Positions 1-64,000 of a stretch of DNA of 64,000 nucleotides are shown in pieces. The notes beneath the pieces were generated by a model that was not told where the DNA came from, made no database searches, and was given only the letters and a program-made list of their open reading frames with translations. Both the position numbers and the translations under genes were made by a program. Every line of letters starts with the position of its first letter. Within the stretch, counting starts at the first letter, position 1. Source of the stretch: Halobaculum halobium (GTDB taxonomy: Archaea > Halobacteriota > Halobacteria > Halobacteriales > Haloferacaceae); the NCBI RefSeq assembly GCF_030127145.1, contig NZ_CP126158.1:1302001-1366000 (forward strand), given 5' to 3'.

Positions 1-1
1 G

Positions 2-265
2 GACACGAACTTCCACACGTTCCAGGCGTACGAGGCGGCGTGTCGCCAGTTCGACCGACGCGCGGCCGCCGGCGACGACGCCGGCGTCACCGACGAGCAG
101 CGCGACTGCCTCGTCGCCGCCGCGCGCTACATGGCCGCCCACTACCCGACGCGTCGGTCGCGCGAACAGACGTTCTCCATCGCTGCGCGGCTGTTGCGCG
201 GGGAGCGGGTCGACGCCGCCGACGAGGGAAGGGACGCGGATGCCGAGACGACGGCGGGGGATTGA
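2..265 (+). CDS. 3' end of a hypothetical protein (cut by window edge)
   Basis: An open frame enters from the left edge and stops at TGA 263-265, giving the last 87 residues. The visible part reads as a normal haloarchaeal protein: helical and charged, with the segments FHTFQAYEAACRQFDRR and YMAAHYPTRRSREQTFSIAA, and an acidic tail. Codon use strongly favours G or C at third positions, as in neighbouring genes. I do not recognise the family. The start lies outside the window. Confidence 0.6.
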   Translation, partial: DTNFHTFQAYEAACRQFDRRAAAGDDAGVTDEQRDCLVAAARYMAAHYPTRRSREQTFSIAARLLRGERVDAADEGRDADAETTAGD

Positions 266-300
266 TCGGCTGGTGACGACGCGGCCGGCGATCGGTCCGT

Positions 301-1017
301 TCAGTCGTCCTCGAAGCCGGATCCGTCGGTCCGGGCAGCCCCCGACCCCCACAGGGCGTCGGCGGTGCCGCCCCGCGGAAGGTCGTCGAAGCTCCACACT
401 CGGTGGTCCGCGCGGACGCAGCGTCCCCGCTCCTCGTGCCCGTGGCGCTCGACGTGGACGGCGTCGAGGCCCGCGTTCCACGCGGCGCCCACGTCGCTGT
501 CGCCGTCTCCGAGGTAGACGCCCCGCTGGCTCGTCGGGTCGACGCTGATGTCGTCCATCGCGATCTGCAGCGGGTCGGGGGCGGGCTTCCACCCCGTCTC
601 GTCCGAACACGAGAGGAACGTGTCGAAGCGGGCGGTCAGGTCGAGCCGGTCGGTGACCGGTCGGGCGAGAAACTCCGCGCAGTGGGTGACCAAGCCCACC
701 GGAACGTCCTGCTCGTGGAGGTCGTCGAGCAGCCGCGCGGCGTCGTCGTGGAGGTACGAGGCCTCGGCCCGCGCTTGCGGGTTCTCGACGGCGTGGAACG
801 CCGGCCAGAACTCGGTCGGGTCGAGCCCCCACTCGCGCAAGAGCGGGTCGCGCGCGCCGGTGAGGCCGTGCCACAGCAGTTCGGCCTGCCGGTCGGAGAA
901 CTCGTACCCGAGACGAGCGCCGACGCGGTCGAACACCTCGCGGGTGTACGACCACTCGGCGTCGACGAGCGTGCCGTCGAGGTCGAACAGCCAGAAGTCG
1001 TACGTGTTGGGGACCAT
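301..1017 (-). CDS. HAD-superfamily hydrolase (phosphoglycolate phosphatase-like)
   Basis: A 238-residue HAD phosphatase, probably acting on a small phosphorylated metabolite; the substrate cannot be told from sequence. Motif I is FDLDGT near residues 11-16, with the nucleophile and acid/base aspartates D12 and D14. A helical cap follows. The motif III lysine lies in GWKPAPDP, and motif IV is GDGDSDVGAAWNAG near the C-terminus. I start at ATG 1017 because motif I then sits at the usual distance from the N-terminus; an upstream in-frame start at 1062 would add residues unlike the family. Probably cytoplasmic. Confidence 0.85.
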   Translation of the reverse strand: MVPNTYDFWLFDLDGTLVDAEWSYTREVFDRVGARLGYEFSDRQAELLWHGLTGARDPLLREWGLDPTEFWPAFHAVENPQARAEASYLHDDAARLLDDLHEQDVPVGLVTHCAEFLARPVTDRLDLTARFDTFLSCSDETGWKPAPDPLQIAMDDISVDPTSQRGVYLGDGDSDVGAAWNAGLDAVHVERHGHEERGRCVRADHRVWSFDDLPRGGTADALWGSGAARTDGSGFEDD

Positions 1018-1096
1018 CAGCGGAGTCTGGAGTAGGTCGTTCCCGCTGTTATATCTTCGCACCCTAACGACCGAGTTTGGAACACCTTACTCGGGG

Positions 1097-1513
1097 TCAG
1101 GGCGCGGGATCGTCCGTTGCCCTTCCCGCGGCCGTACCGTCGCCCCCGTCCACGCGAATCGACGAGCCGAGGTACTTGTGCAGAACTTCGCGGACCGAGT
1201 CCGCCCGAAACGCCGTGAGGTCGTCGGCGATTGCGTCCCGCAGCGCCTCGAGGTACGCCCGGTCGGTCTCGAACTCCGAGAACCTCGCGGACACCACCTC
1301 GACCCCCGCAGGGAGCCGGTCGGCACACAGCCCGCGGACGTGCTCCTCGTCGTTCGCCTCGCCGCGCCACAGCGCGTCGCGAAACAGCAGCCATCCCTCC
1401 TCGCCCGGCCGCGGCGCGGGGATCCGAAGCACCGTCTCGAAGGCGTCCGGGTCGATACGCGCGCGCCGCGGCGAGAGAGTGAACCGGACCCGGAACACGT
1501 ACGACGCCTCCAT
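1097..1513 (-). CDS. LWR-salt type conserved haloarchaeal protein
   Basis: A 138-residue protein with the tripeptide L-W-R at residues 48-50 inside a conserved FRDALWRGE segment. From memory this is the trait that names the haloarchaeal 'LWR-salt' family, whose function is unknown. The start at ATG 1513 gives MEASYVFRVRF; the upstream in-frame extension is arginine-rich and looks like the opposite-frame shadow of the next gene. It lies 14 bases downstream of the pterin dehydratase on the same strand, so co-transcription is likely. No signal peptide or membrane segment is visible. Confidence 0.75.
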   Translation of the reverse strand: MEASYVFRVRFTLSPRRARIDPDAFETVLRIPAPRPGEEGWLLFRDALWRGEANDEEHVRGLCADRLPAGVEVVSARFSEFETDRAYLEALRDAIADDLTAFRADSVREVLHKYLGSSIRVDGGDGTAAGRATDDPAP

Positions 1514-1527
1514 CGCCTCCGCCCCCG

Positions 1528-1812
1528 TCACTCCGCGAGTTCGTTCAGTCGCTCGGCCAAGTCGATGTCCTTCGCGGTGACCCCGCCGGCGTCGTGGGTG
1601 GTGAGGCGGACCTCGACCTCGCGCCACTCGACGGTCATCGACGGGTGGTGGAACGCCTCCTCGGCGAGGCCGCCCGCGCCGGCCGCGAAGCCGACGCCTT
1701 CGAGGTACGAGTCGAACTCGAAGGTGCGGGCGATCTCGTCAGCGTCCGCGTCGTGACGCCAGCCGTCGGGTAGTTCCGCCGCGATCTCGTCGGTATCGAG
1801 TACGTCGCTCAC
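1528..1812 (-). CDS. 4a-hydroxytetrahydrobiopterin dehydratase (pterin carbinolamine dehydratase)
   Basis: A 94-residue protein of the usual length for this family, which dehydrates 4a-hydroxytetrahydropterin. Visible motifs are the FHHP of the active site (EEAFHHPSMTVEW) and the C-terminal THDAGGVTAKDIDLAERLNEL block that ends almost every member. I chose GTG 1812 (VSDVLDTDEI), because the residues before it do not resemble the family. What pterin a haloarchaeon recycles with it is unclear; the enzyme could serve pterin or molybdopterin repair. It runs leftward ahead of the LWR-salt gene. Confidence 0.85.
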   Translation of the reverse strand: MSDVLDTDEIAAELPDGWRHDADADEIARTFEFDSYLEGVGFAAGAGGLAEEAFHHPSMTVEWREVEVRLTTHDAGGVTAKDIDLAERLNELAE

Positions 1813-1932
1813 GGGAACACGGACGGTCGCCCGGGGCAAAAGCGTACCTCGGGGATCGTCCCTGTGAGAACCGAAGAAGACAGCCGAACAGAGCCGGTCA
1901 GGCGGCACGAGTCGGGACGCGTCCGAGATCGG

Positions 1933-2853
1933 TCAGCGACCGCCCGCGGCCGACGCGAGCGCAGACGTCGCGTCGTCGATCAGCGAAAGCGTCCTCGCAC
2001 CCGCCGACAAGACCGGATACGGCGAGGCCAGCGACCGGTAGAGGTAGTCGAACCAGTGGCGACGGTCGCCCTCCTCGTCGTGGATCCGGGTCTGCCGGTC
2101 GGACAGCAGCGACTCGACGCGCCCTTCGTGCCACTCCAGTCGCTCGTACTCCGCGACGATATCGGTGTAGCTCGCCCGCGACAGATCGCGGTCGACGACG
2201 CGCTTGCTCGCGTCGACTGCCGGCTCGAGCGTCGATTCCGCCGCGTCGATCGACGACCACTCGGTCTCGAGTTTCGAGAGCAGCTCCGCGCGCTCCTCGC
2301 TCGCGTGCCGGGCGCTGCTCGTGAGCGTCGTCCGCAGCGACGGGGTCAACGTCCCGCCAGATTCGACGAGCGCACTCGCGACGGGCGGGGAGAACTCCTC
2401 GGCGACGTTTGTCGCGAGCGTCTCGTTGTACTCTTCGTCATAGTGAGCCGTCGCCATTACGGTCTCTCTGTACGCCTGACGGGCGTCTGCCAGCCCACCG
2501 CCGTCGACAGTGGCCCCCTCGGCCGGCACCGTCAGGACGTTCGTGCCCCCGCCAGTCGGCATCGGCTGTGTTCGTTCGCTCGGTTCCAAGTTCGCGACGC
2601 GGCGTCGGAGCTGCTCGAACGCGTCCCGCTCGGCTCGCGTGCGGGTCGCCTCCCGCGCGAGCGACTCGCGCGCGCCGTCGAGCCGCGAGAGCACCGCGCC
2701 CGCGAGCACGACGAAGACGGCCGTCAACCCCAAAACGGCGATCCCGACGGCGACGTCCGGGTGATCGCACGCTGCCGCCCGGCACAACGACTCCACTCCC
2801 AGTTCGACCGGCTCGGTCGAGATCCGACCGACACCGTGACTCGTACCTCGCAT
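1933..2853 (-). CDS. membrane-anchored coiled-coil protein (haloarchaeal, possibly DUF7260)
   Basis: A 306-residue protein with one clear transmembrane segment at about residues 35-56 (VAVGIAVLGLTAVFVVLAGAVL). A charged, heptad-like stretch follows (RESLAREATRTRAERDAFEQLRRRV). The rest is helical with no catalytic signature. The layout resembles a haloarchaeal family I remember as DUF7260, but I could not check this. The start is ATG 2853; an upstream in-frame start at 2883 is less likely. The function is unknown; one could guess at an envelope or scaffold role. Confidence 0.65.
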   Translation of the reverse strand: MRGTSHGVGRISTEPVELGVESLCRAAACDHPDVAVGIAVLGLTAVFVVLAGAVLSRLDGARESLAREATRTRAERDAFEQLRRRVANLEPSERTQPMPTGGGTNVLTVPAEGATVDGGGLADARQAYRETVMATAHYDEEYNETLATNVAEEFSPPVASALVESGGTLTPSLRTTLTSSARHASEERAELLSKLETEWSSIDAAESTLEPAVDASKRVVDRDLSRASYTDIVAEYERLEWHEGRVESLLSDRQTRIHDEEGDRRHWFDYLYRSLASPYPVLSAGARTLSLIDDATSALASAAGGR

Positions 2854-2951
2854 GCGTACACGTGTGACGGCAACACACATCACAGTTTCCCCGATGCCTG
2901 TGAGCGCGAAATTTTTCCTCCGACACCGGTCGGAAAATGAGTGACCGCGGC

Positions 2952-4283
2952 TCAGTCTTCAGAGAGCTGGTCGAGCACGCGCTCGGGGGGCTCCGCGCCG
3001 CCGTCGGGCGACTGTGCGCCGTCGGGGGTCGCCGGCGGCCCGTCGAACTCGGGGTCGAACAGCTTCATCGCCGTGTGGATCGTGGCCCAGTCGTCCTCGG
3101 CGGCCGCCTCGCGGAGGCTCTTCGTCGGCGCCGCGAGGAGCTGGCCGACGAGCGAGTCCGCGAGGGCGGCGACGGTCTCGCGCTGCTCGTCCGTGAGGTC
3201 GCCGTGCGCCTCGAGCTTCGCCATCGCCTCACGCAACTCGCGCTGTTTCGTCCGCTCGGCAGACTCGTACATGGCGGAGACGGCGTCGTCGGCGCGCTTC
3301 CGCTTGAACTCCTCGAGGAGGCGGTCGAACTCCGCGTCGATCATCTCCTCGACGGCCTTCGCGGCGGCGGCGCGCCGCTCGCGCGCCTCGTCAGTGACGG
3401 TTTCGAGGTCGTCGATGTCGCGGACGGCGACGCTCTCGTCCCCGGCGTCCGGAACGACGTCTCGGGGCTGTCCGAGGTCGATACACAGCGTCTCCCCCGC
3501 GTCGGCGACCGTCTCATCGCGGACGGTCGGTTCGGTCGCCCCGGTGGCGGCGATAACGACGTCCGCGCGCGACGCCGCCGCGGACAGGTCCTCGAGGCTG
3601 ATCGTCGTCGACTCGGTGTCGAGGTCGGCCGCGACGTGCTCGGCCGTCCGGTGCGTCCGGTTGGCGACGACGATCCGGGAGACGGGCGAGGCGTCGAGTG
3701 CCCGGGCTGCGAGCAGTCCCATCTCTCCGGCGCCGACGACGAGCGCCGACGCGTCGGCGAGGTCCGTCTCGCGGGCGGCGAGTTCGACCGCCGCCGAGCC
3801 GAGCGACAGCGATCCCTCGTTGATCGCCGTCTCGGCGCGGGCGCGCTTGCCGACCTGCTGGGCCTTCGAGAGCGCGTCGTCGAGGACGCCGCCGGACAGC
3901 CCGCCGACCTCGCGGGCCGCCGTCGCGGCGTCGTGGAGTTGACCGAGGATCTGGTCCTCACCGAGCACGAGCGACTCCAGCCCCGCGGCGACGCGCATGA
4001 GATGTCGCAGGCTGGCCTCGTGATTGAAGTAGACGATGGCGCCCTCGCGAACGTCGGGGGCGAGCGCCGCGACGGCCGCCCGCGCGACGGCGGCGTCGTC
4101 GGCCGCGACGTACGCCTCCGCCCGGTTGCACGTCTGGATGGCGAACGCCTCCTCGATCCCCTCGCGAGCGAGCAGATCCGACACGAGCGTCGTCGCGTCC
4201 ACGGTCTGTGCGGACTCGATATCTCCGACGGACGCGTTCGTGTGGCTCACGCTCACGCCCGCGATGACGCCGGTGTTAATCAT
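2952..4283 (-). CDS. hemA: glutamyl-tRNA reductase
   Basis: The first committed enzyme of tetrapyrrole synthesis, which reduces glutamyl-tRNA(Glu) to glutamate-1-semialdehyde with NADPH. At 443 residues it has the normal length. The catalytic cysteine is C52 in the signature AIQTCNRAEAYV. The NADPH-binding Rossmann motif is VVGAGEMGLLAARAL, followed by the quinate/shikimate-like core and a helical dimerisation domain. The C-terminal tail is acidic and extended, as often in haloarchaea. It overlaps the upstream precorrin-2 dehydrogenase gene by 8 bases, so the two are very probably co-transcribed. Confidence 0.97.
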   Translation of the reverse strand: MINTGVIAGVSVSHTNASVGDIESAQTVDATTLVSDLLAREGIEEAFAIQTCNRAEAYVAADDAAVARAAVAALAPDVREGAIVYFNHEASLRHLMRVAAGLESLVLGEDQILGQLHDAATAAREVGGLSGGVLDDALSKAQQVGKRARAETAINEGSLSLGSAAVELAARETDLADASALVVGAGEMGLLAARALDASPVSRIVVANRTHRTAEHVAADLDTESTTISLEDLSAAASRADVVIAATGATEPTVRDETVADAGETLCIDLGQPRDVVPDAGDESVAVRDIDDLETVTDEARERRAAAAKAVEEMIDAEFDRLLEEFKRKRADDAVSAMYESAERTKQRELREAMAKLEAHGDLTDEQRETVAALADSLVGQLLAAPTKSLREAAAEDDWATIHTAMKLFDPEFDGPPATPDGAQSPDGGAEPPERVLDQLSED

Positions 4284-4914
4284 TGGTCGCCTCCATGACT
4301 CGGTTCGCTTCTTGGCGTGCGTTGGAGAGTCCGTCTTGTAAAGCCTTCCAAACGTCCGACGATCCGACCACCGCGCGAACCGCGTCCCGGCGCTCGGTCG
4401 GCGCCACCTCGGCGGCCTTCAGGTCGGCCCTGATCGCCGCCACCAGTTCGGCCATCGGCCCCGCGCCCTCGATCTCCGATTCGATCCGTCGCCGCAGGTC
4501 CTTCGAGAGCGCGGGCGCCGCACCGCCCGTCGCGACCGCAGCGACGACCGGACCGTCGCGGACCGTCGCCGGGACGACGACGCTGCCTGCGTCGCGTCCG
4601 CCCGAGCGGTCCGCCCGGTTCACGAGCGCGCCGGCGTCGCGAGCGGCCGCGTCGGCGGCCTCGTTCACCGCCGCGTCGTTCGTCGCCGCGACGACCAGCG
4701 CCGGGTCGAGGCGCCCGACCCAGTCGGCCACCGTCTCCGGCGACGGCGCCGCCCGCACCAGCTCCGCGTCGCCGAAGTCGCGATCGGCGAACTCGGGGCT
4801 GACGACGACCGTGCGAGCCTCCCGCGCGAACGTGCGGGCCTTGCGCGCGCCGACGGCTCCACCGCCGACGACGAGCACGGTCTCCCCGTCGAAGTCGTGC
4901 AGCAGCGGGATCAC
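4276..4914 (-). CDS. precorrin-2 dehydrogenase / sirohydrochlorin ferrochelatase-like
   Basis: A 212-residue NAD-dependent dehydrogenase that oxidises precorrin-2 to sirohydrochlorin on the way to siroheme. The N-terminal dinucleotide motif is VVGGGAVGARKARTF. The family's middle segments VVAATNDAAVNEA and GSVVVPATVRDGPVVAAVATGGAAPALSK-type follow, then a helical dimerisation tail. The start is a GTG at 4914 (VIPLLHDFDGE). It is the first gene of the leftward pair with hemA; a siroheme decarboxylase lies about 200 bases upstream on the same strand. Together they make the siroheme-dependent haem route. Whether it also inserts iron cannot be judged. Confidence 0.92.
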   Translation of the reverse strand: MIPLLHDFDGETVLVVGGGAVGARKARTFAREARTVVVSPEFADRDFGDAELVRAAPSPETVADWVGRLDPALVVAATNDAAVNEAADAAARDAGALVNRADRSGGRDAGSVVVPATVRDGPVVAAVATGGAAPALSKDLRRRIESEIEGAGPMAELVAAIRADLKAAEVAPTERRDAVRAVVGSSDVWKALQDGLSNARQEANRVMEATND

Positions 4915-5116
4915 TGGGCTGCCTCCGCATCGTCGGGCGATTTCGCCCGCATCACATAAAACTCCGTCCCGAAATCCCGGTCCGGGGATCGCTGGCGAAC
5001 CCGTTCGGGTCGGGCGGGCGGCTGCGTCCGTGCGCTCCCCGGGAGGCGGCGAGACCGCGCGGCGATCGACCCCACGGAAAGCGACCGCGTGCCGGCCGAG
5101 GGGGAACGAAGCGCGA

Positions 5117-6211
5117 TCACGCGTCCGTGGGTTCCGTGTCGTCGCCTCGCACCTGTGCGTCGGCGCGCTCGTCCAACCGGATGCCCGTCTTCTTCAGGAT
5201 TCGCGTCGAGAACAGCGAGTCCCACTCGTCGTCGCCGACGTCCCAGTAGTCCGTCATCACCTGCCGAACCTGCTCGATCCGCCGGTCGGACTCGGCCTCG
5301 TTGCGGCCGTGCGTCATCGCGAAGAAGTTGTACGGCCACACGCCGTCGTGGCGCGGGCGGTGATAGCAGTGGGTGACGAACCCCAGCGACGCGACGGCCG
5401 GGCCGACTTCCCCGAGGAGGTCGTCCGGAACGTCCCACACGGTCATCCCGTTCTCGGTGTATCCCAGCGCGTAGTGGTTCGGGATGACGCCGACGCGGCG
5501 CACCTTCCCCTCCTCGTTGAACCGCTTGATCGTCTCGACGACCCACTCGACGGGCTGGTCGATCGCGTCGGCCACGTCCGCGTACGGGGTCTCGGTGATC
5601 GGGAGGCCGCCCTGTACCTCGACGACGAGGTCGCGCTCTCGGGCGGTGATCCCGCGCTCCTCGGACGGGTCCACATCGGGGCCCAGACGCGACAGGTCCA
5701 GGTCGCCGTCGCTCACGGGGCCATCGAGGAGGAACTTCGCGCCGACGTGGAACTCCGCTTGTTTCGGGAGGTTGTACGTCTCCTGCCCGGTCGTCCCCTC
5801 GATCTCCGCGAGCACGCGCTCGACCTCGTCCTCGCTGGCAACCGAGACGACGAACCACATGTTGAGGTGCGGGTGTTCGCGCTCGTAGTTGTGCGCCACC
5901 TCCCGGAAGTCGTTGACCGTCTCGGCCACCGCCTCGTACTCGTCTTCGGGCGCGTGCATCGCCACGAGCGTGGCGGTGCCGCCGATCTCCTCGGCGTTCA
6001 CGAGTGCGCCGAACCGCGAGAGCACACCGCGCTCGTCGAGGTCGCGGACGGCCGCGAGCAGTTCGTCGGCATCCACGTCGACGCCGCGCTCCGAGAGGGC
6101 CGCCGCGGCCGGTTCCCACGGGCGTTCGACGACGGGGAAGCCGCCCTGGAAGGCGTTGACGACGGCGCGTTCGAGCGTCGAGAGGTCGACGTCCGTCCCG
6201 ACTTGGTCCAT
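5117..6211 (-). CDS. ahbAB: fused siroheme decarboxylase (AhbA-AhbB, Lrp/AsnC fold)
   Basis: A 364-residue protein made of two Lrp/AsnC-like units, each a winged-helix part plus an alpha-beta ligand domain. Unit one is about residues 1-165 and unit two about 185-364. AhbA and AhbB are usually separate subunits; here they form one chain. The second unit has the haem-pocket signature H-x-R-x-R-H-D-G-V-W-P-Y-N-F-F-A-M-T-H-G. The first has EREHPHLNMWF at the matching place. The reaction is removal of two carboxylates from siroheme to give didecarboxysiroheme. Its position beside hemA and precorrin-2 dehydrogenase fits this rather than a role as transcription regulator. Confidence 0.92.
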   Translation of the reverse strand: MDQVGTDVDLSTLERAVVNAFQGGFPVVERPWEPAAAALSERGVDVDADELLAAVRDLDERGVLSRFGALVNAEEIGGTATLVAMHAPEDEYEAVAETVNDFREVAHNYEREHPHLNMWFVVSVASEDEVERVLAEIEGTTGQETYNLPKQAEFHVGAKFLLDGPVSDGDLDLSRLGPDVDPSEERGITARERDLVVEVQGGLPITETPYADVADAIDQPVEWVVETIKRFNEEGKVRRVGVIPNHYALGYTENGMTVWDVPDDLLGEVGPAVASLGFVTHCYHRPRHDGVWPYNFFAMTHGRNEAESDRRIEQVRQVMTDYWDVGDDEWDSLFSTRILKKTGIRLDERADAQVRGDDTEPTDA

Positions 6212-6316
6212 ACCGATACTGCGAACGCCGCGAGGATAAGCGTCGCGTTCGTGGCACCTGATAGCAGTCGACGACCTCGTGGACGCGCGGGCGACCGGGG
6301 GCTCCGGACAGTCCGC

Positions 6317-6715
6317 TCAGGGAACGAGCGTCACGTCGCGGACGCCGTCGAGTGCGGTCACCTCTGCACCCAGCGCGTCCTGGTCGACGCCCGCCTCGTA
6401 GTAGAACACGAGGTCGAAGGTGCCCTCCCGCAGCAGCTGCTGGCACTCCCAGACGAACTCCTCGTCCTCGACGGTGAGCCCCTGGAACTGGTTCGAGGAG
6501 AAGTCGGTGTCGTCGTTGCCGGCGTGGATGTACGACTCGCCCGTGCCCGCGTGGTCGGCGATGACCTCGTTGAGATCGACGGTGAGTTCGTGCATCTCCA
6601 GGTCTTCTTGTCCTCCCAGCGACGTGTGGACGACCATCCCGACCAGTTCGATCTCGCCCGGCTCCAGCAGCGCCTTCGTCCGCTCGTAGATGTCTTGGTC
6701 GATCGCGTCTGTCAT
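6317..6715 (-). CDS. conserved haloarchaeal protein (DUF5778-like)
   Basis: A 132-residue soluble acidic protein. It begins MTDAIDQDIYERTKALLEPG and carries the conserved core DDTDFSSNQFQGLTVEDEEF and WECQQLLREGTFDLVFYYE. I remember this pattern as the haloarchaeal family DUF5778, function unknown; this is recall and not a search. The start at ATG 6715 gives the usual family length; the long upstream open frame belongs to the other strand's shadow. It is divergent from the SAMP3-like gene at 6876. Confidence 0.8.
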   Translation of the reverse strand: MTDAIDQDIYERTKALLEPGEIELVGMVVHTSLGGQEDLEMHELTVDLNEVIADHAGTGESYIHAGNDDTDFSSNQFQGLTVEDEEFVWECQQLLREGTFDLVFYYEAGVDQDALGAEVTALDGVRDVTLVP

Positions 6716-6845
6716 ACCGCGTCGTGGGTTCACCGAAGGGATACCGATAACGGTTTTCGCGTGAGTGCCGCAGCGGCTCGCGGCTCGTTTCGCCCCTGTT
6801 CGTTCCGATTCCCCGCGTCCGTCGGCCTCGCACTCCCCCGCGTAT

Positions 6846-6854
6846 CTTTTTAGC
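6846..6854 (+). promoter_or_regulatory. TATA-like box of the SAMP3-like gene
   Basis: CTTTTTAGC lies in otherwise GC-rich DNA about 26 bases before ATG 6876. That is the spacing expected for a leaderless haloarchaeal transcript. Confidence 0.5.
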
Positions 6855-6875
6855 TTCCTGCGCCCACGTGTTCGC

Positions 6876-7541
6876 ATGGAGCTCACGCTGAAGTTTTTCG
6901 CCACCTTCCGGGAGGCGGTCGGATCGAAGATCGTCGACCGGTCGTTCCCGGACGCGAGTACCGTCGGCGACGTGCTCGCGGCGCTGGAGTCCGAGTACGA
7001 CGGGCTCGCCGGCGGGTTGATCGAAGACGGGGACCTCAAGCCCCAGATCAACGTCCTGCTCAACGGCCGCGAGGTCCTGCACATGGACGGCGTCGAAACC
7101 GCGGTCTCCGACGGCGACACCCTCGCGGTGTTCCCGCCGGTCGCCGGCGGCGGCGTCGACTGTGACCGCGCGGGCGGGGAATCGAACATCCCCGACGCGC
7201 GGACCGACGGCGGAGATGGCGACGACGCCGACGACCGCGGCGCGGGTGTCGCAGCCGTTGATACCGACGGGACCGAGACCCGGGTGGAGGCGTACCGCGG
7301 CATCTCCCGGCGACTCGCCGTCCATTACCTCCGGAACCTCGGCGGCGACGCCGACGGCCCGGACGACGAGGTCCGCGAGGTCGTCGGCGACGGCTGGCGA
7401 GCGTCCCTGCGCGCCGAGAAGGTCACCGCCGCCGCCGCGATCACGCTCACCGAGGTGACGGTTACCTTCGAGGGCGACCCCGCGGTGCTCGACGACCTGC
7501 TCGACCGCTTCGGACAGAAGGCGATGCGCGCCGGCGGGTGA
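6876..7541 (+). CDS. SAMP3/MoaD-like ubiquitin-fold protein with fused C-terminal domain
   Basis: Residues 1-91 are a MoaD/ThiS beta-grasp domain very close to what I remember of the Haloferax small archaeal modifier SAMP3: MELTLKFFATFREAVGSK, then INVLLNGREVLHMDG and FPPVAGG. SAMPs normally end at that diglycine, which the E1-like enzyme UbaA adenylates. Here the frame continues through an acidic, disordered linker (about residues 92-137) into a second domain, VEAYRGISRRLAVHYLRNLGG to the end at residue 221. An in-frame GTG at 7284 exactly at that domain could be an internal start. As written, the diglycine is internal, so conjugation or sulfur transfer would need cleavage. The next gene overlaps by one base. 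Confidence 0.85.
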   Translation: MELTLKFFATFREAVGSKIVDRSFPDASTVGDVLAALESEYDGLAGGLIEDGDLKPQINVLLNGREVLHMDGVETAVSDGDTLAVFPPVAGGGVDCDRAGGESNIPDARTDGGDGDDADDRGAGVAAVDTDGTETRVEAYRGISRRLAVHYLRNLGGDADGPDDEVREVVGDGWRASLRAEKVTAAAAITLTEVTVTFEGDPAVLDDLLDRFGQKAMRAGG

Positions 7542-8032
7542 TGCCCGGACGCGACCGCGACAGCGCCGGTGACAGCGAGCGCAACGCCGACCGCGACGGC
7601 GCCGACGACCCGTCGTACGACCCCGAACGACGAGAACTGGGCCACCCGATCGACTCTAACGCGCTCATGATCGCGGCGGCGACCGCCAGCGTCGGTCCCG
7701 GGCGTCTCCCCGAACTCCTCCGGGTCGCCGACGAGCACCTCCGCGAACGACGCGAGGAGTACGACCGATCCTACGAGTGCGTCGACGACGCGCATCACGC
7801 CGATGCCACCGATGACGCCGGTGGCGTCGATGACGCGGGCACCACGACGTACCTCGTCCCCGACGGTCACTGGGGCGAGGTCGGCGACGACCTCGGCCTG
7901 AATCGCCGCGAGGCAGACGCGCTTCGACGGGCCCACGAGCAGCACCTCCTCAGGCTCGGGACGAAACGGCGGCGCCGACGGGAGTTCGAGTCGGCGCTGG
8001 AGCTGCGCGAGGCGGTCGTCATCGGCGGGTGA
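7541..8032 (+). CDS. conserved haloarchaeal hypothetical protein downstream of SAMP3-like gene
   Basis: A 163-residue soluble protein. Its ATG shares one base with the TGA of the SAMP3-like gene, so translation is probably coupled. The N-terminus is charged and low in complexity. A structured core follows (GHPIDSNALMIAAATASVG and LPELLRVADEHLRERREEY), then an acidic linker. The C-terminal part is GHWGEVGDDLGLNRREADAL followed by basic helices (GTKRRRRREFESALELREAV). I recognise no catalytic motif. Coupling suggests a partner in sulfur transfer or protein modification, but this is inference only. Confidence 0.75.
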   Translation: MPGRDRDSAGDSERNADRDGADDPSYDPERRELGHPIDSNALMIAAATASVGPGRLPELLRVADEHLRERREEYDRSYECVDDAHHADATDDAGGVDDAGTTTYLVPDGHWGEVGDDLGLNRREADALRRAHEQHLLRLGTKRRRRREFESALELREAVVIGG

Positions 8033-8072
8033 TCGCCCGCCGGAAGCCGATCGCGAGCGATCACCGACGGGA

Positions 8073-8083
8073 TTTATTAGTTA
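8073..8083 (+). promoter_or_regulatory. TATA-like box of the receiver gene
   Basis: TTTATTAGTTA lies about 24 bases before the GTG start at 8102 and is the only AT-rich stretch in this gap. It supports the GTG start and a leaderless message. Confidence 0.5.
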
Positions 8084-8101
8084 TCGGACCCGTCACTCGC
8101 C

Positions 8102-8503
8102 GTGAACGAACGCGTGCTCGTGGTGGAGGATTCGACCTTCCAGCGTGCACGCATCCGCGAGCGTCTCGAACCGACGTTCGAGGTGGTCGCGGAGGCGGGC
8201 ACGGGCGACGAAGCGGTCGCCGCCTACCGCGAGGTCGACCCCGACGCGGTGACGATGGACTTCGCGCTTCCCGGGCGGGACGGCCCCGCGGCGACGGCGG
8301 CGATCAAGTCGACCGATCCGGCCGCAGTCGTGGTGTTCTGCACGTGCGTGACCCAGCAGGCGCAGCTCAAACGCGCGATACGGGCCGGTGCGGACGACTA
8401 CGTCCGCAAGCCGGTGAGCGACGGGGCGCTCGTCGACGCGCTCAGCTCCGCGATCGACGAGGCCACCGAAGCGCGGTCGCCCCCGGAGCACGCCGGCGAC
8501 TGA
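8102..8503 (+). CDS. CheY-like single-domain response regulator
   Basis: A 133-residue receiver domain with nothing attached. All phosphorylation residues are in place: the acidic pair E9-D10, phospho-acceptor D53 in AVTMDFALPGRDG, switch threonine T81 in VVFCTCV, and lysine K103 in YVRKPV. It starts at GTG 8102. No histidine kinase, chemotaxis gene or output domain is adjacent, so the input and target are unknown. It could act as a CheY-type motility signal or as a phosphate relay; the window's archaellin gene is 55 kb away and gives no direct link. Confidence 0.9.
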   Translation: MNERVLVVEDSTFQRARIRERLEPTFEVVAEAGTGDEAVAAYREVDPDAVTMDFALPGRDGPAATAAIKSTDPAAVVVFCTCVTQQAQLKRAIRAGADDYVRKPVSDGALVDALSSAIDEATEARSPPEHAGD

Positions 8504-8608
8504 CCGGTCGAACGCACACGATCACGTCACCGGTTCGGGTCCCGCTCCGCGTCTCTCCTCCGCTGCCGAGACCGGTGGCCCCTTCACTGCGCGCACCGCC
8601 CCTCGCAC

Positions 8609-9352
8609 ATGGACAGCCGCTTTCCACCGGACCTGCGCGACGGGGTTCGCGACGCGCTCCCGCTCCTGCTCGGGATCGTTCCGTTCGCGCTCGTCGCCGG
8701 CGTCGCCGGCATCGAGGCGGGGCTCACGCCGTTGCAGACGGTCGGCCTCTCCGTCGTCGTCTTCGCCGGCGCCTCCCAGCTCGCCGCCATCGACCTGCTG
8801 GGTCGCGACGCCGCCCTCGGCGTCGTCGTGCTCACCGTCGTGGTGATCAACCTCCGAATGCTGATGTACTCCGCGTCGATCGCGCCCTACTTCCGCGACC
8901 TGTCGGCGCGGGTGCGCGCCGGCTGCGCGTACGTGCTGACCGACCAAGCGTACGCGCTGGCGCTCGCGCGCTACGCGGGCGACCGCGAGGCGTCGACCCG
9001 GCGACCGTACTACTACCTCGGCGTCGCTCTCACGCTGTGGGTCGTCTGGCAGGCCGGCACCGTCGTCGGCGTCGTCTTCGGCGCCGCCGTGCCCGACGGG
9101 TGGCGCCTCGGCTTCGCCGTCCCGCTCGTCTTCCTCGCGCTGCTGGTCCCCGCGGTCTCGGACGCGCCGAGCCTCGCGGCCGCCGTCGTCGCCGCCGCAG
9201 TCGCAGTGATCGGGGCAGGGCTCCCGTTCAACGCCGGGCTGATCGTCGGCGCCGTCGTCGGTGTCGTGACTGGTATCGTCGTCGACGAGGCCGGCGTCGC
9301 GAGCGCGGGTGAGGAAGGCGGGGGCGGCTCCGACCCGGCGGAGGGACACTGA
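8609..9352 (+). CDS. azlC: AzlC family branched-chain amino acid exporter subunit
   Basis: The large subunit of an AzlCD-type efflux system, 247 residues. It shows the family opening (DALPLLLGIVPFALVAGVAG), the FAGASQLAAIDLL motif and VINLRMLMYSASIAPY, with several hydrophobic segments spread along the chain. The TGA is immediately followed by the ATG of azlD with no spacing. The bacterial pair exports branched-chain amino acids or analogues; the haloarchaeal substrate is not known. Confidence 0.92.
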   Translation: MDSRFPPDLRDGVRDALPLLLGIVPFALVAGVAGIEAGLTPLQTVGLSVVVFAGASQLAAIDLLGRDAALGVVVLTVVVINLRMLMYSASIAPYFRDLSARVRAGCAYVLTDQAYALALARYAGDREASTRRPYYYLGVALTLWVVWQAGTVVGVVFGAAVPDGWRLGFAVPLVFLALLVPAVSDAPSLAAAVVAAAVAVIGAGLPFNAGLIVGAVVGVVTGIVVDEAGVASAGEEGGGGSDPAEGH

Positions 9353-9688
9353 ATGGCGACGAGCTACGGGCCGCTGTCGGTCTGGACGGTGATCGTCGCC
9401 GGCGGGCTGGCGACGTTCGCGATCCGGCTGTCGTTCATTCACCTGTTCGGCCGGGTCGACGACGTTCCGCCGTGGCTGGAGCGCGTGCTCGTGTACGTTC
9501 CCGCCGCGGTGCTGGCGGCGCTCGTCGCTCCGGACTTCGCGCCCGCGGCCGCAACCGTCGAGGCGGTGCTCTCTCCGGAATTACTCGGCGGCGCCGCCGC
9601 GGTGCTCGCGGCCTGGCGGACGGAAGACGTGCTGTGGACAGTTGCCGCCGGGATGGCCGGCCTCCACCTCGCCCGGTTCCTGCTGTGA
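9353..9688 (+). CDS. azlD: AzlD family transporter small subunit
   Basis: A 111-residue protein with four hydrophobic segments. The family opening is WTVIVAGGLATFAIRLSFI, followed by the conserved VPPWLERVLVYVPAAVLAALV. Its start codon abuts the azlC stop, so the two subunits are translated together. It forms the membrane complex with AzlC. Confidence 0.92.
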   Translation: MATSYGPLSVWTVIVAGGLATFAIRLSFIHLFGRVDDVPPWLERVLVYVPAAVLAALVAPDFAPAAATVEAVLSPELLGGAAAVLAAWRTEDVLWTVAAGMAGLHLARFLL

Positions 9689-9784
9689 GTCCGGCGCCGT
9701 CGCGGCGTCGCTGTGCGGGCGGGGGAGACGGCGGCGCTTGCCGGAGGGCTGGCGTACACCACCTTCCCCGCGGAACGCCCGCCG

Positions 9785-11068
9785 ATGACCGAGTCGCTGC
9801 TGGCGGCCGCGCGACGGACCCCTCGCGACACCTGGGTGGTCGTCGGCGCCGTCTCCGCCTCGCAGTACCTCAACCACGCGTACCTCGTGTTGTTCCCGCC
9901 GATCCTGGCGGTGCTGTCGGGCGAGTTCACCGTCGGGCTGGCGGCGTTGGGCGTCGCGCTCGGCGTCCAAGGCGCGACCAACACCGCGTTCCAGCTCCCG
10001 TTTGGTCACCTCGCGGACCGCTACGACCGGAGCATCGCGCTCGGGCTCTCGTCGGTGCTGGGCGCCGTGGGGGTGCTCGGCGCCGCCGCGGCGCCGACGT
10101 TCGAGTGGCTGCTCGTCGCGCAGGCGGTGATCGGCGTCGGTGTCGCGGGCCACCACCCGGCGCACTACCCGCTCATCTCCGATTCGACGCCTGATGACCT
10201 GATGGGACGGGCGTACAGCCTCTATGGCTTCGGCGGGTCGGTCGGGTTCGCGACGCCGCCAGTACTCATCGCCGGTGTCGTCTCGGCGGGCTACTCGTGG
10301 CGGATCGGCGTCGGCGTCATCGGCGCCGTCGGGCTCGCGTACGCCGTCGCCGTCACCTGGCTGTTCGCCGCGCGCGTCGACGACACCATCACGGCGCCGA
10401 ATCGCGACGAAGCCGACGGCAGTGACACCGACGCCGACGGATCGATCGGCTCCCGCGCTCGCGGCTCGTGGGTGGCGCGCGCTCGGGCGTACCTCCGCGA
10501 GCTCGCGGCCGCGCCGGGCGTGCTCGCGCTGGCGCTGCTCGCGCTTGTCACCTCCACTTCGGGCTGGGGGTTCACCAGCTACGTCGTCGTGTTCCTGCAG
10601 GACGGCTACGGGCTGTCGCTGTCGCGGGCGAACCTCGCGCTCACCGGCTCGTACCTCGTCGGCGCCGTCGCCGTCTTCGTCGGCGGCGACCTCTCCGATC
10701 GGATCAGCGCCGGCCCGGTGATGATCGCCAGCTTCGCCACCGTGGGCGTCCTCGTGGGCGTCTTCGCGCTCGGGACCGTCGGCCCGCTCGCGGCCGTCGC
10801 GCTCGTCCTCCTCGTCGGCGGCGCGCGGTCGATCGCGGGACCGGCACGCTCGAAGCTGACCGACGCGCTCTCGCCGTCGGGAGCGACGGGGACGAGCTTC
10901 GCGATCACCACCATCGGGGTGATGCTCGGCAACGCCGTCGCGCCGCCGGCGTTCGGCTACCTCATCGAGACGGCCGGCCGGCGGGCGGCCTTTCTCGCGG
11001 TCGCCGGCGTCTCACTCCTCGCGGTCCTGCTCACCGTCGGCCTCCTCGCCCGCTTCGGCGACGCCTGA
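9785..11068 (+). CDS. major facilitator superfamily transporter
   Basis: A 427-residue MFS permease with about twelve hydrophobic segments. The inter-helix motif between segments 2 and 3 reads GHLADRYDRS, and the matching one in the second half reads GGDLSDRIS. An acidic cytoplasmic loop (about residues 205-235) separates the two six-helix halves. ATG 9785 (MTESLLAAARR) is preferred over a GTG at 9713, whose extension does not look like a transporter N-terminus. The segments FKxHP-like GHHPAHYPLISDSTPDDLMGRAY and WRIGVG fit a small-molecule exporter, but the substrate is unknown. The 3' end overlaps the convergent gene. Confidence 0.9.
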   Translation: MTESLLAAARRTPRDTWVVVGAVSASQYLNHAYLVLFPPILAVLSGEFTVGLAALGVALGVQGATNTAFQLPFGHLADRYDRSIALGLSSVLGAVGVLGAAAAPTFEWLLVAQAVIGVGVAGHHPAHYPLISDSTPDDLMGRAYSLYGFGGSVGFATPPVLIAGVVSAGYSWRIGVGVIGAVGLAYAVAVTWLFAARVDDTITAPNRDEADGSDTDADGSIGSRARGSWVARARAYLRELAAAPGVLALALLALVTSTSGWGFTSYVVVFLQDGYGLSLSRANLALTGSYLVGAVAVFVGGDLSDRISAGPVMIASFATVGVLVGVFALGTVGPLAAVALVLLVGGARSIAGPARSKLTDALSPSGATGTSFAITTIGVMLGNAVAPPAFGYLIETAGRRAAFLAVAGVSLLAVLLTVGLLARFGDA

Positions 11069-11386
11069 GGCCGGGCGGTCGACGCCGTCGCCGTCGGTCC
11101 GATCCCGTGGACGCTCGGTCGGCGAGTCGTCGGCCGCATCGCCCGCGCGGTTGCCGGCGGCGACGGCGGCGCGGCGCTCCTGTGCGACCGCGATACGCTC
11201 GTGGGCGCGGACGAAGCGATACAGCAGCCACAGGAGGAACGCGACGGACGCGAAGTAGACGACGGCGAGGATCTGCGACACGATGAGGACGGCGTAGAGG
11301 CTGACGAGGACGAACAGGACGACGACCGCGATCCCGGTTCGGGAACTCAGCGACTCTCGGAGGGTGGGCGGGGACTCGCTGGACAC
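11012..11386 (-). CDS. small membrane protein, hypothetical
   Basis: A 124-residue protein with two adjacent hydrophobic segments at about residues 18-57 (GIAVVVLFVLVSLYAVLIVS and the following AVVYFASVAFLLWLLYRFV). An amphipathic helix comes next, then a disordered, charged C-terminus. The start is a GTG at 11386. The last 57 bases overlap the end of the MFS gene on the other strand; a slightly later termination in either gene is possible. The hydrophobic pair and haloarchaeal composition support a real gene. No function is assigned. Confidence 0.65.
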   Translation of the reverse strand: MSSESPPTLRESLSSRTGIAVVVLFVLVSLYAVLIVSQILAVVYFASVAFLLWLLYRFVRAHERIAVAQERRAAVAAGNRAGDAADDSPTERPRDRTDGDGVDRPASGVAEAGEEADGEQDREE

Positions 11387-11470
11387 GAGCCGCGATCCTC
11401 ACGGGGAGGTCATAAATCGGGGCGATGAGCGTCGGGCCCGAGAAGCCACTGAACACCAGCAGTTGTACCG

Positions 11471-11650
11471 CGAGCGAGCCAGCCGCAAGGCTGGCGAGCG
11501 AGCGGCAGTTTTGGCATCATCAGAATCGCTCCGCGATTCTGATTAGTAGTCAGAACGCTCCGCGTTCTGACGACATGAACGGGTTTTCGCCGAGCGGTTC
11601 CCGCAGCGAGCGAACGAAGTGAGCGAGCGAGGAAACCCGAGGCGAAAAGA
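11471..11650. repeat. cluster of small inverted repeats
   Basis: Three short palindromes lie close together. GCCAGCC/GGCTGGC (11478-11484 with 11489-11495) encloses the loop GCAA. An 11-base arm pair (11519-11529 with 11533-11543) encloses TCC. A 10-base pair (11549-11558 with 11562-11571) also encloses TCC. A GAGCGAACGAAGTGAGCGAG stretch follows near 11610. TTTTCGCC (11584-11591) is answered by GGCGAAAA (11641-11648). The region lies between two leftward genes and looks like REP-type or degenerate element DNA. I find no transposase. Confidence 0.6.
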
Positions 11651-11661
11651 GGTTCCGGTTC

Positions 11662-13590
11662 CTAGTCGTCAGCGGGCGCGACGCCCGAGTCGCCCGAGGA
11701 GACGCCCGTGCCCGGCCCGATGTCGATGTCGAGCTCGTCGAGCTTCTCGTCGGGGACGACGCCGTTGACCCAGCCGCGGCCCTCGTAGTACTCCGCCTTC
11801 ATCTCGGGGAGCTCGCAGTACTCGCCCTCGGAGGCGCCCTGTCCGGGGATGCCGCCTTCGAGGAACCGCGCGGGCAGCGAGTCGTCCTCGCCGTCGAAGC
11901 CGTTGAGGTTGTTGTAGTAGCGCTCGAGGGTGTAGATCCGCTTGCCTGCCTCGATGAGTTCGTCCTCGGTAACGTCGAGGCCGGTCATGCCGTTGTACTG
12001 CATGACGTACTCCTCGATCCCCTCGGCGAACGCGTTGAACTTGCAGATGTCGAACGAGTCCGAGATGGCGTGCAGGTCTTGGAAGGTGATCGTGAGTTCG
12101 CCCTTGCCCTCGTACTCGTAGGGGTCGACCTTCTGGGGAAGGCCGAGGATCTCGGCCGAGGGGGTGTACGCGCGCAGGTGGCACGCGCCGCGGTTGGAGG
12201 TCGCGTACGCGATGCCCATGCCCTTCATGCAGCGCGGGTCGTACGCCGGGATCGTCTGGCCCTTGACCGCAAGCGAGTTGTCGTGGGCGTCGAAGCGCTC
12301 GGCGAGGCCGTTGGCGCCCTCTGCCAGCGCGTCGGGGAGTTCTCCGTCGCGCTGGGCCGTCTCGTCGATGAGGTCGATCATGCGCTCGGTGTCGCCCCAG
12401 TCGAGCTGCTCGTCGAGGTCGTCGAGCTTGCCCTCCTCGGACATCTCCATCGCCATGGCCATCATGTTGCCCATCTCGATGGTGTCGACGCCCATGTCGT
12501 TGCACCGCTCGATCATGACGGCGATCTCGTCGCGCTCGGTGTGCGCGGAGTTGGGGCCCAGCGCGTACGCCGACTCGTACTCGTAGGACTCGGTGCGGAC
12601 GTTCAGCTCCTCGCCCTTGTGCATCACCGACACCTCGACCTCCTTCTTACACGCGACCGGGCAGGAGTGACACGTCGGCTCGTCCACGAGGATGTTCTCG
12701 CGGACGTTCTCGCCGGAGACGCGCTCGGCGTCGACGTCGACGCCCTCCGCGTCGCGATAGGCGGCCGTGGAGGTGTACTTCCCGTTCTTCGTCGGGAGGC
12801 CGTCCATCTCCTCGCCGGCGTTCATCAGGACGTTCGTTCCGTACAGCGAGAGGCCGCCCTCGTTGGGCGCGGTCACGTCGGACTCTTGGATGACCTGCAT
12901 CGCCTGCTGGTAGCCCTCCTGGAACGTCTCGGGGTCGGCCGGCTTGGGCATCTTGGTGCCCGATTTGACGACGACCGCCTTCAGGTTCTTCGAGCCCATC
13001 ACCGCGCCGGTGCCGCCGCGACCGGACGCGCGGTCGTCCTCGTTGACGATGCAGGCGTACTTGACGCCGTTCTCGCCGCCGGGGCCGATCGCCATCACCG
13101 AGACGTTGCGGCCGACGGTGCCGTCCACGTCCTCGCCGAGGGTGTCGATGGTGTCGTGGACACCCTTGCCCGCCACGTGGGAGGCGTCGCGCAGTTCCAC
13201 CTCGCCGTCCTCGACGACCGCGTACACCGGGTCGTCGCTCGCGCCGTCGAACACGAGGCCGTCGAAGCCCGCCCACTTCAGGCGCGCGCCCGACCAGCCG
13301 CCGTGGTGGCTGTCGGTGACGGTGCCCGTGAGGGGGGACTTCGTCGTCACCGCGATCCGACCGCTCATCACGGTTTGCGTCCCCGTGAGCGGCCCGTTCA
13401 TGAAGCACAGCCGGTTGTCCGGCCCCATCGGGTCCACGTCCGGCCCCGCGTCGAAGACGTACTTCACGCCGAGACCGCGGGCGCCGATGTACTTCTTCGC
13501 GTCCTCGTCGTCGATGCCCGCGTACGATACGTCGCCCGCCGTGAGATCCACGTGTGCGACGTGGTCCCGGAATCCGCCGAGGTCTGTCAT
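11662..13590 (-). CDS. aldehyde ferredoxin oxidoreductase family protein (tungsten/molybdenum pterin enzyme)
   Basis: A 642-residue member of the AOR family, which oxidises aldehydes to acids with ferredoxin using a bis-pterin tungsten or molybdenum centre. The N-terminal pterin-binding domain is complete (IGARGLGVKYVFD, MNGPLTGTQTVMSGR, GSKNLKAVVV). The [4Fe-4S] ligands are present: three cysteines in CHSCPVACKK, and the fourth in SFDICKFNAF. The conserved YDPRCMKGMGIAYATSNRGACHLRA segment is intact. It is a monocistronic-looking gene between the hairpin cluster and a VanZ-like gene. The substrate is unknown. Compare the second homologue at 38997, which lacks these cysteines. Confidence 0.93.
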   Translation of the reverse strand: MTDLGGFRDHVAHVDLTAGDVSYAGIDDEDAKKYIGARGLGVKYVFDAGPDVDPMGPDNRLCFMNGPLTGTQTVMSGRIAVTTKSPLTGTVTDSHHGGWSGARLKWAGFDGLVFDGASDDPVYAVVEDGEVELRDASHVAGKGVHDTIDTLGEDVDGTVGRNVSVMAIGPGGENGVKYACIVNEDDRASGRGGTGAVMGSKNLKAVVVKSGTKMPKPADPETFQEGYQQAMQVIQESDVTAPNEGGLSLYGTNVLMNAGEEMDGLPTKNGKYTSTAAYRDAEGVDVDAERVSGENVRENILVDEPTCHSCPVACKKEVEVSVMHKGEELNVRTESYEYESAYALGPNSAHTERDEIAVMIERCNDMGVDTIEMGNMMAMAMEMSEEGKLDDLDEQLDWGDTERMIDLIDETAQRDGELPDALAEGANGLAERFDAHDNSLAVKGQTIPAYDPRCMKGMGIAYATSNRGACHLRAYTPSAEILGLPQKVDPYEYEGKGELTITFQDLHAISDSFDICKFNAFAEGIEEYVMQYNGMTGLDVTEDELIEAGKRIYTLERYYNNLNGFDGEDDSLPARFLEGGIPGQGASEGEYCELPEMKAEYYEGRGWVNGVVPDEKLDELDIDIGPGTGVSSGDSGVAPADD

Positions 13591-13729
13591 GGTTAATCTA
13601 CACTAGTTATATGGGACTGGATTCTGTTAGCCGTTGCCACAGCGACGTAACTGATATCGGTTTCGGCTTTCGGAGCGGTCTGCGACACGACGGCGGGCTT
13701 TTTTCGCACGCAGTCCCCGGATCCGATCG

Positions 13730-14164
13730 ATGGACACCGACGCGCGACGCCTCGTGATATTTGCCGCGGTGACGGTTCTGGTCGTTACCTCGTCGCTCGT
13801 CCCGGGTCCGACCGACGCGACGGGGGAGCCGACGCCCGACGTCGCCCCGCCCGGGACCGATCTCCTGGCGCACTTCGTCGGTTACGCCGCCATCGCGTAC
13901 ACGCTGGGCCGGGCACTCTCGCCCCGACGCTCGCGAGGCGACGGAGAACCGAGCGCGTCCGTCGCGGCGGTCGTCGGCGTCGTCGCGGTCGCGACGGGGA
14001 TCGGCGCGGGCGTCGAGGTCGCGCAAGGCGTCGTCCCCGGTCGCGACCCGTCCGCGCTCGACGGCGTCGCCAACGCGGTCGGCGCAGCCGTCGGCGCGCT
14101 GCTGTGGCGGCGGCGCGGCGGCGAGCGCGACGCCGGCGAACGCGGCGGCGACGACCGAGAATGA
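13730..14164 (+). CDS. VanZ-like membrane protein
   Basis: A 144-residue protein with four hydrophobic segments. It carries the VanZ-family marks: DLLAHFVGYAAIAYTLGRAL in the middle, and EVAQGVVPGRDPSALDGVANAVGA before the last helix. VanZ homologues are widespread small membrane proteins of mostly unknown role; the name comes from teicoplanin resistance, which need not apply in archaea. The start at ATG 13730 places a first helix at residues 8-25. It is divergent from the aldehyde oxidoreductase gene. Confidence 0.85.
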   Translation: MDTDARRLVIFAAVTVLVVTSSLVPGPTDATGEPTPDVAPPGTDLLAHFVGYAAIAYTLGRALSPRRSRGDGEPSASVAAVVGVVAVATGIGAGVEVAQGVVPGRDPSALDGVANAVGAAVGALLWRRRGGERDAGERGGDDRE

Positions 14165-14227
14165 ACCAGCACGACCTCACGACGCGTGAGCGAAGCGGTT
14201 TTCCGCGGGAGTCGCCCACGTCCGGTA

Positions 14228-15304
14228 ATGAGCCAGCCGAGCCCCGAGGTCTACGAGCGGGACCGCGGGATGGACGCCCACAACGCGGTCATGCGCGATA
14301 TCCGGGCCGAGCGCGACGAGACGTACGACGCCCACGAGCCCACCCGCGTGTGGCTCGACGAGGACAACACGCCCGACGGCGTCAAGACCAGCCTCACGAT
14401 CATCCTCAACACCGGCGGCTGCCGGTGGGCCCGCGCCGGCGGCTGTACGATGTGCGGCTACGTCGCCGAGTCCGTCGAGGGCGGCAGCGTCTCCCACGAG
14501 GCGCTCATGGACCAGATCGACGTGTGTCTGGAGCACGAAGCCGACAACGCCGACGACCCGGCGGATCTGATCAAGATCTACACGTCCGGCTCCTTCCTCG
14601 ACGAGCGCGAGGTGCCCGCCGAGAGCCGCCGCGCCATCGCCGAGACGTTCGCCGACCGCGAGCGGATCGTCGTCGAGTCGCTCCCCGACTTCGTTTCCGC
14701 GGAGAAACTCTCAGAGTTCACGGGGCAGGGGCTCGAGACCGACGTCGCCGTCGGGCTGGAGACGGCGACTGACCGCGTCCGCCACGACTGCGTGAACAAG
14801 TACTTCGCGTTCTCGGACTTCGAGGACGCCTGCGCGGAGGCCGCCGAGGCCGGCGCGGGCGTGAAGGCGTACCTCCTGATGAAACCGCCGTTTCTCGCGG
14901 AGTCGGAGGCGCTGGCGGACATGGTGTCGTCGGTCGAGCGCTGTGCCGCGGTCGACGCCTGCCACACCGTCTCGATGAACCCCTGCAACGTCCAGCGGTA
15001 CACGATGGTCGACGAGCTTCACTTCCGCGGCGGCTACCGCCCGCCCTGGCTGTGGTCGGTCGCTGCGGTGCTGGAGCGGACCGCCGACGCCGACGCGATC
15101 GTCGTCTCCGACCCCGTCGGCGCCGGCTCCGACCGCGGGGCGCACAACTGCGGCGAGTGCGACGACCGCGTCCAGACGGCGATCAAGGACTTCGACCTCC
15201 GACAGGACCCGTCGGTGTTCGAGCAGGTGTCCTGCGAGTGCGAACGGACGTGGGAGCTGGTGCTTGCTGAAGAGTCGAGCTTCAGCCAGCCGCTCGCACG
15301 CTAA
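14228..15304 (+). CDS. archaeosine synthase radical SAM subunit RaSEA
   Basis: A 358-residue radical SAM protein. The cluster cysteines are in GGCRWARAGGCTMCGYVAE, a spaced version typical of RaSEA. Family segments IYTSGSFLDEREVP, NPCNVQRYTMVDELHFRGGYRPPW and a C-terminal cysteine pair near NCGECDDR support the call. It works with ArcS to convert the lysine adduct of preQ0 in tRNA position 15 to archaeosine. Both arcS (55631) and tgtA (57434) are in this window but about 41 kb away. The start is ATG 14228. Confidence 0.9.
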   Translation: MSQPSPEVYERDRGMDAHNAVMRDIRAERDETYDAHEPTRVWLDEDNTPDGVKTSLTIILNTGGCRWARAGGCTMCGYVAESVEGGSVSHEALMDQIDVCLEHEADNADDPADLIKIYTSGSFLDEREVPAESRRAIAETFADRERIVVESLPDFVSAEKLSEFTGQGLETDVAVGLETATDRVRHDCVNKYFAFSDFEDACAEAAEAGAGVKAYLLMKPPFLAESEALADMVSSVERCAAVDACHTVSMNPCNVQRYTMVDELHFRGGYRPPWLWSVAAVLERTADADAIVVSDPVGAGSDRGAHNCGECDDRVQTAIKDFDLRQDPSVFEQVSCECERTWELVLAEESSFSQPLAR

Positions 15305-15400
15305 CCCGACGCGCTCGCGGCTCACGGCCGGGTCCCCCGTGAGTGTCGTGGCTTCCGGGCAGTTCGGGAGTTCCGGTCTCTGTCAGACGCCCGGCATACA

Positions 15401-15409
15401 ATTATGTAT
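15401..15409 (+). promoter_or_regulatory. TATA-like box of the small zinc protein gene
   Basis: ATTATGTAT is centred 27 bases before ATG 15432 but only 21 before the in-frame ATG 15426. This makes 15432 the better leaderless start. Confidence 0.5.
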
Positions 15410-15431
15410 CTTGACATCGTGTGGCATGTAT

Positions 15432-15605
15432 ATGGAGATAGTTGACCGAGCGACGTTCACCTGCGACGACTGTGGCGCGTCGGCGCCGTCGTTCGGGATC
15501 GAGTACGACGACCTCGGCTACCCCGTGTGTCCGGGGTGCGACCACGTCGTCGGCCCGCTCGCGCGGCGACGCGCGGACGCCAGCACACGACGACGAGTGT
15601 CGTGA
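15432..15605 (+). CDS. small CxxC zinc-ribbon protein
   Basis: A 57-residue protein (MEIVDRATFTCDDCG) with two CxxC pairs, CDDC and CPGC, about 22 residues apart. This is the pattern of a single zinc ribbon. The linker SFGIEYDDLGYPVCPGC and a basic tail follow. An in-frame ATG six bases upstream would add two residues; TATA spacing favours the shorter form. Haloarchaea encode many such micro-proteins, some affecting growth or swarming in Haloferax. No specific role can be given here. Confidence 0.7.
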   Translation: MEIVDRATFTCDDCGASAPSFGIEYDDLGYPVCPGCDHVVGPLARRRADASTRRRVS

Positions 15606-15698
15606 GCGGTCGACTCGCGATCGCCGCGCGAGCGGCTTCCCGTGCCCCGCCCGCAGGGAGGTGACCCGTCGAGGGCGCGTTCCGGGCAGATACGCGAC

Positions 15699-15711
15699 AA
15701 TATGCTTATCG
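15699..15711 (+). promoter_or_regulatory. probable promoter of the HU-domain gene
   Basis: AATATGCTTATCG is an AT-rich stretch centred about 30 bases before ATG 15736, in GC-rich surroundings. The spacing fits a TATA box with little or no leader. Confidence 0.45.
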
Positions 15712-15735
15712 TTTGTGAGCGCCATCTCTCTCTGA

Positions 15736-16458
15736 ATGAACCAGGATAGCACCGTCCAAACGGGGATCTCGCGGCGAACTGCGCTCCGACGTGGCGCCGT
15801 CGCGTCGCTGCTGTTGGGACTAGGGGTCCCAGCAGCGACGGGACAGGTCTCCGCGGCGACCAAACCGGAGCTGATCGAAGCGATGGCCTCGCAGGCCGGC
15901 TTGAGCAAGGCTGACGCCAAGAAGGCGCTCGACGGCATCATCGACGCGACGACGAAGGCACTGAAGAAGGGCGACCGCATCTCGCTGATCGGCTTCGGAT
16001 CGTTCAGCATCAGCAAGCGCTCCGCCCGGACCGGCCGCAATCCACAGACCGGCAAAGAGATCCAGATCGCCGCGAAGAGCGTCGTGCAGTTCGATCCGAG
16101 CGACGAACTCGCGGCCGCACTCGATCTGATCCCGGGAGCGGGGGACGTCCGTCGCCTCGGGCGGAGTCAACGGAGCCGACGGACCCGCGGAGAGGTGATC
16201 GACGCCGATCGGCTGGCGCGTGAGGCGGGGCTCACGAAGGGGAGCGCCGAACGGTGTCTCGACGCGTTCAACGACGTGACCACGGAGGCACTCAAGAAGG
16301 GCGACCGCATCTCGCTGATCGGCTTCGGATCGTTCAGCATCAGCAAGCGCTCCGCCCGGACCGGCCGCAATCCACAGACCGGCGACGCGGTCGGCAGCGC
16401 CGGGCGGAAAGACGTGCGGTTCAAAGCCGGCGCCGAGTTGTCGAAGGCGGTCAACTGA
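15736..16458 (+). CDS. Tat-exported protein with two tandem HU-family DNA-binding domains
   Basis: A 240-residue protein. Residues 1-40 form a twin-arginine signal: SRRTALRRG, then the hydrophobic VASLLLGLGVPAA, with a likely cleavage after VSA; no lipobox cysteine is present. Two HU/IHF domains follow, about 41-130 and 151-240, joined by a basic linker (RRLGRSQRSRRTRGE). Each has the HU helical hairpin and the DNA-clasping arm GFGSFSISKRSARTGRNPQ, which matches the bacterial HU signature including the R-N-P tip. Bacterial HU is a cytoplasmic nucleoid protein of about 90 residues. Export, duplication and presence in a haloarchaeon are all unusual. Binding of extracellular DNA is a reasonable inference, not shown. 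Confidence 0.9.
   Translation: MNQDSTVQTGISRRTALRRGAVASLLLGLGVPAATGQVSAATKPELIEAMASQAGLSKADAKKALDGIIDATTKALKKGDRISLIGFGSFSISKRSARTGRNPQTGKEIQIAAKSVVQFDPSDELAAALDLIPGAGDVRRLGRSQRSRRTRGEVIDADRLAREAGLTKGSAERCLDAFNDVTTEALKKGDRISLIGFGSFSISKRSARTGRNPQTGDAVGSAGRKDVRFKAGAELSKAVN
15964..16053 (+). repeat. 90-base direct repeat, copy 1, within the HU-domain gene
   Basis: Identical to 16294-16383, offset by 330 bases. It encodes the beta-arm half of HU domain 1. Flanking parts of the two domains differ strongly in DNA and protein, so identity is confined to this block. Confidence 0.9.
16294..16383 (+). repeat. 90-base direct repeat, copy 2, within the HU-domain gene
   Basis: Second copy of the block at 15964-16053, covering the KKGDRISLIGFG to NPQTG part of HU domain 2. 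Perfect identity here beside diverged flanks suggests recent gene conversion between the domains. Confidence 0.9.
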
Positions 16459-16578
16459 ACGTCGCCGACGGCTGCGCGAAGTATCTCACGCCGACGACTG
16501 CTTGACGGCCGTCTGCCTGCGATTGGCCGACTGCCCCTCGTTCGCGACGAGTCGTGAAGAACTACCGTGCGGCGGGAG

Positions 16579-17256
16579 CTACCGTGAGAACGCCCGCAAC
16601 ACGCCCTGTCCGTCCGTGCCGCCGACGTCGGGGAGCGTCGCGCGCTCGGGGTGGGGCATCAGGACGGCGACCGTCTCGCGGGCGCCGAGTACGCCCGCGA
16701 CGTTAGCGGTCGAGCCGTTCGGGTTCGCCTCCTCGGTGACGGCGCCGTCGGTGTCACAGTAGCGAAACAGCACGCGGTCCTCGTCCTCAAGCGTCGCCAG
16801 CCGGTCCTCGCGGATCTCGAAGCGCCCCTCGCCGTGGGCGATCGGCACCTCGATCACGTCGCCCTCGTCGTAGGCGGCGGTCCAGGGCGTGTCCGCACGC
16901 TCGACGCGCAGGTGGACGTGCTCGCACTGGAAGCGCGCCGAGCGGTTCGTCGTGAACGCGCCGTCGGTGAGGCCAGCCTCACAGCCGATCTGGGCGCCGT
17001 TGCAGACGCCGAGTACGGGCGTTCCCGACTCGGCCGCCTCGCGGACCGCCGCCATGATCGGCTGACGGGCGGCCATCGCGCCGGCGCGGAGGTAGTCGCC
17101 GTAGGAGAAGCCGCCGGGGACGACGATCCCGTCGGTGTCGGCGGGGAGTCCGTCCTCGTGCCAGACGCGCTCGGCGTCGACGCCGAGGTGCGCGAGCGCG
17201 CGGACGGCGTCGCGGTCGCAGTTCGAGCCGCCGAACTGGACGACTGCGACGGTCAT
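16579..17256 (-). CDS. purQ: phosphoribosylformylglycinamidine synthase subunit PurQ
   Basis: The glutamine amidotransferase subunit of FGAM synthase, 225 residues. It supplies ammonia from glutamine to PurL in step four of purine synthesis. It opens MTVAVVQFGGSNCDRDAV. The nucleophile cysteine lies in VLGVCNGAQIGCEAGLT, and the triad histidine and glutamate lie in LMPHPERA. The gene overlaps purS by four bases (ATGA type), so the pair is translated together. purL is not in the window. Confidence 0.97.
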   Translation of the reverse strand: MTVAVVQFGGSNCDRDAVRALAHLGVDAERVWHEDGLPADTDGIVVPGGFSYGDYLRAGAMAARQPIMAAVREAAESGTPVLGVCNGAQIGCEAGLTDGAFTTNRSARFQCEHVHLRVERADTPWTAAYDEGDVIEVPIAHGEGRFEIREDRLATLEDEDRVLFRYCDTDGAVTEEANPNGSTANVAGVLGARETVAVLMPHPERATLPDVGGTDGQGVLRAFSR

Positions 17257-17507
17257 TCGCGTTCCTCGACCGCCACCTCGTAGTCGTGGATGGTCGGGTT
17301 CGCGAGCAGCCGGTCGGCCATCTCGCCGGCGCGCTCGCCCGCCTCGTCGGCGTCGGCGGCCTCCACGTCGATCTCGAAGCGGTCGGTAGAGCGCAGGTCC
17401 TCCAGCTCGAAGCCGAGCCGTTCGAGCGCCCGCTGTGTCGTCTCAGCCTCCGGGTCGAGCACGCCGTGCTTCAGGCGAACCGTCACCGTGGCGGTGTAGC
17501 CGGTCAT
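17253..17507 (-). CDS. purS: phosphoribosylformylglycinamidine synthase subunit PurS
   Basis: An 84-residue structural subunit that bridges PurL and PurQ. It reads MTGYTATVTVRLKHGVLDPE, then GFELEDLRSTDRFEIDVEA and a C-terminal ANPTIHDYEVAVEE, as in other PurS proteins. ATG 17507 gives the standard length; the longer open frame upstream is not family-like. It is first in the purS-purQ operon and divergent from purU. Confidence 0.96.
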   Translation of the reverse strand: MTGYTATVTVRLKHGVLDPEAETTQRALERLGFELEDLRSTDRFEIDVEAADADEAGERAGEMADRLLANPTIHDYEVAVEERE

Positions 17508-17628
17508 CGATCGACTCTGCGAGTTCATGCGCAAAATCCGTTTCGGGACGGATTCGATATCCACGTTCGTGGGTGGCAGTCGTCGCGTAGAGCGACACCG
17601 GTTTACTCGCGGGCGGAAAAGCGCGGGT

Positions 17629-18555
17629 ATGTCTGCGGCCGACCGTCCGAATCCGAGGCGCTGGGACACCGAGATCGTCGTCGTCGGGGACGACGCGACG
17701 GGACTGGTCGCCCGCGTCACCTCGCTGCTGTTCGAGCGCGGATGCAACATCGAGGATCTCGACCAAGACGTCCGCGACGGCGTGTTCCGGATGCGCCTGC
17801 ACGCCGACACCGACGGGATGGTGTGCAAGCCCGCGACCCTGGAGGAGGACTTACGTGACCTGGGAGCCGAACTGGGCGTCGACATCCGGGTTCGCCTCGC
17901 CGACGCGGAGGCGGCGCGCAAGGTGGCACTGCTCGTGACGAAAGAGGACCACGCGCCGCGCGCGGTGCTGGAGGCGTGCGAGGACGGCACACTGGACGCC
18001 GAAGTGCCGGTGATGATCGGCAATCACGGGACGCTCCGGTCGCTCGCCGACGAGTACGACGTGCCGTTCGTCGACGTCGGCGACGACGGCGGCTCCCACG
18101 ACGAGCGCGAACTGCTGCGCGTGCTCGACGAACACGACGTTGACTGTCTGGTGCTCGCGCGCTTCATGCGCATCCTCTCGCCGGAGGTCGTCTTCCGCTA
18201 CGAGGGGCGAATCATCAACGTCCACCCGTCGCTGCTGCCGGCGTACCCCGGCGCGGAGGCGTACCGGCAGGCCGTCGAGGGGGGCGCGCGCGTCCACGGC
18301 GCCACCGCCCACTACGTCACGACCGACCTCGATCAGGGCCCGATCATCGCCCAGCGGGCGTTCCCGGTCGCACCCGACGATGGCCCCGAGGACCTGAAGG
18401 GGCGCGGTCAGCCGCTGGAGGCTGAGGCGCTCGTCGCCGGGCTCCAGGCCCACCTCGACGATGCGGTCGTGGTGCGGCGCGGGCGGACCCACTTCCGCGA
18501 GGGCGTCGACCCCGACGCCTACGATCTGGGCGGCGTCGCCGCGTTCTCCGAGTGA
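17629..18555 (+). CDS. purU: formyltetrahydrofolate deformylase (ACT plus formyltransferase fold)
   Basis: A 308-residue protein. An N-terminal ACT domain (about 10-95: IVVVGDDATGLVARVTSLLFERGCNIEDLDQDV) precedes a formyltransferase-like domain. Catalytic-type residues sit in INVHPSLLPAYPGAEAYRQA, HGATAHYVTTDLDQGPIIAQ. This order defines PurU, which hydrolyses 10-formyltetrahydrofolate to formate and tetrahydrofolate. The formate could feed other formate users, such as the formate dehydrogenase in this window; that link is inference. PurN-type transformylase activity is an alternative, but PurN lacks the ACT domain. The start is ATG 17629. Confidence 0.88.
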   Translation: MSAADRPNPRRWDTEIVVVGDDATGLVARVTSLLFERGCNIEDLDQDVRDGVFRMRLHADTDGMVCKPATLEEDLRDLGAELGVDIRVRLADAEAARKVALLVTKEDHAPRAVLEACEDGTLDAEVPVMIGNHGTLRSLADEYDVPFVDVGDDGGSHDERELLRVLDEHDVDCLVLARFMRILSPEVVFRYEGRIINVHPSLLPAYPGAEAYRQAVEGGARVHGATAHYVTTDLDQGPIIAQRAFPVAPDDGPEDLKGRGQPLEAEALVAGLQAHLDDAVVVRRGRTHFREGVDPDAYDLGGVAAFSE

Positions 18556-18611
18556 GCGACCGAGTGGCCGCCGGCACCGTTTAGCGACTCCGGTCCAATC
18601 ACCCGATATCC

Positions 18612-18758
18612 ATGCCGGGCCGCACCGGAGCGTCGGGAACCGCCGACCTCATTCTGACGCTGTTTCTGCTGTTCGTGGCCGTCGTCGCGCTGGCGCTGTT
18701 GGTGTACTACACGACCGACCTGCTCGCCTCGTTGCCCGACCCGCTGGCCGCTGTTTGA
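18612..18758 (+). CDS. 48-residue single-helix membrane protein
   Basis: A very short gene from ATG 18612 to TGA 18756-18758. The sequence begins MPGRTGASGTADLILTLFLL and has one long hydrophobic helix (about 12-33), then YYTTDLLASLPDPLAAV. A TATA-like GTTTAGC sits about 22 bases before the start. The pattern of short polar head, one helix and short tail is common among haloarchaeal micro-proteins. No function is assigned. Confidence 0.6.
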   Translation: MPGRTGASGTADLILTLFLLFVAVVALALLVYYTTDLLASLPDPLAAV

Positions 18759-18800
18759 GGGTGAGCGCCGGCGTCGGTGGCCGGAGAGACGGTCGCGCCC

Positions 18801-19820
18801 TCAGAGGTCCCGGACCGCCTCGACCGCGTCGGCGACGGGCGGGGCGTCGAACCAGTCGGTCCCGGTGTAGGCGTTCGTCCCCGCGGCGTACATGTCGGCG
18901 ATCCGCTCGACGACGACAGGCTCGAGCGCGGGGGGGTCCGCGGAGCACAGGGCCTTCCAGTCGGCGACCCCCTCCTCGTCGGCGCGCGCCTTCGCCTCGC
19001 CCACGGCCTCGACCCAGTCCGGCGCGATCCGCTTGTAGTGTTGGCGGACGACTTCCTTGGAGACCTCTTGGCCGTCGTAGGCGAAGCGGTTCTCGTCGAA
19101 CGTTCCGACCACGTCGGCGACGCGCACCTCGCCGTCGGCGTACACGCACTCGATCTTGCCGTCCTCGTGGACGAATCCCGCCTCGGCCGCGCGCTCGGTG
19201 ACCAGTTCGTTCACCTCGCGAGCGAGCGACTCCAACTCCGACAGCGGCGCCGCGCCGGCGATCCGATCGGCCTCCTCGGCCCGGAGGTACCGGTCCTGCT
19301 CCTCGTACTTCGTGGAGAACTCCACAACCGGCTCGGGCAGGTCGACGGCGCCAGCGGGCCAGCCGTCGCGGTCGAGACCCACGTCGCGGGGGGCCGCCCG
19401 CGAGCGGAGGCTGGAGCCAACGGGGACGGTGTTGCGGAAGACGATCTCCAGGGGGACGACGTAGCCGGCGGCTCGGCGGGCCTCCGCGTGGAAGGCGTCG
19501 TAGTCGTAGGCGCCGTCCGAGAACGGGAGATCGGGCACGGTCGCCAGGTCGATGGCGAGCTCGCGCGGCGCCTCCGCGACCGCCGACAGCGATTCGGCGT
19601 CCGGACCGACACCGCGGTAGTGCGTCGGGACGCCGGCGTCCTCCAGCAGCTCGAAGTTGAACGCGCCCATCGTGCAGAGGCTCGCGCCCTTGCCCGGGAT
19701 CGGGTCGGGCATCTTCCCCCAGTCGAACACGGAGTAGTCGTCGGTGAAGGCGAACCGGCCGGCGCCGAGTTCCTCGCCGGTCGGGTCGCGCTCGACGACG
19801 AACTCCTTGACGCTCGTCAT
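18801..19820 (-). CDS. purC: phosphoribosylaminoimidazole-succinocarboxamide synthase
   Basis: A 339-residue SAICAR synthetase, which joins CAIR and aspartate with ATP in purine synthesis. Motifs visible are [24 protein letters not shown] near the N-terminus, [20 protein letters not shown] for substrate binding, and [22 protein letters not shown] with [11 protein letters not shown]. It is longer than bacterial PurC (about 240), as usual in haloarchaea. ATG 19820 ([12 protein letters not shown]) gives the correct N-terminus; a much longer frame upstream is a shadow of the next gene. Confidence 0.94.
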
Positions 19821-19915
19821 GGTGGGGAGCGCGCGCGCCGAGGGGAAGAATCCTTCCACTTCCGTGTGTATCTCGGGGGAATCGACCCCATCGATATGCA
19901 AATTCGTGCTGTCGG

Positions 19916-21367
19916 TCAGCCGTCGGCGTCGCCGCCGACCGCGTCGTCCCTGTCCGGGACCACCGTCCCGGGGTTGAGCGTTCCGTTCGGGTCGAGCGCC
20001 TCCGTGACCGCCCGCATCGCCTCGACGGCTGCCTCGCCGTGCTCCGGTTCGAGGTAGCTCCGCTTGCCCGCGCCGATGCCGTGTTCTCCGGTGGCGGTGC
20101 CGCCCAGCTCCAGGGCGCGCTCGACCAGTTCGCCGTAGGCGGCCTCCGCGCGGGCGACCTCGTCGGGGTCGTCGGGGTCGCGGAGGACGAAGTAGTGGAG
20201 GTTGCCGTCGCCCGCGTGCCCGAAGCACGGGACGAAGAGGTCGTACTCGTCGGCCACGTCCTTCACCGCCCGGATCATCTCCGGGTACGAGCCGATAGGC
20301 ACCGTCACGTCTCCCGGCTGGCCCATCTCGCGGGCAGGGTCGTACGACTCCGCGGCGTAGGTGACGTCCTTGCGTGCCCGCCACAGCTCGTCCATGCGCT
20401 CGCCGCTCGCCATCTCGAACTGCTCGACGTCGTGGGCGTCGAAGACGGCGCGGCAGAAGTCGACCTCCTCGTCGATCCCGTGGTTCGCGTGGAACTCGAC
20501 GAACACCATCGGCCGCTCGGGAAGGGCGGCGTCGCTGTAGTCGTTGGCGAGCATCGCCGTCTCGGCGTCGAACAGTTCGATCTTCGCCACGTCGACGCCG
20601 GCGGTGACCGCGTCGGAGACGGCGGCGGTCGCGTCGTCGAGCGTCGGGAAGGTGGCCCGGCCGCCCCGGATCTGCTCGGGCCTCCCCGCGAGTTCGAGCG
20701 TCGCGCGCGTGACGATCCCGAGCGTTCCCTCGCTGCCGACGATCAGCTCCTTCAGGTTGTAGCCGGAGGACGACTTCGCGGCCTTCGATCCGACGGTGGT
20801 CACGGAGCCGTCCGCGAGCACGACTTCCAGTTCGAGCACCCAGTCGGCCACCTCGCCGTACTTCACCGTCCCCATTCCGGAGGCGTCGGTGGCGATCATC
20901 CCGCCGATCGTGGAGATGTCCCCCGAGGAGGGAAGCGGCGGGAAAAAGAGGCCGTGAGCCGCGACCGCCTCGTCCACATCGGCGCCGATCGCGCCCGGGC
21001 CCACGTCGACCTGCAGGTCGTCGGGCCGGATATCGTGGATCGCGTCCATGCGGGTCATGTCCATGCTGATCCCCGCGCGTGCCGGGACCGCGCCGTCCTC
21101 CAGTCCGGTTCCGGCGGCGTAGGCGGTCACGGGAACGCCGCGCTCGTCCGCGGCGGCGACGACGGCCGACACGTCCGCGGTCGACTCCGGGTAGACGACG
21201 GCGTCCGGGCGCACCGCGTCGGTCTCGTCGGTGCCGTAGTCGACGGCGTGCTCGTCGCGGTCGGAGTCGCCGTGGGACACCTCGCCGTCGAGTTCGAGGT
21301 CCGCGAGGAAACCGACCTCGTGGCGGGCCGGAGTCGGCAGTTCGCCCGTCCGGTTCTCGCGTGTCAT
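19916..21367 (-). CDS. FAD-linked oxidase, GlcD/D-lactate dehydrogenase type
   Basis: A 483-residue flavoprotein with an N-terminal PCMH FAD-binding domain ([21 protein letters not shown], then [15 protein letters not shown] and [17 protein letters not shown]) and a C-terminal FAD-oxidase domain. The latter includes the signature [15 protein letters not shown] and ends [12 protein letters not shown]. These enzymes oxidise 2-hydroxy acids such as D-lactate or glycolate; the exact substrate is open. No GlcE or GlcF partner is adjacent, so the electron acceptor is unknown. The start at ATG 21367 is preferred over a GTG two codons earlier. Confidence 0.9.
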
Positions 21368-21499
21368 TACCACACTCGCGTTCCCGAGCGGGCATCAACG
21401 CGTCGGTGCGAGCGCTCCCCCCTCACCCGTCCGACCGGCGAACAGGGGCGAGGGATGACTCGCCGCTACGTTTACCACGATACCCGAGAGCGTTCGCGC

Positions 21500-22018
21500 A
21501 TGGCGACGCAGCCGAGGGCGGGCGAGATGCTGGTCGGCGCCTACCTCAAACTGATCGAGGAGTGCGAGGTCGTCGCGTACGGACAACACTCTCCGCTGGA
21601 GGGCGAACAGATGGAAGTCGACGTGATCGGGATCCAACCGAGCGGCGGACGGGAGGTCATCACCTGTGAGGTCGCGACCCACCTTCGGGGCCTCGGCTAC
21701 GGGACCGCCGCGGAGAACGGCGATCGGGTGGCGAAGAAGTTCACGCGCGCGGAGCGATACGTCGACCGCGTGTTCGACGCCGCCGACACGCATCGGTTCC
21801 AGTTCTGGAGCCCGAACGTCCCCCCGGCGTCCGAGGAGGCGCTCCGGGAGGTCGCGAGCGAGTTCGGAGCACGGAGCGGCTCCGAGCTCGAGTTGGTCGT
21901 CAACGGCGAGTACGCGGGCCGGGTCGAGGAGCTACGGGCGACGGCGTCCGCGACGTACGCCCAACGGAACGAACTCGCGTTCCGGTTCCTCCAGATCCTG
22001 GAGCACGTCCGAGACTGA
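21500..22018 (+). CDS. hypothetical protein, possibly nuclease-fold
   Basis: A 172-residue soluble protein from ATG 21500. The N-terminal half runs AYLKLIEECEVVAYGQHSPL, then EVDVIGIQPSGGREVITCEV. The spacing of acidic residues (E in helix one, D in VDVIGI, E in TCEV) recalls the PD-(D/E)xK nuclease fold, but the usual lysine after the glutamate is replaced by alanine (EVA). The C-terminal half is helical. I treat the nuclease idea as weak. It stands alone, divergent from the flavoenzyme and just before cofH. Confidence 0.65.
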   Translation: MATQPRAGEMLVGAYLKLIEECEVVAYGQHSPLEGEQMEVDVIGIQPSGGREVITCEVATHLRGLGYGTAAENGDRVAKKFTRAERYVDRVFDAADTHRFQFWSPNVPPASEEALREVASEFGARSGSELELVVNGEYAGRVEELRATASATYAQRNELAFRFLQILEHVRD

Positions 22019-22075
22019 CCGCTCGGGTGGCCGCGACCGGCCCGTTTTTCACGCCGTACCGACACCGATAGGACG

Positions 22076-23482
22076 ATGACGCGATCGTCAGCGGCGGACC
22101 TCGATCCCGACGATCTGGGGTTCGAGCACGTCCCCGAGACCGACCAGTCGTTCGAGAACGCGCTGGCGAAGGCGCGCGACGGGACGCGGCTGACGGTCGA
22201 CGACGCGGTCGAGTTGCTCACCACCGGAAGCGACGCCCCCGGCATCGACCGCCGGCGCAAGGAGGCGGTGCTGGAGGCGGCCGACCGCCGGCGCGCCGAG
22301 GTCGTCGGCGACGAGGTGACGTTCGTCGCGAACCTCAACAACAACGTCACCACCGCCTGCAACACGGGCTGTCTGTTCTGTAACTTCAAGGACACCGCGC
22401 ACCAGTTCGAGACCGACCACGGGGGCGGGCACGCAGGGTTTACCAAGACGCCGGCGGAGTCGCGCGAGGCCGTCGCCGGTGCCGTCGAGCGCGGCGTCTA
22501 CGAGGTCACGTCCGTCTCGGGACTCCACCCGGCGTTCGCGCTGAACGACGAGCACCACGAGATCCTCCGCGGGTACGACGACGCCGCCAGCGCGGTGAAC
22601 TACAAGCCGCCGGAGCGGTACGTCACCGACCCCGGTACCTACGTCGATCAGCTGGACGCGATGAGCGTCGACGGGGTCCACCTCCACTCGATGACCCCCG
22701 AGGAGGCGTACCACGCACGCCGCGGCACCGACTGGAACTACGAGGAAGTCTACTCGGAGCTGGCCGACGCCGGGCTCGACTCGGCGCCCGGAACCGCCGC
22801 CGAGATCCTCGTCGACGAGGTTCGCGACGTTATCTGCCCCGGGAAGATCGACTCTCAAGGGTGGATCGACGCGATGGAGGGAGCGATGGCCGCCGGCCTC
22901 GACACCACCGCGACGATCATGTACGGCCACGTCGACAACGAGATGCACCGCGCGATCCACCTGCAGCGCGTTCGCGACCTCCAGGACCGCACCGGCGGAA
23001 TCACGGAGTTCGTTCCCCTCTCGTTCGTCCACGAGCGCACGCCACTGTACGAGCACGGCGTCGTCTCGGGCGGCGCCAGCGACGCCGAGGACGAACTGCT
23101 GATCGCCGTCTCCAGGCTCTTCCTCGACAACGTCGAGAACATCCAGACTTCGTGGGTCAAGTACGGCGACGAGAAGGCGCTGAAGACGCTGTCGTGCGGC
23201 GCGAACGACTTCATGGGAACCATCCTCTCGGAGGAGATCACGAAGCGTGCGGGGGGCTCGTACGGCGAGTTCCGAAGCTTCGACGACTACGTGGACCTCG
23301 TCACCTCGGTCGGTCGGATCCCGGTCGAACGCTCGACGGACTACCGCGATCGCCGGCGAATCGACCCGGACGAGGGGCCGCCGTTCGGGCCGACGCTCGG
23401 TCCGAAGGCCGACGGGACGCCGCTGCTGTCCGAGCGCGAGCGCGCCGGACGCGCGGGGACGGACGCGGCCGCCGACGACTGA
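22076..23482 (+). CDS. cofH: FO synthase subunit 2 (CofH)
   Basis: A 468-residue radical SAM enzyme that adds tyrosine to the ribityl uracil precursor on the way to FO, the chromophore of coenzyme F420. The cluster motif CNTGCLFCNF is at about residues 98-107, within FVANLNNNVTTACNTGC. Segments VTSVSGLHPAF, SMTPEEAYHARR, TATIMYGHVD and LSFVHERTPLY are typical of CofH. The C-terminal tail is disordered. cofG is not within the window. Confidence 0.95.
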   Translation: MTRSSAADLDPDDLGFEHVPETDQSFENALAKARDGTRLTVDDAVELLTTGSDAPGIDRRRKEAVLEAADRRRAEVVGDEVTFVANLNNNVTTACNTGCLFCNFKDTAHQFETDHGGGHAGFTKTPAESREAVAGAVERGVYEVTSVSGLHPAFALNDEHHEILRGYDDAASAVNYKPPERYVTDPGTYVDQLDAMSVDGVHLHSMTPEEAYHARRGTDWNYEEVYSELADAGLDSAPGTAAEILVDEVRDVICPGKIDSQGWIDAMEGAMAAGLDTTATIMYGHVDNEMHRAIHLQRVRDLQDRTGGITEFVPLSFVHERTPLYEHGVVSGGASDAEDELLIAVSRLFLDNVENIQTSWVKYGDEKALKTLSCGANDFMGTILSEEITKRAGGSYGEFRSFDDYVDLVTSVGRIPVERSTDYRDRRRIDPDEGPPFGPTLGPKADGTPLLSERERAGRAGTDAAADD

Positions 23483-23641
23483 GCCGGCTCACTGGCCGAC
23501 CGCCTGCCCACGGTCGCACGCGGATCAGCCCGCTCACGCAGCTGGCCCGGCAGGGGCACGGGCGGAACGTTCGCGGTCGTCGCGGCCGTCGCTGTCGCGA
23601 GTGCGGTCGGACCGTACGCAACGAAGAGATGCGAACCGCGG

Positions 23642-24031
23642 CTAGTCCTTCCCGAACCGGATCCCGTCGTCCACGAGCCGGTAGTTGCGCTCGCGATCGA
23701 TCCGCTCGGCGAGCCAGTCCACCTCGTACACCTGTCCCGCCAGTTCGATGTAGAGGTCGCGCCACGCGATCGCGTAGATGGGCGACTGTCCCCACGCGCG
23801 CAGCTCCGGGACGAACTCGTCGTAGACCTCCGCGCGCTCCTCGGCGTACTCCAGGAAGTTGACGGCGACGGAGGCGGCGTCCGACTCGGTGTCGGCGTCG
23901 GCGAAGCCGTCCTCCAGCGCCTGTCGATAGCCGGCGACTGCACGGCGGATGTCCTGCTCTGCGGCGCCGTCGTCGTCGGGGAGCGATTCGAGCACGCCTC
24001 GCGGGATACCGAGATCCAGGTCCACATCCAT
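23642..24031 (-). CDS. conserved haloarchaeal hypothetical protein
   Basis: A 129-residue soluble protein with acidic helical content. It opens MDVDLDLGIPRGVLESLPDD and ends with WGQSPIYAIAWRDLYIELAG and EVDWLAERIDRERNYRLVDD. No known motif stands out. Compositional fit and a clean ATG at 24031 support it as real. Confidence 0.65.
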   Translation of the reverse strand: MDVDLDLGIPRGVLESLPDDDGAAEQDIRRAVAGYRQALEDGFADADTESDAASVAVNFLEYAEERAEVYDEFVPELRAWGQSPIYAIAWRDLYIELAGQVYEVDWLAERIDRERNYRLVDDGIRFGKD

Positions 24032-24107
24032 GTCACCGCCTTCGGCGGCCGCGAGTAAAGGCTTCCGTCAGTCGGCTCGAGCGATCGGACCGCCCGCGCT
24101 GATCGGT

Positions 24108-24175
24108 AGCTTTCGACGATCGGTGCTCTTCGACGATCGAAGCTTCTCGGCGATCGATACCCCTCGAAAATCGAC
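24108..24175. repeat. degenerate 17-base tandem repeat, four units
   Basis: Four consecutive 17-base units start at 24108, 24125, 24142 and 24159. The first three share a core like CTTCGACGATCG; the fourth has CCTCGAAAATCG. It lies in the gap upstream of the 23642-24031 gene, which is read leftward, so it could hold several copies of a protein-binding site. Confidence 0.55.
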
Positions 24176-24200
24176 ATCCCTTGCTGATCACCGCCTCAGC

Positions 24201-24365
24201 TCAGTCATCAGCCTTCTCGAGAAACCGCGACAGCGCCGCCGAACACGGTGCACACAGCAGCACCCGGAGATCCCCGTCGGGAGTGATCCCGTCGACGGCC
24301 GCGTACTCGTCGCCCGAGCGGATCGGGTCGCCGCAGCGGTCGCAGGCGTGCTCACGTCGCAGCAC
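24201..24365 (-). CDS. 54-residue zinc-finger protein
   Basis: A short gene from GTG 24365 to TGA 24201-24203. Residues include ACDRCGDPIRSGDEY near the start and LLCAPCSAALSRFLEK near the end: two CxxC pairs about 27 residues apart, so one zinc site. The GDPIRSGDEYA segment resembles a HNH- or LIM-like knuckle, but no nuclease residues follow. It is one of several such micro-proteins in the window. Confidence 0.55.
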   Translation of the reverse strand: MLRREHACDRCGDPIRSGDEYAAVDGITPDGDLRVLLCAPCSAALSRFLEKADD

Positions 24366-24409
24366 CGCTCACCGCCTCCTGCGGCGTCGACGACCGTCGA
24401 CGCATCGGG

Positions 24410-24595
24410 TCAGAGATATCCCAGGGTGCTGGCGACGAGTCCGATGACGAACAGCGCAACCGCCACCGCAGTCAACTCCATGCGCGTCGATCCTTCCCCG
24501 CCGGTGCCGCCGATGCGCAAGACGACCGCCAGCCCCACGAGCGCGACGATCAGCACGACGACGCTGTACACCGTGTTCAGGAGTGCCGAGACCAT
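24410..24595 (-). CDS. small two-helix membrane protein
   Basis: A 61-residue protein from ATG 24595 (MVSALLNTVYSVVVLIVALV). Two hydrophobic helices are separated by a short glycine-rich polar loop (RIGGTGGEGSTRME). A TATA-like box on the minus strand at 24619-24627 is centred 28 bases upstream of this ATG, which favours it over a GTG at 24607. Function unknown. Confidence 0.65.
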   Translation of the reverse strand: MVSALLNTVYSVVVLIVALVGLAVVLRIGGTGGEGSTRMELTAVAVALFVIGLVASTLGYL

Positions 24596-24618
24596 AATCT
24601 GCGCCACACCCTGACGAC

Positions 24619-24627
24619 TATTAAAAG
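24619..24627 (-). promoter_or_regulatory. TATA-like box of the two-helix membrane protein gene
   Basis: On the minus strand this reads CTTTTAATA, centred 28 bases before ATG 24595. This is the spacing for a leaderless transcript. Confidence 0.55.
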
Positions 24628-24698
24628 TCAGTGCCGAGGCGAGCGATCGACGGAGCCGACGACCCGACGGCGTTCGGCAACGCGGGTGCCGCGGGGCG

Positions 24699-24709
24699 AA
24701 TATATATCC
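24699..24709 (+). promoter_or_regulatory. TATA box of the CxxC protein gene
   Basis: AATATATATCC is the clearest TATA box in this part of the window, centred 29 bases before ATG 24733. Confidence 0.6.
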
Positions 24710-24732
24710 GACCGGGCCGCCGACGGCGGAGT

Positions 24733-25137
24733 ATGCGAATGGAGCTACGCGTCTGCAAGCACTGCCTCGCGGGCGAACACGGGAATCCGTCGAAGACCGA
24801 AGTGTCGAAGGACATGGTCGAGTGCGCCGAGACCGTCCGTGAGTACAAGGACCTCATCGGCCTGGACTCGATCTACATCACGAAGGTGAGCGAGGGCGAC
24901 AGCGGCGCTGCACAGGCGCTTCCGGCGGTCGTCGCCAGCATCGAGGGCAACCAGATCCAGCTGTCCGACACGCAGCTCGTGATGGAGGACGACGACAGCA
25001 ACATGCTGGTGTACCCCGAGCCGAAGGACATCCTCGAAGTGCTCACGCGCAACATCGAGCAGATCAACACCCACACGAGCAACGACGTGACCGTCGAACT
25101 GAGCGAGGAGGCGCTGAGTCTCGGCGTCGAGGTCTGA
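24733..25137 (+). CDS. conserved haloarchaeal protein with N-terminal CxxC
   Basis: A 134-residue soluble, acidic protein. It begins MRMELRVCKHCLAGEHGNPS, with a CxxC pair in the first twelve residues. A mixed alpha-beta body follows (LIGLDSIYITKVSEGDSG and IQLSDTQLVMEDDDSNMLVY), then a terminal helix and strand. The strong TATA box suggests robust expression. An ATG two codons in (24739) is an alternative. The family is not recognised; a metal-binding or redox N-terminus is likely. Confidence 0.7.
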   Translation: MRMELRVCKHCLAGEHGNPSKTEVSKDMVECAETVREYKDLIGLDSIYITKVSEGDSGAAQALPAVVASIEGNQIQLSDTQLVMEDDDSNMLVYPEPKDILEVLTRNIEQINTHTSNDVTVELSEEALSLGVEV

Positions 25138-25178
25138 CGAGGTCGCACCGCGCCCGCGGTGCGAGTGCGGTCGGCCGC

Positions 25179-25607
25179 TCAGCCCGGAATCGAGACTCCC
25201 CGAGTTCTGAGCCGGTGCTCTCCGCCCGCGAGCGCCGCGTACGCGAGGACGTAAAACGGCGACCAGAGGAATACGAACAGGAACCCAGGCGAGTCGCCCT
25301 GCCCCGACCCGATCGGCGGGAATTCCACCAACACGTGCCAAAACAGGAGAATCGCGGCCAACAGCACGACCGGACTCTTCAGCCTCGCCCGAAGCCACAG
25401 GAAGACGGGGACGCCGACGGTCCCCGTGGCGAACGCCGAGTAGAGCACGACCGCGTGCCATGGCGTCCCCGATATCGAGATACCCGACGACGGAAGCAGG
25501 CTGTAGCCGATCACGGTCGCGGTGTAAGCGACGCTGACCGCGGCGGCGACGAGTACCGCACGAGCCGTGCGTGCTGACACCGGCGACCGACCGAGGAGGG
25601 CGCGCAT
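25179..25607 (-). CDS. multi-span membrane protein, hypothetical
   Basis: A 142-residue protein with four hydrophobic segments: about 17-40, 48-70, 78-95 and 105-125. A conserved-looking W-H-x-L-V-E-F segment (LLFWHVLVEFPPIGSGQGD) lies before the last helix. It has a clean ATG at 25607. No transporter or enzyme motif is recognised. Its end converges with the CxxC protein gene. Confidence 0.65.
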   Translation of the reverse strand: MRALLGRSPVSARTARAVLVAAAVSVAYTATVIGYSLLPSSGISISGTPWHAVVLYSAFATGTVGVPVFLWLRARLKSPVVLLAAILLFWHVLVEFPPIGSGQGDSPGFLFVFLWSPFYVLAYAALAGGEHRLRTRGVSIPG

Positions 25608-25777
25608 ACGCCGTGACTCATCTGCGAGCAGATAGGTCTTGTCGGCGGCGGAGACGTGGACCCGCCGCTCACGTGGGGAACCAGTGACGAGAAGAGATCG
25701 GCCGAGGGAATCGCCGGCGCGAGCACGGGCGCGCCGTCGTCCGATATCTCCCTCCGGTCGGCCGCACTCGCTTCGGG

Positions 25778-25802
25778 GCGGAGCGGTACGTGATCGCTCC
25801 GC
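25778..25802 (-). terminator. stem-loop after the formate dehydrogenase operon
   Basis: GCGGAGCG (25778-25785) pairs with CGCTCCGC (25795-25802) around a 9-base loop, 32 bases beyond the last stop of the leftward operon. There is no clear T-run, so termination is only a possibility. Confidence 0.25.
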
Positions 25803-25833
25803 CGTTCGTCCGAGCCGACGTCGTCGACTCGCC

Positions 25834-26841
25834 TCAGTCGTCGGACTCGACGTGCCCGCCGTCGGCGGCGGCCGTCGGCTCCGACGCCTCCTGTTCGAGC
25901 CGCTTCTGCCAGCGGACCCGCAGGAGGTTGCCGTACATCTGCAGGACGAGCCCGAGCAGAAGCACGAACACGCCCATGTTGATGCCGACGGTCAGCAGGA
26001 TGTCCGTCGGTCCTCCACCGATGGCGATCTCACGCGGCACGGGATAGCCTTCGTCGAACAGGCTCCCAAGCAACACTGAGACGATTCCGATGACGGTCAT
26101 CGCGCCGACGACCGTCGACGCCATGTTCCACGACGGCGACAGCTCGAGCCGCTCGATACCGGTGCCCTCGGTGTCGTCGTCGTGATCCTCGGGGATCATC
26201 GACTTCGGGATGAACGCCTTCACCTCGACCGGGTACAGCGCGGGGTGGAAGCCGTGCTCGAAGATGTGGAACATGACCCCCATCAGCATGATGACGCCCA
26301 GCAGGCCGTGGAACGTGACGAACGCCGCGGCGGCGGTCTTTGTCGCGAACAGGTCCATCACGCCCGTCTTCGACCAGATGAGGATCCCCGAGATCGTCAA
26401 CAGCGTCAGCTCGATCGCGAAGATGAACACGACGCCCTTGCCGATGTACGTGAGCAGCGGGATCTCGTCGGCCGTGCCGCCCGCGAACTGGCGGGCGTTC
26501 GCGTGGCGCTCGTCGGCGTTGCCGAGCAGGAACTGCACGTCCTGGATGAACGCGTCGAAGTCGCCCTTCGACGGCAGGATCTCCCTGAAGTTGCCCCGGC
26601 CGGTGTCGGTCGTCACCATCATCAGCATCCAGAAGACGATGAGCGCGAGCAGCCCGCCGCCCGCGATGCGGTGGACCGCGGAGACGCCCTGAGCGCCGCC
26701 CATGAGACCGACCATCCACCACAGCTCGTCGTTGAACATCAGGCTGTAGCCCGAGAAGAACAGCACGAACACGTCCAGCGCCAGCAGCGTGTGGAACGTG
26801 GTCGTCATCTTGCTGAACTTCCCGTGGTCGAGTTGCGTCAT
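25834..26841 (-). CDS. formate dehydrogenase cytochrome b-type membrane subunit
   Basis: A 335-residue membrane protein at the end of the operon. Hydrophobic segments near 18-38, 55-80, 135-160, 170-195, 245-265 and 280-305 resemble the di-haem cytochrome b subunit of membrane formate dehydrogenases. Histidines suited as haem ligands lie in TTTFHTLLALD, SAVHRIAGG, VTFHGLLGV and MFHIFEHGFHP. It would accept electrons from the ferredoxin subunit and pass them to menaquinone. Two extra helices at the C-terminus and a charged tail are unlike bacterial FdoI. It overlaps the upstream gene by four bases. Confidence 0.85.
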   Translation of the reverse strand: MTQLDHGKFSKMTTTFHTLLALDVFVLFFSGYSLMFNDELWWMVGLMGGAQGVSAVHRIAGGGLLALIVFWMLMMVTTDTGRGNFREILPSKGDFDAFIQDVQFLLGNADERHANARQFAGGTADEIPLLTYIGKGVVFIFAIELTLLTISGILIWSKTGVMDLFATKTAAAAFVTFHGLLGVIMLMGVMFHIFEHGFHPALYPVEVKAFIPKSMIPEDHDDDTEGTGIERLELSPSWNMASTVVGAMTVIGIVSVLLGSLFDEGYPVPREIAIGGGPTDILLTVGINMGVFVLLLGLVLQMYGNLLRVRWQKRLEQEASEPTAAADGGHVESDD

Positions 26842-27308
26842 CGGGTCTCACCTCCGTCGGTCGCGGCGGAGTCGTCTGCGGCGTCGCCGCTCCCAGCGGT
26901 GTCTTCACCGCCGGCTGCTTCCTCGACCCGGCCGCCGTCGGCGGCGACCGCGCTCGACTCAGTCCCCTCACCGGACTGGCGCATCCGACCGGCGAGCCGG
27001 CGGAACGCGCCCCAGTGGAGGAACACCATGAACAGGATGAACACGCCCATGATGACGTCAGCGGCGTGGGTGATCGCGATCAGGAAATCGAGCCAGGCGA
27101 CCTGGTTGCCCGAGGTCCAGTCGGATCCGACGCCGGCGTTGGCGCCCTCTGCGACCGGCTGGATGCGGAACAGCTCCTCGTAGAACACCGCGAAGTCCGC
27201 GGCCCACCACAGGATCAGCGCTGTCACCGCGAGCGCGACGACCGCGTTGATCGCGATCGCCGCCCGCGGGTAGCCCTTGGTCTCCGGGAGGTGCTCTCTG
27301 TAGCTCAT
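26838..27308 (-). CDS. small membrane subunit of the formate dehydrogenase complex
   Basis: A 156-residue protein with two clear helices (about 19-37 and 80-98). A lumen-side loop holds VFYEELFRIQPVAEGANAG. The C-terminus (from about 108) is disordered and acidic. It sits between the ferredoxin and cytochrome b genes with four-base overlaps on both sides, so it is very probably a structural part of the complex. I know no bacterial counterpart; it may be specific to haloarchaea. A histidine in ITHAADVIM could serve a haem or quinone site, which is inference. Confidence 0.75.
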   Translation of the reverse strand: MSYREHLPETKGYPRAAIAINAVVALAVTALILWWAADFAVFYEELFRIQPVAEGANAGVGSDWTSGNQVAWLDFLIAITHAADVIMGVFILFMVFLHWGAFRRLAGRMRQSGEGTESSAVAADGGRVEEAAGGEDTAGSGDAADDSAATDGGETR

Positions 27309-27997
27309 GCGTTGCTCCCCTCGAACTCGTCGGCGTCCTCGCCGAAGATGATCTCCATGGCGACGGTATTGAAGAACGAATCGGAGCCTCGCCGGTCGAG
27401 CTCGTCCGAGATCTCCTCGGCGTCGCCGACGAGCAGCGCGTCGGTCGCGCACTCCTCGGCGCAGGCGGGCCCCTTGCCGATGTCCTGTCGCTCCTCGCAC
27501 ATGGTACACTTGTCCATCGTGCCGCCGCTGCCGAACAGCCGCGCGGAGCCCTCGTCGGAGCCGGGGAACTGCGGCGCGCCGAACGGACACGCGGACAGGC
27601 AGTACTGACAGCCGACACAGAGGTTGTCGCGAACGTCGACGAACCCGTTGTCCTTCTTGATCAGCGAATCCGTCGGGCACACCGACACGCACGGCGCCTC
27701 CTCGCAGTGGTAACACTGCATCGGGATGGCGGTCTCGCCGGGCGAGGAGTCCGCCTGGCCGAGCGCGCCGCCGCTGTTGGTGTTGTACCGCTCCATCGGC
27801 TCCGCCGGCTGTCCCTCCAGCATCGTCGAGATGCTGATTCGCTGTTCGTCCCTGGGCACGTCCCACGTCCGCTTGCACGCGACGACGCACCCACCGCAGT
27901 CGATGCAGGCTTCGACGTCCGGGAAGATGCGAGCATCGTCGCCGGTGCTCATCACCCCCTGACTCATCACCTGCTTGCTGGTTTCGTTAGTTGCCAT
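27305..27997 (-). CDS. formate dehydrogenase iron-sulfur (ferredoxin) subunit
   Basis: A 230-residue protein with four [4Fe-4S] binding sets in the DmsB/FdhB layout: CIDCGGCVVACK, CYHCEEAPCVSVCP, CVGCQYCLSACP and the reversed CTMCEERQDIGKGPACAEECA. It carries electrons from the catalytic subunit to the membrane cytochrome. It has no signal peptide, so it probably rides with the Tat-exported catalytic subunit. The gap to the catalytic gene is six bases. Confidence 0.93.
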   Translation of the reverse strand: MATNETSKQVMSQGVMSTGDDARIFPDVEACIDCGGCVVACKRTWDVPRDEQRISISTMLEGQPAEPMERYNTNSGGALGQADSSPGETAIPMQCYHCEEAPCVSVCPTDSLIKKDNGFVDVRDNLCVGCQYCLSACPFGAPQFPGSDEGSARLFGSGGTMDKCTMCEERQDIGKGPACAEECATDALLVGDAEEISDELDRRGSDSFFNTVAMEIIFGEDADEFEGSNA

Positions 27998-28003
27998 TGG
28001 GAA

Positions 28004-31000
28004 TCACTGAACCGTGCTGTTGTCGCGGACGTCGAAGTCCTTCTGCCGGCCGAAGCCGTCGCGGTCCTGCGGGAACTCGTACGACTCGATGTCGACGACG
28101 TTCTCCGAGAGGCCGTCCTCCTCGACGGGCCGCATCGACAGCTCCTCGACGACCGAGGGCGTCGCCGGCTGGAGTCGGACCATGGACGCCTTCGTCTCCT
28201 GCATCTGGGTCTCCACGTCGTAGCCACGGGAGGTGATCGCGTTCACCGGTTCCCCGATGGCGTACGGCACCGTCCCCTCGGGGTAGCGCTCCTCCAGCGA
28301 TTCGCCCTTGAACATCCCGCCCCAGTGGAACGGGAAGAAGGTCTCGCTGTCGTTCGGGCGGTGGGTGACGCGCGCCTTCACGAGGATCGACCCGCGGTCG
28401 GTCGTCGACGCGACCACGAGGTCGCCGCCGTCGACGCCCAGCCGATCGGCCATGTCCGGGTTGATCTCCACGTACATGTGCGGCTGGAGGTCGGCGGTGT
28501 GCTCGTTCGAACGCGTCTCGGAGCCGCCGCCCTGGTGCTCGACCTGGCGGCCGCTCGTGAGGATCGTCCACTCGCCGTCGCCGGACTGCTCCTCGAACGC
28601 GCCGGCGTCAGTGAGCCGCTGCATGGACTCCTCTTGGGTGACGCTGTTATTCTGGTCGAGGCGGTAGAAGTTCCGCTGCTGGCCGTTCGCGGGCCACTGC
28701 TCGACGAGGTCGGGTCGCGGGCTCTCGATCGGCTCGCGGTGGACCGGCGTCGTGTCGAGGAAGCTCCAGACGACGCCGCGGGCACGGCCGCGCCCCGTCG
28801 GCGCGTCCGGCTGCGGGTTGTCGAACTGGCCGTAGAAGTCCATGTCGTAGTTGGCCCAGTCGTACTTCTGGTTCATCGCCTCGGCGGCGTCAGCGACCGA
28901 CGTGTCCTCGCGGAGCGCGTACTCGTACGGGACCGTCAGCGCGTCCGCGTTGCTCGGGTCGTCCGGCATCGTCGTCGCGAAGCCGGGGTACTGCGGGACG
29001 CCTTCGATCGTGCCGTCCCACCACTCTGGCTCGTACGAGTCGCGAAGCAGGCTGAGGCCCTCCTCGCCCTGCTCGTCGTACGTCGTCTGCATCGGGTACG
29101 GTTCGTCGGTCGCCATCTCCTCCCACTCCTCGGGCGTGGGCGCCTGCACGCCCCACCGGGTGCGGAAGTCCTGCCCCCCGTCGCGGGGGTCCATGTCGTC
29201 GTTCCAGAGGATCGGCGTGCCCGGATGGCCCTCGCCCCAGCACGGCCACGGGAGCATCCAGTACTCGCCGTCGACCGGCGTGCCGGGCGCGTCCGCCTTC
29301 GTGTCCTCGGTGGAGAAGGCGTAGTCGTACTCCAGGTGTTGCTGGAGGCGCGCCGGGTCCTGGCAGTAGCCGATGGTCCGCATGCCGAGGTTGAACTCTC
29401 GGATGACGGACTCGTACGTCGACTTCCCGTTGTACAGCGCCGGACCGGAGCCCCAGTCGAAGTGCTCGCCCATGCCGAGGTGACCCGCGAGTTCCTGCAT
29501 GATCTGCAGGTCGGGGCGGGAGTTGTGTCCCGGCGAGCGAACCGGCTCGGACCACTGGGTCGCGCGGTGGGAGTTTGTCAGCGAACGGTAGTGCTCGTAC
29601 TGGCTGGACGCCGCCAGCAGGACGACTTCCGTGTCGGATTGGTCTACGTCGGCCAGCACCGACGCCACCGACGGGAACACGTCCACGACGACCAGCAGGT
29701 CGAGGTTCTCGATGGCCTTGCGCTGTTTTTCCATCTCCGAGATGGAGTTCAGCGAGTGGCCCCACACGATCGCCGCCTTCAGTTCGTTCGGCTGGTAGAT
29801 CGGCGTCTCGTTGAGCCGGTCCTCCTGCGGGAGCGCGGCGTCGAACCAGCGGGCCACCGTCAGGCCCTTCTGGAACATCATCGAGTTCTCGGCCGGGAAC
29901 GACTCGTCGATGTCGTCGGCGTTCTCGGTGTTGGTCGACTGCCGGACGTACTTCTCCGGCGGCATCGTCCCGTACTCTTCGTACAGTTCGTCGAACTCGA
30001 TGGTCCCCGAGGTCTGGGGCGTGCGCGACCAGACGTCGCACCACCACTGCCACGACCCGGGCGAGCCGACCGAGTAGTACCCCGGCAGGATGTGGCTCGC
30101 GACCGCGAGGTCGGTCGCCCCCTGCACGTTCGCGTGACCGCGCATGACCTGCAGGCCGCCGCCCGATTGGGCGGACGACCCAGACGCCAGCGAGGTCAGC
30201 GCGTACGAGCGGATGTTCTGGGTCCCGTTGTTGTGCTGGGTCCCGCCCATCGCCCACTCGATCTGCATCTTGGGGCTGTGCTCGGCGACCAGATCGGTCA
30301 GTTCCTCGATCTCGTCGGTCGAGAGCCACGTGATGTCCGACACCGTCTCGATGTCGTAGGTGTCGAGGTCGTCCTCGACGTCGGGCCACGCCTGCACGCG
30401 TCCTTCCAACATCTCGTCGTCCAGCTCGCCGCGGTCGCGGAGCTGCTTGATGACCCCCATCATCAGGGCCACGTCCGTGCCGGGGCGCAGGCGGTAGAAG
30501 TAATCGGCGTGGGCCGCGGTCTTGGTGAACCGCGGCTCGACGACGACGATCTTCCCGCCGCGCTTCTGGCCCTCCAGGATGTGCTGCATCGCGATCGGGT
30601 GGGCCTCCGCGGGGTTCTGCCCGATTATCAGATTCATATCGAAGTTCCGATAATCGTTGATCGTGTTGGTCATCGCCCCGTAGCCCCACGTGTTCGCGAG
30701 GCCGGCGACCGTCGTCGAGTGGCAGATGCGCGCCTGGTGGTCGACGTTGTTCGTGCCGAACAGCGACGCGAGCTTCCGGAACGCGTACGACTCCTCGTTG
30801 GAGTGGTGCGCGCTCCCGAGCCACATCGTGCTGTCGGCCCCGTACTCGTCTTTGATCCGGGTCAGCTCGTCGGAGACCGTGGAGTACGCCTCGTCCCACG
30901 AGAGCTTCTCCCAGCCGCCGTCGACCTTCCGCATCGGCGACTTCAGTCGCTTCTCGGAGTGCTCCGTCTCGTAAATGCCCGCGCCCTTCGAGCAGAGCGA

Positions 31001-31273
31001 CCCGTTGTTGACCGGGTGATCTTCCCAGGGCTCCATCCCGACGAAGGAGTTACCCTTCTTTTCGCCGTGGAATCCGCACCCGACCGAGCAGTAGTTGCAG
31101 ATCGTCTTCGTCAGCTCGTTGTGATCTGTGTCTGTTCCGTCCTCTTCTCCCTCGTCGCTCTGCGCCAGCGCTTGTCCCGCGCCGCCGCCACCGAGGGCGA
31201 CCGCGCCGGCCAACGCGCTCGCCTTCATGAACGACCGTCTGTCTAGGTCCAGTGAGACCGGTTCCGTGCTCAT
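28004..31273 (-). CDS. formate dehydrogenase catalytic subunit (molybdopterin oxidoreductase, Tat exported)
   Basis: A 1089-residue enzyme that oxidises formate to CO2 outside the cytoplasmic membrane. A Tat signal (DRRSFMKASALAGAVALGGG) is followed by [4Fe-4S] cysteines C59, C62, C66 and C94. The metal ligand is a cysteine, C184 in ARICHSTTVAGL, next to H185; many bacterial enzymes have selenocysteine here. The C-terminal molybdopterin dinucleotide-binding domain begins near LTSGRQVEHQGGG. ATG 31273 is right because the Tat signal starts there; the open frame continues upstream only by chance. Other DMSO reductase-family substrates cannot be excluded, but C-H at the metal site and the partner subunits favour formate. 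Confidence 0.92.
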   Translation of the reverse strand: MSTEPVSLDLDRRSFMKASALAGAVALGGGGAGQALAQSDEGEEDGTDTDHNELTKTICNYCSVGCGFHGEKKGNSFVGMEPWEDHPVNNGSLCSKGAGIYETEHSEKRLKSPMRKVDGGWEKLSWDEAYSTVSDELTRIKDEYGADSTMWLGSAHHSNEESYAFRKLASLFGTNNVDHQARICHSTTVAGLANTWGYGAMTNTINDYRNFDMNLIIGQNPAEAHPIAMQHILEGQKRGGKIVVVEPRFTKTAAHADYFYRLRPGTDVALMMGVIKQLRDRGELDDEMLEGRVQAWPDVEDDLDTYDIETVSDITWLSTDEIEELTDLVAEHSPKMQIEWAMGGTQHNNGTQNIRSYALTSLASGSSAQSGGGLQVMRGHANVQGATDLAVASHILPGYYSVGSPGSWQWWCDVWSRTPQTSGTIEFDELYEEYGTMPPEKYVRQSTNTENADDIDESFPAENSMMFQKGLTVARWFDAALPQEDRLNETPIYQPNELKAAIVWGHSLNSISEMEKQRKAIENLDLLVVVDVFPSVASVLADVDQSDTEVVLLAASSQYEHYRSLTNSHRATQWSEPVRSPGHNSRPDLQIMQELAGHLGMGEHFDWGSGPALYNGKSTYESVIREFNLGMRTIGYCQDPARLQQHLEYDYAFSTEDTKADAPGTPVDGEYWMLPWPCWGEGHPGTPILWNDDMDPRDGGQDFRTRWGVQAPTPEEWEEMATDEPYPMQTTYDEQGEEGLSLLRDSYEPEWWDGTIEGVPQYPGFATTMPDDPSNADALTVPYEYALREDTSVADAAEAMNQKYDWANYDMDFYGQFDNPQPDAPTGRGRARGVVWSFLDTTPVHREPIESPRPDLVEQWPANGQQRNFYRLDQNNSVTQEESMQRLTDAGAFEEQSGDGEWTILTSGRQVEHQGGGSETRSNEHTADLQPHMYVEINPDMADRLGVDGGDLVVASTTDRGSILVKARVTHRPNDSETFFPFHWGGMFKGESLEERYPEGTVPYAIGEPVNAITSRGYDVETQMQETKASMVRLQPATPSVVEELSMRPVEEDGLSENVVDIESYEFPQDRDGFGRQKDFDVRDNSTVQ

Positions 31274-31368
31274 TGTTTCATGTTGACATTCACCACTGGT
31301 TGATAGCCTATCGTGACATGGCACGCAACCGTACTCCTTTAATCTTCGCCACGATCGTGACTGAATTA

Positions 31369-31384
31369 TTTTGGCCGGCCAAAA
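31369..31384. promoter_or_regulatory. 16-base perfect palindrome between the formate dehydrogenase and HdrA-like genes
   Basis: TTTTGGCCGGCCAAAA is perfectly self-complementary. It sits in the 195-base gap between two divergent genes, about 96 bases from the left start and 85 from the right. Probable operator for a dimeric regulator. Confidence 0.5.
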
Positions 31385-31435
31385 ACAACCGGAAAGATCA
31401 CCCGGGATAATGCAGTCGGGCGGTTTCCTGGCGCA

Positions 31436-31446
31436 AGGTATATAGG
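31436..31446 (+). promoter_or_regulatory. TATA box of the HdrA/MvhD-like gene
   Basis: AGGTATATAGG is centred about 28 bases before ATG 31469, indicating a leaderless transcript. Confidence 0.55.
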
Positions 31447-31468
31447 CTCGACTCCGTTGACTCCGACG

Positions 31469-33619
31469 ATGAACGTCGGGGCATTCGTCTGTTCGTGCGG
31501 GGGGACCTGCGACGTGGACCTGGAGTCGGTCCGCGACGGAGTCCGCGATGTCGACGTCGTCGCGTCGTCCGAGCAGCTGTGCCGGGACGCGCTCCCCGCC
31601 GTCGACGGACTGATCGACGAGTACGACCTCGATCAGCTGATCGTCGGTGCCTGCGACGACGGCTGCAAGGCGACGTTCGACGACCTCGTCGAGCGCAAGG
31701 GGCTGCACCCGGACGCGGCCGCCTACGTCGACCACCGCGAGCGAGCCGGTTGGGTCCACGAGCGCGACGACGCCACCGACAAGACCGCGCGGCTGATCAA
31801 CGCCCGACGAACGGGGCTGGAGTACGAGGCCGCCACGCGAACCGTCTCTCGGGAGGCGGGCGACGGCGTCCTCGTCGTCGGCGACGCCGAGACCGCGGCG
31901 GCGCTCGCCGACTCCGCCGACGTGACGCTGCTCGCGAACGGCGCGGAGTACGCGGACGCAGACGCCGATCTCTCGGACGTCGACATCGCGCGGGGGCGCC
32001 TCGTCGCCGTCGAGGGGCGGTTCGGCGAGTTCGAGGTACAGGTCGAAGCGCGCGTCACCGACGACTGTATCTCCTGCATGAAGTGCGTGAAGGAGGGCCC
32101 CGACGGGATGGTGACGCGCCGCCCCGTCGACATCCACCCGGACGCCCCCGAGGGCGAGTGGACCGAGTGCTGCCCGACCGACGCGATCGACCTGTCGGGC
32201 GTCACCCGCACCGTCGAGGCCGACCAGGTCGTCGACCCCGCGGGCACGTCGACCGCACGCGGCGGCCGGATCGGCTACTACACGGGCCCGGTCGACGCCG
32301 GCACGATCGCCTCCGTCGAGTCGCTGTTAGGCGGGGTCGAGAAGCCGAAGTACCTCGATCTGGAGATGGACGTGTGCGCCGCGGGCGACTCCGGCCAGCA
32401 GGGCTGTACCGCCTGCGTCGACGCGTGTCCGCACGACGCCGTCGATCGACCCGCGGTCGACGAGGTCGAGTTCGACCTGACGGCCTGCGAGAACTGCGGC
32501 GCGTGCACCTCGTCGTGTCCGACGGGCGCGACGTCGCTCCGGGAGCCGTCGAACGAGCGGATCGCCCGCGAGGTCGAGGCGCTGCTCAGCCGCGAGACCG
32601 ACGAGGGCGGCATCTGGCCGTTCACCGGGAGCGACGGCGGCATCGAGACGCCGGTGGTCGCGTTCACCTGCGACGAGCGCGCGGCCGCGGCGCTCGACGA
32701 GTACGGCCGCCGGGCGGCCGCCGGGGAGGACATCACCTACCCGCCGGTGCTCCCGGTGGAGGTGAACTGTACCGACACCGTCGGCGAGGGACACGTCATG
32801 CACGCGCTCGCCGCGGGCGCGGCCGGCGTCGCCATCGTCGGTTGCGGCGGGTCGTGTCTCCACTCCGGCCCGGACCCGAAGGCCGAGCTGGTCGACCGAC
32901 TCAACCGCGCGACGACCGACCTGGGGCTGGGCGAGCGCGTCGCGTTCTTCGCGCCGGACCCGCGCGAACCCGCAGCATTCGCCGAGGAGTTGAGCCGCTT
33001 CACGGAGCTAACGCTCGATCCGACGCCCGTTCCGGAGGGCGAGCACCGCTCGACGGGCGTCGTCCGCGAGGACAAACCCAACCCCGCGTTCAACAGCCAC
33101 GACTGGACGCTCGAGTCGGTCCGGCGACTCCTCGAGTTCGCCGAGCCCGAGCGGGAGGTGATCCGCGGGCTGAAGGACTTCGGCGTGATGTCCGTCTCGG
33201 ACGCCTGCAACCTCACGCCGACGTGTTCGACGCTGTGCCCGACTGACGCGATCCGCCGGACGGACGACGGGAACCTCCAGTTCAACCACGAGGACTGCGT
33301 CAACTGCGAACTCTGTGAGGAGGGCTGTCCGGAGACGGCGATCACGATGGAGCGGGGCCTCGACCTCTCGCGGCTGCCCGAGAACCGGACCGCCGGGGAG
33401 GGCGCCGTCGCCGCCGACGACCCGCGGTGGGAGACGGTCCACGACGGCGAGATGCTGGAGTGCGTCCGCTGTGGCGACCCCTTCACCTCCGCGGCCTCCG
33501 CCGAACACATCCAGTCCGAGGTCGGCAACCTCGTCGAGGGGATCGCCCCGAACTCCGAGCACAGCGTCTTCGAGTACTGCGGCAGCTGCCGCGCGCAGCT
33601 GCTGTTCGACAACAGATGA
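31469..33619 (+). CDS. HdrA-like/MvhD-like multi-cluster iron-sulfur protein
   Basis: A 716-residue soluble redox protein. Residues 1-120 match the HdrA N-terminal domain (VGAFVCSCGGTCDVDLESV, IVGACDDGCKATF, ERAGWVHERD). Residues 133-195 have only a shrunken remnant where HdrA carries its FAD domain. Ferredoxin-type cysteine sets follow at about 200-235, 303-321 and 340-350. Residues 394-497 are an MvhD/FlpD domain (VVAFTCDERA, VEVNCTDTVG, IVGCGGSCLHSG). More clusters lie at about 580-590 and 610-620, and a zinc-ribbon-like pair at C665-C668 with C704-C707. Placement opposite formate dehydrogenase and ahead of a TorD chaperone suggests electron transfer or assembly for that enzyme. Confidence 0.85.
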   Translation: MNVGAFVCSCGGTCDVDLESVRDGVRDVDVVASSEQLCRDALPAVDGLIDEYDLDQLIVGACDDGCKATFDDLVERKGLHPDAAAYVDHRERAGWVHERDDATDKTARLINARRTGLEYEAATRTVSREAGDGVLVVGDAETAAALADSADVTLLANGAEYADADADLSDVDIARGRLVAVEGRFGEFEVQVEARVTDDCISCMKCVKEGPDGMVTRRPVDIHPDAPEGEWTECCPTDAIDLSGVTRTVEADQVVDPAGTSTARGGRIGYYTGPVDAGTIASVESLLGGVEKPKYLDLEMDVCAAGDSGQQGCTACVDACPHDAVDRPAVDEVEFDLTACENCGACTSSCPTGATSLREPSNERIAREVEALLSRETDEGGIWPFTGSDGGIETPVVAFTCDERAAAALDEYGRRAAAGEDITYPPVLPVEVNCTDTVGEGHVMHALAAGAAGVAIVGCGGSCLHSGPDPKAELVDRLNRATTDLGLGERVAFFAPDPREPAAFAEELSRFTELTLDPTPVPEGEHRSTGVVREDKPNPAFNSHDWTLESVRRLLEFAEPEREVIRGLKDFGVMSVSDACNLTPTCSTLCPTDAIRRTDDGNLQFNHEDCVNCELCEEGCPETAITMERGLDLSRLPENRTAGEGAVAADDPRWETVHDGEMLECVRCGDPFTSAASAEHIQSEVGNLVEGIAPNSEHSVFEYCGSCRAQLLFDNR

Positions 33620-33644
33620 CGCCCTCCGCGTCCCGACACACACC

Positions 33645-34277
33645 ATGAGCTCAGACGAACTCGCCGTCTACGACGCCCGGATCGAACTGATCGACTTCTG
33701 CATCGAGGTGTTCCACGACGCCCCGACCGAGGAGTTCCTCTCGCACCTCCTCTCGGGCGACATGCGCACCCCGGAGGACAGCGTGAACGACCACCTCGAC
33801 GCCGGCTTCGAGCACGTCCGGGCGTTCGTCGACGCCCACGAGGACGACGACGTGTCCGAGCTGCGCAGCGACTTGCGGCAGAAGTACACGGAGGTGTTCG
33901 TCGGCCCGCGGCCGCCGGTCCTGCTCCACGAGACGCACTACCGCGACGACACCGAGTTCATCGGCGAAGGGCTCGCGGAGGTGGAGGCGAGCTACGGCGC
34001 CGCCGGCTGGACGCCGCCCGAGGAGTACCCCGAAGAGAGCGACTTCGTCGCCGTCGAACTCGCGTTCCTCCGGTGGCTCGTCACCAAGCAGCGCGAAGGT
34101 CGAGACGAGACGTTCGGCTACGAGCGCGTGTTCCTCGACAACCACCTCATGACGTGGGCCGACGACGCCGCCGAGGACATCCGCGCGGAGACGGACGAAC
34201 CGCTGTTCCTTGCGGCCGGAGAGATCCTCGCCGGGCTCGTCGAGTTCGAGGACGAGATCGTCGCGCAGATGGTGTAA
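33645..34277 (+). CDS. TorD/DmsD family molybdoenzyme chaperone
   Basis: A 210-residue all-helical protein. The family signature is LRQKYTEVFVGPRPPVLLHE followed by THYRD. TorD-type chaperones bind the Tat signal of a molybdoenzyme and hold it until the cofactor is inserted. The likely client is the formate dehydrogenase at 28004. It starts 25 bases after the HdrA-like gene, same strand, probably one operon. The C-terminal half has FLRWLVTKQREG and FLDNHLMTWADD, typical of the second helical bundle. Confidence 0.92.
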   Translation: MSSDELAVYDARIELIDFCIEVFHDAPTEEFLSHLLSGDMRTPEDSVNDHLDAGFEHVRAFVDAHEDDDVSELRSDLRQKYTEVFVGPRPPVLLHETHYRDDTEFIGEGLAEVEASYGAAGWTPPEEYPEESDFVAVELAFLRWLVTKQREGRDETFGYERVFLDNHLMTWADDAAEDIRAETDEPLFLAAGEILAGLVEFEDEIVAQMV

Positions 34278-34350
34278 GGCGACGGTTTGTCGCGAAGTTC
34301 GGTGTCGCAGAACGCAGCCATCTGATCGCGAAAGCTGGTGGCGGTCGCGT

Positions 34351-34414
34351 ACACGACACAGTAGTCACAGTCACGCTAGTCAACACGACACAGTAGTCAC
34401 AGTCACGCTAGTCA
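34351..34414. repeat. 32-base tandem duplication
   Basis: Two adjoining identical 32-base units (34351-34382, 34383-34414) followed by a partial CAGTCACG. Each contains CACAGTAGTCACAGTCACG. It lies between the convergent TorD and small membrane protein genes. Confidence 0.85.
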
Positions 34415-34483
34415 CAGTCACGCCGCACGCGGTTCGGATCCACACCTCCCGCGGTTTCAGCCCCCGTCCGCTCCACGTCCGCT

Positions 34484-34765
34484 TCAGTCGTCCGACGGCT
34501 GACGCTGGACGGCCGTATCTGGCCCGTTCGTGGTGTACACGACCGCGAAGCCGCCGAGGACCGACAGCCCAGCGAACGCGACGGCGACCGGGGTGCCGAT
34601 CGCCATCGCCTGCTCCATCGCGAAGTACGCACCCCAGGTCTTGCGACCGATCGACTCGGCAGCGATCGCCATCGCGGCGACGCCGGCGACCGTCACGAGC
34701 AGCCCCAGCACCGAAGCCGCCGCGAACGCCCGCGCGAGCCACGGAGCCGAAAGTCGCTCAGACAT
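34484..34765 (-). CDS. small membrane protein A of a three-gene set
   Basis: A 93-residue protein with two hydrophobic helices (about 13-37 and 53-78), a short loop ESIGRKTWGAYFAMEQAM and a charged tail. It overlaps the next gene upstream by eight bases. It is the last of three tightly packed small membrane genes read away from the DyP-like gene. Function unknown. Confidence 0.65.
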   Translation of the reverse strand: MSERLSAPWLARAFAAASVLGLLVTVAGVAAMAIAAESIGRKTWGAYFAMEQAMAIGTPVAVAFAGLSVLGGFAVVYTTNGPDTAVQRQPSDD

Positions 34766-35078
34766 CGTACACTACCCGCGCTGTCAGCGAGACGAGGAGC
34801 AAGGGGACCAACAGCGCGAGCAGTCCGCCCATCAAGATTCCCATGTAGCTGATCGTCGACTCCAGGTGGATCGCCCAGTGCCAGGTGCCCTTGATCTCCG
34901 CGATGACGGCCACCGTCCCCACTGTGAGCAGTGAGAGCCCGAGCAGCGACGCGAGCGTGTACGCGCCAACGCGCACCCAGTACAGCGCGCCGGCGAGCCG
35001 ACCGCGTTCGCCGCCGGACGCGTCAGTCACTTCCCCCGCCCGTCCCCCGCCGTCAGCGGGCGTTGTCGGGCTACTCAT
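34758..35078 (-). CDS. small membrane protein B of a three-gene set
   Basis: A 106-residue protein. A disordered glycine-rich N-terminus precedes two helices (about 36-60 and 76-100), with a loop GTWHWAIHLESTISYMG containing two histidines. ATG 35078 overlaps the upstream gene by eight bases; an in-frame ATG at 35087 is an alternative. The histidines near the membrane face could bind haem or metal, which is speculative. Confidence 0.65.
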   Translation of the reverse strand: MSSPTTPADGGGRAGEVTDASGGERGRLAGALYWVRVGAYTLASLLGLSLLTVGTVAVIAEIKGTWHWAIHLESTISYMGILMGGLLALLVPLLLVSLTARVVYDV

Positions 35079-35301
35079 CGGCTCCACCCCCCGACGCGTC
35101 GTCGATGCCCCTCGTCGTGGCGACGGCCCCTCCGGACGCCCCGTCGGCGTCCGCCGCGTCGTACGATCGGTACGCGTCGTACGTCGCCAGCGCGAGGACG
35201 ACCACGCCGACGCCGAGCACCACGAACGCGGGGCCGAGCGCGAGCGGGAGGTTCGCGTGTGTTCCGCCCATGATACGGGATCGCTCGGTCTGTGGACTCA
35301 T
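35071..35301 (-). CDS. small membrane protein C of a three-gene set
   Basis: A 76-residue protein from ATG 35301 (MSPQTERSRIMGG). One helix at about 20-42 (LGPAFVVLGVGVVVLALATY) and an acidic tail. A second ATG at 35271 would trim ten residues. It is the first of the three genes and divergent from the DyP-like lipoprotein gene, with which it shares a 90-base promoter gap. Confidence 0.6.
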   Translation of the reverse strand: MSPQTERSRIMGGTHANLPLALGPAFVVLGVGVVVLALATYDAYRSYDAADADGASGGAVATTRGIDDASGGGADE

Positions 35302-35391
35302 AGCGTTTGTGTCGGGGAGCCGAGCGCCGTCGCTCGCGGCGCTCGTGACGACCGAACGTTTTTGCCCGCGTACGACGTGACACGTGTTAGA

Positions 35392-36585
35392 ATGCCGTCC
35401 CGACGGAACATGCTGGGGAAGCTCGCGGTCGCTGCCGGGATCGGCGTCGCCGGCTGCACCACCGGCGCCCCGCCCGGGCTCCCGCTCGACGCCAACCCCC
35501 ACTCGGTTCCGAGCAGACAGTTCGCGCAGCGTGACGTACTCCAGCGCGACGCCGACGGCAACGAGCTCCAGGCGCGCCACCGGCGCATCCTCCTGTTGGA
35601 CCTGAAGCGCGAGCCCTCAGAAGATGCCGCAGAAACCGTCGAACGCGCGCTCCGGACCGTGGAGGCGGCGTACGACTGGGCGCCCGACGGGCTGTTTCAC
35701 GCCCTCGCCTGGGGGTCGACGTACTTCGACGACAACGACGCGCTCGGGCGCGTCCCGATCGAGCACCCGGAGGTGCTCACGCGCACCGACGACGAGGACC
35801 TCCAGCACTTCGACGCGATGCTCGTGCTGGAGTCGGACGTGGAATCGCACCTCCCGACCGTAGAGAGCGCGTTGTTCGGCTCGCGCGAGGAACTGAACGG
35901 CGAGCCGGTGGACCACACGCTGGAGAGCGTGTTCCGTCGACGCGACCGCCGGACGGGCTTCCTCGGCGAGGGGCTCCCCGCCGAACACGTCGACGTGGAG
36001 GGACTGGAGGCGGACGCCCCGATGTTCTCCGGGTTCTTCTCGGGGCGCGAGGGGTCTCAGGCCAGCGAGGACCGCGTCGCCATCGACGACGGCCCGCTGG
36101 CCGGCGGCACCACCGCCCACCTCTCGCACATCGCCTTCGATCTCCCGAAGTGGTTCTCCGGCGACGAGGCGAGCCGGATCGAGAAGATGTTCACGCCCGA
36201 GTTCACCGCCGACGACGTCGCTGATCTCGGGACGGACGTGCCGTTCGCGGACGCGGTACGCGAGCACGCTCGCGATCACGGCAGCGTCGGCCACCACGAG
36301 AAGGTCGCGCGCGTCCGTCGGGACGGCGAGCCGCTGCTGCTCCGCCGGGACTTCAACACCGTCGACCACGGCCGGACGGGCGTTCACTTCCTCAGCTATC
36401 AGCGCAAGCTCGCGCACTTCCGACGGACGCGCAAGTCGATGAACGGCTGGTACCTGCGCGACGACCACCCCGACATCACCGACCGCGAGAACAACGGCAT
36501 CCTCAACTTCATCACCACTCGCTCGCGGGCGAACTTCGTCGTCCCGCCGCGGGAGAAGCGGGCGTTCCCGCTGACGATCACTTGA
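35392..36585 (+). CDS. Tat-exported lipoprotein related to DyP-type peroxidases
   Basis: A 397-residue protein. The signal has both a twin-arginine motif (SRRNMLGKLAVAAG) and a lipobox (GVAGC), so it is probably anchored outside the cell membrane by a lipid on the cysteine. The body resembles dye-decolourising peroxidases in its C-terminal half: TAHLSHIAFDLPKWFSG, then HHEKVARVRRDG and GVHFLSYQRKLAHFRRTR, parallel to the family's haem-pocket strand and CYQRDLxRQF segment. The usual GxxDG motif is not evident, so peroxidase activity is uncertain. A haloarchaeal family I recall as DUF7405 looks alike. Confidence 0.75.
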   Translation: MPSRRNMLGKLAVAAGIGVAGCTTGAPPGLPLDANPHSVPSRQFAQRDVLQRDADGNELQARHRRILLLDLKREPSEDAAETVERALRTVEAAYDWAPDGLFHALAWGSTYFDDNDALGRVPIEHPEVLTRTDDEDLQHFDAMLVLESDVESHLPTVESALFGSREELNGEPVDHTLESVFRRRDRRTGFLGEGLPAEHVDVEGLEADAPMFSGFFSGREGSQASEDRVAIDDGPLAGGTTAHLSHIAFDLPKWFSGDEASRIEKMFTPEFTADDVADLGTDVPFADAVREHARDHGSVGHHEKVARVRRDGEPLLLRRDFNTVDHGRTGVHFLSYQRKLAHFRRTRKSMNGWYLRDDHPDITDRENNGILNFITTRSRANFVVPPREKRAFPLTIT

Positions 36586-36651
36586 TCTGCGAGGTTCGCG
36601 ATCGAAACGTAAGAACCGACCGACCGGCGTGACGACGTCCGACGGCGTCAG

Positions 36652-36810
36652 TTACTCGTCGTCGCTCGCGGCCGCGCCGTCGATCTCGACCTCGCCCTCG
36701 CTCTCCCGGCGGTTCTCCTCGTGGGGACCGCTCTCGTACTCCCAGACCTCGTACCCCTTGTACTGTTCCAGTGCGCCCTTCGGTCGCCAGCCGGTGTCCT
36801 CGGTCGCCAT
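36652..36810 (-). CDS. 52-residue acidic conserved micro-protein
   Basis: From ATG 36810 to TAA 36652-36654. It reads MATEDTGWRPKGALEQYKGY, then EVWEYESGPHEENR and an acidic tail. Compact N-terminal aromatic and proline residues suggest a small folded unit. Codon use fits a real gene. No family assignment. Confidence 0.55.
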   Translation of the reverse strand: MATEDTGWRPKGALEQYKGYEVWEYESGPHEENRRESEGEVEIDGAAASDDE

Positions 36811-36917
36811 GCACCTGTGATCAGGATCCGAGAACTTAGCTGTTGTCCCGATCCGGCGTCGAGCCGTGCCGGCGTGTCGACACGCGAAGGCGTCGATCGG
36901 TCACGAGCCGATCGGGG

Positions 36918-37085
36918 TCACACCAGCGCAGGGAGCACGCCCGCGAGGAACGTGAGCGCCGCGACCCCGAGCGCGACGTGTCCCGCGAATCCGGCCGCGA
37001 GGAGCGCGGCCACGAGCGCCTCGGTTCCGATTCCGATCCGATCTCGTCGAGCGACCGTTCCGGTCGCAGTCGTGGTGGCCGGCAT
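36918..37085 (-). CDS. 55-residue single-helix or two-helix membrane micro-protein
   Basis: From ATG 37085 to TGA 36918-36920. A basic N-terminus (MPATTTATGTVARRDRIGIG) is followed by an alanine-rich hydrophobic stretch from about residue 22 to the end (TEALVAALLAAGFAGHVALG). No function is assigned. Confidence 0.5.
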   Translation of the reverse strand: MPATTTATGTVARRDRIGIGTEALVAALLAAGFAGHVALGVAALTFLAGVLPALV

Positions 37086-37205
37086 CTGTCTTCACCCACT
37101 TTTGGCTACTGGTGGACGTGAAAAACCGAGGCGGGGTGGTTCCCGACGGTCGGGAACCGGCGAAAGCGGGGCTTAACGCAGTCGGACGGTGTGGCCGTCG
37201 GCGGG

Positions 37206-37553
37206 CTACTCCGTCGGCGGTGCGTTCGGCGGTCGTTCGGCGTCCCCGTCGAGAAACACGTTCGCGAACAGGTCGACGTGCAGTCGCAGCAGGCGCTCGG
37301 CCGACAGCCCGGACTCCTCGGCCTGCCGGTCGAGGAACGTCGCCAGGTCGTCGCTCGGGGAGAACCGGACCCGCTCGCCGCCGTCCTCGACTTCGAAGGT
37401 GACCTCCGTGCCGCCGGAGACGAGGTGTTCGATCTCCAGCAGCGCCTGTTCGAGTTTCACCTCCAGCGCGCGCTCGTCCTCCATCATGCGCTGGTCGCCC
37501 CACTCCTCGGCGGCGGCGACGAGGCGGTCGCTCGGCTCGAAGGTGATGGCCAT
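37206..37553 (-). CDS. conserved haloarchaeal protein, helical
   Basis: A 115-residue soluble protein from ATG 37553 (MAITFEPSDRLVAAAEEWGD). The centre is helical and acidic (ALEVKLEQALLEIEHLVSGG), then comes a strand pair with TEVTFEVEDGGERVRFSPSD and a helix with HVDLFANVFLDGD. Its ATG shares one base with the stop of the preceding zinc-ribbon gene, so the two are coupled. Possible role as a partner or regulator; nothing specific is visible. Confidence 0.65.
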   Translation of the reverse strand: MAITFEPSDRLVAAAEEWGDQRMMEDERALEVKLEQALLEIEHLVSGGTEVTFEVEDGGERVRFSPSDDLATFLDRQAEESGLSAERLLRLHVDLFANVFLDGDAERPPNAPPTE

Positions 37554-37690
37554 CAGAACGACACCCCCTGGCCCTCGAACGCCGGGTCCCAGGTCGTTAC
37601 TGTCTCGCACACCGGACACTCCCGGCGAACCTCCCCCTCGGGAGAGCCGACGCGCGTCATCGTGCCGCAGTCGACGCACTCGTACTGCAT
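37553..37690 (-). CDS. 45-residue rubredoxin-like zinc ribbon protein
   Basis: From ATG 37690 to TGA 37553-37555. MQYECVDCGTMTRVGSPEGE then RRECPVCETVTTWDP: two CxxC pairs on knuckles 18 residues apart, the shape of a single zinc ribbon. Stop and next start overlap (TGATG), so it is translationally coupled to the helical protein downstream. Confidence 0.65.
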   Translation of the reverse strand: MQYECVDCGTMTRVGSPEGEVRRECPVCETVTTWDPAFEGQGVSF

Positions 37691-37785
37691 GGAGGGTGGC
37701 ACGGGAGCCGGCGTGTTAGCCTTGTCCCTCGGTCACACCGTTGGCCGGTTTCGGTTCGGCTCGAAGCCGGACCGCAGACCGGTCG

Positions 37786-38052
37786 TTACTCCTCGGGCGG
37801 CCACGCCTTGGGCGCGGGGTCGGACTCGCCGAGTTCGCCCAGGTAGACGAACAGGAGGGCGACGATCCCCGCGAGCACCGCGACGCCGGCGAGGCCACCG
37901 ACGGCGTTCTGCCCGACGTACGACCCGGAGAACGCCCAGATACCCTCACTCGCGGCGAACGTCTGCACGGCGATGTACGCGCACCACAGGCCGATCCCGG
38001 TCACCATCGCGGTCAGCACCCAGCTTTGCGATACCGCGTTTCGAAGTCCCAT
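37786..38052 (-). CDS. two-helix membrane protein, hypothetical
   Basis: An 88-residue protein from ATG 38052 (MGLRNAVSQSWVLTAMVTGI). Helices lie at about 11-33 and 49-71, with an aromatic loop GIWAFSGSYVGQNAVGG between them and a short acidic tail. It looks like an accessory subunit of a membrane complex, but no partner is evident next to it. Confidence 0.65.
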   Translation of the reverse strand: MGLRNAVSQSWVLTAMVTGIGLWCAYIAVQTFAASEGIWAFSGSYVGQNAVGGLAGVAVLAGIVALLFVYLGELGESDPAPKAWPPEE

Positions 38053-38150
38053 AGCGAGCTATTGACACGGGGATCGCAAAAAGTGTACCTCCGTTCGGAC
38101 GGGACATCCGGCGTTGCGTCGACGGGCCGTGCGGAGATCCCGAACCGCGC

Positions 38151-38984
38151 TCAGTTTGCGTCCCCGTCGGGAGCGCCCCCCGGCTCGTCGAGGGCCCACT
38201 CGGACGCCTCGGCGGCCTCCGCCAGCGGGACGAACTCCCAGCCGGCGCGCTCGGCCCACGCGCGCTCGCCGGCCGACTCGACGCCGACGAGTACCATCCG
38301 CTCGGCGTAAAACATCGAGTTCGGGCCGACTTCCTCCAGTCGCTCGCCCGGGCCGGTCCCAGTGCCGTTGAAGAAGTCGAGGTCCAGGCGGTTGTCGCGC
38401 TGGTACTTGTTGATCACGTGTGCGTCGACGTCGCCGACGATCCCGACGTAGTCGGTCCACGTCTCGGCGTCCGCGAGCGCGGCGTGGAGGTTCGACAGCG
38501 AGCGCACCGCCCGGTACGACAGCGCCATCGTCATCTCGCTTTTCGCCTCGCCGTGTGGGCCGGTCGCCTCGGGCTGCGCTTGCGTCTCCTCCTCGCGCGC
38601 GTCGGCGGAGACGCCGCCCCCGCCCCCGCCATCGCGGGGGATGCCGACCGGCTTGTCGTCGTCCGCGTACGGCACGCGCGGCGTCGACGAGGACAGGTCC
38701 GCGTCGAGGTCGTCGTCGTACTCGGCCGGCGCGGGCTCGTCGGCGCCCAACTCCTCCGCGCGGGCGCCGCCAGAGCGCCAACCGTCGTCGCCGTCCGCGC
38801 CACCCGCTTCTGGGCCGGCCGGCGGCGACGAGGGCGCGTCGTCGTCGGCCACGTCATCTGCGTCGATCGATTCGTCGGCGTCGCCCCCGCTGTCGTCGCC
38901 CCAGAACCAATCGCCGCGGTTGGGCCGCTCGTCGTCGTCGTCGGGCTGTACGTCGAGGTCGTCGAGGTCGATCTTGTCTGGCAT
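38151..38984 (-). CDS. acidic conserved haloarchaeal protein (DUF7124-like)
   Basis: A 277-residue protein. The first 145 residues are very acidic and apparently disordered, with runs of D, E, G and P. The folded C-terminal part starts near MTMALSYRAVRSLSNLHAAL and carries WTDYVGIVGDVDAHVINKY, then FYAERMVLVGVES. I remember a haloarchaeal family with this core as DUF7124, function unknown. It follows the cysteine-less aldehyde oxidoreductase homologue by 12 bases on the same strand, so the two may be one operon. Confidence 0.7.
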   Translation of the reverse strand: MPDKIDLDDLDVQPDDDDERPNRGDWFWGDDSGGDADESIDADDVADDDAPSSPPAGPEAGGADGDDGWRSGGARAEELGADEPAPAEYDDDLDADLSSSTPRVPYADDDKPVGIPRDGGGGGGVSADAREEETQAQPEATGPHGEAKSEMTMALSYRAVRSLSNLHAALADAETWTDYVGIVGDVDAHVINKYQRDNRLDLDFFNGTGTGPGERLEEVGPNSMFYAERMVLVGVESAGERAWAERAGWEFVPLAEAAEASEWALDEPGGAPDGDAN

Positions 38985-38996
38985 CGCTGTGTCGTG

Positions 38997-40796
38997 TCAG
39001 TCGTGGGATTGCGGTCGGTCGGCGGGCCCGTCGGGCGTGCCGGTCAGTCCGGACGTGTCCGTTGGGTCGAGCGCGTCGGTCGGGAGCCCGAGCGCACCAC
39101 AGCGCTCGGGCGTCGGGAGTCCGCGGTCGTCCCACCCGCGGGCGGCGTAGTACGCGTCGAGCAGCCGGTCGAACCCCTCGCGGTCGACGGCGCGGCCGGC
39201 CGCGGGCGCCTCCCCGGTCGGGAGCGGCTCGGCGAACTGCGCCGGGAGCGCGTCGGCCTCGCGGTCGAACCCCTCGCGGGCGTTGAACAGCCGAACGAGC
39301 GTCCACACGCGGTCGCCGACGCGTCGGAGGTCGTCGTGCGGGACGCCGAGCGCATCGAGCCACTCCGCGCCCAGGTCGTCCCACAGCGTCTCCCCGGCGA
39401 AGTCGTCGACGACGAGGCTCCACAGCACCGCGCGGGCGTTCTGTGCGCCGACGACGGCCTCGACCCGGCGGGCGGTGTCCCAGTCCTCGCGGAACACTTC
39501 TTCTTCGATCGGGCGAGCGCGGCGGTGGCAGCCGCCGCGATCGGCTGTCGCGTACGCCAGCGCCATCCCGAGTGCGCCCCGGGGGTCGTAGGCCGGGAGC
39601 TCCATCGACTTCACCGTCGGCACGTAGTCGTCGCCGCCGCGGCGCTCGGCCGCTTCGTCGACGCCCTCCGCCAGCGCGTCCGCGAGGTCGTCGTCCGCCT
39701 CCCGACGAGCGATGCGCTCGATCAGCTCGCGGGCGCCGTCCTCGTCGCCGAACTCGAAGTCGACCTCGTTCGCGCGGACGGCCCACGCGACGGCGTTGCC
39801 CGCGGTGATCACGTCGACGCCGAGGCGGTCGCACGCCTCACCCAGCGCCGCGACCGCGTCGAAGTCGTCCATCCCGAGCCCGGCGCCGAGCGTCATCGGC
39901 GCGGCGCCGCGGGGGACCGTCTCGCCGTCGTCAGTCTCGACGCGGAAGCCGCCTGGCACGTCCTCGTCGGGGTGTTCGCGCTCGTGTGCGGCCGCCGCGG
40001 CCGCCTCGATCCCGATGCCGTCGACCTCGTTCGCGGTGTCGCGCCAGCCGTTCGCGGGCAACACGCCCACCTCGGCGGCGAAGTCGATCGACTCCAGAGT
40101 CTCGCCGGCGGTCTGCCACTTGCCGGCGTCGTCGGCGGCGAACGCCGCCTCGTACTCCGCGTGGAGGTCGGCGAGTTCCGCGGGCACGTCCGGCGGGTCG
40201 CCGCGGGCGACGACCGCCTTCAGGTGCTTCGCGCCCATCACTGCGCCCGCGCCGCCGCGGCCGGCGTGGTGGTCGCCGGCGTCGGAGGCGACGGTCGCGT
40301 ACGCGACCTCCCGCTCGCCGGCCGGGCCGACGCACGCGACCGCCGCGTCGGGGTACGCCTCGCTGGTCTCGACGGTGTCCGCACCCGCGAGGTCGCCGGC
40401 GGACTCCAGTCGGGGCTCGCCGTCGCCGACGACCAACGCCGTCGGCTCGTCGGCCGCGCCCGTCACGAGCACGCCGAGACACTCCGGCAGCGACCCCGCG
40501 AGCCGATCCGGAAACGTCCCGCCGGAGTAGGAGTCGAGGAACGCGCCCGTCAGCGGCGACTTCGTCACGGCGGCGTAGCGCGACTCGCCCGGGAGCGCGC
40601 CCGACAGCGGGCCGAGCATGAATCCGAGGAGGTTCTCGGGGCCCCGCGGGTCGGCCCCGGGCGAGAGTTCGTCGTACAGGTACCGGGCCCCGAGCCCCTT
40701 GCCCCCGAGGTAGCGGCGACGCCACTGCTCGGGGACCGGTTCGAACGCGGCGGTCCCCGCCGAGAGGTCGACGCGGAGCACCCGGGTCCGTGTCAT
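38997..40796 (-). CDS. aldehyde ferredoxin oxidoreductase homologue lacking the iron-sulfur cysteines
   Basis: A 599-residue AOR-family protein. The pterin-binding N-terminal domain is well kept: YLGGKGLGARYLYDEL, GFMLGPLSGALPGESR, GAVMGAKHLKAVVARG. The later AYDPRGALGMALAYATADRG segment is also kept. Yet no CxxCxxxC cluster occurs in the middle domain, where the homologue at 11662 has CHSCPVACKK. The fourth ligand position (SFDICKFNAF there) reads NARAVLWSLVVDDF here. Only scattered single cysteines remain. It may bind tungsto- or molybdopterin without a cluster, or be non-catalytic. ATG 40796 was chosen; a GTG at 40802 is possible. mobA lies divergently upstream. Confidence 0.88.
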   Translation of the reverse strand: MTRTRVLRVDLSAGTAAFEPVPEQWRRRYLGGKGLGARYLYDELSPGADPRGPENLLGFMLGPLSGALPGESRYAAVTKSPLTGAFLDSYSGGTFPDRLAGSLPECLGVLVTGAADEPTALVVGDGEPRLESAGDLAGADTVETSEAYPDAAVACVGPAGEREVAYATVASDAGDHHAGRGGAGAVMGAKHLKAVVARGDPPDVPAELADLHAEYEAAFAADDAGKWQTAGETLESIDFAAEVGVLPANGWRDTANEVDGIGIEAAAAAAHEREHPDEDVPGGFRVETDDGETVPRGAAPMTLGAGLGMDDFDAVAALGEACDRLGVDVITAGNAVAWAVRANEVDFEFGDEDGARELIERIARREADDDLADALAEGVDEAAERRGGDDYVPTVKSMELPAYDPRGALGMALAYATADRGGCHRRARPIEEEVFREDWDTARRVEAVVGAQNARAVLWSLVVDDFAGETLWDDLGAEWLDALGVPHDDLRRVGDRVWTLVRLFNAREGFDREADALPAQFAEPLPTGEAPAAGRAVDREGFDRLLDAYYAARGWDDRGLPTPERCGALGLPTDALDPTDTSGLTGTPDGPADRPQSHD

Positions 40797-40906
40797 CGTC
40801 ACCGTGGAAACGGCCGACGCCGATAAGCGTTTGCCAGGGGGCGAGTCGCGCTGGCTCGACCGGTGTTCCCACAGGCGTTTTCACCCCTCCCGACGCACCT
40901 CCGCAC

Positions 40907-41569
40907 ATGCCCCGGTACGCCGCCGTCGTCGCCGGCGGACGCTCGACCCGCTTCGGCGACCGCGACAAGGCCGTCGCCGATCTGGCCGGCACGCCGATGA
41001 TCCGTCGCGTCGCCGACCGGCTAGCGGGCGCGACCGACCGGCTGGTCGTCAACTGCCGCACCGACCAACGGGCCGCCATCGAGGACGCGATGGCCGGGTA
41101 TCCGAACCCCGTTCGCTACGCCGAGGACCCCGATCCCGACGAGGGGCCGATGGCGGGTATCCGGACCGTTCTCCGCGGCGTCGAGCGGTGGGGTGGCCCC
41201 GACGCCCCCGCGTTCGTCGTCGCCTGCGACATGCCGTTCGTCGACCCCGCGCTCGTCGGCGTGCTGTTCGATCGGATCGACGGACGTGACGGCGACGACG
41301 ACGCGACTCTGGACGCCGTCGTTCCCCGGGTCGACGACGAGTGGTTCCAGACGACCCACGCCGCCTACCGCGCCGGCCCGATGGCCGACGCCTGCGACGC
41401 CGCCCTCGCGCGCGGCGACCGCAAGATCATCGCGCCGCTGTTCGATCTCGACTACGCGGTGATCGACGACGACGAACTCGCCGACCTCGGCGTCGACGGC
41501 CGGAGCTTCGAGAACCTCAACACCCGCGAGGAGTTCGAGGCGGCGGGAGCGGCGTTCGCGGCGCGGTAG
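40907..41569 (+). CDS. mobA: molybdenum cofactor guanylyltransferase
   Basis: A 220-residue nucleotidyltransferase that attaches GMP to molybdopterin, making the bis-MGD cofactor used by enzymes such as formate dehydrogenase. The GTP-binding opening is VVAGGRSTRFGDRDKAVADL. The metal-binding VACDMPFVDP and LNTREEFE near the end fit the family. It is divergent from the AOR homologue and convergent with yqeC. Confidence 0.92.
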   Translation: MPRYAAVVAGGRSTRFGDRDKAVADLAGTPMIRRVADRLAGATDRLVVNCRTDQRAAIEDAMAGYPNPVRYAEDPDPDEGPMAGIRTVLRGVERWGGPDAPAFVVACDMPFVDPALVGVLFDRIDGRDGDDDATLDAVVPRVDDEWFQTTHAAYRAGPMADACDAALARGDRKIIAPLFDLDYAVIDDDELADLGVDGRSFENLNTREEFEAAGAAFAAR

Positions 41570-41574
41570 CCCCG

Positions 41575-42333
41575 CTACCCCTCGATCACGTCGACGATCC
41601 GGTCCTCGCCGAGCGCCGCGAGCACCACCCGGTCGAGCCGACCGGACTCGTCGGCCTCGAACGCCGCGGCGGCGACCTCGCGCGCCGCGGCCTCGTCGTC
41701 GGCGTCGTCCACCTTGTTCACGAGCGCGACCGCCTCGGCGTCGGCGGGCGCTTCCTTCAGGCCGCCCTCGGTCGAGGCGAGCACTCGGCCGACGGCTTCG
41801 GCGGTCACCCGTTCTCCCACGTCGATCCCCGCGACGGCGGCGACCCGCTCGGGTCGGTGAACGCGCTCGTCGGTGAGCGGTTCGCCGACGACGTGCGCGG
41901 AGGCGATCGGGACGACGGCGTCGGCGCTCGCCGGGATCTGCGGCTCGCGGTCGTCGGGCGCCTTGAACTCACGCATCCGCGCGCCGTCGGCCTTCACGAG
42001 CACGGGGCCGTCGTGAGCGGCCGCAAGGTCGTCGACGGCGTCGGTGTCGTAGCCGAGGTACCGGTCGTCGCGCTCGCGTTCGGGAACGATCCCGAGCGGC
42101 CAGTCGACGGCGATGTCGGCGTCCGCGGCGTGGCGCGTCAGCGCGGCGACCGCGTCGGGGTCGACGACGACGCGCGCGACGTGCTCGTCGAAGATCGGAA
42201 TGCGGACCGTCGCGGTGACGACCGCGCGGTCGAGGCGGTTCGCGAGCGTGTAGAGGGTCGTCTTCTTCCCGCCGGCGCCGACGACGCAGACGAGGCCCTC
42301 GGTCGGGAGGGCCTCCTCGGGAGCGATGGTCAT
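41575..42333 (-). CDS. yqeC: YqeC-like P-loop protein (selenium-dependent molybdenum hydroxylase accessory)
   Basis: A 252-residue protein with a modified P-loop, VCVVGAGGKKTTLY, near residue 15 and the conserved VLVKADGARMREFKAPDDREP-type centre, then VALVNKVDD. In bacteria YqeC is linked to selenium-dependent molybdenum hydroxylase maturation; the role in haloarchaea is unproved. Here it follows mobA convergently. It overlaps a membrane protein gene upstream by four bases. Confidence 0.85.
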   Translation of the reverse strand: MTIAPEEALPTEGLVCVVGAGGKKTTLYTLANRLDRAVVTATVRIPIFDEHVARVVVDPDAVAALTRHAADADIAVDWPLGIVPERERDDRYLGYDTDAVDDLAAAHDGPVLVKADGARMREFKAPDDREPQIPASADAVVPIASAHVVGEPLTDERVHRPERVAAVAGIDVGERVTAEAVGRVLASTEGGLKEAPADAEAVALVNKVDDADDEAAAREVAAAAFEADESGRLDRVVLAALGEDRIVDVIEG

Positions 42334-42797
42334 ACCTCGCCGTTCGCGCGCGTCGCCGAGTAGCTTGCGTCGCGGGCGACCGAGAGCGCCGCCCCGGCGA
42401 CGCCGCCGGCGACGAACGGGACGCTGCGCGCGAGGAGCGCCGCGACCGCGACGAGCAGCCCTCCGCTCCAGTCGTCCACGATGAACCGGGACACGAGCAG
42501 CCCCGCGGCGAACCCGACGATCGCGGCGACAGCGAACACGGTCGCCGTGCGAACGACGGCGGCGGCGGTCGGCTCGCGCATCCCGGCGGCGTATCCCGCC
42601 ACCCCGGCCGCGACGGTGCTCACGACCGCCGCGAGGGCGCTCGCAGCGGTGAGCAGCCAGACGGTGTCGCTCGAAAGGTCGATCAGTCTCGGGACGAACG
42701 CCTGGCCGGTGCCGACGACGGCCGCGACGGCGGCGGCCGCGAGCGCGAACGCGATCTGTCGGCCAAGGCTCCCGGCATCATTCGTTGTGGAGGGCAT
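42330..42797 (-). CDS. four-helix membrane protein, hypothetical
   Basis: A 155-residue protein from ATG 42797 (MPSTTNDAGSLGRQIAFALA). Four alanine- and valine-rich helices at about 14-34, 45-70, 82-105 and 113-140. The stop overlaps the yqeC start (ATGA), so the genes are translationally coupled. It might be a membrane partner of YqeC; there is no direct evidence. Confidence 0.7.
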   Translation of the reverse strand: MPSTTNDAGSLGRQIAFALAAAAVAAVVGTGQAFVPRLIDLSSDTVWLLTAASALAAVVSTVAAGVAGYAAGMREPTAAAVVRTATVFAVAAIVGFAAGLLVSRFIVDDWSGGLLVAVAALLARSVPFVAGGVAGAALSVARDASYSATRANGEV

Positions 42798-42875
42798 CGT
42801 CCGGCGTTCTCGGCCGCGGACTACAAAACTTCCCTGTCGCGCAGCCGACGACATCCGGCGGCGACGCCGGCGCGG

Positions 42876-43397
42876 TTACTCGACCTCGGCGGCCGCCGCG
42901 ACCGCCGCCTCCACCTCGTCGGTGTCGGGGAACGTCAGCGGCTCCGTCGCCTTCCACGTGTAGGAAACGACCCCGTCCGGCGCGACGACGAACACCGCGC
43001 GGTTCGCGATCCCACGCATGATCGACTCCTCGCGCCGGACGCCGAAGTCCGCGATGATCGAGTTGTTGAACCCCGAGACGAGCGGGTACTGGAGGTCGTA
43101 CTCGTCCATGAACGCCAGCAGCGACCACGGCGAGTCGACGCTGACGCCGTACAGCGGGGCGTCGAGGTCCGCGAGGTCAGCCTTCCAGTCGCGGAGCTCG
43201 CACAGTTCCTGCGTGCAGGTGCGCGAGTAGACGCCCGGATAAAACGCGAGGACGACCGGGCCGTCGTCGAGCGCGTCGCTCAGCGAGAACTCGCTCACGT
43301 CGCCGCCCGTGTAACTGCCGCGCTCGGTGCTTGCGGCGGCCTCGGGGGTCGCCATCGGTGCGGTTACTTCGGGTGCCTCGTCGCCGTCGTCGAGCAT
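42876..43397 (-). CDS. peroxiredoxin, PrxQ/BCP-like
   Basis: A 173-residue thiol peroxidase. The active-site segment is VVLAFYPGVYSRTCTQELCE. The peroxidatic cysteine is C61 and a second cysteine, C66, lies five residues on, the spacing of PrxQ-type enzymes with a nearby resolving cysteine. FYPG replaces the more usual FYPxDFT. Later parts (YGVSVDSPWSLLAFMDEYDL, RAVFVVAPDGVVSYTWKAT) complete the thioredoxin fold. It probably reduces H2O2 or organic peroxides in the cytoplasm. Confidence 0.92.
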   Translation of the reverse strand: MLDDGDEAPEVTAPMATPEAAASTERGSYTGGDVSEFSLSDALDDGPVVLAFYPGVYSRTCTQELCELRDWKADLADLDAPLYGVSVDSPWSLLAFMDEYDLQYPLVSGFNNSIIADFGVRREESIMRGIANRAVFVVAPDGVVSYTWKATEPLTFPDTDEVEAAVAAAAEVE

Positions 43398-43523
43398 GGT
43401 CGCTCACTGCGTCGCCGGCGGCTAAACCCTTCGTACCGCGGTAGCCCGGTTGGTCCGAGGCGTCGTTTCTGGTGACGGTGTGTCGGAGGCGACCGCGGAG
43501 CCTCCCGCGGCGGCACCGGCGGG

Positions 43524-45321
43524 TCAGTCGTCGCCGTCGGCGTTCTCGCCCTCGTCGGCGCCGTATCCGTACTCCTCGCGCGCCGCCTCGGCCGTGAGCT
43601 TGCCGAGCCGCAGATCGCGCTCGATAGCGTCCACCGAGCGGTCGGCGGGGTCGCCGTACCCCCGCCGCCGGGCGTGCGGACGCTGACGACGGCGCCCGCG
43701 GGGAGGTCGCGGGTGTGTTTCGCTGGCAGTTTCTCGGTCTCGTCGCCGTCGTCGTCGACCAAGTAGGCCGCGCCGTTGGCGCCCTCGCCGCCGCCCGCCA
43801 GACCGTACGGGTGCGAGTCGTGGCGCTCGGCGAGCAGGCTGAAGCGGGCGGTGTGCCCGCGCACCCGGATGTCGCGCCGGAGGCCCAACCCCCGCGGTGT
43901 TCGCCCGCGCCGCCGGAGTCCGGCCGGAGTTCGTAGCGCTCGATCCGGAGCGGGTACGCCGTCTCCAGCACCTCCGCGGGCGTGTTCAGCGTGTTGCTCA
44001 TGTGGACGTGGACGCCGTCCATCCCGTCGCCGCTCGCGCGCCCGCCGAAGCCGCCGCCCTGCGTCTCGTAGAAGGCGTACGGGTTCGGCCCGTCGCCCCG
44101 CGGGTCCGTCCCGCCGAGCGTGACGTTGTTCATCGTCCCCTGGCCCGCGGCGGCGACGCGCCCCGGGGCCGCCTCCGCGAGCGCGCCGAGCACCGCGTCT
44201 GTGACGCGCTGGCTCGTCTCCAGGTTGCCGCCGACGACCGCGGCCGGCGGCTTGGGGTTCACGATCGTCCCCTCCGGCGCGACGATCTCGATCGGGCGGT
44301 AACAGCCGTGGTTCGGCGGGATGTCCGGGTCGGTCACACAGCGGACGGCGTAGTACGTCGCCGACGCGGTCACCGCGAGGACGGCGTTGATCGGCCCGTC
44401 GGTCTGTGCGGCGGTGCCGGTGAAGTCGACGGTGACCCCGTCGCCGTCGATCGTGAGTGTCACCTCGATCGCGAGGTCCTCGTTGCCGCGGCCGTCGTCG
44501 TCGAGCGCGTCTGCGAACGCGTAGGTGCCGTCCGGCAGATCGGCCAACTCGGCGCGCATCCGCCGCTCGGAGTAGTCCTTGATCGCCTCAAGCGCCGGCG
44601 CCAGGTCCCCGCCGTGCTCGGCCGCGAGGTCGCGGAAGCGCCGGCGCCCCGTCGCGTTCGCGGCCACCTGCGCGCGGAGGTCGCCGCGGCGCTCCTCCGG
44701 CGTTCTGACGTTCGCGAGGATCATCGACAGCACGTCCTCGCGCACCTCGCCGACGGGCGTGCCGTCGTCCGCGACCTCCCCGGTACCGGCCTCGAACTTC
44801 ACCGGCGGGATGCGCAGCCCCTCCTGGTAGATTTCGGTGGAGTCGGCCGCGACCGAGCCCGCAGTTGATCCCCCGATGTCGGCGTGGTGCGCGCGGTTCG
44901 CGGCGAACGCGATCACCTCGCCGCCGTCGCCCCGCGCCTCGTCACCGAATATCGGCGTCACGAGCGTCAGGTCCGGGAGGTGCGCGCCGCCGCGGAACGG
45001 GTCGTTCAGGAGGATCGAGTCGCCGGGCGAGAGCGTCTCCGGTGGGAACGCCTCGACCGCCGCGGCGACGGAGTACGGCATCGCCCCGAGGTGGACCGGC
45101 ATCGTCTCCGCCTGGGCGATCATCTCGCCGTCGGCGTCGAACAGCGCCGTCGAGCAGTCTCGGCGCTCCTTGATGTTCGGCGAGTAGCCGGTCCGAACGA
45201 GCGTCGCGTTCATCTCCTCGGCGACCGCCTCACAGCCGTTGCGGATCACCTCGAGGGTGACCGAGTCGACGCCGCGGGACTCACCGTCGTCGCCGGCGGC
45301 GCTCCCGTGTCGATCGCTCAC
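43524..45321 (-). pseudogene. hyuB: hydantoinase/oxoprolinase B subunit with two frameshifts
   Basis: The first about 477 residues are a normal HyuB-type subunit (VTLEVIRNGCEAVAEEMNAT, then NDPFRGGAHLPDLTLV, GGNLETSQRVTDAVLGA and GGGFGGRASGDGMDG). At the C5 run 43889-43893 (G5 on the coding strand) the frame must shift: the next conserved part, GLRRDIRVRGHTARFSLLAE, is in another frame. A second shift at the C5 run 43659-43663 is needed to reach GYGDPADRSVDAIERDLRLG and the stop at 43524-43526. Both fit loss of one G. Either the gene is broken or these are homopolymer errors. The start is a GTG overlapping the hyuA stop. With HyuA it would hydrolyse hydantoins or 5-oxoproline using ATP. Confidence 0.85.
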
Positions 45322-47381
45322 TCCCCGTCACCCCCGGTCTCGACGACCAGGTTGGCGTCGCCGTCGACCCGCGCGCGCTGGCCGGGGTGGACGACGACGG
45401 TGCTCTCGCTCCCCTCGACGACGGCGGGGCCGTCGACGGTCGCGTCCGTCGGCAGGCGGCTCCGGTCGTACACCGGGGTGTCGCGGTCGCCGTCGCCGAA
45501 GCCGACCCGGCGCGTCTCCGCGATCGCGTCGTCGGGGTCGCCGGCGCGCACCTCGACCGCGAGTTCGGGCGGCTCGACGAGTCCGCGTGCGCGCAGTCGG
45601 ACGGTCACCAACTCCACCGGCTCCTCGGGCGACGCGTGACCGTACCGGCGCTCGTGGGCCCCGTGAAACCGCGCTTCGACGCGGGCGAGTTCCTCGGCGT
45701 CGAGGTCTCCTTCGACCGGCACCGACAGGTCGAACGACTGGCCGGCGTACCGGAGGTCGAGCGTCCGCTCGAACGCCAGTTCGTCGTCCGCGCGGCCGGC
45801 GTCGCGCAGTTCCGCACGGCCCTCGCTCTCGAACGCCGCGAACGCGTCGCGGAGGGCCTCCGGGTCCACGTCCTCGAACCGGCGGACCATCGAGGTGGAG
45901 TAGTCGTACACCACGTCGCTGATGAGCAGCCCCAGCGCCGAGAGGACGCCCGCGGCACGCGGCACGATCACTTCGGGAATGTCGAGGGCGTCCGCAAGCG
46001 CCGTCGCGTGCAGGGGGCCGGCGCCGCCGAAGGCGACGAGGGCAAACTCGCGGGGGTCGTAGCCGCGCTCGACGCTGACGACCCGGAGCGCGCGTCGCAT
46101 GTTCGCGTTCGCCACGTCGAGCAGTCCGCGGGCGGCGGTCTCGGTCGCCTCGGGGTCACCGGCGACGGCCTCCGCCAGCGGGGCGAAGGCGTCGCGGACG
46201 CGGTCGTCGTCGCGGGCGAGCGCGTCCGGGAGGAACGACGAGGGGTCGATACGGCCGAGCACGAGGTGGGCGTCGGTGACGGTCGGCTCGGTCCCGCCGC
46301 GGTTGTAGCAGACCGGACCGGGCTGGGCGCCCGCCGAGCGCGGGCCGACCCGCAGGGCGCCGCCCGTGTCGACGTAGCCGACGGAGCCGCCGCCGGCGCC
46401 GACGGTGTGGATGTCGACGGTCGGCACCGAGACGGGGTAGTCGCCGACCTCGGTGTCGGTCGTCACGATGGGGTCGCCATCGCGGACGAGACTCACGTCA
46501 CAGGAAGTGCCGCCCATGTCCATCGTGATCAGGTCGTCGACGCCCCGACGGCCGGCGACGTGGGTGGCGCCGCGGACGCCCGCGGCTGGGCCGGAGAGGA
46601 GCGTGTTCACCGGACGCTCGCGGGCGGCATCGCTCGCCATCAGTCCGCCGTTCGAGCCCATCACACGGAGCGGCGCGTCGACGCCGAGGTCGCCGACACT
46701 GCCCGCGAGTGATCCGAGGTACGCGTCCATCACCGGCTTGAGCGCGGCGTTCATCGCGGTCGTCAGCGTGCGCTCGTACTCCCGGATCTCCGGGAGCACG
46801 TCAGACGACAGCGAGACGCTCGCGTCGAGTCCCTCCTCACGGAGAATCTCGCGGACGCGGCGCTCGTGGGCGGGGTGCTCGAACGAGAAGAGCAGCGAGA
46901 CGGCGACGCTGTCGACTCCCGACTCGCGGAGGTCGGCCGCGCGGTCGCGGACGGCTGCCTCGTCGAGTTCCCGGAGGACGGCGCCGCGCTCGTCGACGCG
47001 CTCGGGCACCTCGAACCGGCGGTCGCGCGCCACGATCGGCTCCGGTTTGGTCGCGTCGAAGTCGTAGATGTCGGGTCTGGTCTGGCGACCGATCTCGACG
47101 GCGTCGCGGAAGCCCTCGGTCGTCACGAGGGCGGTGTCGGCCCACTCGCCCTCCAGCACCGCGTTGGTCGCGACGGTCGTCCCGTGGCCGAGGAAGTCGA
47201 CCTCGTCGAGTGGCGCGTCGACCCCCTGGAGACCGGTCACGACGCCCTCGTCGGGCGCAGCAGGGGTCGACGGCGTCTTGTCGACGCGGATGCGGCCCCC
47301 GCGGACCGTCACGAGGTCGGTGAACGTGCCGCCCACGTCGACGCCGACGCGCGTGCTCGCCGGCGCGTGATCGTCGGTCAT
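45318..47381 (-). CDS. hyuA: hydantoinase/oxoprolinase A subunit (ATP-dependent)
   Basis: A 687-residue subunit of the hydantoinase A / 5-oxoprolinase family. It opens with the sugar-kinase-like phosphate motif RVGVDVGGTFTDLVTVRGG. The middle carries LITMDMGGTSCDVSLVRDG, and GPVCYNRGGTEPTVTDAHLVLG is highly conserved. HyuA binds ATP and forms a complex with HyuB that opens cyclic amides. The substrate (5-oxoproline, a hydantoin or N-methylhydantoin) is not determinable. ATG 47381 is used; an in-frame ATG at 47387 is equally possible. The stop overlaps hyuB by four bases. Confidence 0.92.
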   Translation of the reverse strand: MTDDHAPASTRVGVDVGGTFTDLVTVRGGRIRVDKTPSTPAAPDEGVVTGLQGVDAPLDEVDFLGHGTTVATNAVLEGEWADTALVTTEGFRDAVEIGRQTRPDIYDFDATKPEPIVARDRRFEVPERVDERGAVLRELDEAAVRDRAADLRESGVDSVAVSLLFSFEHPAHERRVREILREEGLDASVSLSSDVLPEIREYERTLTTAMNAALKPVMDAYLGSLAGSVGDLGVDAPLRVMGSNGGLMASDAARERPVNTLLSGPAAGVRGATHVAGRRGVDDLITMDMGGTSCDVSLVRDGDPIVTTDTEVGDYPVSVPTVDIHTVGAGGGSVGYVDTGGALRVGPRSAGAQPGPVCYNRGGTEPTVTDAHLVLGRIDPSSFLPDALARDDDRVRDAFAPLAEAVAGDPEATETAARGLLDVANANMRRALRVVSVERGYDPREFALVAFGGAGPLHATALADALDIPEVIVPRAAGVLSALGLLISDVVYDYSTSMVRRFEDVDPEALRDAFAAFESEGRAELRDAGRADDELAFERTLDLRYAGQSFDLSVPVEGDLDAEELARVEARFHGAHERRYGHASPEEPVELVTVRLRARGLVEPPELAVEVRAGDPDDAIAETRRVGFGDGDRDTPVYDRSRLPTDATVDGPAVVEGSESTVVVHPGQRARVDGDANLVVETGGDGE

Positions 47382-47483
47382 ACCCATGGGTTCGGGGGGA
47401 CGGTTGTATGCGTTCGCCTCGCGGACGGTCGCTCTCCGCCGAGGGAACTATGAGAGAGGGAGCGTCAATCGCCCACACACCAC

Positions 47484-48920
47484 ATGGTCAGCGAACACCA
47501 CGTCGAAGCGGCGTCCGACAGCCTCGGCGTCGCACTCGATCCGAGCGATGTCGAGCGGTACGCCGCCGACGCGACCGACGCCGCCACGATGGCGGCCGCG
47601 TTCGAGCCGTCGACGGACGAGCGCGACCCCCGCGAGTACGCACCGGGCGACGACGAGTACAACGCCTTCCGCTACCGAGTGGAGAGACACGACGAGGAGG
47701 AGCACGGCGAGGGCGGACCGCTGGCGGGGCTTCGGGTGGCCGTGAAGGACAACATGGCCGTGGCCGGGGTGCCGATGACGTGCGGGTCCGCCGGCGTCGA
47801 CTTCGTCCCGCAGTACGACGCGAGCGTCGTCGAACGGCTGGAGGCGGCGGGCGCGCGGCTCCTCGGCACCACCAACATGGACGAGTTCGCGCTGACGACG
47901 ACCGGGGAGACCTGCGCGCACGGTCCGACCCGGAACCCGGCGACCGACGAGGGGGTCCCCGGCGGCTCCTCGAGCGGGAGCGGGGCGGCCGTCGCCGCCG
48001 ACCTCGTCGACGCGGCCCTGGGGAGCGACACCGGCGGGAGCGTCCGGATCCCCGCGTCCTACTGCGGCGTCGTCGGGCTCAAGCCGACGCACCGGAGCGT
48101 CCCTCGGTTCGGGTTCGGCGACCTCGCGCCCTCGCTGGACCACGTCGGTCCGCTGGCGTCGTCGGTGTCGGCGGCATTTCGCGTGTACGACGCCATCGCG
48201 GGGCCGGACCGTCGCGACCTCTCGTCTCGCACCGCCCGTCCGACCGCGAACACGCACGCGGCGGTCGGCGAGCCCGCCGATGGGGAGACTGTCGGCGTCG
48301 TTCGGGAGGCGATGGAGGGGGCCGACCCGGAGGTCCGCGACGCGGTGAACGCGGCCCTCGCGGATCTGGAAGCCGCGGGCGTCGAGGCGGTCGAGGTATC
48401 GCTCCCGCGGTTCGACGAGATGGCCTCCGCCGTCGTCGTGATCGCGAACACCGAGTTCGCCTCGCTGCTCGCGAATCGAGGGCTCGTCCGCGCGAGCGGC
48501 ACCGGCTACGCCGATCCGTGGCGGGCGGCCGCCGCCGACTTCGATTGGGAGGCGCTGGGCGACGGTGTCGTCGACAGCGCGGTCACTTTCGAGGCGCTGT
48601 ACGAGGCGACCGAGGGGCGCGCGTACGTCGGGGCACAGAACGTCCGCGAGCGGTTCACCGCGGCGGTCGACCGGCGCTTCGACGACGTGGACGCGCTGGC
48701 GCTCCCGACCACCCCGACGACCGCCCCGGACTTCGGCGAGGTGACAACGACCGAGGACGTGATCGGGACGATCACGAACACGAGTCCGTTCAACCTCACG
48801 GGCAACCCCGCGCTGTCGGTCCCGGCGGGGACCGTTGATGATCGACCGATCGGCGTACAGCTCGTCGCCGAGTGGTTCGGGGAGCCGACGCTCGCGCGCC
48901 TCGGTTCCGCTATCGAATAG
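47484..48920 (+). CDS. amidase (amidase signature family)
   Basis: A 478-residue amide hydrolase. The Ser-cisSer-Lys triad is visible: lysine K88 in RVAVKDN, the cis-serine in [18 protein letters not shown] (about S162), and the nucleophile S186 in [18 protein letters not shown]. It resembles GatA, but no gatB or gatC is adjacent and a catabolic amidase is more likely beside hyuAB and an amide-type importer. It is divergent from hyuA by about 100 bases. Confidence 0.92.
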
Positions 48921-48967
48921 CGGCGGAGTGGGCCACCCAGAGACGAGACAACTATTTACGTATCAAC

Positions 48968-48981
48968 CCAAATATATTTGG
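48968..48981. promoter_or_regulatory. AT-rich 14-base palindrome
   Basis: CCAAATATATTTGG is perfectly self-complementary, in an unusually AT-rich gap between the amidase and the DUF1028 gene. Candidate operator or promoter element. Confidence 0.45.
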
Positions 48982-49048
48982 TACACTTTCGAGAATAACC
49001 GTACGATCAAAGAGGTATTCGCAGGCGAATTCAATAATCACGGATAGA

Positions 49049-49068
49049 TCCGGAAATATGGTTCCGGA
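49049..49068. promoter_or_regulatory. inverted repeat just upstream of the DUF1028 gene promoter
   Basis: TCCGGAA (49049-49055) and TTCCGGA (49062-49068) form a perfect 7-base inverted repeat with a 6-base centre. It ends eight bases before a TATA-like GCTTATTTAGC (49076-49086). Confidence 0.5.
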
Positions 49069-49075
49069 CCCCATC

Positions 49076-49086
49076 GCTTATTTAGC
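49076..49086 (+). promoter_or_regulatory. TATA-like box before DUF1028 and ABC transporter genes
   Basis: GCTTATTTAGC lies about 36 bases before ATG 49117, predicting a leader of roughly ten bases. Confidence 0.5.
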
Positions 49087-49116
49087 TTGGGTATTGTTGA
49101 CATGGCGTGACGACTC

Positions 49117-49842
49117 ATGGAAAATAGTAACAGGGAGACGGGCGAACCCGGAGGGTTCGTCCCGGGGACGTTCTCGATCGCGGCACACGATCCCGACGCG
49201 GACGAGTTCGGCGTCGCCGTCAGCACCGCGCTGGTCGGCGTCGGGGCGCTGTGTCCGTTCGTGAGCGAGAACGCCGCCGTGGCGACCCAGTCGTTCGTCA
49301 AGGTGTCTCACGGCGCCAACGCCGTCGACCTCGCCGACCGCGGCGTGAGCGTGCCGACGGCGTGTGACGCGTTGCTGGGGGACGACGAACACGCGAGCTA
49401 CCGACAGCTCCACGGCATCGACGGCGACGGCCGCACGTTCGCCTTCAGCGGCGACGACTGCGTGGACTGGTTCGGACACCTCGAGCGCGACGACCACACG
49501 GTCGCGGGCAACATGCTCGCGAACGGAGACGTGATCGAGGACATCAGCGAAACGTTCCAGGAGGCCGAGGGGGAGCTCGCCGAGCGGCTCATGACCGCCC
49601 TCGAAGCCGGACAGGGCGCCGGCGGCGACAAGCGCGGGAAGATCAGCGCGGCGCTGCTCGTCCACTCGCCCGACCCGAAACTGTACCACAACCTCCGCAT
49701 CGACAACTCCGAGGACCCGGTCGACGACCTCCGCGAGGCGTTCGAACTGGGCAAGCAGACGGAGGCGGACCTGCCCGCGTCCACCGATGAAATGCTCGGG
49801 GAGTACCCCGACGAGATACTCGACTTCGGCCTGAAGTACTAA
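49117..49842 (+). CDS. DUF1028 family protein (Ntn-hydrolase-like)
   Basis: A 241-residue protein. DUF1028 signatures are GTFSIAAHDPDADEFGVAVS, the ALCPFVSENAAVATQSFV turn, and AGNMLANGDVIEDISETFQE with KISAALLV further on. Family members resemble Ntn hydrolases and often sit near peptide transporters and amidohydrolases; the activity is not established. It starts the probable operon with the ABC importer genes, 12 bases before the next start. Confidence 0.9.
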   Translation: MENSNRETGEPGGFVPGTFSIAAHDPDADEFGVAVSTALVGVGALCPFVSENAAVATQSFVKVSHGANAVDLADRGVSVPTACDALLGDDEHASYRQLHGIDGDGRTFAFSGDDCVDWFGHLERDDHTVAGNMLANGDVIEDISETFQEAEGELAERLMTALEAGQGAGGDKRGKISAALLVHSPDPKLYHNLRIDNSEDPVDDLREAFELGKQTEADLPASTDEMLGEYPDEILDFGLKY

Positions 49843-49854
49843 CATACCCAACAC

Positions 49855-51531
49855 ATGACCGACACCAACGACTTCGATCCGACAGACGTCGACCGCCGCC
49901 GCTTCCTGAAGGCAACCGGCCTCGCGGGGGCGGGCGGCATGACCGCGATCGCCGGCTGCGCCGGCGGCGGCAGCGACACCGAGGAACCGACCGACACCTC
50001 CGGCGGCGGTGGCGACGGAGGCGGCGGCGAGATGACCACCGCCGACCCCGGCGAGATCCAAGAGGGCGGCACGCTCGTCTGGGGCCACAGCGAGGTGACG
50101 CAGAACCTCGACATCCACCAGACCGCGACCGCCAGCACCGGCCGCTTCCTCAACAGCGTGTACGACGCGCTCGTCGGACTGACGAGAGACCTTGAGCTGT
50201 CCACCGACCCGGACGTCGCAAGCCCCGGACTCGCAACGGACTGGGAGGTCAGCGACGACCTCATGACGTACACGTTCTCACTCCGGGAGGGCGTGACGTT
50301 CCACGACGGGACGGAGCTCACCGCCGAGGACGTGAAGTACAGCTTCGACCGCATCGCCGACTCCGAGACGGGCGCCATCATGCAGTTCGTCTTCGGGTCG
50401 ACCGACTCCGTCGAGGTCGAAGACGAGTACACCGTCGTCATCAACCAGTCCGAGCGGTACCAGCCACTCCTGCGGCAGCTCGCATTCTCGGGGACGTCCA
50501 TCGTCCCGGCTGGCTCGGGCGACACGATCGGCGACGAGCCGATCGGCACGGGCCCGTTCCAGTTCGTCATGCGCCAGCAGGGGAACCGCGCGGAACTGGA
50601 AGCGTTCGACGACTACTGGGGCGAGGGGCCGTACCTCGACGCCGTCGAAGAGCGGACCGTCACCGACCCCGACAGCCGGCTCACGGGGATTCAAGAGGGG
50701 AGCTACGACCTCATCAACGACATCCCGCTCGACGACATCAACGACGTGGTCGGGAACGACGGCGACGACATCAGCACGCGGACGTGGTCGCCGCTGTCGT
50801 GGGCGTTCCTCAACATGAACAACACGGAGCCGCCGTTCGACGACCCGGACTTCCGGAAGGCCGTCGACTTCTGCATCGACAAGCAGGCGCTCGTCGAGGG
50901 CGCCCTGTTCGGCAACGGCCAGCCGACCGCGAGCCCGAGCTTCCCGAACAGCGCCTTCCGCAACAACGACATCTCCCCGCGCGGGCAGGACTTCGACCGG
51001 GCGGCCGAGCTGTTCGAGCAGTCGCAGTACGACGTCGGCGAGTTCGACCTCACGTTCAAGGTGACCACGAACTACCCGTGGCACGTCGACGCCGCGACGC
51101 TCATGCAGCAGTTCTTCCAGCAGGCGGGCCTGAGCGTGGAGATCCAGCAGCTCCAGTGGAGCGACTGGCTCTCGCAGGTGTTCGCGAACGGGGACTTCAC
51201 CCTCTCGATGGTGAACTTCTTCACCTTCTGGGAGCCGGCGTACCTGTACACGTCCCTGTGGACCAGCGACGGCTCGTTCAACTTCCGCGGCTACGCCAGC
51301 GACGAGTACGACCAGGCCGTCGCCGACGCCGCGCAGGCCTCGGGTCGCGAGGAGGCGGTCCCGCTGTACCAGGAGGCGCAGTCGATCATCCACGAGGACG
51401 TCCCGGACGTGATGCTGTGGTTCCGCGACGGGACGCTGGCCGCGAAAGATCACGTCAACGGGCTGGATACGGTGCTCTCTCCGAACAACAGCGAACTCGG
51501 CTTCGGCCGGGTGTGGATGGACCAGGAGTGA
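49855..51531 (+). CDS. ABC transporter substrate-binding lipoprotein, dipeptide/oligopeptide type
   Basis: A 558-residue extracytoplasmic binding protein. A Tat signal (DRRRFLKATGLAGAGG) with lipobox (AIAGC) anchors it to the membrane, and a glycine- and acid-rich tether follows. The family 5 solute-binding body is clear: DPDVASPGLATDWEVSDD, FSLREGVTFHDGTELTAEDV, and the closing DGTLAAKDHVNGL. It delivers substrate to the permeases encoded next. The neighbourhood of amide hydrolases suggests peptides or cyclic amides. Confidence 0.94.
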   Translation: MTDTNDFDPTDVDRRRFLKATGLAGAGGMTAIAGCAGGGSDTEEPTDTSGGGGDGGGGEMTTADPGEIQEGGTLVWGHSEVTQNLDIHQTATASTGRFLNSVYDALVGLTRDLELSTDPDVASPGLATDWEVSDDLMTYTFSLREGVTFHDGTELTAEDVKYSFDRIADSETGAIMQFVFGSTDSVEVEDEYTVVINQSERYQPLLRQLAFSGTSIVPAGSGDTIGDEPIGTGPFQFVMRQQGNRAELEAFDDYWGEGPYLDAVEERTVTDPDSRLTGIQEGSYDLINDIPLDDINDVVGNDGDDISTRTWSPLSWAFLNMNNTEPPFDDPDFRKAVDFCIDKQALVEGALFGNGQPTASPSFPNSAFRNNDISPRGQDFDRAAELFEQSQYDVGEFDLTFKVTTNYPWHVDAATLMQQFFQQAGLSVEIQQLQWSDWLSQVFANGDFTLSMVNFFTFWEPAYLYTSLWTSDGSFNFRGYASDEYDQAVADAAQASGREEAVPLYQEAQSIIHEDVPDVMLWFRDGTLAAKDHVNGLDTVLSPNNSELGFGRVWMDQE

Positions 51532-51544
51532 ACCGACCCCCCAC

Positions 51545-52504
51545 ATGAGCCTGACACGCTATGCGACCCGGCGGCTCGTCTTCCTCGTCGGGACGCTGTT
51601 CGGCGCCTCGGTCATCACGTTCGCGCTCGTGAACGTCCTCCCGGGCGACGTGGCGGTGATGATCCTGGGGACCAGCGGCAGCCAGGAGCAGGTGGAGGTG
51701 CTCCGCCAACAGCTCGGTCTCAACCAGCCCGTGTACATCAGATACCTCGACTGGATCGCCGGAGTACTCCAAGGCGATCTGGGTCGATCGCTTCGGTTCG
51801 GCGACCCGGTCGCGACGCTCATCGCTCAGCGGTTCCCCGCGAGCGCGTTCCTCGCGTTCACGGCGTTGACCATCGCGGTCATCGTCGCGATCCCGATGGG
51901 CGTCGTCGCCGCCGTCGAGCAGAACACCTGGAAGGACTTCCTGACGAGCGTCGCCGCGTTCACCGGGATCAGCCTGCCGAACTTCTTCTGGGGGATGTTG
52001 CTCATCCTCCTGATCGCCCGGTACGCCTCGCTGTTGCCGCCGTCCGGGTACGTGAGCCCGACGGAGGACCTCGCGGAGGCGTTCGCGCACGTCCTCCTGC
52101 CGGCGGGCGCCCTCGGATTCAGCCTGATGGCTCACATCACACGGATGACCCGGTCGTCGCTCATCGAGGAACTCCGGTCTGGGTACATCGACCTCGCGCG
52201 CATGAAGGGGCTCTCGAGTCGGCGGATCGTCCTCCGGCACGCGCTCCGGAACGCGTTCCTCCCGGTGTTGACCGTGATCGGCTTCCAACTGGGATTCCTG
52301 TTCGGCGGGATCATCATCATCGAGCAGCTGTTCGCGTATCCTGGGCTCGGTCGACTCGCGTTCAACGCCCTGCTCAACCGCGACGCGCCGCTGATCCAGG
52401 GGTCTGTGCTCACCATCGCGGTCGTGTTCATGACCAGCAACCTCGTGGTCGACCTGCTGTACGCGGTCATCGACCCGCGCGTCGTCGCCGGAGGTGAGAG
52501 CTGA
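51545..52504 (+). CDS. ABC transporter permease, DppB type
   Basis: A 319-residue inner permease subunit with six hydrophobic segments. It begins TRYATRRLVFLVGTLFGASV, typical of DppB/OppB. The EAA loop reads HITRMTRSSLIEELRSGYID and then ARMKGLSSRRIVLRHALRNA. FFGGxxxxExLFxxPGxG-type FLFGGIIIIEQLFAYPGLGR follows. It starts 14 bases after the binding protein gene and overlaps the next by one base. Confidence 0.95.
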   Translation: MSLTRYATRRLVFLVGTLFGASVITFALVNVLPGDVAVMILGTSGSQEQVEVLRQQLGLNQPVYIRYLDWIAGVLQGDLGRSLRFGDPVATLIAQRFPASAFLAFTALTIAVIVAIPMGVVAAVEQNTWKDFLTSVAAFTGISLPNFFWGMLLILLIARYASLLPPSGYVSPTEDLAEAFAHVLLPAGALGFSLMAHITRMTRSSLIEELRSGYIDLARMKGLSSRRIVLRHALRNAFLPVLTVIGFQLGFLFGGIIIIEQLFAYPGLGRLAFNALLNRDAPLIQGSVLTIAVVFMTSNLVVDLLYAVIDPRVVAGGES

Positions 52505-53412
52505 TGGCCGCCGAGACCGGTACCGCTCGATTCGTCGACGAGTACCAGCGCGAGCGGCTCTACAGGCTCGCTCGGAGCATCCGGCACAACACGAAGGCCG
52601 TCGTCGGCCTCTCTCTCATCGTCGCGCTTGTCGTCCTGGCGATCGCCTCCCCCATGCTGATATCCCAGGAGGCGGCCAATCAGGTCGACATTCAGAACCG
52701 CTTTGCCGCCCCGAGCGCGGAGCACCCGTTCGGGACCGACAACTTCGGTCGCGACATGCTCTCCCGGACGCTGCTGGGCGTGCGCATCAGCCTCTACGTG
52801 GGGCTGTCGAGCGTCGCGATCGCGTCGGCGTTCGGCGTCCCGCTGGGCGGATTGGCCGGCTACGCCGGCGGCGCGGTCGACGACGCCGTCATGCGGACGA
52901 TGGACGTGTTGATGAGTTTCCCGCCGATCCTGGTCGCGATGACGATCACGGCGGTGATCGGCCCGACGCTCAACAACGCGATCCTCGCGCTCGGGCTGGT
53001 GTACATCCCCTACTTCGCGCGGGTGACCAGGTCGGAGGCGATCTCCGTCTCCCAGGAGGAGTTCGTCGAGGCCGCCCGCGCGCTCGGCGAGCGGGACTCG
53101 TACGTCCTCTTCAGAGAGGTGTTGCCCAACGCGGCCGCACCGATCATCGTCCAGGCGAGCATCAGCATCTCCTTCGCAATCCTGGCGGCCGCGGGGCTGT
53201 CGTTCCTCGGGCTCGGCGCCCAGCCGCCGACGCCGTCGTGGGGCCTGATGCTCCAGCAGGCGAAGCAGTACCTCACGCAGGCGCCGTGGATGGCGATCTT
53301 CCCGGGGATCGGCATCGCCGTGACGGTCCTCGGCTTCAACCTCTTCGGGGACGGCATCCGCGACGTTCTGGACCCGGACGCAAGCACCGAATTCGGAGTC
53401 ACCGATGAGTAG
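52504..53412 (+). CDS. ABC transporter permease, DppC type
   Basis: A 302-residue second permease with six hydrophobic segments. The N-terminal cytoplasmic part and the EHPFGTDNFGRDMLSRTLLG segment are typical of DppC/OppC. The EAA loop is EFVEAARALGERDSYVLFRE. It overlaps the ATPase gene by eight bases, so the whole set is one operon. Confidence 0.95.
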   Translation: MAAETGTARFVDEYQRERLYRLARSIRHNTKAVVGLSLIVALVVLAIASPMLISQEAANQVDIQNRFAAPSAEHPFGTDNFGRDMLSRTLLGVRISLYVGLSSVAIASAFGVPLGGLAGYAGGAVDDAVMRTMDVLMSFPPILVAMTITAVIGPTLNNAILALGLVYIPYFARVTRSEAISVSQEEFVEAARALGERDSYVLFREVLPNAAAPIIVQASISISFAILAAAGLSFLGLGAQPPTPSWGLMLQQAKQYLTQAPWMAIFPGIGIAVTVLGFNLFGDGIRDVLDPDASTEFGVTDE

Positions 53413-55585
53413 TCAATCCACACCGTCGACAGACGCAGCACCGAACACGACCGCGGCGACCGCCGACGACCGCCTGCTCACCGTCCGGGGACTGGAGACG
53501 GAGTTCCGGACGGAGGAGGGGACCGTCCGAGCCGTCGACGGGGTCGACCTCCACCTGGACCAAGGCGAGATCGTCGGGATCGTCGGCGAGTCCGGGGCGG
53601 GAAAGAGCGCGACCGCCGAGTCGATCCTTCGGCTCATCGACTCCCCGGGGGAGATCGTCGGCGGCACCGTCGACTTCGACGGACGGGACGTGCGCTCGAT
53701 GAACGAGGCGGAACTCCGCGAGTTCCGCGCGACGGACGCGAGCATGGTGTTTCAGGACCCGACCGGCACGCTCAACCCCACGATGACTGTCGGGAAACAG
53801 GTCGCCGAGGCCGTCCGAAGCAACGACCCCTCGCTGTCCGGGACAGCCGTGAAGGAGCGCACGATCGAGATCATGGAGCGCGTCGGGATCCCGAACGCGC
53901 CTGCCCGGTACGACGAGTACCCACACCAATTCTCCGGCGGGCAGAAACAGCGGATCGTCTTCGGGATCGCGATCGCGAGCGAACCCGACCTGCTCGTCGC
54001 AGACGAACCGACGACCGCCCTCGACGTGACGATCCAGGCGCAGATCCTGGACCTCCTGGTCGAACTCCGCGACGAGTTCGGGATGAGCGTCCTGTTCATC
54101 ACCCACGACCTCGGCGTCGTCCGCGAGGTGTGCGACCGCGTGCTCGTGATGTACGGCGGGAGCGTCGTCGAGTCGGGGCGGGTCGAATCGATGTTCGCCG
54201 AACCGCACCACCCGTACACGAAGGGGCTCCTGGCGAGCAACCCCGGCCTCGACGCCGACGTGGTGGGGGAGCGATCGGCCGCCCCGGGCCGCCTGCGGGT
54301 TATCGAGGGAACGATGCCGGATCTCACCGGCGAGTTCCGCGGCTGCAAGTACGCCGACCGGTGCCCCGGGGCGACAGAAGACTGCCGGACTGCCCACCCG
54401 GACCTCGAGTCCGTCGCCGTCGACGGCGACGACCGCGAGGTCGCCTGCTACCGCCACGAGGAGATCGACGACATCGAGTACACCTACGACCACGAACCGC
54501 GGACGCTCTCCTGGCGCGCGACCGCGACCGACAGTGCGACCCCGGGCGTCCCGGACGCGGACGGCGTCGGGGACGACCGTGACGGGGCCGTCCTCTCGGC
54601 GACCGGGCTGAAGAAGCACTTCGAGACCGGGAACATCCTCGACGACCTCCTCGGGCGCGGCGAGACCGTGCGGGCCGTCGACGGGATCGACCTCGAGATC
54701 GGCGCCGGTGAGACGCTCGGCCTCGTCGGCGAGTCCGGCTGCGGCAAGTCCACGGCAGCGCGGGCCATCCTCCGGCTTCACGAGCCGACCGAGGGGACCG
54801 TCGTCTACCAAGGCCGCGACATCACGGCCGCCTCGAAGGCCGAGCTCCGTGAGGTTCGCCGCGACCTGCAGGTGGTGTTCCAGAACCCGCAGTCGAGCCT
54901 CAACCCCCGACGGACGGTCGGGCAGATCCTCCGCCGCCCGATGAAGCTCCACGGCATCGCAGACGGCGGCGAACGGCGCGAGCGCGCGAGAGAGTTGGTC
55001 ACCGAGGTCGGGCTGGACGAGCGCCACCTGGAGCGAAAGCCGGGCGACCTCTCGGGCGGGCAACAGCAGCGCGTCGCCATCGCGCGGGCGCTGGCGGTCA
55101 ACCCCGAGCTGATCGTCCTCGACGAGCCGGTGTCGGGGCTCGACGTCTCGATCCAAGCGCAGATCCTCAACCTCCTGTCTGACCTGCAGGAGGACCTGGG
55201 ACTGTCGTACCTGTTCATCAGTCACAACCTCTCGGTGATCGAGCACGTCTGCGACCGCGTCGCGGTGATGTATCTCGGTGAGCTGGTCGAGACGGGGACA
55301 ACCGGAGAGGTGTTCGCGCCGCCGTACAATCCGTACACGGAGGCGCTCCTGTCCGCGATCCCGGGGCGGGCCGACGCCGACGACCGGATCGTCCTCGAGG
55401 GCGACGTGCCCGACCCGTCGAACGTCCCGTCGGGCTGTCGGTTCCACCCGCGGTGTCCGCACAAGATCGGCGACGTCTGCGAACGAGAAGAGCCGGCCGT
55501 TCACGAGCCGAGCGACGGCCACGGGATCAAGTGTCACCTGTTGCGCGAGGAGTACCGCGACCGCGTCGACTGGGAGGAGATCTGA
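53405..55585 (+). CDS. fused ABC transporter ATPases (DppD-DppF in one chain)
   Basis: A 726-residue protein with two complete nucleotide-binding domains. Domain 1 has Walker [10 protein letters not shown] (from residue 61), signature FSGGQKQR and Walker [14 protein letters not shown]. Its C-terminal oligopeptide extension has the [14 protein letters not shown] cysteines. Domain 2 has GESGCGKST (about 442), [28 protein letters not shown] and ends with [15 protein letters not shown]. Those cysteine groups can bind an iron-sulfur cluster in some Dpp ATPases. DppD and DppF are normally separate; fusion fixes a 1:1 heterodimer. Confidence 0.95.
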
Positions 55586-55630
55586 GGAGCCGGCGGGGAC
55601 CGGCGACCTGCTCTCTCGGGACCCTTCGCC

Positions 55631-57409
55631 CTACAACTCCTCGCTGTGCCGCACGTCGACCGCGATTCCCCGCGTCGACGAGCGCATCTCCGCGCCGTGC
55701 ATCTCCGCGCGGCCGACGGCGAACGCCGACGGTCCCTCGACGACGACCTCGTCGCCGACGCGGATGTCGTCGTCCGCGTCGACGACGCCCGGCGCGAGGA
55801 CGCTCCCCTGCGGGACGAACGCGTCGATTTCGACCGTCTTGGTCGGGGCGTCGCTTTCCACCCACCGACGGGCGCCCGCGAGGGTGAACGCCAGCGCGCC
55901 GTAGGTGGGCACCATCGTCGCCAGCAACTCCTCGTCGTCGTCGCGCACCTGGAGCTTGGGGTACCGCGAGCGCGTGTTCAGCTCGTCGAACAGGTCGTCG
56001 CCGGCGCCGTCGCCGAGCATGTAGTCGGCGATGGCGCGGACGGTGTTGTGCTGGCGCTCGCGTTTCGTGTACTTCAGTTCCCCGTCGAGCGCGGACATGA
56101 GGTTCCCGATGGATTCGGTCGTCGTCGGGTGGTCCTCGACGGTGTACTCGAACGGCACGTCGACCTGTTCCTCGACGCGCTCGCAGATCTCGCGGTAGCC
56201 GTCCGCGGGGACGTGCGCGATCACGCGGGGGTAGTCGTTGCGCTGGAGGTAGCGCCGGAGCACCTCGGCGACGAACTGCTTCTCGTCCTCGCTCCACCGC
56301 CCAGTCACCACGGTGTCGTAGTGCTGGGCCGGGTAGGTGAGTTCCAGTTCCTGCGGCACGACGCCGATTGGCGAGGTCATCGACGCGAGGTGCGCTCGGA
56401 ACTGGATCGCGTCGTGGAACTGGCCGTGGCTCTGGCTCTCGGAGTACGGCTTGCGCGCCGAGCACGGAACTAGGACGAGGGGGTTGCGGAAGCGATTGAC
56501 GTAGCGCTCGCTCACGCGTTGGGCGAATCGCTGGATCTCGGGACGGCGGATCGTGTCGCTCGTCGCCGCCGCGAGTTCGTTGTTTCGGGCGACGGGGGCG
56601 CGCTCCTCGACGTAGCCGTACTGCTGGTCCAACTCGCGGAACGCAGCCGTGAGCCACTGCTCGTGGCGGGCCTGCCCTTCGACGTAATCGCGGAGGCGAC
56701 CCTCGCGGACCCGTCGCCGGACGCGCCGCAACTCGGCTTCCAGCGCGTTCACGTTGTGTTCCTCGCAGGCGGCGCGATCGAACGCCTCGCGGGGCACCTG
56801 ACACGCCGGACACGAGCACGGCAGTTCGTCTAGGTCCTCCAAGAAGCGCTCGCCCTCGTCGGTGAGGTACTTCCCTTGGCTTCCCTTCACCCGCGCGCGC
56901 TTCGCGTCGACGAGGTCGACGCCGGCGTACACGAGCGTCGCGACGTTCAGGGGGGTGGCGACCCCCGAGAGATAGAGCGCGGTGTCGGCGGGGACCGCCT
57001 CGCGAACGTCCATCGCCGCCTCGGCGAAGGCGGCCGCGTGGCCGACGACGCCCTGCGCGTTCGAGAGGACGTAGGCGTCGACCAACGCCTCGGCGGCGCC
57101 GCCCGCGCTGGGAGCGTCGCTCGTGATCACGGCGGCTGTCGGGCCGTCGACGGCGGCGGCCGATTCGGCGTAGTCGGGCGCGAACGCGTCGACCACCTCC
57201 TCTCGGGTGCCCGCGGGGTACGCGCGGTGCGGCAGGATCGTGAGCGTCGAGTCGTCGCCCTCGGGCGCGTCGCGCTCGGCGTTCCACAGCGATCCGGCGT
57301 CGCGGACCACGTCGTCCGCCAGCGCCGGCGTCGTGAGCGGCGAATCGAGGCGGAGCTCCCCGAGGCGGGCGGCCCCGTCCCGCTCGTGGACCTCGAAGTA
57401 GTCGGTCAT
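55631..57409 (-). CDS. arcS: archaeosine synthase subunit ArcS
   Basis: A 592-residue protein that attaches lysine to preQ0 at tRNA position 15; RaSEA then converts the product to archaeosine. The N-terminal half is a TGT-like domain with a cysteine knot, LPCSCPACQVPREAF. The centre carries the ArcS core LVLVPCSARKPYSESQSHGQ, and the C-terminal PUA domain begins near VEIDAFVPQGSVLAPGV. It is 24 bases from tgtA on the same strand, and RaSEA is at 14228. Confidence 0.95.
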   Translation of the reverse strand: MTDYFEVHERDGAARLGELRLDSPLTTPALADDVVRDAGSLWNAERDAPEGDDSTLTILPHRAYPAGTREEVVDAFAPDYAESAAAVDGPTAAVITSDAPSAGGAAEALVDAYVLSNAQGVVGHAAAFAEAAMDVREAVPADTALYLSGVATPLNVATLVYAGVDLVDAKRARVKGSQGKYLTDEGERFLEDLDELPCSCPACQVPREAFDRAACEEHNVNALEAELRRVRRRVREGRLRDYVEGQARHEQWLTAAFRELDQQYGYVEERAPVARNNELAAATSDTIRRPEIQRFAQRVSERYVNRFRNPLVLVPCSARKPYSESQSHGQFHDAIQFRAHLASMTSPIGVVPQELELTYPAQHYDTVVTGRWSEDEKQFVAEVLRRYLQRNDYPRVIAHVPADGYREICERVEEQVDVPFEYTVEDHPTTTESIGNLMSALDGELKYTKRERQHNTVRAIADYMLGDGAGDDLFDELNTRSRYPKLQVRDDDEELLATMVPTYGALAFTLAGARRWVESDAPTKTVEIDAFVPQGSVLAPGVVDADDDIRVGDEVVVEGPSAFAVGRAEMHGAEMRSSTRGIAVDVRHSEEL

Positions 57410-57433
57410 GGGCCGAACTGTGCGGGCAGGGCG

Positions 57434-59044
57434 TTATTCGCTTTCGCTTCGGGATTCGGCGGGTCCGGCCCCGCCGGTGGCCGGGGCGTCGGCGACGCGG
57501 TCGCCGTCGCGGTCGCGGTGACCGTCCGCAGCGAGGTCTTCCAGCGTCACCGACGCCGGAACCGCGGCAAGCGCCTCGTCGCCCCAGCCGTCGTGTGCGA
57601 GCGTCACGTCGGCGTCCGGGTTCGCCTCGACGAGCGCTCGTATCCCCTCGCCGGCGGCGCGCTCGGCGGCCGCGTCGGTGCGGTCGGGCACCTCCGCGGT
57701 CAGCGGATACGACTCCGAGAGCGCGCGGGGGAACGGACCGAACGGCGGCACGACCCGCCACACCTCGTCGTAGTCGTGGTCGGAGGGGGTGCCGTACTCC
57801 GAGCACAGCAGGGACTCGGGCACCGACAGCCGCGCGATTCGGTCGTGGTGGCGCCGGACTTCGGGCCGGTCGGCCGACTCGTGAGAGAGCCCGAAGAACG
57901 TGCCCTTGGAGGCGCTGTCGATGCGCTCCAGCTGGTCGGCGTGATCGAGGAGGGCGCGGTAGCCGTCGAGCATCGCGGGGTGGCCGCGCGCGCGCTTCTC
58001 GACGAGTTCGAGCAGGTCGCCGTCGCGGATCGCCTGCTTCACGCGGCGCAGTTCCTCGAAGGTGACGTGGAGGTTGTGCTCCGCCAGGAGTGACTCCTGG
58101 TCTTGCGGTTCCACCGCTCGACTATCCGAGGCGCTTTGGGCCTCGCTCTCGTCGTCGTTCGCGGCCCGAAGCTCGTCGGGCGTGTGCTCGTGGCAGATCG
58201 GACACGAGCACGGGAGGTAGTCGAGGTCGTCCAGTTGCTCCGTACCCGAGACGGTGAGGTAGCGGCCGTCGCGCGCCATCAGCGCGTAGGCTGCCGAGTC
58301 GAACAGGTCGCAGCCGAGCGCGACAGCCAGCGCGAACATCATCGGATGGCCCGCCCCGAACAGGTGGACCGGGCAGTCCTCGCTCAGCCCGCGCTTGGCG
58401 GCGGCGACCGCGTCGACCATGTCGTCGTAGCGGTAGCCGTTCATCATCGGCACGACCGCGCCAACCGGGAATACGTCCAGATCCGTCGCGGCGGCTTCGC
58501 TGCCGGCCTGTTCGCGAAGGTCCGGGTAGGTACTCCCCTGGACGGGCGCGTTGACGAGCATGTCGCCCACGTCGACCGCCTCGGCGTCCGCGAGCGCCTG
58601 GCGCGTCACGTCTAGATCGGACTCAGCCCGATCGCGGCTCGCGTCCGGCGGGGTTGGGATGTCGACCGGGGTCCCGATGTCGCTGCCGATGTCGCGTTGG
58701 AACTCCAAGATCTCGGTGGTCGTCGTGTCGATCTCACCGTACTCGGCGAGCTGGAAGCTCCCCGAGTCGGTCATGATCGCGCCGTCGAAACCGAGCATGT
58801 CGTGGAGGCCCTCCTCCAAGGCCCGTTCGCGCACGTCGTCGGTCGTGCGGATGATGTAAGAGTTGGTGATCAGCATGTCCGCGCCGAACTCCGAGCGGAG
58901 GCGGCCCGGGTCGATCGTCTCGATGTTCGGGTTGATAACCGGGAGGAGCGCGGGCGTCTCGACGGTGACACCGGCGCGGGGGACGGTCAACTCCCCGATG
59001 CGCCCGGCCGCGTCGTGGTCCCGAATCTCGAAGTGGTCGCGCAT
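57434..59044 (-). CDS. tgtA: tRNA-guanine(15) transglycosylase
   Basis: A 536-residue enzyme that swaps guanine-15 in the tRNA D-loop for preQ0. The aspartate-containing active-site segment is [15 protein letters not shown]. The second part is [19 protein letters not shown], and the zinc site is [17 protein letters not shown]. An acidic insert (about 333-360) splits the zinc region from [20 protein letters not shown]. The last 150 residues form a lineage-specific tail. ATG 59044 is preferred; a longer upstream frame is not family-like. Confidence 0.96.
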
Positions 59045-59374
59045 GGCCGGGCTTTCCGCGGCGCGCGAGTAAGGGTTCCGCTCGGCGACCGCCACAGCCG
59101 CCACAGCCGGCGCTCTCGCGAGAGGGGCGAACGAACGACACGCCGAACAGAGCCGGGCGGGCGCGGCCGGCGGGAGCGGTGGAACCGACAATTGCGAGGC
59201 AACCGGCGACCACGGGGCGGGCGTGTCGTCGCGTCGCGGCACGCCCCGTGGCGGGGGAGTCGACGATGGCCGGGAGTGGGTCCGGTATCGCAGACGAACG
59301 TTCGCCCGATGCTGACGGGACCGAGACGAGGTCGGGTGCGTGTCAGCGGCGGCGAATGACCTGGCAGCGGGTAG
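59045..59374. other. 330-base gap without a gene
   Basis: I see no convincing coding frame here. The only structure noted is a 10-base inverted repeat, CCACGGGGCG (59210-59219) and CGCCCCGTGG (59242-59251), with a 22-base loop. It could fold as a hairpin in RNA. A tgtA promoter must lie at the left end, but no clear TATA box stands out. Confidence 0.5.
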
Positions 59375-60208
59375 TTAGATCGCCGGAAGCAGCGCCAACG
59401 CGTCAGCGATGATGAGTGATGCCGTCTCGCCGGGCGACTGGCTCTCGGGACCGTACACGACGACGACGTACAGCCCCGCGAACAACACGGCGTCGTAGGC
59501 GCCGTGGATGAACGACGGGACGATGAGGTTGTCCGTGTACTCGTATGTCGCGCCGAACACGAGCGTCAGCGTCGAGAGGATGCCGATCGTGACGATCCGC
59601 CCGGGGGCCGCGCCGGTGAGCGCGACGTAGTGGACCACGCCGAAGATGACGCTCGCGAGGGGAATCGCGACCCACGGCGAGAACGCCTCGCGGAGTCGAT
59701 TCTGTACGACACCGCGGAACAGGATCTCCTCGCCGGGACCGATGAAGATGAACGCCGCGGGGATGAGCAAGAGGAGCACCTCGGGGTTCTCGGCCCCGAA
59801 CTGCGCGATCTCGTTATCCGCGGTCGGCGCGCCCGCCTGCTGGACGAGCGTGCTCGCCGCGAGCAGGATTCCCAGCGACCCGAAGAAGCCGACGACGGCG
59901 ACGACGACGTCGCGGAGCGAGGGGAACCGAAACAGCGACAGCGGCGACCGATCTGTCCGGATCAAGTAGATCGAGGCGACACCGCCGAAGGATATCCCTT
60001 GCACGAGTACGAGTGACAGGCCGATGAGCACCAGCGGCGACGGCTGGTAGCCGACGATGCCCAGCGCGACGAACACGACGAGGACGATGATCCCCGCCGC
60101 CACGATGCCGGAGAAGCCGATCGCGGGGGCGACGACGAGGGCTTGTATCCGCGGATCCAGTGCCCTGAACCGCGCAGAAAGCGGTTGAAGCGGGCCAAGC
60201 GAGACCAT
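59375..60208 (-). CDS. CPBP family intramembrane metalloprotease
   Basis: A 277-residue membrane protein with about eight hydrophobic segments. The family motifs are present: EExxxR in GPGEEILFRGVVQNRL, FxxxH in FGVVHYVAL, and the C-terminal H in IHGAYDAV. These are zinc-binding residues of Abi/CPBP proteases, whose substrates are mostly unknown. ATG 60208 (MVSLGPLQPLSARF) is preferred to 60247. Confidence 0.9.
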   Translation of the reverse strand: MVSLGPLQPLSARFRALDPRIQALVVAPAIGFSGIVAAGIIVLVVFVALGIVGYQPSPLVLIGLSLVLVQGISFGGVASIYLIRTDRSPLSLFRFPSLRDVVVAVVGFFGSLGILLAASTLVQQAGAPTADNEIAQFGAENPEVLLLLIPAAFIFIGPGEEILFRGVVQNRLREAFSPWVAIPLASVIFGVVHYVALTGAAPGRIVTIGILSTLTLVFGATYEYTDNLIVPSFIHGAYDAVLFAGLYVVVVYGPESQSPGETASLIIADALALLPAI

Positions 60209-60317
60209 ACCCGATACCCGGGTGCCACGGTGAAAGACCTGACCCAACGACGGCGGACCGCCGGGGGGGATCCGGATCGGTCACAGCGTATCGCCCGGGG
60301 GAAACGATCGTGAGGCG

Positions 60318-60926
60318 TCAGTCACGCCTCGTGTGTTCGCGGTCGGCGTGTTCGTACATCGACACGCCGATGACTGCACGGCCGTCACGGACGCTCCCCG
60401 CGAACACGGCGTCGCGGAAGCGGTCGTAGTCCGCAGTCACCGGGCGGATGCTCTCGTTGAAGTCTAAGTCGGTGTTCGTCGACCGAGTGCAGTTGCGCGC
60501 GAGAACGTAGTGGTGGACGGAGTTGGCGAAGCCGTTCGCGGGCTCGACCGTGTGGAACTGTTCGAACGACTCGGCCTCGAATCCCGTCTCCTCGCGGAGT
60601 TCCCGTCGCGCGGCCGCGACGAGGTCCGCGTCGTCGTCCTCGACGCCCCCGGCGGGGAGGCCGCGGTTCACCCGTCCGACAGCCTGGCGCCACTCCTCGA
60701 CGAGCACCACGTCGCCGTCGGGGGTGAACGGGAGGATCACGACCGTCTGCGGCTCGTCGACGTAGTGGAAGTCCGTCTCGGTGCCGTCGGGCAGGCGCAC
60801 GTCGTCGCGGCGAACGTCGAAGCCGGGACACGAGTAATCGGTATCGCTGCCGAGCGTCTCCCACGCGAGATCGTCGCGGTCGCGGTCGCGGCCGTCGTCG
60901 CCGTCGCGGTCGCCGTTGCTGCTCAT
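60318..60926 (-). CDS. NUDIX hydrolase
   Basis: A 202-residue protein with a Nudix box, GGVEDDDADLVAAARRELRE followed by ETGF. The REL-x-EE-x-G core is intact, but the first glutamate expected eight residues before the R-E pair is an alanine, flanked by aspartates. Sequence around it (RGLPAGGVEDD and VVILPFTPDGDVVLVEEWRQ) resembles ADP-ribose pyrophosphatases. The substrate is unproved. An acidic N-terminal extension precedes the domain. Confidence 0.88.
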   Translation of the reverse strand: MSSNGDRDGDDGRDRDRDDLAWETLGSDTDYSCPGFDVRRDDVRLPDGTETDFHYVDEPQTVVILPFTPDGDVVLVEEWRQAVGRVNRGLPAGGVEDDDADLVAAARRELREETGFEAESFEQFHTVEPANGFANSVHHYVLARNCTRSTNTDLDFNESIRPVTADYDRFRDAVFAGSVRDGRAVIGVSMYEHADREHTRRD

Positions 60927-61014
60927 TACGTCCGGGTTCGAACGCGCCGGTAAAAAGGGTGGCAGAAGCCGTGCCGGAGTCGTCGAAAGGATATCGTGGG
61001 TCGGAACCGGGGAC

Positions 61015-62355
61015 TCAGCGTCCGAGTCGCGCGCGAACCGCGGTGGCGCCGCCTGCGAGCGCGAGCGCCAGCGACACGAGCGTCAGCCCGACCTGCGTCT
61101 CGCCGAACCACACCGGCGCCCACGGCGCGGCCGCGCGGACGCCCACGACGAGCGTCGAGAGCACGGGGACCCCGGTGTCGCCGGTCCCGTCGTCGAGGTT
61201 CACGCCGTCGCTCGTCGCCAGCGGGAGGTCGCGTTCGGACCCCTGGAACTCTCGGGGGACGCGATCGGCCTCGTACGGGATGCGGTCGGTCGGGTACGTC
61301 CAGACGGCGGTTCCGTTCTCGTTGATCTCGACGACCCGCTTGTTCAGCGTGTCCGTGATCAGCGTGTGGCCGCTCTCCAGGCGGTCGGCGTCGCGGGGCC
61401 AGTGGAGCGACTGGCCGTCGACGCTCCTGACGACCCACGCGATCTCCCAGTCCCCGTCGTCGGTCCGGTGGAGTTCGACGACGCGGTCGTTGTCGGAGTC
61501 GGCGACGAGGACCGCGCCGTCGCCGAGCCACTGCGGGTTGTGCTGGTGGTCCAGGACCGAGGGATCGCCGCAGCGAACGTCGCCGTCGCCGTCGGTGTCG
61601 CGCAGTTGGCCGTTGCCGGTGCAGGAGTCGTCCGAGGAGTTCGACTCGTCCCCGTTGATGATCTCGACGATCTCGCTCCCCCCGTCATCGGTCCGCTCGA
61701 CGATCACCAGCTGGTTCGCGTTGCGGACGGAGACCAGGAACCGGTCCTCGCCGATGCGGTCGATGTCGTTGATGTGAAGCCAGTCGGTACGGGTCGGGTC
61801 CTCGGGCTCGTCGTACAGCTGTGAGGCGTTCCACGTCCACGTCACCTCGCCGTCCTCCACGATCATGATCCGCTCGTGATCCATATCGGTCATGGCGAAC
61901 CCGCCATCCGGGAGCGGCTCCGCGTCGTGGATCTCGCTGTTCGACTGCGAGCGCACTGGGAAGCTGTACTCCTCGACGACTTCCGCGCCGCCGTCGGCGT
62001 CGGGGTCGATTAGTCGGATCCCAGTGTGCGCGCACGGCGACTCGTAGGGACCGCACTCCTCGTAGCCGCTGTCCATGAACCCCGCGAGCACGCGGCCATC
62101 CGAGAGCCGCTGCACGTCGAAGTAGCTGTCCGCGGAGTCCTCGCGCCACTCGACGTCGGTGCCGTTGAGCAGGTAGGCGCTGCCGTGTTCGTGCCACCCG
62201 GGACCGCCGCCCTGCGACCCCACGAGCGTCGCGCGCTCGGACCCGTCGTCGATGGCGACCGTCGAGCGGTCCGGCGCGACCAGCGCACTCCCGGCGACGG
62301 TCAGTCCGAACAGGAGGACGCCCGCGAGGACCAACTCGATCGCGCGTGTTCCCAT
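61015..62355 (-). CDS. arylsulfotransferase (ASST)-like membrane-anchored protein
   Basis: A 446-residue protein with a helix at each end (about 6-27 and 415-438), so the middle probably lies outside the cell. The body is a beta-propeller with repeats such as [40 protein letters not shown], and [20 protein letters not shown], as in the bacterial ASST family. Potential N-glycosylation sites NGT, NAS and NSS occur. Sulfotransferase activity needs a histidine nucleophile; HIND is a candidate. Whether it transfers sulfate is unknown. Confidence 0.8.
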
Positions 62356-62464
62356 CGATGAACGCGAGCCATGCGCCGAGCAAAAGCCTTCGGTCTCGCG
62401 GTGTCGTCCGGCGACGCCGAGTTGCGGAGTCTGCGACCGCAGAGCACAGGCTTCATAACCGAGT

Positions 62465-62962
62465 TCAGAACAGGGTCCGCACTCGCGCCAGGGTCGCGTC
62501 GAGGTCGCCGGAGTTGTCGACGACGACCGGGTCCTCGACCGGTTCGAACTCCTCACGGAGCAGTTCGTACACGTCGGTGTCCGCGTCAGACGGGTCGTTC
62601 TCACGCGATCGAATCCGGGCCTTCGCCGTCTCCTCGTCGCAGCGGACGCGAACGACCTCGACTTCGGCGCCGCGGCGGTCGGCGAGGTCGCGCGCCTCCC
62701 GCCGGCGGGACGCCCGACGGAACGTCCCGTCGAGGACGACCGGCTCACCGGCTGCCAGACGGTCCTCCGCGCGGTCGAACACGGCCCGGTACGTCCGCCG
62801 CGACTCTTCGTCCGTGTACGACGGATCGGGGAACAACTCCTTCCGGACCACGTCAGTGCGAACGAGCGCGGCGTCGAGGCGGTCGGCGACCGCCTCCGCG
62901 ACCGTCGACTTCCCGGCCCCCGGGAGTCCGCAGACAACGACGAGGTGCGTGGTGTCCGACAT
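62465..62962 (-). CDS. P-loop kinase (AAA_33/zeta-toxin-like)
   Basis: A 165-residue ATP-binding protein. Walker A is [20 protein letters not shown] near residue 10, followed by [17 protein letters not shown] as substrate-binding region. The core [20 protein letters not shown] and the lid [14 protein letters not shown] fit small-molecule kinases similar to gluconate or nucleotide kinases. It ends [15 protein letters not shown]. No partner antitoxin is evident. The start is ATG 62962. Confidence 0.88.
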
Positions 62963-63110
62963 CGAGTTCGTGTGTCGGGTCGCCGCTCGGGACCGAGTAT
63001 CCGTCGGTTCGCTCTCGATAGAAATCAATTCTGATACCTGGTCCGATAGACAGTATAGTGAGATCTCGGAACGATGGAATACTCCAAGACTGGGAGTGGA
63101 CAACCACACA

Positions 63111-63728
63111 ATGTTCGAATTTATCACGGACGAGGAAGAGCGCGGGCAGGTTGGTATCGGGACGCTCATCGTGTTCATCGCGATGGTGCTGGTGGCAGCG
63201 ATCGCCGCCGGCGTCCTCATCAACACCGCAGGCTTCCTCCAGAGCAAATCACAGGAGACCGGACAGCAGTCGAGTAAACAGGTCAGCGACCGCGTGCAGG
63301 AGGTCGCCACGGTGGGCAACGTTGACTCCAGTGGGAGTACTAATGTCGTTGATATGGTGAACGTGACGGTGACGCAGGGGCCTGGCGCCGGCGAGATTGA
63401 TCTGCAGAATGTGACGGTTACATGGATCGGTCCGACGGGTACTTACCAGCTTACTGCACACGAGAACTTCTCCGATCCCGGAGACACGACCGGAGACCAC
63501 TTCTCGTATACAACTGTCAAGAATTCCGACGGTAGTGGGAGCGTGCTGAACGACGCCGACGACCGGCTCGCACTCGTGTTCGAGGTGTCGGACTTCGCCG
63601 GAGCTGGCAATGATCTCAACGAGGGCGACGAGGCGACGATTAAGATCAACACGATGGCCGGTGCGACCACCGAGATCCGTTTCAGCGTGCCCGAGTCGCT
63701 CGGGAACAAGGAAGCCGTCGAGCTGTAA
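63111..63728 (+). CDS. archaellin (archaeal flagellin)
   Basis: A 205-residue archaellum filament protein. The type IV pilin-like signal has the peptidase site after EERG, with [20 protein letters not shown] and [12 protein letters not shown] as the conserved N-terminal helix. The rest is strand-rich, with three N-glycosylation sequons (two NVT, one NFS). The C-terminus ends [21 protein letters not shown] 63111 is clear. It is the only motility gene visible; more archaellin or arl genes may follow beyond the window. Confidence 0.95.
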
Positions 63729-64000
63729 GCCGTTTCTCCCCTTTCTCTCGGTTCGCTTCCTCAGGTAGTGACAAAGAGATCAGCGAGCAGGTCGTCGTGT
63801 CTCATCGGGCTTCACGACCGCCTGTGAGAGGATGACCCCGAAGGCGGCGGTAGAGCGTGAAGTAGACGAGTCGCACTGGCAGGGAGAGGGAGCGGCTCCG
63901 TCGAAGTGGAACCGGGCAACGCGTCTGCGACCGCGATGTCTCTGGCGGAAGCGGTAGCGAGGACGGAGCGTCCGAAGACGACAGTGACGACGAATGCGAG
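63729..64000. other. window end without a confident gene
   Basis: After the archaellin stop no clear gene is seen. A frame running off the right edge begins near 63908 (GTG) and another, acidic one (ending SEDDSDDE) is also open. Neither has enough sequence to call. Confidence 0.4.

Follow-up and report, generated by a model that had tools for sequence, protein, structure and literature searches.

A haloarchaeal clade of AOR/WOR-family proteins without iron-sulfur cluster ligands and its genomic association with FDH and YqeC

The window (the whole stretch of 64,000 nucleotides analysed here) encodes an AOR/WOR-family protein that has lost all four cysteine ligands of the [4Fe-4S] cluster. The loss marks one haloarchaeal clade, and genes of this clade, for which we use the working name AORx, are associated in the genomes with formate dehydrogenase (FDH) and with the molybdenum-cofactor accessory protein YqeC. 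The reading that we prefer, with a probability of roughly 0.4, is that AORx is unable to act as an aldehyde:ferredoxin oxidoreductase and has been recruited to the FDH system as a carrier or scaffold of the Mo/W-pterin for FDH maturation. The gene and the sites discussed below are as follows.

38997..40796, minus strand: AORx, clusterless AOR/WOR-family protein of 599 aa (open reading frame, Pfam AFOR_N and AFOR_C, AlphaFold2, Foldseek)
39945..39968, minus strand: expected CxxCxxxC ligand site, codons 277-284, with the HPDEDVPGGF region instead of the Cys loop (alignment, all orthologues)
39903..39911, minus strand: R296 and A298 in place of E311 and the catalytic E313, codons 296-298 (alignment)
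39813..39830, minus strand: retained DxxGxD pterin motif, DRLGVD, codons 323-328 (alignment)
39525..39527, minus strand: retained H448 of AOR (GGCH), codon 424 (60/60 rows)
39405..39422, minus strand: W459...D464 in place of D489 and C494 of the DxxGLC pterin/cluster motif, codons 459-464

The open reading frame runs from 40796 to 38997 with the ATG start used here, an alternative GTG lying at 40802; a plus-strand reading of the same interval does not give the protein. Both Pfam domains of the family were matched (AFOR_N, 202 bits; AFOR_C, 261 bits; cut-offs about 30 and 27). The AlphaFold2 model built from a 70-sequence alignment had a pLDDT of 92.9 and a pTM of 0.93, and was used instead of an earlier model from 20 sequences (pLDDT 60.8), which was set aside. 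In Foldseek, it matched P. furiosus AOR (1aor) with a TM score of 0.88 and an rmsd of 2.5, and all its significant PDB matches were AOR-family proteins. The predicted fold is intact and, with the two AFOR domains, places AORx in the AOR/WOR family.

The [4Fe-4S] cluster is the route of electrons out of AORs. Its ligands in aldehyde:ferredoxin oxidoreductase, C288, C291, C295 and C494 (in the numbering of P. furiosus AOR, also used below for E313 and the other family positions), were all absent from 60 of 60 AORx rows in our alignment, as the sequence-only reading had claimed for the protein in the window. These rows represent 58 distinct genes, orthologues from further haloarchaeal families having been added. 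All four cysteines were retained in the four sister sequences and in the 26 other AORs of the same alignment. D277 and V280 of AORx stand opposite C288 and C291, at the third site the alignments differ, giving either a gap or F284, and the fourth is D464, within VLWSLVVDDF.

The same reading had named replacement cysteines elsewhere in the protein as a finding that would speak against it. The 60-row alignment contained no new conserved Cys set that could hold a replacement cluster. Several single candidates were considered and rejected: C423 and C322 are family positions that are Cys in cluster-bearing AORs too, C155 is Cys in 7 of 20 cluster-bearing AORs as well, the conservation of C106 is incomplete, and a CGxC motif is restricted to a subset of AORx sequences, mostly from Halorubrum. 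Asp464 as a non-Cys ligand was rejected as well, since the remaining three ligands would still be absent.

E313 is the proposed catalytic acid/base of AOR. It is present in all four sisters and all 26 other AORs; in AORx this position is A, G or S, and position 311 is R in every one of the 60 rows. Together with T243, Y427 and H448, these two glutamates surround the W site of AOR (PMC12096430). Among the second-shell residues T243, E313, Y427 and H448, only E313 was lost (60/60 rows): T243 was kept in 59 rows and H448 in 60, and position 427 was Y in 50 and F in 10. R76 was kept in 58 of 60 rows. The earlier statement that the pterin-binding motifs are kept holds for domain 1 and for DxxGxD, which is mostly conserved across the rows, but not for domain 3, where DxxGLC has become WxxxxD, with W at 489 and D at 494 in 60/60 rows.

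Three further positions, N93, R182 and A183, are Y, H and H in AORx. N93 and A183 bind Mg via their main chain (PMC12096430). Y93, H182 and H183 are also found in the cluster-bearing sisters and W489 in the cluster-bearing protein of genome G376, so that Y93, H182, H183 and W489 (or F/Y) all occur already among cluster-bearing relatives. The changes at 93, 182 and 183 therefore need not abolish cofactor binding. Of the sites compared in the alignment, only the cluster ligands, position 311 (E311R), the lost E313 and position 449 (R) carry changes seen in AORx alone. Two arginines, R296 and R425, enter the active-site region.

Scanning genome contigs yielded 80 loci. About 31 haloarchaeal orthologues of AORx were found in it, 56-91% identical and all without the cluster cysteines; the nearest (89-91%) are in Halobaculum. 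More distant matches keep these cysteines, except at single sites in three bacterial sequences. These three long-branch members of the family (L074, L075 and L081) have the patterns CCCS, CCAC and CCDC, and a partial change of the cluster site may thus have occurred elsewhere in the AOR family.

The sequence-only reading had proposed aligning haloarchaeal paralogues to see whether the loss defines a clade. It does: in quick maximum-likelihood trees, AORx was monophyletic (SH-aLRT 100), its sister was a haloarchaeal clade with all four cysteines (SH-aLRT 97), and the next branch was the non-haloarchaeal archaeal AOR of G376, also with all four (SH-aLRT 98). Across 295 genomes of the phylum, the only matches at E <= 1e-140 were haloarchaeal AORx and sister sequences and the protein of G376. 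The cluster loss has a single origin.

The many lost catalytic residues, and one orthologue with a split ORF (L031), are what one might expect of a decaying gene or of an assembly or annotation artefact. This explanation is ruled out by conservation and by dN/dS, and we give it practically no weight. Between close orthologues dN/dS was 0.14-0.23, and the clade is under purifying selection; the remodelled residues are invariant in 58 distinct orthologues, AORx is present in 39 genera, and its predicted fold is confident. The gene shows some variation in length and number. AORx of G009 (L109:3652-6738) has a long open frame of 1029 aa, and the proteins of G009, G008, G108 and G171 each give two partial profile matches, which an insertion may explain. 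Two copies occur in G192 (L090 and L091) and in G181, both large genomes with five FDH-alpha matches each.

The window contains the whole set of AORx, MobA-like, YqeC, TorD-type and FDH-like genes:

25834..26841, minus strand: cytochrome b561-type membrane subunit (PF01292)
27305..27997, minus strand: FDH beta-like multi-cluster iron-sulfur subunit (PF13247; FDH3_beta 143.9 bits, below cut-off)
28004..31246, minus strand: FDH-alpha-like molybdopterin oxidoreductase (PF00384, PF01568, PF04879; ORF 28004-32137, start approximate)
31457..33619, plus strand: HdrA/FlpD-like iron-sulfur protein (PF02662 and Fer4 domains; partial NCBIfam HdrA matches)
33315..34277, plus strand: TorD/NarJ-type molybdoenzyme chaperone (PF02613, 74.8 bits; coordinates of the ORF, true start later)
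37206..37679, minus strand: p157, conserved small protein of the AORx cluster (no family match)
37786..38052, minus strand: p88, small protein of the AORx cluster (no family match)
38151..38984, minus strand: acidic protein with DUF7124 (PF23439), downstream of AORx
40904..41569, plus strand: MobA-like guanylyltransferase, divergent from AORx (PF12804, 111 bits; likely Met start at 40904, ORF from 40790)
41575..42333, minus strand: YqeC, molybdenum-cofactor accessory protein (TIGR03172, 166.5 bits, cut-off 73)

AORx and the MobA-like gene are arranged head-to-head, and YqeC lies beyond the latter. NCBIfam MobA matches to the MobA-like protein were below cut-off, as was the TIGR01591 match of the FDH-alpha-like protein (433.6 bits, cut-off 666). 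The acidic DUF7124 protein had been suggested as a partner of AORx. It does adjoin AORx in many loci, but it is absent from most of them and is therefore a weaker lead than YqeC, MobA or FDH. Two other genes of the window can be mentioned. A DUF7405 protein (34885-36585, plus strand; cluster c14) recurs near AORx in several loci. A hydantoinase/oxoprolinase B-like gene (43177-45321 and 43364-43888, both minus strand) shows an apparent frame change near 43.9 kb: its C-terminal portion translates into meaningless arginine-rich sequence, and the gene seems to go on in another frame, which appears to be a frameshift or a sequencing error.

We compared the surroundings of AORx genes with those of cluster-bearing AOR genes, most of the latter from AORx-bearing genomes, with about 9 kb of flank on each side. 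Genes fetched twice were merged, and the AORx fragments L031 (frameshifted) and L033 (partial) were left out of the cluster-bearing table of 33 rows, giving 60 AORx and 27 cluster-bearing loci. FDH, YqeC or MobA was found within 9 kb at 50 of the 60 AORx loci as against 2 of the 27 others (Fisher 1e-11, a value that ignores kinship). Within the same distance, FDH was seen in 42 of 62 AORx locus rows, YqeC in 30, TorD in 21, HdrA in 20 and MobA in 12, many of the flanks being short. Genes in the loci were called by composition and identified around AORx by their homology with a limited set of references; a clustering of all ORFs was dropped since it was swamped by antisense ORFs of this GC-rich genome. 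The arrangement around AORx differs by lineage while the same partner set recurs. For 64 of the 110 AORx genes a YqeC gene lay within 6 kb, and since these pairs show each of the four possible relative orientations, a single inherited operon does not account for the link. AORx is thus linked both to cofactor genes and to FDH, the putative client enzyme, as would be expected of a Mo/W-cofactor maturation factor; the association alone fits a maturation factor, an FDH subunit, a regulator or a pathway enzyme alike.

Of 194 haloarchaeal genomes with a completeness of 90% or more, 108 had AORx and 138 had YqeC. Every one of the 108 AORx genomes had YqeC, 56 genomes had neither, and none had AORx alone. 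These counts are not independent, and kinship was handled only by a comparison within genera, the genus being known for 178 of the 194 genomes: 11 genera hold both species with the two genes and species without either, and none holds a species with AORx without YqeC. FDH-alpha was over the cut-off in 104 of the 108 AORx genomes, and the other four had an FDH-alpha-family protein below it. AORx is not needed for every FDH, since 36 genomes with an over-cut-off FDH lack it. In some AORx-less genomes (for example G036, G125, G150 and G166), YqeC is close to FDH.

The role of YqeC is not yet clear in the literature (PMC2276186, PMC11448449). A selenium link of AORx through YqeC, along the lines of the SelD-YqeB-YqeC selenium-dependent molybdenum hydroxylases, was considered and rejected. 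SelD was over the cut-off in only 14 of the 108 AORx genomes (19 of 194 overall), with no SelD match in G000, and where coordinates were compared it lay away from AORx, on a stretch of its own beside a separate YqeC copy. The AORx-YqeC link is therefore independent of selenium. Some haloarchaea (for example G154, G016, G051 and G106) have two YqeC copies, one by SelD and one by AORx, which suggests selenium and non-selenium subfamilies.

AORx might instead be a subunit or regulator of FDH, docking on it as a pseudoenzyme with or without pterin and having no part in cofactor assembly. Its lost catalytic residues would suit such a protein, as would the position of FDH genes only 65-250 bp from AORx in some genomes, including on the same strand (for example G033 and G141). 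Yet the one partner that always accompanies AORx (108/108), YqeC, belongs to the cofactor genes, and 12 of the 62 locus rows have MobA nearby too. AORx furthermore adjoins two different FDH types, one of about 710 aa and longer ones of about 1000 aa that include an HdrA-linked type, a pattern easier to reconcile with maturation of both types than with a fixed subunit. We regard the subunit explanation as rather unlikely.

Another unlikely explanation is that AORx is a pterin-dependent catalyst of C1 compounds, for example formaldehyde or formate, working with no net electron export or with direct transfer to a partner. In its favour are the retained T243, Y427 and H448, the strong constraint on the clade, and the presence beside AORx, in about ten loci, of genes for a CobW GTPase and a Zn-type formaldehyde-dehydrogenase-like protein. 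Against this, every AORx lacks E313 and E311, the glutamates that AORs retain around the W site (PMC12096430), and the protein has no cluster, no gained Cys and, by Pfam, no fused redox domain. The sequence-only reading had left three options: another electron acceptor, no net redox, or a cofactor-binding or regulatory role. The first, AOR chemistry with merely a different acceptor, is disfavoured because E313 and E311 were lost along with the cluster. A cofactor-binding accessory role is favoured by the recurrence of MobA as a neighbour and by the fact that AORx never occurs without YqeC and an FDH-alpha-family protein.

The proposal of a redox-disabled pterin scaffold thus draws on the loss of the cluster and E313, the largely kept pterin side, the company of genes for making, protecting or using bis-MGD, and the precedent of E. 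coli YdhV described below. We infer that AORx would bind Mo/W-(bis-)molybdopterin as a carrier, store or scaffold and would hand this cofactor to FDH maturation. MobA, with YqeC and the TorD-type chaperone, would then guanylylate the delivered cofactor, which would be inserted into FDH. The loss of the domain-3 DxxGLC (now W...D) and the presence of R296 and R425 in the active-site region speak against pterin binding. In its more specific form, in which AORx holds the bis-molybdopterin Mo/W cofactor and supplies it to MobA, assisted by YqeC, so that bis-MGD can be made and FDH loaded, the proposal is doubtful. If it were true, AORx would be an unrecognised cofactor-biosynthesis protein and a concrete partner for YqeC outside selenium metabolism, so that this orphan family would gain a selenium-independent role. 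A clade that is conserved across haloarchaea and tied to FDH and cofactor genes, yet has neither cluster nor catalytic acid, would also uncouple cofactor binding from redox catalysis in this family.

With P. furiosus AOR and the WOR family, AORx shares the fold, both Pfam domains, R76, T243, Y427, H448 and DxxGxD; it differs in the absent [4Fe-4S] ligands, the replaced E313 and E311, and the change of DxxGLC to WxxxxD. Its closest relatives in the tree (SH-aLRT 97-100), the sister sequences L105-L108 and the G376 protein (L125), share Y93 with it, the sisters also H182 and H183 and the G376 protein also W489. Unlike AORx, they have all four cysteines, E311 and E313. No FDH, YqeC or MobA was found at these five loci, within flanks of only about 2.5-6 kb.

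The sequence-only reading had reported a second homologue in the window, at 11662-13590, with CHSCPVACKK and a fourth Cys. This minus-strand gene does encode that motif and DICKF, and its product is a close full-length homologue of Haloferax volcanii WOR83 (9q1t; 1209 bits). WOR83 is a haloarchaeal WOR like AORx, but it is a cluster-bearing class I WOR from which AORx is distant in the tree. A ThiS-domain protein is encoded about 4 kb from the WOR83-type gene (6765-7541, plus strand). In a 2026 survey, a ThiS-like neighbour of some class I WORs is named WorX and given a predicted role in pterin biosynthesis (PMC13328260).

E. coli YdhV, an AOR-family protein of unknown reaction, contains bis-Mo-MPT and is devoid of the usual second-shell residues (PMC9103625, PMC12096430). 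In vitro, MobA converted the bis-Mo-MPT from YdhV to bis-MGD, which activated apo-TorA, a MopB enzyme (PMC9103625). YdhV resembles AORx in being an AOR-family protein without the usual second-shell residues. It differs in belonging to another WOR clade and in having its own Cys ligand to the metal, and no maturation role has been described for it in these two papers (PMC9103625, PMC12096430).

In the main texts of the open-access literature we met no WOR clade described as wholly clusterless and no mention of such a link to FDH or YqeC. According to the 2026 survey, which covers 92 WOR clades, there is very little variation in the cluster and in the residues of the W site (PMC13328260), and a 2025 review describes only partial cluster changes, in P. 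furiosus WOR4 and WOR5 (PMC12096430). In WOR4 a Cys is changed to Gly, the cluster is of the 3Fe-4S type and activity was not detected; the cluster site of WOR5 consists of three Cys and one Asp (PMC12096430). Both resemble AORx in their altered cluster site, but they still bear an iron-sulfur cluster, whereas AORx is without any Cys ligand. The characterised WORs in the literature covered all bear an iron-sulfur cluster, and the clusterless AORx clade departs from them.
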